Source: Pseudodesulfovibrio sp.
GTDB taxonomy: Bacteria; Desulfobacterota; Desulfovibrionia; Desulfovibrionales; Desulfovibrionaceae
Length of the DNA stretch: 39,770 bases
NCBI RefSeq assembly: GCF_028692895.1
Contig: NZ_JAQUWN010000032.1
Coordinates: 1 to 39,770 of the forward strand
Direction: 5' to 3'
Shown here: in pieces, positions 1-39,770 of the stretch
How positions within the stretch are numbered: the first letter of the stretch is position 1
Layout: every line of letters starts with the position of its first letter
Notes under the pieces: model-generated
Told to the model about the DNA's origin: nothing
The model's database searches: none
Seen by the model: only the letters and a program-made list of their open reading frames with translations
Made by a program: the position numbers and the translations under genes

Positions 1-1
1 C

Positions 2-436
2 ATCCTGGCCATGTCCCCCTCCAAGGTCGCGTTCCGCACCGATGACATGCGGTTCATGGGCTATTTCCTGGGCAGCGCCGACCTGCTGGCCCAGATCGCG
101 GACCGCTACTATCTCGAAAAGCTCCTGCTCCTCTTCGAGGAGTTCAAGGAGGCCCGCCTGCCGGGCTACAACTCCGCCTACGACCTGCTGGCCAAGACCA
201 GGAACTTCTACCAGGACGTGGCCCGCAGGCGGCTGGACCGGGAGCTCGGCTCGGTGGACCGCTACATGCGGCACTATTTCCTGAAGCGGTGGAACGTGGA
301 CGAGGACCTCTACGCCCAGGCCATCCGCCGCAACCTCAACTACCTGGACGCCATCCTGACCCAAAGCGGCGACGACCTGGACAAATTCAGGAGCGCCCTG
401 CGCCGAAGCAGCATGTCCCTGGACATCCTCCGCTAG
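2..436 (+). CDS. C-terminal part of a probable HD-domain phosphohydrolase (5' end outside window)
   Basis: The reading frame is already open at the first bases, so this is the last 144 codons of a longer gene; the ATG at 11 is probably internal. The visible part is helical and rich in charged and aromatic residues. The run FLGSADLLAQIADRYYLEKL (residues about 20-39 after the ATG at 11) resembles the C-terminal half of HD-domain proteins of Desulfovibrio and Geobacter that I recall. The His-Asp metal site itself would lie upstream and cannot be seen. The gene ends 66 bases before the likely start of the EAL-HDOD gene on the same strand. The family call rests on recalled resemblance only. Confidence 0.55.
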   Translation: MLAMSPSKVAFRTDDMRFMGYFLGSADLLAQIADRYYLEKLLLLFEEFKEARLPGYNSAYDLLAKTRNFYQDVARRRLDRELGSVDRYMRHYFLKRWNVDEDLYAQAIRRNLNYLDAILTQSGDDLDKFRSALRRSSMSLDILR

Positions 437-502
437 AGCCTTTCCTCCCTCATGGGTATAGTTTGGTTGTTCTCCACCAATGAACAGGATATGCATAAAG
501 AC

Positions 503-1774
503 ATGACAACAATACAGGCGGCTTCCAGTGAAGCCATCTTCATAGCCCGCCAGCCGGTCTTCCGACCCGACTCCACCCTATGGGGATACGAGTTGCTCTT
601 CCGCTCCGCCCGGACCGCGACGGCCAACGTCAAGGACGGCGCCCAGGCCACGGCCTCGGTCATCGCCGACGGCCTGGCCCTGGCCACCGAGGGGATGCCC
701 GCCGGCCCGCGCATCCTCATCAACTTTCCGGAAAAGCTCCTGGTGGAGGACGTCGGCTTCGCCCTGCCCAAGGAGGCGTGCATCATCGAGCTGCTGGAGG
801 ACGTGACGCCCTCGAAGGAGACCCTGAAGGCCACCCGAAGGCTCAAGGATGCGGGCTACACCATCGCGGTGGACGACTTTTTCGGCCAGCCCTCGCTGCT
901 GCCCTTCCTGGAGCTGGCGGACATCGTCAAGCTCGACATCCTGGAGCTCGACTCCGACCCGAAGCTGGTGCGCCAGGCCATGGACAAGCTCCCCGGCCGG
1001 AGCCGCCTGACCCTCCTGGCGGAAAAGGTTGAGGACAACGGGACCTTCCAGGAGCTGCGCGACCTCGGGTTCGACCTGTTCCAGGGGTTCTTCTTCAGCC
1101 GGCCGGAGATCATCCCCGGCAAGAAGCTCTCGGCCAACGAGATCACCAAGCTCCAGCTCCTGAGCGAGCTTTCGGCCGACGACTTCGAGCCCAGGCGGCT
1201 GGCCGAGATCCTGCAATCCGACCCCAACCTGAGCTACCGGCTCTTCCGCTACATCAACTCCGTGGGCTTCGGCCTGCGCCAGAAGGTGACCTCCATCAAG
1301 CGGGCCATCGACATGATGGGGATGCTCCAGGCCAAGCAGTGGCTGCGCTCCGCCCTCATGGCGGACCTCAATCCAGCGCCCACGGGCGGAGAGCTGGCCT
1401 TCATGGCCGTGCACCGGGCCAAGTTCATGGAGACCGTGTGCTACCTTTCCTCCAGGCGGCGCGCCTGCGTGCCCGACGCCCTGTTCATCACCGGCCTCTT
1501 CTCCCTGCTGGACGCCATGCTCGGCATGGACATGGACGAGGTGCTCAAGAATCTTCCCCTGGACGACTCCATCGTCAAGGCCCTGCGCGGCGCGAGCGAG
1601 GTCCACAACCTGCTGTCCCTGGCCCGCAGCTACGAGCACGGGGACTGGGACGAGATCGGCCGCCAACTCGTGGACCTCGATCTCGACCCGGACGCGACAG
1701 ACCGGGTCTACGCCGAAACCCGGCTCTGGGCGCAGCGGATGGTCTGCGCCTCCAGCGGGGGCGGGAGCATCTGA
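503..1774 (+). CDS. EAL-HDOD (YuxH-type) signalling protein
   Basis: This is a 423-residue cytoplasmic signalling protein. The N-terminal half is an EAL (cyclic-di-GMP phosphodiesterase-type) domain opening with ARQPVF and GYELLFR. The EAL signature reads ELL; further residues that match the metal and substrate positions are INF, IELLE, VDDFFG, VKLD, AEKVE and FQGFFF. The altered DDFG spacing and the Pro after INF leave enzyme activity uncertain. The C-terminal half (about residues 200-400) is an HDOD domain, with the characteristic helix NLSYRLFRYINSVGF. In-frame ATGs lie at 452, 491 and 503. I chose 503 because family proteins usually start just before the IFIARQP strand, but no SD is well placed, so 491 remains possible. 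Such proteins typically tune motility or surface attachment. Confidence 0.85.
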   Translation: MTTIQAASSEAIFIARQPVFRPDSTLWGYELLFRSARTATANVKDGAQATASVIADGLALATEGMPAGPRILINFPEKLLVEDVGFALPKEACIIELLEDVTPSKETLKATRRLKDAGYTIAVDDFFGQPSLLPFLELADIVKLDILELDSDPKLVRQAMDKLPGRSRLTLLAEKVEDNGTFQELRDLGFDLFQGFFFSRPEIIPGKKLSANEITKLQLLSELSADDFEPRRLAEILQSDPNLSYRLFRYINSVGFGLRQKVTSIKRAIDMMGMLQAKQWLRSALMADLNPAPTGGELAFMAVHRAKFMETVCYLSSRRRACVPDALFITGLFSLLDAMLGMDMDEVLKNLPLDDSIVKALRGASEVHNLLSLARSYEHGDWDEIGRQLVDLDLDPDATDRVYAETRLWAQRMVCASSGGGSI

Positions 1775-1842
1775 TCCCCGGCAGAAAACCGTTGCCATCC
1801 CGCCCGGCCGGGGACAAACTCCCGCGCAAGGAGCACCCTTTC

Positions 1843-2682
1843 ATGGAAGACATCGCAACGCGGCCCATCGGCATGTTCGATTCCGGCGTGGGCGGCCTCA
1901 CCGTTCTCAAGGCCCTGCGGGAACGAATGCCCTGCGAGGACGTCGTATACCTCGGCGACACGGCCCGGCTGCCCTACGGCACCAAGTCGGCCCAGACCGT
2001 CTCCCGCTACGCCGTGCAGTGCGCGGCCGAACTGGTCCGGCGCGGGATCAAGCTGCTCGTGGTGGCCTGCAACACCGCCTCGGCCGTGGCCATAGGCCCC
2101 CTGCGCGAGGCCTACCCGGACATCCCGGTCATCGGCGTGGTGGAGCCCGGGGCGCAGGCCGCCTGCCGGGCCACCCGCAACAAGGCCATCGCGGTCATCG
2201 CCACGGAATCGACCATCGCGGGCGGAGCCTACCAGCGGGCCATCCACGCCATGGAGCCCGAGGCGCGCGTCCTGGGCCACCCCTGCCCGCTCTTCGTGCC
2301 CCTGGCCGAGGAGGGATGGACCGAGGGCGAGGTGACCGAAGGCGTGGCCCGCCGCTACCTGGACCCCATCTTCCGGCCCGCCTCCGGCGACGAACGGCCC
2401 GAAGCGCCGGACACCCTGGTCCTGGGCTGCACCCATTTCCCGCTCCTGGCCCCGTCCATCCGGGCCGTGGTCCCGGCCTCCACCACCATCGTGGACTCGG
2501 CCGCCACCACGGCGCGCACCGTGTTCGACGCCCTGGAGCGCCTGAACCTCCGCCGCCCCGGCTCGGGATGCGGCATGACCCGCTACCTGACCACGGACGA
2601 CGTGCCCCGCTTCGCCCGCACCGGCAGCCGGTTCCTGGGCACGCCGGTCACCGAGGCCCAGGTCGAGCTCGTGGACCTCTAG
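1843..2682 (+). CDS. murI: Glutamate racemase
   Basis: MurI interconverts L- and D-glutamate, supplying D-Glu for peptidoglycan in the cytoplasm. At 279 residues it has normal length. The N-terminal IGMFDSGVGGL carries the conserved Asp-Ser, and the two catalytic cysteines are visible as VACNTAS (C76) and LGCTHFPLL (C196). The ATG at 1843 follows AAGGAG (1828-1833) at 9 bases. It lies 68 bases after the EAL-HDOD gene on the same strand and may be cotranscribed. It is followed at once by the perfect palindrome at 2701-2756, which separates it from the convergent glycan locus. Confidence 0.97.
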   Translation: MEDIATRPIGMFDSGVGGLTVLKALRERMPCEDVVYLGDTARLPYGTKSAQTVSRYAVQCAAELVRRGIKLLVVACNTASAVAIGPLREAYPDIPVIGVVEPGAQAACRATRNKAIAVIATESTIAGGAYQRAIHAMEPEARVLGHPCPLFVPLAEEGWTEGEVTEGVARRYLDPIFRPASGDERPEAPDTLVLGCTHFPLLAPSIRAVVPASTTIVDSAATTARTVFDALERLNLRRPGSGCGMTRYLTTDDVPRFARTGSRFLGTPVTEAQVELVDL

Positions 2683-2700
2683 GGCTTCCGCGCGCCACGC

Positions 2701-2756
2701 GAAAAGGCCGGCAGGGGGCCCGGAGGACGTCCTCCGGGCCCCCTGCCGGCCTTTTC
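2701..2756. terminator. Bidirectional terminator, perfect 56-bp palindrome
   Basis: Two 28-base arms (2701-2728 and 2729-2756) are exact reverse complements with no spacer. The stem begins GAAAAGGCC and ends GGCCTTTTC, so each strand shows a GC-rich stem followed by TTTT. It sits between the convergent stops of murI (2682) and the last radical SAM gene (2773), where a terminator is needed in both directions. Confidence 0.85.
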
Positions 2757-2772
2757 CGCACCGGCGTTCCGG

Positions 2773-3864
2773 CTAGCGGAGCGCGCCCGGGTCCTCGATT
2801 TCGGCCAGCATGCGCTCGGCCATCTTCGGGTTGCGCACGTGGAACCGGATGTCGCGAAAACTGCGGCCCTGCACCCGGCAGATATGGCAGCACTCGGGCT
2901 GGGCGGGCGTGTTCACCAGCCGCCGGAACCGGGTGATCTTCTCGCCGTACCACAGCTCGTCGAACCCGGACTCGAGCAGGTTGCCGATGGGCTTGCCGGT
3001 GCGGCCGCAGCAGAAGCGGACGTCGCCGGCGAGATCGATCATGCAGTTCTTCCACGGGCTGTGGCAGACCTTGCCGCCGCATTCCCCGGACTCGCAGGCC
3101 GCGTCGTCGGCGAAGAAGCCGGGCACGGACAGCTCGATCCCCCCCGCCTCGGCCTCGGCCATGGCCCTGCGCATGCAATCGTCGCTCAGTTCCTGGGCGA
3201 AGAAGAGGGTCTCCCGGGCGATGTCCTCCCGCTCGCCGGGCGCAAAGGCGAAGATGACCAGCAGCCTGTCCACGCCCAGCGCGGCGGCCCGGGCCGTCAG
3301 GTCCGGCAGTTCGCGGATGTTGCGCAGCATGGCCACGAAATTGATCTGGACCTCGGGCTTTTGCCGGCCGCGCGCGTCGCGCTCGCGCACCAGGGCGCCG
3401 ATGTTGCCGAGCACGTTCTCCAGGTCGCCGCCCCGGATGGACGCGTAGGTGTCCTGCGTGGCCGCCTCCAGGCTGATCTTGATAAGGGAGGCGTTGTTGT
3501 CGAGGAGCAGGGCGCGCCGCCCGGCGTCCAGGAGCGATCCGTTGGTGATGAGCTCGATCTCGCACTCGTTTTGCCCGGCCAGGGCGCAGAGGTCGGCCAG
3601 CCGGGGGTAGAGCAGGGGCTCGCCCCCGAAAAACTGCATGGTCTTGACCGAGGGCAGGACGTGGCGCAGCCGCTCAATGACAGCCCAGTCCATGTCGCCC
3701 TTGAACTCCGGCTGGTAGCACATCCAGCAGCGGTAGTTGCAGCGCAGGGTGGTGGTCAGGGTGACCAGCTTGGGATAGGTGATGACGTCCTCCCAGGCGT
3801 TTTCCGCCACGTAGCGGTCGTTGAGCTGGTCGTTGAGCCGGGTCAGGCGCTGGTTGGCGTTCAT
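2773..3864 (-). CDS. Radical SAM/SPASM-like protein, last gene of the glycan locus
   Basis: This 363-residue enzyme has the radical SAM 4Fe-4S motif CX3CX2C at C42, C46 and C49 (RCNYRCWMCY), then a GGEPLL motif typical of SAM binding near residue 95. A cluster of C-terminal cysteines (ECGGKVC, KNC, RFCC, ECCHIC) fits a SPASM/twitch-type auxiliary cluster domain. The substrate is unknown. Position at the end of a sugar locus suggests modification of a sugar or glycoconjugate, which is inference. Start at 3864 follows GAGGAA and overlaps the upstream GT2 stop by ATGA (3861-3864), indicating translational coupling. The palindrome at 2701-2756 follows the stop. Confidence 0.88.
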   Translation of the reverse strand: MNANQRLTRLNDQLNDRYVAENAWEDVITYPKLVTLTTTLRCNYRCWMCYQPEFKGDMDWAVIERLRHVLPSVKTMQFFGGEPLLYPRLADLCALAGQNECEIELITNGSLLDAGRRALLLDNNASLIKISLEAATQDTYASIRGGDLENVLGNIGALVRERDARGRQKPEVQINFVAMLRNIRELPDLTARAAALGVDRLLVIFAFAPGEREDIARETLFFAQELSDDCMRRAMAEAEAGGIELSVPGFFADDAACESGECGGKVCHSPWKNCMIDLAGDVRFCCGRTGKPIGNLLESGFDELWYGEKITRFRRLVNTPAQPECCHICRVQGRSFRDIRFHVRNPKMAERMLAEIEDPGALR

Positions 3865-4814
3865 GCGTGGTTCCTCGTGGTGTCTGTGGTGTCGCCGCTC
3901 AGGAAGACGCCCTCCTCCACCCACAGGCCGTGGTAGGGACGCCAGGAGTCGGCCTGGTCCGGCGAGATGCGGTGACGGATGTTCACGGTGAAGGGTTCGG
4001 GGTACGCCGCGCGCACGCTCCGGGCCAGGGCGTCGATGCCGGACTTCTCCAGGCCGTCCACGGGGTGGACGAAGTCGAAGTGGGCCGTCTGACGGCGCAG
4101 GGCCGGGCGGGAGCGGATGTCCCAGTTGTTGCGCAACTGCTCGTCGCGCCGCGTCATGAAGTTGCAGGCCTCGTGCACCCGGTAGTGGTAGAGCCGCTCG
4201 TTCACGAAGTCGATCTTCTCCGGCCCGGCCAGCTCGGCCATGGGCAGGTAGAGGGAGAGGTCGCCCGCGGAGCGGAAGTACGCGCCGTCGCGGTCGCGGA
4301 AGGTCTCGTCCGGGAGCAGGGAAAAGAGGTAGGCCTTGAAGGACCGCAACTGGGAAAACCCCCAGGCCTGGGCGCGCGGCGGCGCCGTGCGGAGGAACGG
4401 CCGGGCCACGGAATGGTCCTGGCCCTCGATGTCCTCGTCCGTGTAGACCAGGTCGTACCCGGCCAGGTGGCGGGCCAGGAGCTTTTCCAGGCAGGCGGGG
4501 CGAATCCAGTCGTCGCTGTCCAGGATGGCCACCACGTCGGCCGGGCGAAGGTCCAGGGAGCGCAGGGCGGCCAGGGTGTTGCCCATGAGCCAGGCCCGCT
4601 CCCCGCCGGTGCGCAGCCGGATGCGCGGGTCGGCCAGGTAGGGGCGGACGCGCTCGGCCGTGTCGTCGGAGGAGCAGTCGTCGGCCACCAGGGCGGTCCA
4701 GCCGGTGAAGGTCTGGGCCAGCAGCGAGTCCAGGCACTCGCCGATGTACGGCCCGCAGTTGTGGCCGGGGATGACCACGAAGAAGCGTTGCGGCGCGAGC
4801 AGGCTTTCGGTCAT
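3861..4814 (-). CDS. Family 2 (GT-A) glycosyltransferase
   Basis: This is a 317-residue soluble glycosyltransferase with the GT2 fold: VVIPGHNCGPYI at the N-terminus, a nucleotide-binding acidic turn (ADDCSSDD) near residue 43, and the metal-binding DXD equivalent ILDSDDW near residue 95. No membrane segment is visible. Donor and acceptor cannot be read from the sequence. The SD is weak, but the next gene overlaps by 4 bases. An 82-base gap separates it from the upstream GT4-radical SAM gene, one of the larger gaps in the locus; it holds a run of eight A on the minus strand and a 13-codon frame. Confidence 0.88.
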   Translation of the reverse strand: MTESLLAPQRFFVVIPGHNCGPYIGECLDSLLAQTFTGWTALVADDCSSDDTAERVRPYLADPRIRLRTGGERAWLMGNTLAALRSLDLRPADVVAILDSDDWIRPACLEKLLARHLAGYDLVYTDEDIEGQDHSVARPFLRTAPPRAQAWGFSQLRSFKAYLFSLLPDETFRDRDGAYFRSAGDLSLYLPMAELAGPEKIDFVNERLYHYRVHEACNFMTRRDEQLRNNWDIRSRPALRRQTAHFDFVHPVDGLEKSGIDALARSVRAAYPEPFTVNIRHRISPDQADSWRPYHGLWVEEGVFLSGDTTDTTRNHA

Positions 4815-4896
4815 CGCGACAGGCCGTCCGGGGTGGGGAGTCGTTCGTCCATGGCGTCTCTTCGGCTGTTTCCGTTTTTTTTCTTAGGCCGCGCGG

Positions 4897-7017
4897 CTAG
4901 TTCCCGGCCATGCGGCCGGGGCCGAGCACGCCCATGCAGGTCTCGCCCAGGCCGTCGCACGGGGCGCACAGGCCGTAGTCCGGGCAAAGGTCCACGCAGA
5001 TGTCCTCCCGGAGCGGATGGGAAAAGATGTTCTCCATGGGCCGGTCCCGGCGCATGAGCCGGGACACGCACTGGTAGCGGTCGCCCTCGGGGTCGATCAG
5101 GTGGATGCGCTTGCGGCACAGGGCGTCGCGCCCCGCGTCGCGCAGGCAGCCCTCGAAATCGCGCTGGTCCACGTCCACGTCGATGGGCAGGCCCTGCTCG
5201 CGGAAGTGGTCCACGTCCGAGGCCAAGGTGCGTTGGTTCTCGTGGGCCTCGATGGCGTGGGCCGTCAGGGCCAGGCGCGGGTTGTCCAGGATGGTCCGGG
5301 CGTTGCGCAGGAAGATGTCGCGGTCCGGCTGCTGGTGGGCGTGCCAACTGGCGTAGAACCGCACCTCGCGGGTCATGGCGCGCAGTTGGTCGGCCACGTC
5401 CAGGCTCAGGTTGGTGTAGACCGAGACCGAGAGGCGCGGGTCGATGCGGTTGACCAGGCCGGGCAGATCCCTGAACAGGAACGGCTCGCCGCCGGTGAAG
5501 ACCACGGGGCGGCCCTCCCGGTTGATGGCCTCGGCCCAGGCGTCGGCCGTGGCGGGCTTGCGCCGCTTGTCCACCCCGCGCGTCTTCTCGTTGACGCAGT
5601 AGGGGCAGTTCAGGTTGCAGGCCAGGGTCAGGTAGATGCGCAGCTTGCCGTCGAACCGGGCGGGGTTGCGGTAGGCGAAGGCCAGCTCGCGGCCGTGGGC
5701 GTCGGCCAGGGACTCCACCACCCCGGGCCGGTCCGGGGCGTACCGGAAGGCGCGCTGCAAGAAGCCGCGCCGGGTCTCCCCGAAGACGCGGTTGCGCAGG
5801 ACCAGGGCCAGGCCGTAGTTGTCCTGGTGCTCGGCCAGCACGCCCGGCCGGTCCGCGTCGACGGCCCGGTCCTCGTAGAACTCGACGACCGGCGCCACCA
5901 GGGAGTCGGCGAAGTCCGCGTCGCCCCGCTCCAGGTGGGACTGGGCGCAGGCCAGGTAGGCGGCCAGGGTGGCGTGGGTGTTGCGGTTCTCGGCCGCGAA
6001 GTCGAAGAGCGCGGCGCGCCCGGCCTCTCCGGCGCGGGAGGCCAGAAAGTCCGCGAACAGGGCCGCGTTCTCCCGCTCCGAGCCCATGGCCCGGACGTGG
6101 TCCAGCCCGTTGGTCACCAGGCGGCCCCACAGGTCCGGGTCGCGCAGCAGCCCGGAGATGCGGTCCGCCGCGCCCGCCGCGTCGCCCGCCTCCACCAGGA
6201 AGCCGGTCTCGCCGTCCAGGCAGTAGTCGCGCAGGCCGCCGGAGTCCGCGCACACGGGCGTCGCGCCGCAGGCCATGGCCTCCAGGGCCGGGACGGGCGT
6301 CCCCTCCCCGCCGTCCAGGGCCAGCCAGAAGTGGCAGGCGCGCATGGCCTCCGCCCGTTCGGCCCGCGAGGGGCGGCAGAGGTACTCGGCGTCGGCCGGG
6401 AGCGCGTCCGGCCGGGGGCCGGTCCCGAAAAGCTTGAGCCGCGCTGGCACTCCGCGGCCGCGCAGGATCTCGGCCACGGCCAGGAGGTCGGCGAACCCGC
6501 CGCCGGGCGGGGGCTCGATCCACCCGCCCAGGACCGGGCCGTCCGGGCCGGGCATCCGCCGGTCGCCGGGACGGAACAGGTCGAAATCCACGCCGCAGGG
6601 GATGCACGTTGCCCGGCGGGACGCATGGGCGGCCGCCGCCTCCTCCAGCCTGCGCGACGCGGCCACGAGGTGGACGGGCTGCCGCCAGCTCCCGATGACC
6701 GCCTCGCTCGCGCCGGTCGAGCTCCCGAAATCCTCCAGCCAGGCGAACTTGGCGCCCTTGGACGGCGGCAGCGCGGCCACCTTGCCGGTCACGCACCAGG
6801 AGACCGCGACCACGGCGTCCGCGTCCGGGACCTCGCCGTCGCGCAGCAGCGGGGAGTAGGCCCGTTCGGCCCGGACCTCGCCCAGGTCGTAGCCGAAGGC
6901 CTCGGTGCAGGTCAGCCGGACCTCATGGCCCATGTCGGCCAGCAGGTTGGCGAGGCGGACGACATGCCGGCTCCCGCTCTCGTTGGCGTAAATCCGGTTC
7001 ACGAAATTTATCTTCAC
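4897..7017 (-). CDS. Fusion: GT4-like glycosyltransferase + helical linker + radical SAM enzyme
   Basis: This 706-residue protein joins two enzymes. Residues about 1-330 are a GT-B glycosyltransferase of the GT4 type, with the family motif around GEGTPVPALEAMACGATPV (238-255) and TGFLVEAGD (271-279). Residues about 335-450 are Ala-rich and helical, resembling TPR linkers. Residues about 455-706 are a radical SAM domain with C467, C471 and C474 (LACNLNCPYC), GGEP near 503, and a C-terminal cysteine-rich tail (about 670-697) that may hold a second cluster. Start is GTG at 7017, preceded by GAGGTG, and overlaps the GT9 stop as GTGA. The frame is continuous, so this is a true fusion in this sequence. 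Which reaction the radical domain performs is unknown. Confidence 0.88.
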   Translation of the reverse strand: MKINFVNRIYANESGSRHVVRLANLLADMGHEVRLTCTEAFGYDLGEVRAERAYSPLLRDGEVPDADAVVAVSWCVTGKVAALPPSKGAKFAWLEDFGSSTGASEAVIGSWRQPVHLVAASRRLEEAAAAHASRRATCIPCGVDFDLFRPGDRRMPGPDGPVLGGWIEPPPGGGFADLLAVAEILRGRGVPARLKLFGTGPRPDALPADAEYLCRPSRAERAEAMRACHFWLALDGGEGTPVPALEAMACGATPVCADSGGLRDYCLDGETGFLVEAGDAAGAADRISGLLRDPDLWGRLVTNGLDHVRAMGSERENAALFADFLASRAGEAGRAALFDFAAENRNTHATLAAYLACAQSHLERGDADFADSLVAPVVEFYEDRAVDADRPGVLAEHQDNYGLALVLRNRVFGETRRGFLQRAFRYAPDRPGVVESLADAHGRELAFAYRNPARFDGKLRIYLTLACNLNCPYCVNEKTRGVDKRRKPATADAWAEAINREGRPVVFTGGEPFLFRDLPGLVNRIDPRLSVSVYTNLSLDVADQLRAMTREVRFYASWHAHQQPDRDIFLRNARTILDNPRLALTAHAIEAHENQRTLASDVDHFREQGLPIDVDVDQRDFEGCLRDAGRDALCRKRIHLIDPEGDRYQCVSRLMRRDRPMENIFSHPLREDICVDLCPDYGLCAPCDGLGETCMGVLGPGRMAGN

Positions 7018-8312
7018 GCGCGCACCTCGTTTGCGTTGAACAGGGTCCGGGCCTCGGCGAGCACCCGGTCCACGGACAGGTCCCTCAGGCAGGCATACCC
7101 GAGTTCGCAGGAAAATTCACCCGGCCTGAGCCATCCGGGCCCGCTTTTCCGCCCCTGGCAGGGCTGGCAGTCCAGGCCGAGGGAGAGGCAGCGGACCGCC
7201 GGGTTGAGCGGCCGGTTGCGCACCAGGGAGGAGGGGCCGAAGAGGACCAGGGTGGGCGCTCCGGCGGCCGCCGCCAGGTGGGCCAGGCCGCAGTCGTTGG
7301 CCACCACGCCCCGCGCCGCGCGGAGCAGGGAGACCGCCCCGGCCAGGGTGGCGTCGGTGACGAAGGTCGCGCCGGGCGCATCGATGGGGCGCAGGAAATC
7401 CAGCCGGGCGTAGGCCTCCAGGTCCGCCGGGCGGCACAGGACCACCGGGTTCTCCAGGCGGCGGAGCAGCGCATCCATGTGCGGCCAGCGTTTGGAGTCC
7501 CAGCCCACCTTGGAGCCGGGACAGACCACCACGCGGCCGCGCAGTTCGGGCGGGACCGGGACGGAGTCGCACCCGACAAAGGTCAACGCCGGATCGGCCT
7601 CCCGGCCGGTGACGTTGGCGAAGAACCGGGCGGCGAAGCCGGGGCCGTGGCCCTCGACGCCCACGCGGTACGGGGCGTGGAACATGTCCTCCTCCCGCCG
7701 GTTGGCGTGGTCCTCCACGTTCAGGCAGAGGTCCGGGGAGAGCCCGTCCAGCTCCTCGGGCCCGACCACGCGCACGCCGCCGGGCAGGGTCCCCCGGAAG
7801 GCGTCGGCCAGGGACCCGCCGCCCTGGTCGAAAGTGGGGCAGAACCAGGTCTCCCATCCCTGGTCGGCCGAGGCGCGGGCCAGAAAGGAAAGCATGACCA
7901 CGTTGCCGATGCCGCCGTGCGCCTTGACCAGCACGGAACGGACGTCCCTCGGGTCCACCCGCCGGGGCAGGACCACCGGCGACTCGCCTTCCTCGTCCAG
8001 CCGCGCGGCCCGCTCGAAACCCATGAGCGACAGGGCCGTGAGCACGTACGGGGGCGTCGGCCCGCCGGGCGCGACCACCACGGCCGTGGCCGACGGCGCG
8101 CCCGCCCGCCGGGCCAGGTCCGCCAGGTCCGTCCGGCAGGGCGCCAGGTTGCCGCCGCCGAAGGTCTCGACCCGTCCGCAGGCCGGGAGCGCCGCCCGGT
8201 TGCCCTCGTGGCACAGGACCGGGCCGTCCAGGGGGCCGAGGCGGGCCAGGAAAAGTCGATCCGGCTCGGCCAGCCCGGCCACGGGCAGGATGTACACGCG
8301 GGGCGCGGTCAT
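7014..8312 (-). CDS. GT9 (heptosyltransferase-family) glycosyltransferase with N-terminal extension
   Basis: This is a 432-residue protein. From residue 126 (SVLVKAHGGIGNVVML) it follows the ADP-heptose:LPS heptosyltransferase family: VVVCPGSKVGWDSKRWP, a VVANDCGLAHLAAAAG strand-turn-helix and LFGPSS. It ends with the cysteine-rich CQPCQG...CELGYACL tail common in GT9. The first 125 residues are extra compared with plain GT9 proteins, have no recognised motif and contain alternating hydrophobic strands. Such enzymes usually act on LPS core or related acceptors in the cytoplasm; the actual donor is unknown. The start overlaps the upstream stop by ATGA (8309-8312). Confidence 0.87.
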   Translation of the reverse strand: MTAPRVYILPVAGLAEPDRLFLARLGPLDGPVLCHEGNRAALPACGRVETFGGGNLAPCRTDLADLARRAGAPSATAVVVAPGGPTPPYVLTALSLMGFERAARLDEEGESPVVLPRRVDPRDVRSVLVKAHGGIGNVVMLSFLARASADQGWETWFCPTFDQGGGSLADAFRGTLPGGVRVVGPEELDGLSPDLCLNVEDHANRREEDMFHAPYRVGVEGHGPGFAARFFANVTGREADPALTFVGCDSVPVPPELRGRVVVCPGSKVGWDSKRWPHMDALLRRLENPVVLCRPADLEAYARLDFLRPIDAPGATFVTDATLAGAVSLLRAARGVVANDCGLAHLAAAAGAPTLVLFGPSSLVRNRPLNPAVRCLSLGLDCQPCQGRKSGPGWLRPGEFSCELGYACLRDLSVDRVLAEARTLFNANEVRA

Positions 8313-9424
8313 GGCCTGCCCGCCCGTTGCAGGGTGTCGGCGATGTGCCGGGCCCGGCGCTCCCAGGTATGCTCGTCCCGGATGGCCGCCAGGCGCGCGA
8401 GGACGGCGGGGTACTCCCGGACCACGGCGTCCGCGTCCAGGTCGGCCAGGTCCGGCCGGACGGCCCAGCCGATGCCCTGCTCGCGCACGTAGTCGCCCAC
8501 GCGGGTGCCCGCGCCCGCCAGCAGCGGGATGCCGTGGCCCACGGCCTCGAAGAGCTTCAGCGGCACCTGGTGGTCGTGGTAGGGATGCGGGTTGCGCAGG
8601 ATGGCCGCCAGGGCGTGGCCCGCGTAGGCGTCCAGCAACTGGTCGCCCGAGAGGTGGCGGACCGTGGCGTCGGGCGGCAGCCCGCCGTAGCGCGGCCCCC
8701 ACTCCCCCCACTCCTGCTCGCGGCAGCAGATGGTGACCGGCATGCGCTCGGCCAGGCGCAGCACCGGCGTGATGTCCCAGACCGGGGGAACCACGCCGCC
8801 CACATAGATCAGCGAGAGGTCCGCCGCCGAAGCCGGGACCCGGCGCGGCGCCAGGGGCCCGACGTCGTGGCCGGGCGGGCAGGCGACGGCCTTGGCCGCC
8901 AGGGCGCGGGGCAGCAGGCCGGTCATGGCCAGGTCGGGCACGAAGAGCACGTCCAGCACCCGGCGGTAGTACCAGAAGTCCAGGTGGTGGAAGAACTGCC
9001 GCCGCCACCGCTCGAACGGTCCGAACCGCTGCCGGTGGTACGGGTACTTCCAGAAGATGTCGCGGTAGAACAGGCCCACGGGCACCGAGCGCCGCCGCAG
9101 CAGGGCGAAGAGGTCGAAGTCCGAGAAGGGATAGAACGGCTTGTTCCCCTTCTCGGTCAGCAGGGTGGGCAGCACCGAACTCTCGGCGTAGCAGAACGCG
9201 TAGGTCCCGCCGCCTTCCAGCCGGGCCACGGCCCGGCCGATGGCCTGCCGGCGCTGGGCCAGGGGGCCGCTTATGACGTCCACGGCGTAGCCCAGCCCCT
9301 CGAAGGCGCGGATCAGCTTGCCGGGGCGGATGCCGCCGCCGGAGATGGCGTAGCCGAGCTTGAACGGGACGTGGAAGAGGATGCGGGGCCTCTCCTCCTC
9401 CGGTCTGCCTGCCGATTCGCACAT
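8309..9424 (-). CDS. Probable GT-B glycosyltransferase
   Basis: This is a 371-residue soluble protein. N-terminal ILFHVPFKLGYAISGGGIRPGKL resembles the glycine-rich acceptor loop of GT4-like enzymes, and the later stretch around PLKLFEAVGHGIPLLAGAGTRV (about residues 290-311) matches the donor-binding E...G.P motif of GT-B enzymes. The middle (FFHHLDFWYYRRVLDVLFVPDLAMTG) is the usual inter-domain helix region. No membrane segment is seen. It starts 4 bases after the stop of the SpsF-like gene and is coupled to the GT9 gene downstream. Sugar specificity cannot be assigned. Confidence 0.75.
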   Translation of the reverse strand: MCESAGRPEEERPRILFHVPFKLGYAISGGGIRPGKLIRAFEGLGYAVDVISGPLAQRRQAIGRAVARLEGGGTYAFCYAESSVLPTLLTEKGNKPFYPFSDFDLFALLRRRSVPVGLFYRDIFWKYPYHRQRFGPFERWRRQFFHHLDFWYYRRVLDVLFVPDLAMTGLLPRALAAKAVACPPGHDVGPLAPRRVPASAADLSLIYVGGVVPPVWDITPVLRLAERMPVTICCREQEWGEWGPRYGGLPPDATVRHLSGDQLLDAYAGHALAAILRNPHPYHDHQVPLKLFEAVGHGIPLLAGAGTRVGDYVREQGIGWAVRPDLADLDADAVVREYPAVLARLAAIRDEHTWERRARHIADTLQRAGRP

Positions 9425-9428
9425 GCCG

Positions 9429-10226
9429 TCACCGCCGGGGAGTATCCAGGATACGGGTATTGACCCGCGCCCGGTAGACGGGGTCGTGGAAACGGTCGGG
9501 CACCTCGCGGTTGATGGCCGCCAGGTCCGGCGAGGCGTCGAGCAGGGCCACGATCTCGCGGATGGAGATGGCGCTCGGGTCCTTGTCCAGCCGCTCGCAC
9601 AGGGCGCGCAGGAAGACGAGGTCCTCCGGGGTGTCCATGGTCAGCCGGTAGTCGGGGCGCAGGCAGTCCGGCTCGGCGTCGAGCCGGAGCACGCGGAAGA
9701 CCTCGGGCTGGTCGAAGAACCAGGTCAGGTCGCAGGAGTCGCTGGTGTCCTCGGCGCAGCGGTAGGCCCGCTCCAGGGCGGAGAACGAGATGACCTCGGC
9801 CTTCATGCCCCAGGGCAGGCCGTCGGTGGTGGACCAGTCCGCCCCCTCGGCCGCGTGGCGGCGCACCTGGCGGTCCAGGTGCTCGGTGCAGGGAAAGAGG
9901 TTGTCGCCCAGGGCCCGGACCACCAGGTCCGCGCCGTAAAGCCGGGCCGCCTCGTAGAACCGGCAGAGCACGTCGTCGCCCTTGCCGCGAAAGCAGGGGC
10001 GGCCGAGCTGTTCGGCCGCGTCGGCCAGGGCGTCGTCCACGGGCTCGTCCGAGGTGCAGACCACCACCTCGTCCACGGTCGCGGCCCGGTCGAGCCGTTC
10101 GAGAATGTGCTCCAGGGCCAGGCGGCCGCGCACCAGGCGCAGGGCCTTGTGCGGCAGCCGCTGGGAGGTCAGGCGGACGCCCAGGAGGGCGACGGTGCGC
10201 GGAAGCGTGTTTTCGCCCATGCTCAT
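9429..10226 (-). CDS. SpsF-like cytidylyltransferase
   Basis: This 265-residue protein resembles SpsF/NeuA-type enzymes that activate a sugar acid with CTP. It has the N-terminal nucleotide-binding loop GVRLTSQRLPHKAL, then VVVCTSDEPVDD and FRGKGDDVLCRFYEAA, and an acidic LGDNLFPC that probably binds metal. RLTMDTPEDLVFL near residue 200 is the usual SpsF C-terminal motif. It directly follows the NeuB-like synthase with an ATGA overlap (10223-10226), so the simplest inference is that it converts the nonulosonic acid made by that enzyme to its CMP form. The alternative ATG at 10220 would lose two residues. Confidence 0.85.
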   Translation of the reverse strand: MSMGENTLPRTVALLGVRLTSQRLPHKALRLVRGRLALEHILERLDRAATVDEVVVCTSDEPVDDALADAAEQLGRPCFRGKGDDVLCRFYEAARLYGADLVVRALGDNLFPCTEHLDRQVRRHAAEGADWSTTDGLPWGMKAEVISFSALERAYRCAEDTSDSCDLTWFFDQPEVFRVLRLDAEPDCLRPDYRLTMDTPEDLVFLRALCERLDKDPSAISIREIVALLDASPDLAAINREVPDRFHDPVYRARVNTRILDTPRR

Positions 10227-11278
10227 TCCCCGAAGTCGCCGGTCTCGAACAGGGCGTCGGCGACCACGTCGCGCGCCAGGGTCTTGCCGACGAACTCGTC
10301 CAGGCGGGTTGGCGGGATGCCGGTGCCGGGCCGCTTGCAGACCACGTCCTCGGCCTCGAGCACGCTCCCCTTTGGCAGGTCGCGGGCGGCCACGAGGCTG
10401 CGCCGGGCAAAGGAGCGGGCCGGGCGCTCGCAATCCAGGACCGCCTTGCCGCCCGTGCCCAGGGCCGCCTCCAGGGTGCGGACGTCGGCCACCAGGCGGG
10501 CCAGGTCCGCCTCGTCCAGGGAGAGCCAGTGGTCCGCGCTGTCGGGCAGGGTCTTGTCGAAGGTGTAGTGCTTTTCGATGGCGCGCACGCCGTAAAGGAC
10601 CGAGGCCGAGGCCACGACCGTGCCGAGGGTGTGGTCGCTGAAGCCGATCAGCTTGTCCGGGAACGCCTCCTGGAGCTTGAGCACGGCCCGCAGGTTGGCG
10701 TCCTTGGGCTCGGTGGGGTAGCACAGGGTGCAGTGCATCACGCAGACCTGGTCGTTGCCCCGGGAGTGGATGACCTCCACGGCCCGGCGGATGTCCTCCA
10801 TGGACGACGCGCCCGTGGAAAGCAGGATGGGCAGCCCCTTGGACGCCACGTATTCCAGGAACGGGATGTTGTTGATGTCGCAGGAGGCGATCTTGAACCC
10901 GTTGACGCCGATCTCGACCAGCATGTCCACGGCCTCGTTGTCGAAGGGCGTGGAGAGGAACTCGATGCCGTGGGCGTCGCACATCTCCTTGAGCCTGCGG
11001 TGCTCCTCCTTCCCGAACGAGTCGAGGATGCTGTAGGAGTCGTACTGGCTCCCCTCCTTGTCGTGCTCTCCCTCCCAGTTCCAGAAGCGCGGGGCGTTCC
11101 GGGTGGTCAGCCTGGCCGCCTTGTAGGTCTGGAACTTTATCATGTCCGCGCCCGCCCGCTTGGCCGACGCGATGAGCTTTTCCGCATAGTCCATGCGGCC
11201 GAGGTGGTTCACGCCCGCCTCGGCTATGACCATGGTCCGGTCCTCGGACGCAATCGCCTTACCTATTCTGAATTCCAT
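10223..11278 (-). CDS. NeuB-family nonulosonic acid (sialic/legionaminic/pseudaminic-type) synthase
   Basis: NeuB-type enzymes condense phosphoenolpyruvate with a 6-carbon amino sugar to a 9-carbon acid. The 351-residue protein has the family order: VIAEAGVNHLGRMDYAEKLI (17-36), IKFQTYK, LSTPFDN, FKIASCDINN, LLSTGASS, MHCTLCYPT, IGFSDHTLG and IEKHYTFDK. A C-terminal SAF (antifreeze-like) domain follows, from about residue 285 (RRSLVAARDLPKGSVL). It is complete, unlike the neuB' remnant at 17322-17444. Its N-terminal 20 bases overlap the GT2 gene and the 3' end overlaps the SpsF-like gene. The exact sugar (sialic, legionaminic or other) is not decidable here. Confidence 0.92.
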   Translation of the reverse strand: MEFRIGKAIASEDRTMVIAEAGVNHLGRMDYAEKLIASAKRAGADMIKFQTYKAARLTTRNAPRFWNWEGEHDKEGSQYDSYSILDSFGKEEHRRLKEMCDAHGIEFLSTPFDNEAVDMLVEIGVNGFKIASCDINNIPFLEYVASKGLPILLSTGASSMEDIRRAVEVIHSRGNDQVCVMHCTLCYPTEPKDANLRAVLKLQEAFPDKLIGFSDHTLGTVVASASVLYGVRAIEKHYTFDKTLPDSADHWLSLDEADLARLVADVRTLEAALGTGGKAVLDCERPARSFARRSLVAARDLPKGSVLEAEDVVCKRPGTGIPPTRLDEFVGKTLARDVVADALFETGDFGE

Positions 11279-11933
11279 GACGTTCGTTCACCATCTGTTT
11301 GAATTTTTCGCGCAGCCCGTTCTGGGACAGGTTGTCGCCGTGCATGTAGTACCGGTAGTAGGCCAGGGGCAGGTGAAAGCCCTTGTGGTCGCGGCAGACC
11401 TGGAGCAGCAGGTCGTAGTCCTCGGAGTTGGGCAGGGAGGGGTCGTACCCGCCCGCCTGTTCGATGACCTCCCGCCGGAAGAGGATGCCCGCGCCGTAGT
11501 CGAAGAGGTTCTCCGGATCGCCCCGGTCGATGCGGGCGATGGGAAAGCCGTTCACGTCCACCTTGAGCAGGTCGCAGTAGGCGAAATCGATGGCCGGGTT
11601 CTCGTCCAGGATGCCGGCCAGGGTGTGCACCGCGTAGCGGTTCAGGAAGTCGTCCGAGTCCACGCGCATGACGTAGCGGCCCGTGGCCCTGGCCAGGCCG
11701 GAGTTGGAGGCCTGGGCCACGCCCATGTTCCTGTCGTGCAGGACCAGGACCACCCTGTCGCCGAACATGCGCAGGTATTCCCGCGACCCGTCGTCGGACC
11801 CGTCGTCCACCACGATGATCTCCAGGTCCCGGTGCGGGGTCGCCTGGTCCAGGCAGGACCGGATGGCGCGCCCGACCATGGAGATCCGGTTGAAGTTGGT
11901 GATGATGACGGAAACTCTCGCGATCTCGCCCAT
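11259..11933 (-). CDS. Family 2 glycosyltransferase (short)
   Basis: This is a 224-residue GT-A glycosyltransferase. It starts SVIITNFNRISMV, has the acidic IVVDDGSDDGS turn near residue 41 and the metal-binding MRVDSDDF near residue 90, then EDYDLLLQ near 171 as the likely catalytic-base region. It lacks any membrane anchor and is close to a minimal GT2 domain. The start at 11933 is preceded by GGAGG at good spacing. The stop lies inside the NeuB gene, a 20-base overlap. Donor and acceptor are unknown. Confidence 0.9.
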   Translation of the reverse strand: MGEIARVSVIITNFNRISMVGRAIRSCLDQATPHRDLEIIVVDDGSDDGSREYLRMFGDRVVLVLHDRNMGVAQASNSGLARATGRYVMRVDSDDFLNRYAVHTLAGILDENPAIDFAYCDLLKVDVNGFPIARIDRGDPENLFDYGAGILFRREVIEQAGGYDPSLPNSEDYDLLLQVCRDHKGFHLPLAYYRYYMHGDNLSQNGLREKFKQMVNERHGIQNR

Positions 11934-11943
11934 GGGACACCTC

Positions 11944-13308
11944 CTACTTGGCGGCCGCCGCCCGTTCGCCGGTGTCGGCTATGCCGGTGATATGGCCGGA
12001 AACGGGCTCGCTGGTCGCCCCGTCGGTGGTCTCCACCACCCACTTCTCCAGCAGGGCGGCCAGGTCCTCGGCCGTGCCCGGGAAATCCTCCAGGGTGAAG
12101 GGGGCGTTCTCCCGCTGGCGCCGCTCCAGGAAGCGGGCGATCCCGGACTCGATGGTATGGACCGAGGCCCCGCGCACGCTGACCAGGTGGAATCCGTCCT
12201 CCTCGCGCCAGCGCAGCCGCGCCGGGGCCACGAAGGTCTTGACCTGCGCCATCTCCAGGAACGGGCTCCGGATCACCTCGGGGGACGGCAGCCCGCCCGG
12301 CCCGGGGGCCAGGAGGTCCATGTCCGCCAGGTCCCTGGTGTAGGTCCGGCAGCCGCCCTCGCACTTGGGGAGCCAGGCGCAGGCGCGGCAAGGGCCGGGG
12401 ATGAGCGAGTCGTCGCGCCACATCCGCATGTTCTCCCAGCAGGCCCGGATGCCGTCGGTCAGGGCGTTGCCGTACTTGCGGCTCTCGTGGACGCAGGCGT
12501 GGGTGTCGCCGTTGGCGTTGATGGTCAGGAGCTTGCGGCCCGCCTGGCAGCCCCGGCCGACGTAGTCCCTGTATTTGACCACGTCCTTGAGGAAGCAGAC
12601 CGGATACTGGATCAGGGAGCCGATGTGGATGCCGGTGTCCTCCTTGACCCGGATGGACTCGTCCAGGATGAGGCGCTTCTGCTCCTCGGGCGTGAGCTGA
12701 AGCTCCTTTTCCAGGTCGGAGTCGTCGCAGTGGGAGGGGACCATCCGCGTGGTGAAGAAGTTGGTCACGCCCAGCTCGTGCAGGAACTTGCCCGTCTCGT
12801 ACACGTAATCCTTGTTGCGCTGGGTCACGATCATGTTGGAGCTGACCCGGACGCCCGCGTCCACCGTGGCCCGGATGCCCGCCACGATGCGCTCGAGCGC
12901 GCCCTTGCGGCTGACCATCATGTCGTTGATCTCGGCGTGGCAGCAGTTGAGGCTGGTCAGGACATGGGGCAGGCCGTAGTCGGCGAAGCGGCGCATCTTT
13001 TCCGGGGTCGCGTTCAGCAGGTTCGAGTTCATGGTGATGGCGACCCCGTTCTCGGTCAGCCGCCGCATGAAGTGTTCGAGGACCCTGCCGTTGAGCAGGC
13101 ACTCGCCGCCGGTGAGAATGACCTGGAAGACCTCGTTCTCGACGACGTCGTCGATCAGCTTGTCGGCCATGGCGATGTCGATGACCGCATCCGGCTCCGA
13201 CGAATGACGCCAGAAATTGTAGCAGTGGCGGCACTTCTGGTTGCAGGCCGTGGTCAGCTCGACGCTGATGCAGGTCGGCGATTTGATGGTAGGAAAGAGG
13301 ATGCCCAT
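11944..13308 (-). CDS. Radical SAM/SPASM enzyme with C-terminal small domain
   Basis: This is a 454-residue protein with CX3CX2C at C22, C26 and C29 (ACNQKCRHCY) and LTGGECLL for SAM contact. SPASM-type cysteines appear as GRGCQAG, HACVHES and GPCRACAWLPKCEGGC, suggesting two auxiliary clusters. The last 90 residues (about 365-450) resemble a PqqD-like small domain, a weak match by eye. SPASM enzymes modify peptides, but some act on sugars; context favours a sugar or glycoconjugate substrate. I chose ATG 13308 because GGAG lies 7 bases upstream. An in-frame ATG at 13344 overlaps the upstream stop as ATGA but has poor SD spacing. Confidence 0.85.
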   Translation of the reverse strand: MGILFPTIKSPTCISVELTTACNQKCRHCYNFWRHSSEPDAVIDIAMADKLIDDVVENEVFQVILTGGECLLNGRVLEHFMRRLTENGVAITMNSNLLNATPEKMRRFADYGLPHVLTSLNCCHAEINDMMVSRKGALERIVAGIRATVDAGVRVSSNMIVTQRNKDYVYETGKFLHELGVTNFFTTRMVPSHCDDSDLEKELQLTPEEQKRLILDESIRVKEDTGIHIGSLIQYPVCFLKDVVKYRDYVGRGCQAGRKLLTINANGDTHACVHESRKYGNALTDGIRACWENMRMWRDDSLIPGPCRACAWLPKCEGGCRTYTRDLADMDLLAPGPGGLPSPEVIRSPFLEMAQVKTFVAPARLRWREEDGFHLVSVRGASVHTIESGIARFLERRQRENAPFTLEDFPGTAEDLAALLEKWVVETTDGATSEPVSGHITGIADTGERAAAAK

Positions 13309-13340
13309 GATCTCGCTCCGTTGTTCCGGGACGACGCGCG

Positions 13341-14306
13341 TCATCCCGCCGTTTTCGGCATTGCCGTCAGGTGGCGCCAGCGGGGGCTGGCGGCGCCCGA
13401 TTCCACAAGCATGGCGTCCATGGCGGAAAGCCAGCGGGCCATGCGATGTTCCCTTGCCCTGTCTTCTATGCGCAGGCCGCCGATGATCCTGTCGGTCAGG
13501 CCGTAGTCGTCGCCCAGGTCCGTGATGTCGAACCCCTTGGCCACGTGTTCGGTTATGTCGTCGAAATCCGACTCGTTGTCGTGGGGCGACTGCGGGCTCC
13601 CGCCCCCGGCGTCCCGGTATTCCAGCTCGCACCCCACGGCGTGGATGTCGGCCTCCAGCCGGGCTTCCCAGCCTTCGGCCAGGCCGCCCTGGTGATACAT
13701 GCCGCCCTCGGCCAGCAGGGTCCGGACCAGGTGGGCCAGCACGGCCTCCCGCCGGGTGACGCGCCTGCGGCTCGGCTCGCTGACGAAGAGCCGCCCGCTC
13801 GGCCGGAGCAGCCCCCGGACCCGGGCCAGCGCCCCCGGCACGTCCGGGAAATGGTGCAGGGCCCCGACGAAGACCGCCAGGTCGTATCCGTCCGGGTCCC
13901 GGAAATCCTCCAGGCTGCTCACCAGGTAGCGCAGCGGGCCGCGCTCCCCGGCAAGGGGGTCGGCCCCGGCCGTTTCCCCGGCCACGCGGATCGCCTCCGC
14001 GGAAATGTCGATGCCCGTGACGTCGTGGCCGTGGCGCGCCAGCTCCAGGGCGATGTGCCCCGGCCCGCAGCCTATCTCCAGGATGCGGCGCGGCTCCCCG
14101 GCCACGTCCAGGATGCGCCGGGCGATGGCCCCGTACACCAGGTCCACGTAGACCGGGTCCCGCCAGACGTTGTTGCGGAACCACTCGCACCGCCCGGCGC
14201 GGCGCAGGTCCGGCACGTGGCCGTGGGCCATCCGCTCCCGGATCTGGGCGTCGAAGGCCCCGGCCTCTCCTGCCAGGTCGCGGGCGCTCTTTTCGGGCTT
14301 GGTCAT
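13341..14306 (-). CDS. SAM-dependent class I methyltransferase
   Basis: This is a 321-residue cytoplasmic methyltransferase. The SAM-binding motif I is ILEIGCGPGHIALELA (75-90), followed by the acidic end of strand 2 (VTGIDIS) and motif LAVFVGALHHFPD about 60 residues later. The C-terminal part is divergent and probably recognises the acceptor. The substrate is likely a sugar hydroxyl or amino group in this locus (inference). The start at 14306 follows AAGGAGG by 7 bases and overlaps the upstream stop by ATGA (14303-14306). Confidence 0.88.
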   Translation of the reverse strand: MTKPEKSARDLAGEAGAFDAQIRERMAHGHVPDLRRAGRCEWFRNNVWRDPVYVDLVYGAIARRILDVAGEPRRILEIGCGPGHIALELARHGHDVTGIDISAEAIRVAGETAGADPLAGERGPLRYLVSSLEDFRDPDGYDLAVFVGALHHFPDVPGALARVRGLLRPSGRLFVSEPSRRRVTRREAVLAHLVRTLLAEGGMYHQGGLAEGWEARLEADIHAVGCELEYRDAGGGSPQSPHDNESDFDDITEHVAKGFDITDLGDDYGLTDRIIGGLRIEDRAREHRMARWLSAMDAMLVESGAASPRWRHLTAMPKTAG

Positions 14307-15778
14307 GCGCGGGCCTCCTTGGATGCGCTCTGCCGCGTTTCGAGGTCGAGCCCCGGAACCCCGGCGTATCGGGCCAGGACCGGCTCCGGCTCCCCGGCGG
14401 CGCGCTCCGGGGGGCGCACCGTGCGCAGGGCCTGGGCAAAACTTGCCGGATCGGGCGCATAGAGGCACGACCCGTCGTCGATGACGTCCCGGTACACCAG
14501 CAGGCCGTGGTAGTGGACCACCACGGACGGGACCCCGAATTCCCGCGCCTCCAGCACGCAACTGGAGCATCCGGTGACGTGGACGTCCGTGTCGGCCAGC
14601 AGCGTGGTCAGGGGCAGCGCGGTGGATCTCGCCACCTCGAAGTGCACCAGTCCCTTTTCATGCAGTTTCCGTTCCCAGTACCCGGTCCGATGCGCCGCGC
14701 CGGGATGCAGCCGGAACAGGATGGCGTTTTCCCGGCTGAGCTCCGCCAGGCTCCCGTAGATCCAGTCCGGGAACATGGATTCGTCCTGGTGCGTCACCAG
14801 GATGCGCCGCAGCCCGGTGTCCGCCAGCGGAGAATCCCCGGCGGCCCCGGCGGCCGGCGCGCGGCTCCACCGCTCGATCCACGGATAGCCCGCCACGAAC
14901 GGGACGTGGCCCGACACCCCGCTCGCCTCGCGCCAGCGGTCGATGACCCGGCGGTCCGACTCGCTCCATACCGCGAAACGGTCGGGCAGCACCGAGTAGC
15001 CCGCCGGGGGGACGTTCTCCCACCGGCCGTAGGCCGGGTGCCACTGGCCCTGCACCCCGTGCTGCACGTCCACCACCGGGATGGACAGGCGGCGGGCGGC
15101 CTGCACGGCGGCCATCTGCTTCACCGCGTAGTAGCAGGCCAGGAAGAGCGCCCTGGGCCGCAGGGCGCGGAAGATGTCCTCGAAACAACCGGCCAGGGCG
15201 TTGAACCGCCACAGGTCGCACCCGCGCTCGATCATGCCCACGGCCACCTTCAGCCCCCTGGCGGCCAGGGCGTCGCGCACCGCCTCCCAGCCGGGCAGGC
15301 CGAGCTCGGCGGCGGACCGGGGGTCGCGCGGGGTGGCCGAGGCGCGCTCCTCCAGCACTCCGTTGACGAAAAATCGGTCGTCCCGGCGGCGGGGGGAGTA
15401 GCCGTGGAGGCCCTCCAGCTCCAGCCGGACGCAGGCGAGCCCGGCCGCGCGCAGGGCGTCCATGACCGGGTCCAGGTAGATGTCGACCCGTTCCTCGCCC
15501 ACCCGCTTGACGTAGGCGGCGTTGGACAGGAACACGCAGTCCGCCCCCCGGGCGGCGTCGAACCGGAACCGGGCGCGGGCGAGCTCGTCGGCCCCCTCGG
15601 GGTCGGGCGGGACCGGGGCGCGGTCCAGGCCGTAGTCCAGGCGCTCGAAAATCTCGAAAAGCGCGCGCATGCGGATGAGCGGCCACAGGGAAACCCCGCC
15701 CGCCGTCCAGCGGGTCACCGGGGTGGTCCTCTCCAGCTCGTTGAGCAGGACGACCAGTTCATCCCTCTTGACAGGCAC
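14303..15778 (-). CDS. GT-B-like surface polysaccharide biosynthesis protein
   Basis: This is a 491-residue protein of the capsule/surface carbohydrate type. The N-terminal WTAGGVSLWPLIR recalls a motif of such proteins, and VVDVQHGVQGQWHPAY (QHG at 239-241) is the characteristic acceptor-domain loop. Later VTHQDE, ILFRLHPGAAH and VTGCSSCVLEAREFGVPSVVVH (about residues 425-446) match the donor half of GT-B/CDP-glycerol-phosphotransferase-like folds. A transferase role is therefore likely, but the sugar is unknown. Start is GTG at 15778 after GGGAGG. It begins 15 bases after the stop of the neuA' remnant. Confidence 0.75.
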   Translation of the reverse strand: MPVKRDELVVLLNELERTTPVTRWTAGGVSLWPLIRMRALFEIFERLDYGLDRAPVPPDPEGADELARARFRFDAARGADCVFLSNAAYVKRVGEERVDIYLDPVMDALRAAGLACVRLELEGLHGYSPRRRDDRFFVNGVLEERASATPRDPRSAAELGLPGWEAVRDALAARGLKVAVGMIERGCDLWRFNALAGCFEDIFRALRPRALFLACYYAVKQMAAVQAARRLSIPVVDVQHGVQGQWHPAYGRWENVPPAGYSVLPDRFAVWSESDRRVIDRWREASGVSGHVPFVAGYPWIERWSRAPAAGAAGDSPLADTGLRRILVTHQDESMFPDWIYGSLAELSRENAILFRLHPGAAHRTGYWERKLHEKGLVHFEVARSTALPLTTLLADTDVHVTGCSSCVLEAREFGVPSVVVHYHGLLVYRDVIDDGSCLYAPDPASFAQALRTVRPPERAAGEPEPVLARYAGVPGLDLETRQSASKEARA

Positions 15779-15793
15779 GTCCGTCCCTCCCGC

Positions 15794-15925
15794 TCATCCG
15801 GCCCAGGGCCGGGCCGCCACGGTATAGGCCAGCAGCGGCTGGCCCGCGAGACGGCGGATGTTCTTGTCCGGTATCCGCTTGGAGCCGCCGCGGGCCGGGA
15901 TCAGGGCGAGGCGGGTGCTGGTCAT
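15794..15925 (-). pseudogene. neuA' remnant: N-terminal 43 codons of an acylneuraminate cytidylyltransferase
   Basis: The frame starts at ATG 15925 and stops after 43 codons. Residues 6-23 (LALIPARGGSKRIPDKNI) are the CTP-binding signature of NeuA enzymes, followed by LAGQPLLAYTVAA as in the family. The full-length relative at 30639-31343 shares LALIPARGGSK.IP.KNI and the G.PL.AY stretch. After AYTVAA the protein ends RPWAG and stop, so about 80 percent of the enzyme is missing. The start still overlaps the previous gene by ATGA (15922-15925). It could be translated as a short peptide, but it lacks any complete catalytic domain. Confidence 0.8.
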
Positions 15926-17322
15926 GCCGCCTCCTCCGCCAGGGGCCGGAACCGGCCGGGCAGCTCGCCCACGCAGCGCAGCACGCGGTCGCCGTAGGCG
16001 TCGTCGCCGGTCATGACCAGCGGCTGCATGGCGGCCCGCAGCCGTTCCGCCACGCCCGGCTCGTCCGCCATGGCCAGGAGCCGGGGCAGCGCGCCGAAGA
16101 ATTCCTCCCGGCCGCGGCAGGCCATGACCCCGTCCAGCTTGAACCAGTCCTCGAAATGCATCATCCGCGACACCTTGTCCGCGCTCCAGGAGTGCACGCC
16201 GTCGCCGAAGGCCGTGGCCATGATCGGCAGCCCGGCCGCCATGGACTCCAGCAGGATGGAGGACATGGGACTGGCCACCGCGTCGAGCACGGAATAGAGC
16301 CGCGCCAGGTAATGCATGGAAAAGGTCCGGTGGCGGGAGGTGATGGTGGTGTTGCGCCTCTTGGCGTCGCCGTAGGAGTCCTCGCGCTCCGGGTCCATGA
16401 CCACGTTTCTCCAGCCCAGGTCGAGGAAGTTCTCCTCGTGCTCCCGGCGCAGCCGCCAGGGGTGGGGGCGGTAGACCACGCGCATGGCGGGCAGGTCGCC
16501 GCGCTCGATGCGCTCGTCCAGCTCGCGCAGCAGGGCCGTCTCGTCGAAATAGCGCAGGGTGCCCGCGAAGAGCAGGGACGGGACGCCGGGGCGCAGGCCG
16601 AGCCGTTCGGCCAGATCCTCGTCGCGCGCCTCGCGGCAGTGGCGGAAGGCGTCGAAGTGCGGCGCGCCCACGATGCGGACCCGCTCCCTGGGCATGTCCT
16701 GGACCGTCACGGCGTGCTCCAGGCTCTGGCGGCCCCACACGCCCATGAGCGTGGGCAGCCGCAGGAGCAGCCCCTTGCTGCACAGGTTGTCCCAGCCGGT
16801 CTGGAGCAGGAGCACCGGGATGTCCAGGGCCTCGGCGGCCTGGAGCAGGTCGTCGGTGCCGGAGTCGAGCAGCAGCGAGGGCAGGACGATGAATTCCGGC
16901 CTGAGCCGGTCCAGGGCGGCCGTCAGCTCCGGGTGGAGCCCCAGGGCGGCCTCGGTCTCGGCCACGTGGCGGCGGTAGTGCTCCGGCCGGGCGAGCCGCT
17001 CGTAGCGCGCGTACCGCTCCGGGTCGGCCCGGCGCGACTCCTCGTGGCGGACGCGGAACGACGGGCTGCGGTCCCGGTGCCGGATGCAGGAAATGTTGAA
17101 CAGTTCGGCCCAGGCGGCCATGCGCTCGGGCCGGTGGGGGACCCAGACCACCTCTCCCACCGGGTGCGGGGCGTGGGCCAGTATCAGCTCCCCGGTCATG
17201 TTCTCCGCGCTGCGCAGGGCCACGAAGGTCACGTCGTGGGCCGCGCAGAGCGGGCCGAACGCGCCGTGGGCCAGATGGCGCTGCACGGGGTCCGCCCCCT
17301 GGAGGAAGACGCAGCCGCGCAT
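15922..17322 (-). CDS. GT-B-like glycosyltransferase or polysaccharide biosynthesis protein
   Basis: This is a 466-residue soluble protein with no close family that I can name. Features seen: PEFIVLPSLLLDSG and IPVLLLQTGWDNLCSKG (a GT-B acceptor-side loop, like QHG proteins), VRIVGAPHFDAFRHC, then VVYRPHPWR and SPMSSILLESMAAGLPIMATAFGDG (about residues 355-379), a donor-site motif of GT-B and epimerase-fold proteins. ATG 17322 follows GGAGG by 4 bases and shares one base with the stop of the neuB' remnant (TGATG). An upstream in-frame ATG at 17361 would add 13 Gly-rich residues without homology. The gene ends in an ATGA overlap with neuA'. Confidence 0.7.
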   Translation of the reverse strand: MRGCVFLQGADPVQRHLAHGAFGPLCAAHDVTFVALRSAENMTGELILAHAPHPVGEVVWVPHRPERMAAWAELFNISCIRHRDRSPSFRVRHEESRRADPERYARYERLARPEHYRRHVAETEAALGLHPELTAALDRLRPEFIVLPSLLLDSGTDDLLQAAEALDIPVLLLQTGWDNLCSKGLLLRLPTLMGVWGRQSLEHAVTVQDMPRERVRIVGAPHFDAFRHCREARDEDLAERLGLRPGVPSLLFAGTLRYFDETALLRELDERIERGDLPAMRVVYRPHPWRLRREHEENFLDLGWRNVVMDPEREDSYGDAKRRNTTITSRHRTFSMHYLARLYSVLDAVASPMSSILLESMAAGLPIMATAFGDGVHSWSADKVSRMMHFEDWFKLDGVMACRGREEFFGALPRLLAMADEPGVAERLRAAMQPLVMTGDDAYGDRVLRCVGELPGRFRPLAEEAA

Positions 17323-17444
17323 CACGCCTCCGCCGCCCTCGCCGGAGCGATGCGTCCCCACTCCGGGCCGCCCCGGAAGTTCCGCCCGGTCTCCGCGACG
17401 ATGAAACAGGGGGCATCGCCGATCATGCGGCTGCCGATCTGCAT
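17322..17444 (-). pseudogene. neuB' remnant: N-terminal 40 codons of a nonulosonic acid synthase
   Basis: The frame runs from ATG 17444, with an upstream AGGAAAGGAAA-type SD, for 40 codons. It opens with IGSRMIG then APCFIVAETGRNF, which matches the IG.....VIAEAGVNH start of NeuB-family enzymes; the intact NeuB at 10223-11278 has MVIAEAGVNHLG at the equivalent place. After about residue 23 the similarity fades into a Gly/Ala/Arg-rich tail and stop. The stop overlaps the start of the downstream GT-B-like gene as TGATG. A fragment, not a functional synthase. Confidence 0.65.
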
Positions 17445-17575
17445 GATGTTTCCTTTCCTCATCATAGTCCGCTCCGAGGTTGCGCCGCTCCGGCCGGTGG
17501 TTTTTCCGTCCAGCCCGGCCGGGGCCTCTTTTGTTTACTCACTTAATATTCAATTCGGCAAATTGGAATAAAACA
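17445..17575 (-). other. AT-rich gap inside the glycan locus
   Basis: This 131-base gap interrupts a locus whose genes otherwise mostly overlap. Bases about 17530-17577 are strikingly AT-rich (for example TTTACTCACTTAATATTC on the plus strand) against GC-rich surroundings. On the minus strand it offers a TATTAA box but no convincing -35 box. It may be a recombination junction or hold an internal promoter; neither can be shown here. Confidence 0.5.
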
Positions 17576-18331
17576 TTAGGCCGCCGGGCCTTGCGCGGGC
17601 TTCACGCACTTCAGGTAGCCGCCCGGGGCCACGGTGACGATCAGCCGGTTCTCCAGCTCCTCGTCCACCACGAAACGGTCGGTGGTCCGCAGGAACTTCG
17701 CCACGGCCGTCCGGGGGTTGTCGCCGACGCCCCACGGCCGGTCGGGAAAGGAATCCTCGGGCATGTCCTCGATCACGGTGTCGAACACCACCAGGTAGCT
17801 GCCCTCGGTGACCAGGTCCGCATAGGCCGCCAGCTCGGCCAGGACGTGGGCCTCGGTATGCAGGGAGTCCAGGCAGACCATGATCCGCTTGCGTCCCTTG
17901 GCGAGCTCCCGGACCCGGGCGACGACGTCCGGGTCCACGGACGAGCCCTGGATCATACGGATGCGCCCGGCCATGGGATGCTCCCGGATGGCCTTGCCGT
18001 TGTGCTCGCGGATGTCCACGTCCACGCCGACCACGATGCCGTCGCCGCCCAGCAGCTCCAGCATGGAGGCGTAGAAGACCATGGAGCCGCCGCGGGCGAT
18101 GCCGGTCTCGACGACGAGGTCGGGCCTGACCGACCAGATGAGCTCCTGCATGGCCAGGATGTCCTGCGGGCGCTGGATGATGGGCCGCCCCAGCCAACTG
18201 AAGCGGTAGGTGTACTTGTGGCGGGAGGTGGCCATGAACCACTCCCTGGCCAGCGGGGCCAGGGCGGGGTCCTCCTTCTGAAGGCGGACGCTGTTGCCGA
18301 TCATTTCGGCGAACTGTCTGCTGTCATCCAT
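17576..18331 (-). CDS. CmcI-like (cephalosporin hydroxylase family) methyltransferase-fold protein
   Basis: This 251-residue protein matches the family named after cephalosporin hydroxylase CmcI, whose members are mostly SAM- and metal-dependent methyltransferases, including sugar O-methyltransferases. It shows YRFSWLGRPIIQRPQDI, the SAM loop LVVETGIARGGS (72-83), VVGVDVDIREHN, a metal-binding LDSLHTEAHV and the C-terminal RTAVAKFL. No signal peptide. In this locus O-methylation of a sugar is the likeliest job (inference). ATG 18331 follows AAGGAG and overlaps the WbqC-like gene by 8 bases. Confidence 0.87.
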   Translation of the reverse strand: MDDSRQFAEMIGNSVRLQKEDPALAPLAREWFMATSRHKYTYRFSWLGRPIIQRPQDILAMQELIWSVRPDLVVETGIARGGSMVFYASMLELLGGDGIVVGVDVDIREHNGKAIREHPMAGRIRMIQGSSVDPDVVARVRELAKGRKRIMVCLDSLHTEAHVLAELAAYADLVTEGSYLVVFDTVIEDMPEDSFPDRPWGVGDNPRTAVAKFLRTTDRFVVDEELENRLIVTVAPGGYLKCVKPAQGPAA

Positions 18332-19052
18332 TGATGAACTCCTTCCATCCGACCACTGCCGGATTGATGTGTCGCTTCGCCTCGGGGCCGGTGTTGGCCA
18401 CCAGGTCGAGAATCGTGACGTAGGGGGTGAACGCTCCGTGGAGCTGGGGATAGGGCGTCAGGGCGTAGTCCATGTAGCCGACGCGGACGCCCCTGGCCTC
18501 GAAGGCCTCGTGGTCCAGGTAGTTCCTGGCCCCGTGGCCGGTCACGTAGGCGTCGCCGCCCAGGGCTTCCACCAGCTCCAGGATGCGCAGGGAGCCGGTG
18601 GATGTGACCTCCAGCTCCGAGGAGCGCGCCAGCCGGGGCCGGATGTCCAGGAACCGGGCCGCGCGCTCGATGAAGTCGATGTTGAACCCGCCCAGGCGCG
18701 GGCGCGGCCCGCCGGGCGCGGGTTCGGCCAGGGACGGCGCGGCCAGGGCCAGCATGTCGTCCCGGAACGGGGCCCGGGCATGGGCCTGTTCGAGCAGGGC
18801 CAGGTGCTTGCGCCGCCAGTCGCGGCCGTCGTCCGTTTCGGTGCGGGCGATGGTGGTGCGCTCCCCCCGCGCCAGTGGGACGGTCAGCCACTTGCTCCCG
18901 TCCTTGGTCTTGACCTGGACCCGGTTGGTGAAGCTGCGGCCCTGGGGCAGCAGGACGTCGTCCAGGTGCACGAACACGTCGCACGCGGCCATAAGCTCGA
19001 AAAATCCCCTCCACGGGAGATACATCGGCTGCATGATGGCGACGGTGGTCAT
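18324..19052 (-). CDS. WbqC-like family protein
   Basis: This is a 242-residue protein with the family opening: MQPMYLPWRGFFELMAACDV (8-27), then LDDVLLPQGRSFTNRVQVKT, the KWLTVPL strand and the C-terminal YVTGHGARNYLD and VGYMDYALTPYPQ. WbqC-like proteins occur in O-antigen loci with amino sugars; I know of no settled mechanism. Its place directly after aminotransferase, radical SAM and methyltransferase genes fits modification of an amino sugar. Start at 19052 follows GGGGAAG. Confidence 0.9.
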   Translation of the reverse strand: MTTVAIMQPMYLPWRGFFELMAACDVFVHLDDVLLPQGRSFTNRVQVKTKDGSKWLTVPLARGERTTIARTETDDGRDWRRKHLALLEQAHARAPFRDDMLALAAPSLAEPAPGGPRPRLGGFNIDFIERAARFLDIRPRLARSSELEVTSTGSLRILELVEALGGDAYVTGHGARNYLDHEAFEARGVRVGYMDYALTPYPQLHGAFTPYVTILDLVANTGPEAKRHINPAVVGWKEFING

Positions 19053-19072
19053 TTTCGCTTCCCCGGCTTCCG

Positions 19073-20200
19073 TTACATCAACTTGTTGAAAACCATATTG
19101 TTCTTCACGCGGAACTGGACGGTCCGCCGCTTGTAGGCGACGTGCTCGAAGTGGTGGCGGTAAAGCCCCCAGGTGTTTTGGAGCATCTCCATCCGGTGCG
19201 GGAACTGCCGGCACATCTGGGCGAAGATGTCGTTCAGGAAGGACGACGCGATGATCACCGCGTCCACGTCCCCCTCGCCCAGCCGGGCCACGGGGTGGAC
19301 GGGGTGGCCGTCCAGGGTCCCGCCGCACCTGGCGGGGTCGTTGTCCACAAAGCCGACGAACTCGAAGCCGGGATCGCCCGAGGCCAGGGGCTCGCGGAAA
19401 TTGTCGACATAGTTGCCGCCGGTGCCCCAGATGGCCACGCGCTTGCCGCGCAGCTCGCCCAGGATGTCCTCGGGTCGGCGGGCATGGGCCCGGCTCAGCA
19501 CCTCGTAGGGCATCTCCAGGAACCGCGTGGAGGGCGGGACGGTCCTGGCCTTGCGCGCGGTGAAGAGCAGGATGTCCTCGGTGTTGCCGTTCTCCCAGCA
19601 AAGGAAGTCGTGCAGGTTCCCCTCGTACTTGTAGACCATGGATTCATATCCCTGGCGCAGGATGTAGACGGCCATGTCCTCGAACCCGTTCTCCTCGTAG
19701 AACCGGGCGAAGAAACGGGGATTGATGCGGAAAAAGCCGACGTTGACCAGGTTCATGAGCAGGGTGTGGACCACCCGCCCGCCCTCGCGCACGGCCCCGG
19801 CCGCGTTGAGCAGCACCTCCATGGGGTTGCATACGTGGTAGCCGGTGAACCCGTCCCAGACCAGGTCGAAGCGGCCGAGCATGTCGCCGGGCAGCGGCGT
19901 GCTCAGGTCGTGGACGTAGGTTTCGTCGTGAAAGGGCAGCAGGTCGGCGCAGACCACGTCCGAGAACCCGAACATGCGGAACAGGGCGATGCAGTCCAGG
20001 GTGCCCGGGGCGCGCTCGTACCGCCGCAGGGCGTCGGCGTCCAGGGCCGACGGGGTCAGGCCCCTCCGGAAGAACATCTGGGCCACCTCGCCGAAGGGGG
20101 CCAGCACGCTCTGGGTGCCGAAGGTCATGACGGACTCGGCCCGTCGCATCTCCCCGGCCAGCTTGAACAGGAGGCCGACCTCGGAACGGTGGATGGGCAT
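19073..20200 (-). CDS. Two-domain protein: methyltransferase-like N-terminus and Rossmann C-terminus
   Basis: This is a 375-residue protein. Residues about 40-225 look like a degenerate class I methyltransferase: FDLVWDGFTGYHVCNP, REGGRVVHTLLMNLVNVGFF and an aromatic-rich end, but no glycine-rich SAM motif I is evident. Residues about 255-350 form a nucleotide-binding domain, GKRVAIWGTGGNYVDNF, FVGFVDNDPARCGG, DAVIIASSF, like the C-terminal domain of sugar C-methyltransferases or the N-terminal domain of PglD. The start at 20200 follows GGGAG. It sits between a radical SAM gene and a WbqC-like gene in the CDP-sugar block. Substrate unknown. Confidence 0.7.
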   Translation of the reverse strand: MPIHRSEVGLLFKLAGEMRRAESVMTFGTQSVLAPFGEVAQMFFRRGLTPSALDADALRRYERAPGTLDCIALFRMFGFSDVVCADLLPFHDETYVHDLSTPLPGDMLGRFDLVWDGFTGYHVCNPMEVLLNAAGAVREGGRVVHTLLMNLVNVGFFRINPRFFARFYEENGFEDMAVYILRQGYESMVYKYEGNLHDFLCWENGNTEDILLFTARKARTVPPSTRFLEMPYEVLSRAHARRPEDILGELRGKRVAIWGTGGNYVDNFREPLASGDPGFEFVGFVDNDPARCGGTLDGHPVHPVARLGEGDVDAVIIASSFLNDIFAQMCRQFPHRMEMLQNTWGLYRHHFEHVAYKRRTVQFRVKNNMVFNKLM

Positions 20201-20202
20201 GG

Positions 20203-21150
20203 CTACTCTCCCGCTCCGGCCGGGGCGCCCGCGCTGGAGTGCTGCATGGCGCCGGGGTTGGTCTTCTTGCTGTTGGACCTGGGCAGGGTGCAGTTCCGGC
20301 AATGCTCCAGCTCGCCGCCGCGTCCCGCCTCCATGTACTCCCGGTACTTGGTGAAGTGCTTGTCGTTGAAGATGGCGATGGGGTCGTCGGTGAAGACGTT
20401 GCCGTGGTCGAAGTAGCCGTTGGCGTCCGGCGGGCACAGGGCCACGCGGCCGTCGGAGAAGATGATCAGCCTGTCGAAGAGGTAGCCGCAGACGTAGCCG
20501 CCGATGGGGTCGTCGTCGCACGCCTTGCTCTCGTAGTCCTCCACGGACCCGGCGCAGTTGTGCACGTCGAACCGGATGACGTCGTCCCCCTTGCCGGGCG
20601 AGACCAGGCCGGACCACAGCTCGTGGAACGGCTCCCACTCGTCGTAGTTGAGCTGCTGGCGGATGAACCGGACCAGGACGCGGGTGCCGTCCGGGTACTC
20701 GGCGTCGCGCAGGGCGAGGAACCGCTTCACGTTGGCCACCACCTCGTCGAAGTCCGTGCCCACCCGGATGGCCTCGTGGGTCTCCTTGCGGGTGCCGTCC
20801 ACGGAGCAGATCAGGGTGTCCAGCCGGGCGTCGAGCAGGCGGCGGGCCATGACCTCGTCCAGCTCGGTGCAGTTGGTGGCCAGGCCCAGGCCCTTGAACC
20901 CGCGGTCCTTGGCGAAGGCGATCTTGTCCGGCAGGTTCCTGTCCAGCAGGGGCTCGCCGTCGCCGTGGAAGGTGAAGTAGTCGATCTCGTCCCGGTGGGG
21001 CTCGAACTTGCGCATCAGCCCGCAGAACTCGTCATAGCTCAGGACGCGGGGCTTGCGCGTCCATTCCTTGAAATTGCACATGATGCATTTCGAGGTGCAG
21101 ACGCCGTTGATGGTCTCGATCTGGACGGGATGGGGGATGAGCCTGGTCAT
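20203..21150 (-). CDS. Radical SAM enzyme with C-terminal cysteine domain
   Basis: This 315-residue protein has CX3CX2C at C18, C22 and C25 (VCTSKCIMC), FHGDGEPLLD as the GGE-like SAM motif, and later cysteines (HNCAG, YVCGY, ALCPPD, EHCRNC) for an auxiliary cluster. The layout resembles SPASM-type enzymes such as those acting on sugar nucleotides in aminoglycoside pathways, but the resemblance is general. ATG 21150 follows GGAGG. It lies 10 bases after the aminotransferase, suggesting work on the same sugar nucleotide (inference). Confidence 0.87.
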   Translation of the reverse strand: MTRLIPHPVQIETINGVCTSKCIMCNFKEWTRKPRVLSYDEFCGLMRKFEPHRDEIDYFTFHGDGEPLLDRNLPDKIAFAKDRGFKGLGLATNCTELDEVMARRLLDARLDTLICSVDGTRKETHEAIRVGTDFDEVVANVKRFLALRDAEYPDGTRVLVRFIRQQLNYDEWEPFHELWSGLVSPGKGDDVIRFDVHNCAGSVEDYESKACDDDPIGGYVCGYLFDRLIIFSDGRVALCPPDANGYFDHGNVFTDDPIAIFNDKHFTKYREYMEAGRGGELEHCRNCTLPRSNSKKTNPGAMQHSSAGAPAGAGE

Positions 21151-21160
21151 GGGGGCCTCC

Positions 21161-22300
21161 TTATTGTGCCTTGTCCCATTGGCGGACGTTGTCGCAGACA
21201 TAGTCGATCTCCTCCTCCCGGATTCCGGCGAAGAGGGGGAGCGTGATCATTTCGCCGTAGAGCCGCTGCGCGTTGGGCAGCGGGACGGCGTAGGGGGCGA
21301 AGAGCGGATGCTCGGTGAGCGGCGAGTAATGCAGCCCGGTGGAGACGCCGTTCTCCTTCAGGTGGGCCATGAGGCCGTCGCGGTCGTCGCAGCGCAGCCC
21401 GAAAATCCAGTAGGGGCAGGTCCCGTCGGTGATGTAGGGAAACAGCGGGCGGGCGTGGCGCAGGCCGCCGAGCCGCTCCAGGTAGGCCAGCAGGGCCCGG
21501 TGGCGGGACCCGTTCAGCTCTGGGAGGCGCTCCAACTGGACCAGGCCGATGGAGGCGGCCAGGTCGTTCATGTTGTACTTGTACCCGAGCAGGGCGATCT
21601 CGTAGTACCAGTGGCGCACGTCGGTGCCGGAGGCGGTATAGAGCCGGTTGCGCTTCCAGGTGTCCTTGTCGATGCCCATCCAGCGCATGGCCTTGAGCGG
21701 CTCCTCGAAGCCGGGGTCGGCCAGGGCGATCATGCCGCCGTCGCCGGTGGTCATGCACTTCTTCTCCTCGAAGGAGAACACGCCCATGTCGCCCCAGGTG
21801 CCGAGCTTGCGGCCCAGGTACTCGCCCCCGGCGGTGTGGGCGCAGTCCTCCACAACCTTGAGCCCGTGCGGGGCGCAGAGGTCGAGGAGCCGGTCCATGG
21901 GCACGGGGTGGCCGCCCATGTGCACGGGCATCACGGCCACGCAATCCTTGTCGATCTTGCGCTCCAGGTCGTCCAGGTCCATGCCCAGGGTCTCGTAGTC
22001 GCAATCCACGAACACGGGCTCCAGCCCCTCGTAGAGCGGGGCCAGGGCCGTGGCGGCGAAGGTCATGCCCGGCACCAGCACCTTTGCGCCCTTGGGAAAG
22101 CGCCAGGCGGCCAGGGCCAGGTGCAGCCCGGCCGTGGCCGAGTTGGTGGCCACGGAGCAGGGCGCGCCGATGAAGGCGGACCACTTCTCCTCGAACTCCG
22201 ACACCTTGGGCCCGAGGCCGAGCCAGGCCCTGTCGAAGGCGGCCCGGACGGCCTCCAGTTCCCGCTCGCCCACGTCCGGGCGAAACAGTCTCACGTTCAT
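21161..22300 (-). CDS. DegT/DnrJ/EryC1 PLP-dependent sugar aminotransferase
   Basis: This 379-residue enzyme probably aminates a keto-sugar nucleotide using glutamate. ATNSATAGLHLAL (51-63) is the cofactor phosphate loop, VVEDCAHTAGGEYLG the Asp that holds the pyridine ring, and FSFEEKKCMTTGDGG (175-189) supplies the Schiff-base lysine, K181. Because the lysine is present, it is an aminotransferase rather than an RfbH-type 3-dehydrase, which has His there. Start at 22300 follows GGAG and overlaps the epimerase stop as ATGA. With rfbF, rfbG and the epimerase upstream, the likely product is a CDP-amino-dideoxyhexose (inference). Confidence 0.93.
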   Translation of the reverse strand: MNVRLFRPDVGERELEAVRAAFDRAWLGLGPKVSEFEEKWSAFIGAPCSVATNSATAGLHLALAAWRFPKGAKVLVPGMTFAATALAPLYEGLEPVFVDCDYETLGMDLDDLERKIDKDCVAVMPVHMGGHPVPMDRLLDLCAPHGLKVVEDCAHTAGGEYLGRKLGTWGDMGVFSFEEKKCMTTGDGGMIALADPGFEEPLKAMRWMGIDKDTWKRNRLYTASGTDVRHWYYEIALLGYKYNMNDLAASIGLVQLERLPELNGSRHRALLAYLERLGGLRHARPLFPYITDGTCPYWIFGLRCDDRDGLMAHLKENGVSTGLHYSPLTEHPLFAPYAVPLPNAQRLYGEMITLPLFAGIREEEIDYVCDNVRQWDKAQ

Positions 22301-22848
22301 ATCTCCACTCCTTCAAAGGCGTCGGTTATCAGGGGATGCGCCCGGTCCTTGTCCGAAACCACGGCGACGTCCAGGGGCCACCCGATGGCCAGGGCGGGGT
22401 CGTCGAAGCGCAGGCCGCCCTCGTGGCCGGGGGCGTAGGGGCGGGTCACGAAATACTGGATCTCCACGTCGTCCTCCAGGGCCTGGAAGCCGTGGGCGAA
22501 CCCGGCCGGGACGTAGAGCATCTCGCGGTTCTCCCCGGTCAGGACCCGGGCCGTCCAGCGCAGGAAGGTGGGCGACCCCCGGCGGATATCCACGATGACG
22601 TCGTGGATGGCCCCGCGCAGGCAGGACACGATCTTGGTCTCGGCAAAGGGCGGCCGCTGGAAGTGCAGCCCCCGCACCGTGCCCCCGAGGCGCGTGGCGG
22701 AGCGATTGATCTGGCGGATGGGATCGGCGAGGCCGACGGCGCGCAGCTCCTCGTCGCAGAAGAACCGGCCGAACCAGCCGCGCTCGTCGCCCCTCGGCTC
22801 CGGGATGATGGCGTGCGCGCCCGCCAGGGGCAGGGGCTCAAAGCGCAT
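22297..22848 (-). CDS. rfbC: RmlC-type 3,5-epimerase (likely acting on a CDP-4-keto-6-deoxyhexose)
   Basis: This 183-residue cupin has the length and motifs of dTDP-4-dehydrorhamnose 3,5-epimerase: RGWFGRFF, INRSATRLGGTVRGLHFQ with catalytic H62, VDIRRGSPTF, LYVPAGFAHGFQAL and the Tyr-containing EIQYFVT (Y133 region). No dTDP-glucose genes lie in the window; the neighbours make CDP-glucose and CDP-4-keto-6-deoxyglucose, so its substrate is probably the CDP derivative (inference). Start at 22848 follows GGAGG and overlaps rfbG by 11 bases; the stop overlaps the aminotransferase by 4. Confidence 0.9.
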   Translation of the reverse strand: MRFEPLPLAGAHAIIPEPRGDERGWFGRFFCDEELRAVGLADPIRQINRSATRLGGTVRGLHFQRPPFAETKIVSCLRGAIHDVIVDIRRGSPTFLRWTARVLTGENREMLYVPAGFAHGFQALEDDVEIQYFVTRPYAPGHEGGLRFDDPALAIGWPLDVAVVSDKDRAHPLITDAFEGVEI

Positions 22849-23926
22849 GAGCGGCCTCCATGTAGGCGTCGATCTGGTCGAGGCAGAGGCGGCGCGGGTC
22901 CCGCCCCTCGGCATGGGCGCGGTACCAGTCCGCGCACTGGCCCACGGCCCCGGCGGTGTCCAGCAGGGTGCGCCAGCCGAGGCGCTCCCGGGCCTTGGCG
23001 CTGTCCAGACAGAGCATGGCGGCCTCGGCCCTGGCCGGGTCCTCGCCGCCCCGCCGCCAGGCCGCCCCGCCGCCCCACCGGGCGCAGAACAGGTCGGCCA
23101 CCCGGCCCACGGGCCAGGCCTGGGCCCTGTCGGGCCCGAAATTCCAGCATCCGGCGTAGGCCTCGGGCTCCGCGTGGGCGCGCGCGGCCAGGTCCAGGTA
23201 TCCGGCCAGCGGGTCGAGCACGAACTGCCAGGGCCGGGTCGAGTCCGGATGGCGCAGCTCGGGCGTCCGCCCGGCGGCGAGCTCGCGCGCCAGGTCCGGG
23301 ATCAGCCGGTCCGCGGCGAAGTCGCCGCCGCCGATGGCGTTGCCCGCCCGGACCGTGCACACCGCCGGGGAGCCGGGCGCGGAAAAGAAGGAGCGGGCGT
23401 AGGCGGCCGTGGCGATCTCGGCGCAGGCCTTGCTGGCGGAATAGGGGTCCCGGCCGCCCAGCCGGTCGTCCTCGCGGTAGCCGGGCCCGCCGCCGGTGTT
23501 CTCGTAGCACTTGTCGCTGGTGACGATGATGGCCGCGCCCACCGAGTGCGCGTGCCGGACCGCCTCCAGCACGTTGACCGTGCCCATGACGTTGGCGTCG
23601 AAGGTGGCCGCCGGGGAGGCGTAGGACTCGCGCACGATGGCCTGGGCGGCCAGGTGCATGACCACCTCGGGCCGGGCGTCGGCCACGGCCGCGAGCAGCC
23701 GCCCGCCGTCGCGCACGTCGCCGCGCAGGGACCTCGGGTCCGCGTCGTCGCCCACCATGGTCCAGAGGCTGGGCGTGGAGGGCGGCTCCAGGGAATAGCC
23801 CGTGACCTCGGCCCCCAGCCGTTCGAGCCAGAGCCAGAGCCAGCCGCCCTTGAAGCCGGTGTGTCCGGTGACGAAGACCCGCCGCCCGGCGTAGAACCGC
23901 TCCAGGCGGGCTACCAGGTCTTCCAT
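22838..23926 (-). CDS. rfbG: CDP-glucose 4,6-dehydratase
   Basis: RfbG is a short-chain dehydrogenase-fold enzyme converting CDP-glucose to CDP-4-keto-6-deoxyglucose. In this 362-residue protein VFVTGHTGFKGGWL (17-30) is the NAD-binding loop in the form specific to RfbG, HLAAQAIVRESY follows, IIVTSDKCYEN holds the Ser/Thr-Asp-Lys active-site element and YSASK (Y162, K166) the catalytic pair. Length is normal. ATG 23926 follows AAGGAG and overlaps rfbF by 16 bases, so rfbF and rfbG are tightly coupled. Confidence 0.95.
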   Translation of the reverse strand: MEDLVARLERFYAGRRVFVTGHTGFKGGWLWLWLERLGAEVTGYSLEPPSTPSLWTMVGDDADPRSLRGDVRDGGRLLAAVADARPEVVMHLAAQAIVRESYASPAATFDANVMGTVNVLEAVRHAHSVGAAIIVTSDKCYENTGGGPGYREDDRLGGRDPYSASKACAEIATAAYARSFFSAPGSPAVCTVRAGNAIGGGDFAADRLIPDLARELAAGRTPELRHPDSTRPWQFVLDPLAGYLDLAARAHAEPEAYAGCWNFGPDRAQAWPVGRVADLFCARWGGGAAWRRGGEDPARAEAAMLCLDSAKARERLGWRTLLDTAGAVGQCADWYRAHAEGRDPRRLCLDQIDAYMEAAHAL

Positions 23927-24693
23927 CGGGCCTCTCCTTCGTCCCAGAGCCGGTTCAGGCGCAGGGTGTCGCGGTAGGTGTCCATGCAGGCCCAGAATCC
24001 CCGGTGGCGATAGACCGCCAGCTCCCCCTCGCGGGCCAGCCGGTCGAACACGCCGAACTCCAGGTCGCACTCCTCGTCCTCGGTCAGGTAGTCGAAGATG
24101 CGCCGCTCGCAGACCATGAACCCGCCGCTGACCAGGTCGCCGTTGCGCGGCGCGGGCGGCTTTTCGTGAAAGGCGGTCACCACGTCGCCCTCCACCCGCA
24201 GCTCGCCGAACTGCTGGGCCGGGCTGACGCCGGTGATGGTCACGGTCCTGCCGCCCGCCTCGTGGAAGGCCAGCAGGGCCTTGAGGTCGATGTCGGCCAG
24301 GCCGTCGCCGTAGGTCAGCATGAACCGGTCGCCGTGCACGTACTTCTCCACCCGCTTGAGGCGGCCGCCCTTGGCCGTGCGCTCGCCGGTGTCGGCCAGG
24401 GTGACCTTCCACCCCAGCTCGTCGTGGGGCTCGTGGATGACGCGCGAGCCGGGCCTGCCGAGCTCCAGGGTGACGTCGTTGTTCCAGATTTCGTAGTGGA
24501 GGAAGTAGTCCCGGATCATCTCCCCCTTGTAGCCCAGGGGCAGGACGAACTCCTCGAATCCCTGGCGCGAATAGAGCTTCATGATGTGCCAGAGGATGGG
24601 TTTGGGGCCGATGTTGACCATGGGCTTGGGCCGGAATTCGGTCTCCTCCCTCAGCCGGGTCCCGAGACCGCCGCAGAAAATGACTACTTGCAT
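23911..24693 (-). CDS. rfbF: Glucose-1-phosphate cytidylyltransferase
   Basis: RfbF makes CDP-glucose from CTP and glucose-1-phosphate, the first step of CDP-dideoxyhexose pathways. The 260-residue length is typical. The nucleotide loop is IFCGGLGTRLREE with RPKPMVNIGPKPILWHIM, followed by YGDGLADIDLKALLAFH (the metal-binding Asp) and the end HRGFWACMDTYRDTLRL, all close to known RfbF. It lies 21 bases after a GT2 gene and feeds rfbG directly. Confidence 0.96.
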   Translation of the reverse strand: MQVVIFCGGLGTRLREETEFRPKPMVNIGPKPILWHIMKLYSRQGFEEFVLPLGYKGEMIRDYFLHYEIWNNDVTLELGRPGSRVIHEPHDELGWKVTLADTGERTAKGGRLKRVEKYVHGDRFMLTYGDGLADIDLKALLAFHEAGGRTVTITGVSPAQQFGELRVEGDVVTAFHEKPPAPRNGDLVSGGFMVCERRIFDYLTEDEECDLEFGVFDRLAREGELAVYRHRGFWACMDTYRDTLRLNRLWDEGEARWKTW

Positions 24694-24714
24694 CCCAGTG
24701 TCCTCACGCCGCGT

Positions 24715-25641
24715 TCACGATGCGGTCTTTTGGGTCAGGAATCGATGGGCCGCGCGCCGGCCGGCCAGGCGGAGCCTGTGCCGGATCTGGCCCAACTGCC
24801 GCCCGGCATAGGCGAAAAACAGGGGGACCACGCCGAGCCGCACCCAGGGGCGCACGTCCGGGCTGGCCAGGGCGAACCGGGCCACGGAGGCGAAGGGCGC
24901 GAGGGTGACGGGCGACGCGGTCTGGGCCACGAAGACCCGGCTGAGCGGATCGTCGGGATACCGGTTGGCGAACTTGATCCGCGAGTGGGTACGCACATGC
25001 AGGACCTCGTCCACGTAGCGGAACGGGGCCACCAGGGCCAGCTTGGCCAGGAACCACCGCTCCACCGCGACGATGGGCACGTACTCCCCGATGTGCGCGT
25101 CCAGCAGGGCGCGCCGGAACAGACCGTAGAAATAGTAGTTCACCTTGAGCCGGGAGTAGAACAGCCGGGCCGTGGCCACGCGGCCGAGCCGGTTCGGGTC
25201 GTGCCGCTCGTCCAGGCCGAAGGTGAACATGGGCTCGCCCTCCTCGTCCACCACGTCGAACCGGCACAGGGTCACCCCGGCCTCGGGGTGGGCGTCCAGG
25301 TCCGCCGTCAGCCGGGCGAGGAAGGAAGGCAGCCACAGGTCGTCGAAGGCCGCCCACATGAAGTATTCGCCGGCGGACAGGGCCAGGACCTTCTTGAAGT
25401 TGGCCATGATGCCCTCGTTGTCCGCGTTGCGCGAGATGCGGACCCTGGGGTCGCGCGCGGCGTATTCGCGGCAGAGGTCCCAGGTCCCGTCCGTGGACGC
25501 GTTGTCGCTGATGACCAGCTCGAAATCCTCGAAGTCCTGGGCCAGGAGCGAGTCCACGGCGCGGCGCATGCGCTCGCCACCGTTGTAGACGGGCATGCCG
25601 ATGCTCACCCTGGGAGCCGGACGGTCGGTGCGGGCGCTCAT
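24715..25641 (-). CDS. Family 2 glycosyltransferase
   Basis: This is a 308-residue GT-A glycosyltransferase: VSIGMPVYNGGERMRRAVDSLL (12-33), VISDNASTDGT and the metal-site FMWAAFDDLW near residue 94, where DD replaces the usual DXD. The C-terminal 80 residues are basic and contain one moderately hydrophobic stretch (VVPLFFAYAG), too short for a clear membrane span; they may touch the membrane. ATG 25641 follows GGGAGG and overlaps the sulfotransferase stop as ATGA. Confidence 0.9.
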   Translation of the reverse strand: MSARTDRPAPRVSIGMPVYNGGERMRRAVDSLLAQDFEDFELVISDNASTDGTWDLCREYAARDPRVRISRNADNEGIMANFKKVLALSAGEYFMWAAFDDLWLPSFLARLTADLDAHPEAGVTLCRFDVVDEEGEPMFTFGLDERHDPNRLGRVATARLFYSRLKVNYYFYGLFRRALLDAHIGEYVPIVAVERWFLAKLALVAPFRYVDEVLHVRTHSRIKFANRYPDDPLSRVFVAQTASPVTLAPFASVARFALASPDVRPWVRLGVVPLFFAYAGRQLGQIRHRLRLAGRRAAHRFLTQKTAS

Positions 25642-27263
25642 CGCCTGCCTCCCTTCGCCTGGGGCGCGTCCGAAAGGGACAGGGGCAGGACCCTGCGCTC
25701 CGCCGGGGCCAGGCAGATGTTGTCCATGGGATAGACCAGGACCCTTTCCGCCCCGAGGGCGCGGGCCAGCCGGAGCTGCTGCCCGTAGGTCGCGAGATCG
25801 TCGAAATTCTTGAGCAGGATGATCTCGTCCCAGCCCGCCGCCGCGAGCCGGGCCGTCACCGGGTCGGCGGGGTCGAAGGCGAATGGCCCGTTGGGGATGC
25901 GGTGCATCTCGCCCAGCTCCTCCGCCGGGAGGGACGCCGCCACGCCCCGCTGGACCAGGATGTCCGGGCGGGAGGCGTCGCCGCAGGCCCGGAATCCCTC
26001 GATCAGGCTTTCGAGCAGCAGGGCCGGGCCGAAGCGGAGCACCAGGCGGCGGGCCTTCGGGTCCAGCGCGGACAGGGGAACCGCCTCCACCAGGGAAACG
26101 CCGTGCAAGGTGGTGCGCCATTTCTCGGGAAAGATCTCGCGCGAGCGGCGGTGGGCTTCGATGGCGCCGGGCGTGTCCCCGGACAGCCGGTGCAGCCGGG
26201 CCTTGTGGTCCAGCAGCGGCCCGAGGGTCCGGTTGACGCTGGCGTCGCGCGGGGATTCCACGGCCAGCGGGACAAGGTCGTCCACGGCCTCGCTCACGAT
26301 GTCCAGGGCCTCCCGGTAGCGGCCGTACTTTTCGAACCTGCGGTAGGCTTCGAGCCGCATCCGCTCGATGGCCCGCCCCGCCTCCAGGGACCAGCGCAGG
26401 GTCTTTTCCTCGTCGCCCTCCTGGTCGCAGAGGTTGACGAGCATTCGGAAAGGCAGTTCGCGCTTGTTCTCCTCGGCCTCCAGCAGGGCGATGGCCCGGC
26501 GGCGGTCGCCGCTCCGGATGGCCTCCACGATGGCGGAGTCCGAGGGCACGTAGGACTTGCCGCCCACCTCGGTGACCATGGCCGGAGGAGTCCCGGCGGG
26601 GATGTTCTCCTCGCGCAGGGTCCGTTCGTACAGCTCGCGGGCCAGGGCGTAGAGCTCCAGGTCCTTGGCCTCGGCCCTGGCGAACCGGGCCGTGAAGGCT
26701 TCGTCCACCCCGGTGGAGTCCGGGTTGCGGGACTTGTTGTAGGCGGCGTACGTGCCGGTGCCCAGGCCCAGCCGACCGGCCAGGATGCCCATGAACCGGT
26801 CCATGTCCTCCAGGATTCCCACCAGGGAGAACCGCTCCCGCAGCCGCTCCTTGGCCAGCTCCAGATCGCCCTCGGCCAGGTAGTGGGTCATACGGTTGTG
26901 GCGGCAGTGGTTGTCGAAATAGTCTTCAAGGGAGAGGGCCGGGCGGTAGTTCATCACCTGGAACCGGTACTCCGAGACCAGACGGCTCAGGGGCTCGCGC
27001 AGGATGGTGAAATAGAAGACGTCCCGGACGCCGGGGTACAGGTTCTCCGCGCCCCAGGCGTAGTGCCCGCCCGCCGCGCAGGGGCCCGAGGGCGGCTCGG
27101 CGGCGTTGCGCCGGGCCAGGGCGAGCCAGTCGCAGTGGCTGTTGAGGTGGGTGAACCGCTCGCCGAAGTTGTCGCGCAGGAAGTTGACCACGGTGATGCC
27201 CGCGCACTTGGGGATGTGGTAGAAGACCGTCAGCCGGTCCGGGGAAGCGTTTGCTCGGCTCAT
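25638..27263 (-). CDS. Sulfotransferase-family protein with long C-terminal extension
   Basis: This is a 541-residue protein. The N-terminal 230 residues match PAPS-dependent sulfotransferases: VFYHIPKCAGITVVNFLR (13-30) is the 5'-phosphosulfate loop (usually HIPKTGGT; here Cys replaces Thr) and FTILREPLSRLVSEYRF (85-101) the 3'-phosphate site with R89 and S93. The rest (about 240-541) is helical and TPR-like (RYREALDIVSEAVDD, APGAIEAHRRSR-type repeats), ending in an alpha/beta segment with DEIILLKNFDDLATYG. It would sulfate a glycan hydroxyl in the cytoplasm (inference). ATG 27263 follows AAGGA; the upstream gene ends 2 bases before it. Confidence 0.8.
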   Translation of the reverse strand: MSRANASPDRLTVFYHIPKCAGITVVNFLRDNFGERFTHLNSHCDWLALARRNAAEPPSGPCAAGGHYAWGAENLYPGVRDVFYFTILREPLSRLVSEYRFQVMNYRPALSLEDYFDNHCRHNRMTHYLAEGDLELAKERLRERFSLVGILEDMDRFMGILAGRLGLGTGTYAAYNKSRNPDSTGVDEAFTARFARAEAKDLELYALARELYERTLREENIPAGTPPAMVTEVGGKSYVPSDSAIVEAIRSGDRRRAIALLEAEENKRELPFRMLVNLCDQEGDEEKTLRWSLEAGRAIERMRLEAYRRFEKYGRYREALDIVSEAVDDLVPLAVESPRDASVNRTLGPLLDHKARLHRLSGDTPGAIEAHRRSREIFPEKWRTTLHGVSLVEAVPLSALDPKARRLVLRFGPALLLESLIEGFRACGDASRPDILVQRGVAASLPAEELGEMHRIPNGPFAFDPADPVTARLAAAGWDEIILLKNFDDLATYGQQLRLARALGAERVLVYPMDNICLAPAERRVLPLSLSDAPQAKGGRR

Positions 27264-27265
27264 GT

Positions 27266-28504
27266 TCAGTCCTTGTTTCCGGGAATCCGGGGAGCGATGC
27301 AGCGCGCCAGCCCGAGCAGGGCGGCCCGGACGAACATGCCGCCCATGCGGGGATCGCCCTCGCGCAGGTACTTCACGGCCCGATTCCAGAAGATGCGGCT
27401 CAGGCGGACGACGTCCCCGGAAAAACGCTCCAGGATGTAGGGGGTCGGGCAGTGCTCGCACAGCAGGGCGGCGTCCCTGGCCCCGGCGCGGGACAGGCAC
27501 ATGCCGTCGGTGCCGTCGTTGGCCCCGGGCAGGACCCGCTCCAGCCAGCCGGGCAGGTTCTCCGCCCGGAAGCACGCCCGCGCCCGGCGGTAGCTGCCGT
27601 TGCGCCAGACCTCGGCCAGGGAGGAGCCCGCCCGGCCGGGGACCGGAGTCACCCGGCCGAATGAAAAGGACTCGCTGGGCGCGCTGCAACAGGGGAAGAC
27701 CGACCAGTTGGGGTTGACCACGGCGGCGTCATAGAGCCAGGAGCACGGGGCGGCGTCGCCGCGCTCGCGCAGGGCCGCCAGTTGCCGCGCCGTCTGCTCG
27801 CTCTTGCGGTAGCGCGGGTCGGCGGGCGGCTCGGAGCCCGGCGGCAGGTCGGACGGGGAGGCGGCGAAGGAGTCCACGCCGATGGCGCGCATGTCCTCGG
27901 CGCACCGGGCTATCTCGTGCTCGTTGTGGGCGAACACGTGGAACCGGACGTTGATCCTGGGTCCCTGGCCGCCGCTGGCCCGCTTGATGGCCACCAGCCG
28001 CCGCAGGTTGTCCTTGACCGTCTCCAGGTTCGAGCCCACGCGATAGGCGGCGTGGCCCTCCTGGGTCGCGCCGTCCACGCCCACCTTGAGCTGGAACAGG
28101 CCGCTGGCCATGAGGCGGCGGCAATAGTCGTCGCTCAGGGGCATGCTCAGGTTGCTGCTGACGTAGCAGAGGATGCCCTTGCCGTGGGCGTGGGCCACCA
28201 TCTCGGGCAGCTCGGGGTGGAGCAGCGGCTCGCCCCAGTTGTAGAAATACAGGGAGAACAGATAGTCGCCAGCCTCGTCCAGCAGGGTCTTGAACCCGGC
28301 CAGGTCGCGGCTGGCGCGCTCCAGCCCGCTCCGGCGGGTCCCGGTGGGGCAGGCGGGGCAGCGCAGGTTGCAGAACGACGTGGGCTCGCAATAGAGCACG
28401 AAGGGGTGGCCGTGGTCCGGGTTGCGGCGCAGGCGGCGCATGGCGCTCACGTAGAGGGCGTTGGTGAAGGCCTTGAGGCTCTTTCCGTCATAGACCCAGC
28501 TCAT
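27266..28504 (-). CDS. Radical SAM/SPASM-like enzyme
   Basis: This is a 412-residue protein. CX3CX2C is at C45, C49 and C52 (TSFCNLRCPACP), YNWGEPLLHPEL gives the GGEP-like motif and later cysteines (APCSWLYD, FPCCSAPSE, LLCEHCPTPY) fit a SPASM auxiliary domain. The N-terminal 35 residues and the C-terminal 90 residues, basic and helical (RLSRIFWNRAVKYLREGD), are additions outside the core. It overlaps the propeller-protein gene upstream by ATGA (28501-28504) and has GGGAGG as SD. Substrate unknown. Confidence 0.86.
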   Translation of the reverse strand: MSWVYDGKSLKAFTNALYVSAMRRLRRNPDHGHPFVLYCEPTSFCNLRCPACPTGTRRSGLERASRDLAGFKTLLDEAGDYLFSLYFYNWGEPLLHPELPEMVAHAHGKGILCYVSSNLSMPLSDDYCRRLMASGLFQLKVGVDGATQEGHAAYRVGSNLETVKDNLRRLVAIKRASGGQGPRINVRFHVFAHNEHEIARCAEDMRAIGVDSFAASPSDLPPGSEPPADPRYRKSEQTARQLAALRERGDAAPCSWLYDAAVVNPNWSVFPCCSAPSESFSFGRVTPVPGRAGSSLAEVWRNGSYRRARACFRAENLPGWLERVLPGANDGTDGMCLSRAGARDAALLCEHCPTPYILERFSGDVVRLSRIFWNRAVKYLREGDPRMGGMFVRAALLGLARCIAPRIPGNKD

Positions 28505-30642
28505 TGGAGCGCCTCCCGTCCGATGGAGAGGACATGGACGCGGCGCTGTCCCTTGTCCGCGACGTAGAGGGTCCGCGACGCGCCGTCGACCCAGATGTCC
28601 CGCAGGCTCGTGTCGTCCTCGCCGGTCAGGGCGGCCAGGTCGAGGGTGTCCACCCGCTCGCCCCGCTCGTCGTAGACGAAGAGGTGGCGCAGGGAGGAGA
28701 CGAACAGCAGGCCGTTCCACTCCGCCAGGGAGCGGATCAGCCCCGGCGCCTGGACCGCAAAGGGAGTGAACCGGCCCGACCCGGCGTCCAGGCGGCACAG
28801 GGACGGAAAATCGAAATCGCCCGCCACCACGCCGCCGGAGGTCGCGGCCAGGGCCTTGGGCGTCAGGAGCAGGGAACTGTCGTAGACGACGGTTTCCGCC
28901 GGGCGGCCGGGGCGGATGCCCAGGATGCGCTTGTCGTACGGGGAGTCGGCGGTGGCCACCACCACGATCTCCTCGCCCCGGAGGCAGGCCGAGGCGGGGT
29001 AGCGGTGCGCCTCGCCCTCGGGCAGGTAGGCGGCCAGGTCGATCTCCCGGCCCGGACGGTCGTCGGCGGGGACTTCGGCCAGGCGGCCGTTGCGCCAGTC
29101 GCACAGCCAGGGAGCGCCGTCCTTGTCGAGGAAGAAGTGCTCGGGGCAGTGCAGGCCGAGCCCGATGCGGCGCACCGGGACGAAATTCGGGGAAAACACC
29201 TGCAACTTGTGGTCGGACTGGTCGGCGACCAGCAGGGAGCCGTCCCCGGCGCGCATGACGGACACGGGCTTGCCCAGCGCCCCCCGGCCAAAGGAGCACA
29301 CGTAGGCGAGGAGCCCGCCCCGGCCCTTGTCGGCGCGCGCCTCGCGGTCCAGCATCCGGGCGCAGGCCGTCTGCATGGAGGCGGCCAGGCGCTTGCCGAA
29401 AAAGGCGCGGGCCTCGCCGTCCAACGCTCCGAGGGCGTTGGCGCGGACCGTGTTCAGCCGCGCCGCCTCGCGTTCGGGCGAGCGGCGGGCGGCGGGTTCC
29501 GGCTCCGGGGTTCCGGCGGGCCAGATTTCGGCCCTGGGCAGCTCCGGGCTTCCGGCCCCGGCCCGCTGCATGGACACGAGATGGTCGTAGAAGGCGTTGA
29601 CGCCCGACTGCGGCAGGCACAGGCCCCGGCCGGACGCGGCGGCGGCGGCGAGGACCTCGGGATCGGTCCGGCGAAAGGCGCAGACCGCGCCCCCGGCGGC
29701 GAGAATCTCGGGAAAGTCCTGGCGGCCCCGGATCACGGCGTTGGTCCCCAGGTTGACGACCTTGCCGCTGAACTCGTCCACCCCTGCCACCTCGCGGGTC
29801 AGGGAGACCAGCTCCCAGAAATCGGTTTCCATCTCCCCGGACTGGGTCAGGTGGACGTAGGGCACCGGGCGCGAAAAATCGACGTCCCCCGGCAGCGTGA
29901 AGACGGCGCCGCCGCCCGCGCTCGCCACCCGCGCGACCCGCGCCGCGCCGGGGAAGAGCCGGACCTCGCTCCTGACGGCGTCACGGCTCGCGGCCCGCAG
30001 CCGAAGCCGGGGGCCCGCGTCCGCCGCCGTCACCCAGGCCGCGGGACGGCCCTCGGCGTCCACGGCCACGGCCAGGACCGAGGCCGGGTCGGCCGGGATG
30101 GCCCCTTCGCCGATGAGCAGCCGCTCGCGGCCGCGGGGGGCGAGGTGGGGGCCGGTCAGGAGCCCCTGCTCCGTCCGCCGCACCGGGTGCAGCAGGTTGA
30201 CGTCCTCCACGCGGAAAAACAGTTTCATCTGGCAGGGATTGTCGCGCAGCTCCACCGCGCCCGCCACCAGCTCCGCCCCGGTTTCCCGCAGCAGGGCGAG
30301 GGCCGAGGCCAGCTCCTCGGGCGACCTGTCGGCCGACGAGCCGGGCACCACCACCACGTGGTCGGGCCGGGCGTCCTCCAGCAGGCCGCGCACGGCCGCG
30401 TTGCCGAAAACGCGGCGGTAGGGCGCGCCCTCCTCCCAATAGGCGGCGGGGACCCCGACGACCCGCTCGCGCGCGTCCCCGAGCCGGGGGGCGAAGGCCT
30501 GGTCCGTGACCAGGATGCGCAGCGCCCCGGGCATGGCCCGCTCCAGCCGGTCGAGGCCGTCGCGGGCGAGTTGCTCCAGAAAGTCGTGGGCGGCGGCCAC
30601 GGCCTCCCCGGCCCGGATTTCCAGCACGGCCGCCGTGGTCAT
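28501..30642 (-). CDS. Uncharacterised protein with C-terminal NHL-like beta-propeller
   Basis: This is a 713-residue protein with no signal peptide or membrane span. Residues about 1-200 look alpha/beta, with Rossmann-like strands (RILVTDQAF, PDHVVVVPGSS, GAELVAGAVEL), vaguely like a degenerate nucleotidyltransferase; I cannot name the family. Residues about 270-375 form a second globular part (VVNLGTNAVIRG, GGAVCAFRRTDPE). From about residue 445, blades of the form GDGSLLVADQSDHKLQVFSPN, GAPWLCDWRNGRLAEV and RTLYVADKGQRRVHVL are NHL-type repeats of a beta-propeller. It lies between a NeuA-like gene and a radical SAM gene, overlapping both by ATGA. Function unknown; a cytosolic binding scaffold or sugar-handling enzyme are both open. 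Confidence 0.75.
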   Translation of the reverse strand: MTTAAVLEIRAGEAVAAAHDFLEQLARDGLDRLERAMPGALRILVTDQAFAPRLGDARERVVGVPAAYWEEGAPYRRVFGNAAVRGLLEDARPDHVVVVPGSSADRSPEELASALALLRETGAELVAGAVELRDNPCQMKLFFRVEDVNLLHPVRRTEQGLLTGPHLAPRGRERLLIGEGAIPADPASVLAVAVDAEGRPAAWVTAADAGPRLRLRAASRDAVRSEVRLFPGAARVARVASAGGGAVFTLPGDVDFSRPVPYVHLTQSGEMETDFWELVSLTREVAGVDEFSGKVVNLGTNAVIRGRQDFPEILAAGGAVCAFRRTDPEVLAAAAASGRGLCLPQSGVNAFYDHLVSMQRAGAGSPELPRAEIWPAGTPEPEPAARRSPEREAARLNTVRANALGALDGEARAFFGKRLAASMQTACARMLDREARADKGRGGLLAYVCSFGRGALGKPVSVMRAGDGSLLVADQSDHKLQVFSPNFVPVRRIGLGLHCPEHFFLDKDGAPWLCDWRNGRLAEVPADDRPGREIDLAAYLPEGEAHRYPASACLRGEEIVVVATADSPYDKRILGIRPGRPAETVVYDSSLLLTPKALAATSGGVVAGDFDFPSLCRLDAGSGRFTPFAVQAPGLIRSLAEWNGLLFVSSLRHLFVYDERGERVDTLDLAALTGEDDTSLRDIWVDGASRTLYVADKGQRRVHVLSIGREALQ

Positions 30643-31343
30643 ATGGCCTCCCGGCGCTCGGGCCGCTGTTCCTCGGGGCGGCGCAGGGGGAAGAGCCCCC
30701 AGGCCAGGATTTGCTCGGCCAGGCGCAGATCCTCGGGCGCGTCGATGTCGATGAAGGAGGCGGGATCGCGCAGTTCGTGGAGGTAGGTCCTCCCCGCGTT
30801 GCCGACGCCCATGCCGCTGAACACGCCGTAGCTGCGGTAGGCCAGCAGCGCGGCCTGCCCGGGCGAGGCCTCCACGCGCCGGTACGCGCCGTCGGCGCAG
30901 ACGGCGGCCGACCAGCTCGCCAGGTCCAGGGCCTTGACCGTGGTGATCCGGCAGTTGCGCTCAAGCCCGACGTCGACCAGGTGCTCCACCAGCTCCACGG
31001 AGCGGAACGGGCTCGTGGGATACAGGGTGGCGGTGTAGGCGGGCACGTAGCCCGCGCGCCGGAGCTCCCCGGCCGCGTGGGCGAAGGCGTCGCCGATGGC
31101 CGCGCCGTCTCCGGCGATGGCCTTGGGCCGCAGGAAGGGAACCTCCGCGCCGTAGCTGCGGGCCACCTCCGCGATCTCGGGATCGTCCGTGGAGACGATC
31201 ACCCGCGTCACGTTGCGCGCCCGCAGCGCCACGTCGATGGAGTACGCGATGAGCGGGACGCCGCAGAGCGGCTGGATGTTCTTTCTCGGTATCCCCTTGG
31301 ACCCTCCACGGGCCGGTATCAGGGCGAGCACTTCCGGTTTCAT
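30639..31343 (-). CDS. NeuA-like acylneuraminate/nonulosonate cytidylyltransferase, first gene of the locus
   Basis: This is a 234-residue protein with the CMP-sugar synthetase signature LALIPARGGSKGIPRKNI (6-23), then GVPLIAYSIDVAL, VIVSTDDPEIAEVA, the NeuA-type LYPTSPFRS and FIDIDAPEDLRLAE near residue 200. It should activate a nonulosonic or other sugar acid with CTP. Together with the SpsF-like protein (9429-10226) the locus has two enzymes of this kind, plus RfbF for CDP-glucose. ATG 31343 follows GAGGAAGG. It is the first gene after the long leader and ends in an ATGA overlap. Confidence 0.9.
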   Translation of the reverse strand: MKPEVLALIPARGGSKGIPRKNIQPLCGVPLIAYSIDVALRARNVTRVIVSTDDPEIAEVARSYGAEVPFLRPKAIAGDGAAIGDAFAHAAGELRRAGYVPAYTATLYPTSPFRSVELVEHLVDVGLERNCRITTVKALDLASWSAAVCADGAYRRVEASPGQAALLAYRSYGVFSGMGVGNAGRTYLHELRDPASFIDIDAPEDLRLAEQILAWGLFPLRRPEEQRPERREAI

Positions 31344-31917
31344 GGCCTTCCTCTCGGCTGGGTTCTCTCGGGCAAGGGCGCATTGCAATATGCCTGCCAG
31401 GGCCCCTGCGCCCGGTCCGCGCCGACGCGGCGCATTCCCCGGCGCGCCCCGGCGCGGCAGGCCGCACGGCCCCCCGACGCAACCGCCGAACGCCCGGCCC
31501 CGGCCGCGCAACGCCAGCGGCGCGGGTTGGACTGGCCGCACAACCAACCGATTTCATGGAAATTTTCAGAAACGACGTTCAGGCGAGCGCCGGAGACGCC
31601 CTCTTCCCGCCAGGCCGCGCCCGTCGCGTCGATCCAGGGGCGGTCCGCCGCCCTGCACGCCAAGAACGCCCGCTCCGGGGGCAGCCCGGCCGCGTCGGTT
31701 CCTTGACGCGCCGCGCCCCTCCGGCCAAGGCTCCCGGCGAAGACCATCCCCCCGCCGCGCACGCAAAACAGAGCCGTTTTCGGCACAAACTGTTCACCTT
31801 GCGAATGATCGGATGGTTTTTTCGGCGACATGCTCCACCTTGGCGAATTTTTCCGGCCGCCGTCAGGGCCGGTCGAAGAACTGGTCGATATGGCTATTTT
31901 TTCCATATTTCATTGAT
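31344..31917 (-). other. Long untranslated leader between putative promoter and first glycan gene
   Basis: About 575 bases separate the proposed promoter from the ATG at 31343. The part near 31800-31917 is relatively AT-rich, the rest GC-rich. A 188-codon minus-strand frame (31340-31906) spans it but has non-native codon use. I searched by eye for an ops/JUMPstart core (GGCGGTAG) and did not find it. Confidence 0.45.
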
Positions 31918-31928
31918 ATGACGCAAAA

Positions 31929-31944
31929 TGCAAGAGCCGTGCAA
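31929..31944 (-). promoter_or_regulatory. Putative sigma-54 promoter (-24/-12) for the glycan locus
   Basis: On the minus strand the bases read TTGCACGGCTCTTGCA. Against the sigma-54 consensus TGGCACG-N4-TTGCA, every fixed position matches except the second (T for G in the -24 GG). The 4-base spacer is exact. It points toward neuA and would start transcription near 31917. The mismatch in the -24 dinucleotide is a real weakness. Confidence 0.45.
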
Positions 31945-32176
31945 ATCAATCATCACGCCTTTCGGACCATCACCCGGAACCGACGCCCGGGGAGCGGGCC
32001 AAAGGTTGCGCGTCAATCAATCGTCAAGTGGCTGATCGGTTTTTCCGTCCATTTACTTAAGCCCCATGGACGAGCTATTTACCTCCCGCCCCTTTTGCGG
32101 GTACAACACGCCATCCAGCGCGGCGAACGGCCGGGCGCGCCCCGGACCGCCGAACCCTTTTCCGACGGAACGACCC
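31945..32176. other. Divergent intergenic region between glycan locus and galE
   Basis: No gene is supported here. The stretch carries short repeated motifs such as AATCAATC at 31944-31951 and again near 32014. Upstream activator sites for the sigma-54-like promoter and the galE promoter would be expected here, but I cannot define either. Confidence 0.4.
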
Positions 32177-33145
32177 ATGAACAAAACCATCCTCGTCACC
32201 GGCGGAGCCGGATACATCGGCTCCCACACCTGCAAGGCCCTGGCCGCGCGCGGCTACACCCCCGTCACCCTCGACAATCTCTCCAACGGCCACGAATGGG
32301 CCGTCAAATGGGGCCCGCTGGTGAAGGGCGACACCGGCGACCGCGCCCTGCTCGACGACGTCTTCGCCCGCTACCGGCCCTCGGGCGTCATCCATTTCGC
32401 CGCCTTCATCGAGGTCGGCGTCTCGGTCCGGGAGCCGGGCAGCTTCTACCGCAACAACGCGTGCAGCACCCTGAACGTGCTCGAAGCCATGCGCGCCCAC
32501 GGCTGCGAACGCTTCGTCTTCTCCTCCACCGCCGCGGTCTACGGCACGCCCCGGCAGGTCCCCATCACCGAGGACCACCCCCAGTGGCCCATCAACCCCT
32601 ACGGCTGGTCCAAATTCATGGTCGAGCGCATGCTGGAGGACTTCGGCCGGGCCCACGGGACCCGGTTCTGCGCCCTGCGCTACTTCAACGCGGCCGGGGC
32701 CGACCCCGAGGGCGAGATCGGCGAGGCCCACGACCCGGAGTCGCACCTGATCCCCCTGGTCCTCCGGGCCGCCAAGGACCCGGCCCGCTCCATCTCCATC
32801 TTCGGCACGGACTACGACACGCCCGACGGGACCTGCGTCCGCGACTACATCCACGTCTGCGACCTGGCCGACGCCCACATCCGGGCCCTGCAATTCCTTG
32901 AGGACCACGGCCCGGCCGCCGTCAACCTCGGCACCGGCGCAGGCAACTCGGTCAAGGAGATCATCGACGCCGCCCGCGCCGTCACCGGCCTGCCCATCGA
33001 GCCGGTCATCGGCCCGCGCCGCCCCGGCGACCCGGCCCGGCTGGTGGCCGACCGCGCCCTGGCGGGCGAGCTCCTGGGCTGGACCCCGCAACACCTCGAC
33101 ATCCGCGAGACCATCGCCCACGCCTGGGCCTGGATGAACCGGTAA
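32177..33145 (+). CDS. galE: UDP-glucose 4-epimerase
   Basis: GalE interconverts UDP-glucose and UDP-galactose (or the N-acetyl forms). The 322-residue protein has the NAD loop GGAGYIGSH (9-17), the active-site SST (116-118) and YGWSK with Y142 and K146, then LRYFNAAGADPEGEIGE and RDYIHVCDLADAH. Length is slightly below the usual 338. Start at 32177 is set by the conserved TILVTGGAGYIG opening; upstream codons from an earlier ATG (32066) are unrelated and the SD is weak. It is transcribed away from the glycan locus and could supply its UDP-Gal. Confidence 0.95.
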   Translation: MNKTILVTGGAGYIGSHTCKALAARGYTPVTLDNLSNGHEWAVKWGPLVKGDTGDRALLDDVFARYRPSGVIHFAAFIEVGVSVREPGSFYRNNACSTLNVLEAMRAHGCERFVFSSTAAVYGTPRQVPITEDHPQWPINPYGWSKFMVERMLEDFGRAHGTRFCALRYFNAAGADPEGEIGEAHDPESHLIPLVLRAAKDPARSISIFGTDYDTPDGTCVRDYIHVCDLADAHIRALQFLEDHGPAAVNLGTGAGNSVKEIIDAARAVTGLPIEPVIGPRRPGDPARLVADRALAGELLGWTPQHLDIRETIAHAWAWMNR

Positions 33146-33438
33146 TTTCGCCAATCCCGCCGAAACGGGATCGAAAAAGCGGCCGCCGGGCCGTGGGCGG
33201 ACGGGAAGCGGTCCCCCTCTCCATGCCCGGCGACGGCGTCAGCCTGTCCAGGAGCGGGCGGCCCGGAACGACGAAATCAGCGTCCTTTCCCAGGCAAACG
33301 CCCTCGCGCCCACCCCGCCCGATTGTCCCCATCCCCCGAATCCTGTAACATCCCCCCACGGCGCGGCAGGCCGGTTTCCGGGCGACGCACGGCCCAGCAG
33401 CCCCGCGACCAGAACGTTTTGGAGAGTCCGGAGGCATC
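33146..33438 (+). other. Gap between galE and the radical SAM gene
   Basis: This 293-base gap has one modest hairpin just after galE (ATCCCG 33154-33159, CGGGAT 33166-33171, 6-base loop) without a T tract. The rest is GC-rich with no recognisable gene. A promoter for the following gene is likely but not identified. Confidence 0.4.
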
Positions 33439-34467
33439 TTGCAGCTCGTCTTCTCGCATCCCGAGCCCGCACCGCAGCGGGCGGCCGTCTGGCCGGTCTT
33501 CCTGCCCTTTGCCGGGTGTCCGTACCGCTGCGTCTATTGCGCGCAGGACAAGCAGACCGGCCGGGGCGAGGCCGAGCTGGAGGACGTCTTCCGCACGGCC
33601 GGGGAGGACCTGGGCCGGGCGCTGGACGAAGGTCGCGGGCCGTACGAGCTGGCCTTCTACGGCGGCACGTTCACGGCGCTGCCCTGGGCGTGGCAGGCGC
33701 GCTTCCTGGAGCTCGGGGCGCGCTTCCGGGAGTGCGGGCTGGTGACGCGGGTGCGCTGCTCCACGCGGCCGGACCGCGTGGACGCGGCCGGGCTTGATCG
33801 GCTGCGGGCGGCCGGGCTGGACCTGGTGGAGCTGGGAGTGCAGTCGTTCGACGACGCGGCGCTCCGGGCGGCGTCGCGCGGCTACGCCGGGGACGTGGCG
33901 AGGGCGGCCTGCGGGCTGGTGCGGGCGGCCGGGCTGGGGCTGGGCATCCAGCTCATGCCGGGGCTGCCGGGCGACCGGCCGGGAATGTTCCGGGCGGACG
34001 CGGCCGAGGCGGCCGCGCTCTCGCCCGAGGTGGCGCGGCTCTATCCGTGCCTGGTCATCCGGGGCACGGCGTTGGCCGAGGTCTGGGCCAGGGGCGGGTT
34101 CACGCCCTGGACCCTGGAACGGGCCGGGGAGGAGCTGGCGGCGGCGTTGCCGGTGCTCTGGGAGCGGGGCGTGCGGGTCATCCGGCTGGGCCTGGCCCCG
34201 GAGGGGACCCTGGCCGAGCACATCCTGGCCGGGCCGTGGCACCCGGCCCTGGGCCAGACCGCGCGCGGCCGGGCGCTGCTGGCCATCATCCGCGCCCGGC
34301 TGGACGGGCTGGACGGGCCGGTAACGCTCTTCGAGGCCCCGCGCCGCTACCAGGGCGAGTTCTTCGGCCACCGCAACGAGCTGGCGGCGGAATACGCGGC
34401 GCTGGGCATCGGCCGCGAAACGGTGCGCTGGGTGGCCGGGGACGAGTTCCGGCTGACCACGGGATAA
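33439..34467 (+). CDS. Elp3-like radical SAM protein
   Basis: This 342-residue protein has CX3CX2C at C27, C31 and C34 (GCPYRCVYC), FYGGTFTALP as the GGTFT-type motif, and ELGVQSFDDAALRAASRGY near residue 134, the QSF element common to Elp3/HemN-like enzymes. GIQLMPGLPGDRPGMF follows. The organisation resembles the Elp3-type proteins once annotated as coproporphyrinogen oxidase-like. Start is TTG at 33439 with GGAGG (33430-33434) 4 bases before it; no better start precedes the C27 region. It is separate from the glycan locus in strand and promoter. Substrate unknown. Confidence 0.85.
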   Translation: MQLVFSHPEPAPQRAAVWPVFLPFAGCPYRCVYCAQDKQTGRGEAELEDVFRTAGEDLGRALDEGRGPYELAFYGGTFTALPWAWQARFLELGARFRECGLVTRVRCSTRPDRVDAAGLDRLRAAGLDLVELGVQSFDDAALRAASRGYAGDVARAACGLVRAAGLGLGIQLMPGLPGDRPGMFRADAAEAAALSPEVARLYPCLVIRGTALAEVWARGGFTPWTLERAGEELAAALPVLWERGVRVIRLGLAPEGTLAEHILAGPWHPALGQTARGRALLAIIRARLDGLDGPVTLFEAPRRYQGEFFGHRNELAAEYAALGIGRETVRWVAGDEFRLTTG

Positions 34468-34482
34468 AACGGCCGACGCCAT

Positions 34483-34517
34483 CGGGCGGGGCGCAATCCG
34501 ACCGCCCGGCCCGGTTT
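34483..34517 (+). terminator. Putative rho-independent terminator
   Basis: CGGGCGG (34483-34489) and CCGCCCG (34502-34508) form a 7-bp stem with a 12-base loop, followed by CCGGTTTT ending in four T (34514-34517). It lies just after the radical SAM stop (34467) and before the amidohydrolase gene. Confidence 0.4.
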
Positions 34518-34621
34518 TCGCTTTACCCCGGACCCGAAACATACTACCTATTACTTTCAGTCCGTGCGCGGACACGTCACCGGAACACATATCCCTGTGC
34601 GGGAGGAGCGAACCCTCAGGC

Positions 34622-35755
34622 ATGCCTGAACTCTTTCGTGCGGCCAACGCCGCGACCATGGTCCCCGGAGCGCCCGTCATCCACGACGCGGCCGTCATCG
34701 TCCACCAGGGGATCATCCGCGAGGTCGGAACCTACGCCGACCTCTCCCCCGCCTTTTCCGGCACCGTCACCGACCTCGGCGACGTCCTGATCGCCCCCGG
34801 ACTGGTCAACGCCCACTCCCACCTCGAACTGGCCCACCTGCGCGGAGCCTGCCCGTCCGGCAAGGGGTTCGTCGCCTGGGTGGAGGACCTGCTCACCCAG
34901 CCCATCTTCGACCTCGACGACGACCTGCTCGGCCAGGCCCTGGACGAATGCCGCCGAACCGGCACCGTCATGGTGGGCGACATCGCCACCCGATTCGCGA
35001 AACGCATGGCCGGGGCCCTTGAAGCTTCCGGCCTTTTTTTCACGGTCTTCACCGAGGCCATCGGCGAGTCCCTGCCCAAGAAGACCTTCATCCCCGCCGG
35101 CGAGTTCGCCCACGGGACCCTCTCCGTGGCCGGGCACTCGCTCTACACCACCCACACGGACGTGCTGCGCGCCGCCAAGCGCGAGTCGCGCGGGCGCGGC
35201 CTGCCCTTCTCGCTCCACCTGGCCGAGCACGACGACGAGGTGGCCATCATGGCCGGGGAGCCCAGCGCCTTCCTGGACCTGCTCCAGGCGCGCGGGCGGC
35301 TCCTCGACTTCGCCCCGCCCCGCAAACGGCCCGTGCAACAGGCGGCGGACCTCGGCCTGCTCGACGCAACCACCCTGGCCGTGCACTGCGTCAAGGTCAC
35401 GGACCGGGACATCGAGACCGTGCGCGACTCGGGCGCCACCGTGTGCCTGTGCCCGCGCTCCAACGAGTTCATCGGCGTGGGCCGCGCGCCGTGGGAAAAA
35501 TGGATCGGCTCCGGAGCGCCCGTTTGCCTCGGCACCGACTCCCTGGCCTCCAACACCGACCTCGACCTCTGGAACGAGGCCCGCCATCTCAAGGAACATT
35601 TCAACGGCGAGCTCTCCCTCGACACCCTGCTCGCCACCGTGACCCGCACCCCCGCCGCCATCCTCGGCGCGGGCCGACACCTGGGGACCCTGGAGCCCGG
35701 CAAGCGCGCCGCCATCTCCGTTGTTCCCCGGAAAATAACCGAGCTTTTTCAATAG
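34622..35755 (+). CDS. Amidohydrolase-family deaminase (possible aminofutalosine deaminase)
   Basis: This is a 377-residue metal-dependent hydrolase of the cytosine/adenosine deaminase-like amidohydrolase family. The metal ligands are visible as NAHSH (H65, H67), [11 protein letters not shown] (about 200-210), LAVHCVK and LGTDSLASN near residue 305, with PGK...ISVV at the end. This family includes S-adenosylhomocysteine deaminases, chlorohydrolases and MqnX, the aminofutalosine deaminase of menaquinone synthesis; MqnX is my best guess but not proven. GGGAGGAG lies about 15 bases upstream. It ends 19 bases before the pyrB start and may be cotranscribed with it. Confidence 0.85.
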
Positions 35756-35774
35756 ACCCCGGAGGCTTATGCAA

Positions 35775-36707
35775 ATGAAGTGGCTGCACAAAGACTTGTT
35801 GGACGTGTCCCAACTCTCCCGGCCCGAGGTCATGGCCATCTTCGAGACCGCCGGGCGGTTCCAGGAGCTCCAGGAACGCCCGGTCAAAAAGGTCCCGACC
35901 CTCAAGGGCCGCAGCGTGGTCCTCTTCTTCGCCGAGCCCTCCACGCGCACCAAGACCAGCTTCGACGTGGCGGGCAAGCGGCTCTCGGCAGACACCTTCT
36001 CCCTGGCCAAGAGCTCGTCCAGCCTGACCAAGGGCGAGACCCTCAAGGACACCGCCCTGACCCTCCAGGCCATGGCCCCGGACGCCATCGTCATCCGCCA
36101 CCGCAGCTCGGGCGCGGCCCGGTTCCTGGCCGACCGCCTGGACTGCGCCGTCATCAACGCGGGAGACGGCCGCCACGCCCACCCCACACAGGCCCTGCTC
36201 GACTCCTTCACCCTGACCCAGGAATGGGGCTCGCTCGAAGGCAAGACCGTCCTCATCCTCGGCGACATCGCCCACTCCCGCGTGGCCCGGTCCAACGTCT
36301 TCCTGCTCAACCTGCTCGGGGCCAGGGTCCGGCTCTGCGGCCCGCGCACCCTCCTGCCGCCCGCCGTCAAAACATGGAACGCCGAGGTCTACTCCGACCT
36401 GAACCAGGCCGTGAAGGGCGTGGACGCCGTCATGTGCCTGCGCCTCCAGCTCGAACGCCAGCAGGACGGCCTGCTGCCCGACCTGCGCGAATACTCCCGG
36501 ACCTTCGGGCTCGGCCCGCGCCACATCGAGCTGGCCAACCCGGACATGCGCATCCTCCACCCCGGCCCGGTCAACCGGGGCGTGGAAATCTCCTCCGAAC
36601 TCGTGGACTGCGAACAGTCCCTCATCCTCGACCAGGTCGCCAGCGGCGTGGTCGTGCGCATGGCCCTGCTCTTCCTGTACACCACGCGCAAGGGCGAGGA
36701 GCAGTAA
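35775..36707 (+). CDS. pyrB: Aspartate carbamoyltransferase catalytic subunit
   Basis: PyrB joins carbamoyl phosphate and aspartate in the second step of pyrimidine synthesis. The protein is 310 residues from ATG 35775. Motifs: the carbamoyl-phosphate loop STRT (56-59), [28 protein letters not shown] and [14 protein letters not shown] (35761-35765) lies 9 bases before ATG 35775 but only 3 before ATG 35769, so I prefer the shorter form. No pyrI regulatory subunit is next to it. pyrC follows on the same strand after a 195-base hairpin-rich spacer. Confidence 0.96.
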
Positions 36708-36763
36708 TGAACTCGAACCCACAGCTTTCCCAGCAAGTTACCCTGTTCTTTTGAAAATACGCC

Positions 36764-36813
36764 CCAAGCCGCCAACGGGACGACCGGTCCCGGCAATGGG
36801 CCCGGCGGCTTGG
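36764..36813 (+). repeat. Nested inverted repeat in the pyrB-pyrC spacer
   Basis: Outer arms CCAAGCCGCC (36764-36773) and GGCGGCTTGG (36804-36813) are exact complements and enclose a second stem, CGGGAC (36776-36781) with GTCCCG (36787-36792). It could fold in RNA as a stem within a stem. It does not end in a T tract. Confidence 0.7.
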
Positions 36814-36815
36814 CA

Positions 36816-36829
36816 CCAAAAAATTTTGG
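36816..36829 (+). repeat. Short AT palindrome CCAAAAAATTTTGG
   Basis: Arms CCAAAA (36816-36821) and TTTTGG (36824-36829) flank AA. It directly joins the two larger hairpins and is the AT-rich hinge of the composite element. Confidence 0.6.
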
Positions 36830-36834
36830 AGATT

Positions 36835-36864
36835 CTCAAGAACCTTTTTCAAAAGGTTCTTGAG
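36835..36864 (+). repeat. Hairpin, possibly a dispersed repeat or attenuator
   Basis: Two 14-base exact arms (36835-36848, 36851-36864) separated by TC give CTCAAGAACCTTTT and its complement. A further GC stem, CCGGC (36869-36873) with GCCGG (36880-36884), follows and ends just before the pyrC ribosome-binding site GGGAGG. Similar AAGAACC/GGTTCTT hairpins recur in Desulfovibrio intergenic regions, from memory. Confidence 0.6.
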
Positions 36865-36902
36865 GCCCCCGGCAGGGCCGCCGGAGGCATCCGGGAGGTC
36901 AC

Positions 36903-38186
36903 ATGGCTAAGATTGATCTGATCGTGCGTCGGGCGAAGTTGGACGGCCGGGACGTGGACGTATTCGTTTCCCGCGGCAGGATCGCCGAGGTGCGCGACGC
37001 GGCCGAACCGCTGGACGCGGGCGACGCGGCAGTGGAGGAGGCCTTCGGGCTGACGATTTTGCCGTCCCTGACGGACGCGCACGTCCACCTGCGCGAGCCG
37101 GGGTTCGAGTACAAGGAGGACATCGCGTCCGGGCTGTGCGCCGCCGCCTGGGGCGGGTTCGGCAACGTCATGTGCATGGCCAACACCCGGCCGGTCAACG
37201 ACGAGGGCTCGGTCACGGAGCTCATGCTGGAGCGGGCGCGCAAGGCCTGGCCCGGCGGCCCGAGGCTGTTCCCCATCGGCGGCCTGACCAAGGGGCTCAA
37301 GGGCGAGGAACTGGCCCCCATGGCCGAGCTGGCCCGGGCGGGCTGCGTGGCCTTCTCCAACGACGGCGTGCCGGTCAAGTCCACGGAGCTGTTCCGCCGC
37401 GCCCTGGAATACGCCTCGGACTGGGACCGCGTGGTCATCGACCACTGCGAGGACCCGTACCTGGGCGTGGGCGCGGGCGTCAACGAAGGCGAGGTGTCGA
37501 GCCGCCTCGGCCTGGCCGCCCAGCCGGACGTGGCCGAGGCCATGCAGGTCGCGCGCGACATCCTGCTGGCCGAATACCTGGACATCCCCATCCACCTGGC
37601 ACACATCTCCTGCAAGAAATCCGTCGACCTCATCCGCTTCGCCAAGGCGCGCGGGGTGCGGGTCACGGCCGAGACCGCGCCGCACTACCTCACCCTGACC
37701 GAGAACCACCTGGAAAGCGCGGGCCATGAATACGACACCAACGCCAAGGTCAACCCGCCCCTTCGGCCGGAGGCGGACCGGCTGGCCGTCATCGAGGCCC
37801 TGAGGGACGGCGTCATCGACATCCTGGCCACGGACCACGCCCCCCACGCCGGGCACGAGAAGGAGACCGAGTTCGACGTGGCCCCGTGCGGCGTCTCCGG
37901 GCTGGACACGGCCCTGTCCGTCACCTGGGCCCTGGTCCGGGACGGCGTGCTCGACCGCGCCACCTTCCTGCGCGCCTGGACCACCGCCCCCTGCGCCATC
38001 TTCGGCCTGCCGGTGAACACTTTTGCACCAGGCGACCCGGCGGACTTCTTCCTCTTCGACGAAAACGAGGAATGGACCGTGACCCCGCAGGCCTTGCGCT
38101 CCAAGGGAAAGAACTCCCCGCTCCTGGGCGCGGCCCTGAAAGGCCGGGTAAAAACCCATTTCATTCAGGGCAAAAAAATAGTATGA
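36903..38186 (+). CDS. pyrC: Dihydroorotase (class I type)
   Basis: PyrC cyclises carbamoyl-aspartate to dihydroorotate, the step after PyrB. The 427-residue protein has TDAHVHLREPG (H60, H62, R64), CMANTRPVND, FSNDGVPV, a metal-binding IDHCEDP, HLAHISCKKS, TAETAPHYL and DILATDHAPHAGHEK. Length and motif order fit class I enzymes, which can assemble with PyrB. ATG 36903 follows GGGAGG. The upstream GC hairpin ends a few bases before that site. Confidence 0.96.
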   Translation: MAKIDLIVRRAKLDGRDVDVFVSRGRIAEVRDAAEPLDAGDAAVEEAFGLTILPSLTDAHVHLREPGFEYKEDIASGLCAAAWGGFGNVMCMANTRPVNDEGSVTELMLERARKAWPGGPRLFPIGGLTKGLKGEELAPMAELARAGCVAFSNDGVPVKSTELFRRALEYASDWDRVVIDHCEDPYLGVGAGVNEGEVSSRLGLAAQPDVAEAMQVARDILLAEYLDIPIHLAHISCKKSVDLIRFAKARGVRVTAETAPHYLTLTENHLESAGHEYDTNAKVNPPLRPEADRLAVIEALRDGVIDILATDHAPHAGHEKETEFDVAPCGVSGLDTALSVTWALVRDGVLDRATFLRAWTTAPCAIFGLPVNTFAPGDPADFFLFDENEEWTVTPQALRSKGKNSPLLGAALKGRVKTHFIQGKKIV

Positions 38187-38203
38187 CGCCATTGTGAACC
38201 AAC

Positions 38204-38218
38204 GGCTCCAAGGGAGCC
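38204..38218 (+). terminator. Weak hairpin after pyrC
   Basis: GGCTCC (38204-38209) and GGAGCC (38213-38218) form a tight 6-bp stem with a 3-base loop 18 bases after the pyrC stop. No T tract follows, so termination would be inefficient or rho-dependent. Confidence 0.3.
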
Positions 38219-38228
38219 CGTCAGGACG

Positions 38229-38258
38229 TTACAACCGGCCTCTCACGTGGAATATACA
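38229..38258 (+). promoter_or_regulatory. Possible sigma-70-like promoter for the HD gene
   Basis: TTACAA (38229-38234) and TATACA (38253-38258) are 18 bases apart in a GC-rich region, 140 bases before the HD gene. Each box matches the consensus only partly, so this is a weak candidate. Confidence 0.25.
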
Positions 38259-38315
38259 AAACAGAAGGTTTTCCGGGCGCAAGCGGGAGCAAGGCGCCGG
38301 TAACGACCGGGAACG

Positions 38316-38339
38316 GCGCGCAAAACCGCGCGCAAAACC
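38316..38339 (+). repeat. Tandem 12-base repeat
   Basis: GCGCGCAAAACC occurs twice in direct tandem (38316-38327, 38328-38339), about 60 bases before the HD-gene start. Two copies only; meaning unknown. Confidence 0.8.
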
Positions 38340-38397
38340 CCGGCCGGTGATCGGTCGCGTTTCCGCCTCGCCGCGCGGCAACCTGAAGAGGAGCGAT

Positions 38398-39732
38398 ATG
38401 AGCCAGCCTTTCAAAGAAGCTGTCGGCTTTTGCAAAACCATCATGCGCAACGGCTACGACGCATACGTGGTCAACGCCCGGCTCCAGGCCCTCACCCTGG
38501 ATGAGAACCGCGGCGCCCAGGAGCTGGACATCTGCACCGACGCGGAACTCGCCGAACTGCAGAAATCCTTCCCCAACCTCGAACCCTCCGGCGACAAGGA
38601 AGTCATCGGCACCATCAACGAGGGCGGAGTCACCTACTATTTCTACCCGGCCGACGTGGAGGACGCCTCCTACACCGACGAATGCGTCTCCATCATGACC
38701 CCCCGGCTGCTCAAGCGGCTGGAGGCGAGGGGCGACATCCCCCTCTCCTCGGTCTGCCCCTACATCCCGCGCGCCAAGGACGCCTACGCCGACTTCGCCG
38801 ACTTCTCCGAAGGCATGATCCGCTTCAAGGGCATCCCGGACCAGGCCCTCAAAAAGGACTACTCCCTGGCCTACCGCGCCCTGCGGTTCGCCGCCAACTA
38901 CGACAAGAAAATCGAGGCCAACTCCTGGATGGCCATCGTCCACAACTCGCGCCGCGTGCTCGACTACGTGCCCATGGCCGACTTCCTGGACGAATGGCGC
39001 AAGGTCGAAGCCGAAGCCATGTACCGCTTCTTCGAGCTGCTCTTCGACTCCATGCTCCTGCACGGCCTGATCCCGGAAATCGCCTCCCTGTCCCGCGTAA
39101 AGCATATCCGCAACGCGGAGAGCGATGCCGAGGAGACCGTGCTCCGGCACACCCTGGACGTCATGAAGGCCTACCCCGAGGAACTGCCCTACGACTGGTT
39201 CGGCACCGTGGCCTGCCTCTTCCACGACGTGGGCAAGCTCTACACCGCCGAATTCTACGAGGGCCGCTGGAACTTCCTCCAGCACCACCGCGTGGGCGCA
39301 AAGGTCACCCGCAAGATCCTCAAGCGGCTGCGCTTCGAGGAACAGGACATCGACCTCGTCTGCGACCTGGTCCAAAACCACATGCGCCCGCACTTCATGC
39401 TCACCGACAAGGGCATCCGCAAGCTGCGAGCCCTGGACGAATATCCCCGCGTCATGGAAATGGTCCGCGCCGACATCAAGGCGCGCGACGGCTCCTGGCG
39501 CGAATTCAACCACAACCTCAAGATGGCCGAACGCGCCGACATCCCGGAAGACGAAATCGAGCCGCTGCTCGACGGCAACCGGATCATGGAGCTCGCCAAA
39601 CTCAAGCCCGGCCCGGCCATCGGCAAAATCCGCGATACCCTGCTCAAGGCCCAAATCGCCAACGACGTCCGCTCCCTCGAAGACGCCGAACAGTTCGTCC
39701 TCAACTACGTCGAAGAAAACCGCATGTACTAA
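38398..39732 (+). CDS. CCA-adding-enzyme-like protein with HD domain and eroded nucleotidyltransferase site
   Basis: This is a 444-residue protein. Residues about 8-120 are laid out like the head of tRNA nucleotidyltransferases/poly(A) polymerases, but the GG loop appears as VVNARL and the metal DXD as ELDICT, so polymerase activity is doubtful. The neck follows (YSLAYRALRFAANYDKKIE, 155-173), then an HD phosphohydrolase domain with H251, the pair H276-D277 in CLFHDVGKL, and HHRVGAK near 297. The last 100 residues are helical. AGGAG lies 6 bases before ATG 38398. Likely a phosphohydrolase acting on a nucleotide or RNA end (inference). Confidence 0.75.
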   Translation: MSQPFKEAVGFCKTIMRNGYDAYVVNARLQALTLDENRGAQELDICTDAELAELQKSFPNLEPSGDKEVIGTINEGGVTYYFYPADVEDASYTDECVSIMTPRLLKRLEARGDIPLSSVCPYIPRAKDAYADFADFSEGMIRFKGIPDQALKKDYSLAYRALRFAANYDKKIEANSWMAIVHNSRRVLDYVPMADFLDEWRKVEAEAMYRFFELLFDSMLLHGLIPEIASLSRVKHIRNAESDAEETVLRHTLDVMKAYPEELPYDWFGTVACLFHDVGKLYTAEFYEGRWNFLQHHRVGAKVTRKILKRLRFEEQDIDLVCDLVQNHMRPHFMLTDKGIRKLRALDEYPRVMEMVRADIKARDGSWREFNHNLKMAERADIPEDEIEPLLDGNRIMELAKLKPGPAIGKIRDTLLKAQIANDVRSLEDAEQFVLNYVEENRMY

Positions 39733-39770
39733 CGCCCCGACGCGCCAAAACAACCAACAAGGGCCGACAC

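Follow-up and report, generated by a model that had tools for sequence, protein, structure and literature searches.

A rare fusion of a GT4-type glycosyltransferase half and a radical SAM domain in a probable surface-glycan operon of Pseudodesulfovibrio

Known enzymes comparable to the one analysed here include radical SAM (rSAM) enzymes acting on sugars or sugar-like compounds. According to one paper, SPASM domains carry a seven-cysteine motif, CX9-15GX4C-gap-CX2CX5CX3C-gap-C, and the twitch domain is a truncated form with a single auxiliary cluster, which in BtrN is fully bound by four cysteines; in the twitch fold, one cysteine lies on each side of a beta-hairpin and two lie past the next helix (PMC6231123). 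BtrN, the twitch dehydrogenase of butirosin biosynthesis, acts on a sugar-like cyclitol and resembles the rSAM half studied here in its rSAM core and its C-terminal four-cysteine auxiliary cluster (PMC9012708, PMC6231123). Its auxiliary cluster is probably the electron acceptor in a two-electron oxidation (PMC9012708). In contrast to our enzyme, BtrN has no fused glycosyltransferase (GT), and the rSAM domain of the window has one more conserved cysteine. BtrN was not found among the listed matches of the rSAM half, which comprised 17 profile matches and the best 50 of 913 Foldseek matches. A second comparison is the epimerase NeoN, an rSAM enzyme that acts on a sugar of the assembled aminoglycoside and in which a cysteine returns the hydrogen; no fusion is mentioned in the passages on it (PMC10991966). 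NeoN and HygY are likened to the present enzyme by description, not by sequence. HygY is reportedly, judging from the title of the paper, an rSAM epimerase of an aminoglycoside sugar like NeoN, which switches from the epimer to an oxidised product when a cysteine is changed. The epimerase EpeE/YydG acts on a peptide. It was the best Foldseek match of our rSAM model and a weak profile match, with an identity of 12%.

On the glycosyltransferase side, MshA, PimA, BshA and PglA are GT4 enzymes that are similar by Foldseek. The window copy differs from them by the rSAM fusion and, compared with BshA, carries glycine where BshA has K-R. Also close are stand-alone rSAM genes in glycan operons of Pseudodesulfovibrio (for example P. 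pelocollis SB368, L007/L038), with 49-53% identity depending on the stretch aligned. They have the same cysteine signature and lie near GT9, GT2, GT1 and FkbM genes, but lack the GT half and the linker. A word search of the open-access literature found no GT-rSAM fusion in print. In the relevant passages of one paper, rSAM and glycosyltransferase domains are named separately among effectors of conflict systems, not as fused to each other (PMC7159879). Likewise, an open-access word search found no rSAM chemistry on bacterial surface glycans, which is not proof of absence.

Architecture of the fusion gene

The window, by which we mean the whole analysed stretch of 39,770 nucleotides, contains the fusion gene with the following features.

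4897..7017, minus strand: gene of the GT4-rSAM fusion, encoding 706 aa from a GTG at 7017 (supported by homologous fusions)
6028..7017, minus strand: GT4-type (GT-B) half, residues 1-330 (Pfam, Foldseek, rate tests)
6496..6504, minus strand: GGG at residues 172-174; RKR in the three other fusions covering the site
6280..6306, minus strand: EX7E, E238 and E246, both retained (alignment of fusions)
5674..6027, minus strand: helical linker, residues 331-448 (helices in the model, alignments)
4900..5673, minus strand: rSAM domain with twitch-like tail, residues 449-706 (Pfam, model, stand-alone relatives)
5596..5619, minus strand: CX3CX2C SAM-cluster motif, residues 467-474 (14/14 sequences)
5068..5118, minus strand: CX10GX4C, proposed first half of an auxiliary site, residues 634-650 (14/14 sequences)
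4954..4986, minus strand: CX5CX2CD, proposed second half of the auxiliary site plus spare cysteine, residues 678-688 (14/14 sequences)

An uninterrupted frame of 706 codons at 4897-7017 had been predicted, and the coordinates proved exact. The prediction named no strand; the protein is encoded on the minus strand and is not what one reads from 4897..7017 on the plus strand. In the alignment of fusions the GTG start coincides with the ATG of the relatives, and it shares 4 bases (GTGA) with the stop of the GT9 gene lying upstream. The predicted order of a GT4-like domain (1-330), a helical linker and an rSAM domain with CX3CX2C at 467-474 agreed with Pfam, the structure model and the alignments. 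No stop codon separates the GT and rSAM domains in the fusion frame, and GC3 is at least 0.95 in all three parts (GT 0.95, linker 1.00, rSAM 0.97). A sequencing error hiding a stop, which had been raised as a possible refutation, was ruled out by the normal codon use and by homologous fusions in four other genomes. Nor are the homologues always encoded as separate genes, as five fusions were found with the window included. The GT4-rSAM architecture is real. It is rare among the genomes searched, while its component domains are individually of known kinds. The linker was found in the fusions and is missing from the stand-alone rSAM relatives in the alignments. A structure model of the whole fusion was poor (mean pLDDT 65.5, pTM 0.41). 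Scans for terminators and sigma-70 promoters between positions 2600 and 12000 of the window returned nothing.

The GT half matched Pfam Glyco_trans_1_4 (PF13692) at about 178-304 with 51.4 bits (cutoff 27) and Glycos_transf_1 over about the same residues with 48.3 bits (cutoff 26.4). With the whole-fusion model, MshA, PimA, PglA and BshA were among the best Foldseek matches (MshA, E 9.9e-13), and a profile match to BshA covered positions 156-320 (E 2.2e-14). The EX7E motif is the GT4 signature. In the relatives, K173 and R174 align with the K-R of BshA, which we take to be basic residues of the donor site contacting the donor phosphate. The window copy has glycine there, in the GGG at 172-174, and these basic residues are thus not retained. 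G14 of the N-terminal glycine pair is also lost. In GT4 enzymes, residues like this basic cluster and glycine pair are seemingly not specificity residues only.

The rSAM half matched Pfam Radical_SAM (PF04055) at 462-548 with 41.6 bits (cutoff 29.5), and C467, C471 and C474 were invariant in the alignments. Its tail, CX10GX4C...CX5CX2CD, does not follow the SPASM motif, and no Pfam SPASM match was obtained at E<=0.01. The cysteine pattern is rather that of a twitch domain, provided by C634, C650, C684 and C687, with C678 as a fifth conserved cysteine. The two parts of the tail signature are spaced by 23-35 residues in the 14 sequences, window included; in one of these an additional cysteine lies upstream, and the pattern search started earlier there. 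This arrangement suggests one auxiliary [4Fe-4S] cluster plus a spare cysteine. In the whole-fusion model, strands were placed at 638-641 and 647-650 and a helix at 671-677, mostly with pLDDT <50. A separate model of the rSAM half (442-706; mean pLDDT 82.0, pTM 0.82) placed strands at 630-637, 639-641 and 675-681 and a helix at 651-656. The fold of the tail differs between the two models, so the twitch assignment was made from the cysteine spacing alone. Foldseek matches of the rSAM model were weak. EpeE came first (E 5.7e-4, TM 0.45), with the sugar deaminase DesII also top-ranked, and anSME, a protein-acting enzyme, followed close behind. No NCBIfam model, the rSAM equivalogs (Rv1681, MoaA, PqqE and others) included, scored above cutoff among the best 25 of 30 matches, where the best rSAM model, NF049973, reached 38.3 bits (cutoff 380).

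Distribution of fused and stand-alone forms

At E<=1e-20 the rSAM half was detected in 8/348 genomes of the class. The fusion is carried by the window genome, G091, MC-09 (G345) and UBA4079 (G082), and a stand-alone rSAM gene by G004, G156, G298 and G014. The stand-alone genes encode 271-330 aa and have an in-frame stop 2-10 codons upstream. Thus the fusion is not required for the rSAM half. The GT half, searched with residues 1-435 of the Desulfobacter vibrioformis fusion as query, turned up in 4/348 class genomes (E<=1e-18), all of them fusion carriers. A wider scan covered 84,980 species with one genome each and was confined to regions picked out by two short peptide patterns. It added a complete fusion in D. 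vibrioformis, which belongs to another class (Desulfobacteria), and, from an Elusimicrobia MAG, the stand-alone relative L042. The fusion is therefore present in five genomes including the window, complete in four and cut in one. In the latter, MC-09, it is split by a contig start: the C-terminal half of the GT, the linker and the rSAM domain form one frame, and the N-terminal piece lies on another contig. Identity to the window fusion was 60% for G091, 51% for UBA4079 and 51% for D. vibrioformis DSM 8776 (698 aa).

The rSAM tree contained 11 domains; three of the 14 sequences were left out after a tree with distant outgroups had failed to resolve. The five fusions split from the six other sequences with a support of 98. 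The window, G091, MC-09 and D. vibrioformis grouped apart with a support of 99, and the order inside this group had supports of 47 and 64. Rooted with two stand-alone sequences, L042 and the viral contig L089, the tree suggests one fusion event and a later transfer between classes.

It had been proposed that sugar transfer and radical modification act on the same acceptor or are channelled. While the architecture on which this proposal was built stands, obligate channelling is unlikely, because the rSAM half is stand-alone in four relatives and the GT half occurs only with the fusion (4/348).

Among the 53 genome-contig loci scanned, 7 (L036-L042) belong to the rSAM family. Of the other 46, 16 were read; they looked QueE-like by eye, lacked C..C[DGA] in the last 60 residues and are taken as chance rSAM look-alikes. 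A sample of the phylum gave rSAM profile matches at E<=1e-20 in 3/395 genomes, the window's own and two distant ones. Distant stand-alone rSAM genes with CX10GX4C...CX5CX2CD were observed in other genomes of the phylum (L133 and L134, from G463 and G414). Since the signature occurs in these two, it may define a wider unnamed family. Plasmid searches returned 9 matching records, none covering 80% of the query, and the listed matches all lay within residues 56-339. Phage records gave no match with two queries, and a viral scan with the whole fusion as query revealed no relative.

Fast change of the GT half in the window copy

Changes were counted at positions where the other three complete fusions (G091, G082 and D. 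vibrioformis) all carry one and the same residue. Four fusions entered these counts; MC-09 was left out because it is cut by the contig start. The window had altered 65/185 invariant positions in the GT half, 2/27 in the linker and 15/124 in the rSAM half. With each of the other fusions in focus, the altered positions in the GT half were 6/126 for G091, 23/143 for D. vibrioformis and 18/138 for G082. In relative rate tests of the window against G091 with G082 as outgroup, changes split 79:24 for the GT half, 5:10 for the linker and 23:21 for the rSAM half. With D. vibrioformis they were 89:19, 11:7 and 29:23, but this outgroup is unsafe, as the rSAM tree pairs D. vibrioformis with G091 (support 47). 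Such a pairing would void this second test and the fixed topology used for branch lengths, whereas the G082 test is independent of it. On that fixed topology, with only three other complete fusions, branch lengths of the window and G091 were 0.89/0.13 for the GT half, 0.49/0.21 for the linker and 0.37/0.27 for the rSAM half. Over residues 1-150, identity is 77% between G091 and D. vibrioformis, which belong to different classes, but 57% between the window and G091, which belong to one genus. By these comparisons the fast amino-acid change of the GT half is confined to the window copy.

Replacement of the GT half by a diverged paralogue was considered and is not supported. The four-fold synonymous difference between the window and G091 was 0.35 in the GT half, 0.37 in the linker and 0.30 in the rSAM half. 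Synonymous divergence is thus alike in the three parts and gives no sign of a swapped-in domain, with the reservation that these values may be saturated. A close second copy of the GT half was not found in the window's own genome, where the one other match had an E of 1.3e-5. A separate GT-half copy was likewise absent from the 348 class genomes (E<=1e-18, same query as above).

The window GT half is likely under relaxed constraint, and normal donor binding has likely been lost. EX7E and normal codon use are kept, and the half may be active with an altered donor. Consequently, the relatives give better grounds for a joint action of sugar transfer and radical modification, as in the original prediction, than the window copy does, where the relaxed GT half and the loss of the BshA-aligned basic cluster weaken the case.

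Operon context and proposed role

The fusion gene is part of a tight run on the minus strand, in the order NeuB, CTP-transferase, GT1, GT9, fusion, GT2 and rSAM/SPASM. The gaps in this order are -4, 4, -4 (GT9 ATG at 8312), -4, 82 and -4 bases. The frame following the run on the opposite strand is presumably glutamate-racemase-like.

9429..11278, minus strand: genes for a CTP-transferase-like protein and for the NeuB synthase, in the upstream part of the run (Pfam, spacing)
8309..9424, minus strand: GT1 glycosyltransferase-like gene (Pfam PF13524, 25.2 bits, cutoff 25)
7014..8312, minus strand: GT9, conserved operon partner (Pfam PF01075, ATG at 8312)
3861..4814, minus strand: GT2, conserved operon partner (Pfam PF00535)
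2773..3864, minus strand: separate rSAM/SPASM gene, last of the run (Pfam)

Nine close loci, window included, were compared over stretches of 4-40 kb with the window genes and the FkbM gene of G091 as queries, and missed partners may lie outside these stretches. For GT9 the query was 7017-8309 or 7017-8234. GT9 and GT2 were each linked in 7/9 loci, FkbM in 6/9, GT1 in 4/9 and the SPASM gene in 2/9; at least one of GT9, GT2 and FkbM stood beside the rSAM gene in 9/9 loci. From these counts the recurring unit consists of rSAM, GT9, FkbM and GT2, and by the same comparison the fused GT4 is an addition to it, present in 5/9 loci. Near the window fusion FkbM is absent, and an 82-base gap (4815-4896) lies between the fusion and GT2. 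Elsewhere in the window's genome, at E<=1e-5, FkbM gave only a 33% match to residues 174-370 of 375. By Pfam, the window's cluster also contains NeuB, PseF-like, DegT and dTDP_sugar_isom genes.

The explanation we prefer, and hold tentatively, is a twitch-like, sugar-modifying rSAM enzyme attached to the C-terminus of a GT4 in a surface-glycan operon, with a GT that is probably impaired in the window copy. The neighbouring transferases would build a surface glycan. To judge by the NeuB, PseF-like, DegT and dTDP_sugar_isom genes of the cluster, a nonulosonate or deoxyamino sugar is probably part of it. The rSAM half would cleave SAM and remove a hydrogen from the carbon of a sugar, either in the glycan or in its activated precursor. 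Subsequently, an electron might be passed to the auxiliary cluster, resulting in oxidation as in BtrN, or a hydrogen might be taken back from the spare cysteine, resulting in epimerisation as in NeoN and HygY. Given the spare C678, both outcomes are possible. In the relatives, the GT half is probably responsible for attaching the modified sugar or its neighbour. In the window copy it is probably without normal nucleotide-sugar binding and, if it is kept, could serve as a docking or folding platform. A more specific version is possible but doubtful: a bifunctional GT4 and twitch-like rSAM enzyme would install and then oxidise or epimerise a sugar, and the window species would have turned the GT into a pseudo-glycosyltransferase used as a docking module.

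That both halves are active in the window copy, sequentially on one acceptor or by channelling a substrate, we consider unlikely. The fusion is maintained in five genomes from two classes, both EX7E glutamates are retained in the window copy, and the GTGA shared with GT9 points to tightly coupled expression. However, four close genomes have the rSAM gene as a stand-alone without any relative of the GT half at E<=1e-18, and the window GT half is fast-changing with RKR turned to GGG. A distinctly smaller chance is given to a GT half that is not dying and has changed fast by selection for a new donor or acceptor specificity. Such a change would fit the open frame, the GC3 of 0.95 and the fact that EX7E is retained along with a large part of the C-terminal domain. 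FkbM is also missing from the window cassette, and the glycan may therefore differ. The losses of G14 and of the basic cluster aligned with BshA argue against it, as these positions seem to do more than set specificity.

Modification of a protein or peptide by the rSAM half, for example of a glycosylated surface protein instead of a sugar, appears improbable. It is suggested by anSME, SkfB and YydG/EpeE, which are among the PDB profile and fold relatives and have proteins or peptides as substrates. In contrast, a glycan-type partner (GT9, GT2 or FkbM) stands beside the rSAM gene in all nine close loci. Decay of the whole gene or an assembly artefact, which the fast change of one half might indicate, is very improbable, since the rSAM half is about as conserved as in the relatives with all cluster cysteines kept, and four other genomes carry the fusion.

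For the preferred reading, a sugar-modifying rSAM enzyme on a GT4, the family offers natural test pairs in the form of fused and stand-alone rSAM genes in similar operons. Within one genus, an intact-looking GT half can be compared with a degenerate one.

Some further observations were made. Near the C-terminus of the GT9 of the cassette, C381, C384, C401 and C407 were invariant in 6/6 aligned sequences (from 7 loci with GT9) and possibly form a metal finger. The window's cluster holds four further rSAM genes on the minus strand (2773-3864, 11947-13401, 20206-21201 and 27269-28501), three with a SPASM match and none with a GT match; the last was scanned within the longer frame 27269-29620. Three minus-strand frames, 14306-15778, 15925-17361 and 28504-30642 (491, 479 and 713 aa), had no Pfam match at E<=1e-4.

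Among 38 viral loci, L089, L090 and L091 belong to the rSAM family. Of the other 35, 26 were read, and none of these had C..C[DGA] in the last 60 residues. The three are IMG/VR viral contigs with stand-alone rSAM genes (L089:3641-4393, L090:4823-5575, L091:4983-5657). L089 and L091 were tested and have the same cysteine signature as the fusion rSAM. In L091, FkbM and GT4 genes lie nearby, as if they formed a phage-borne glycan-editing set.
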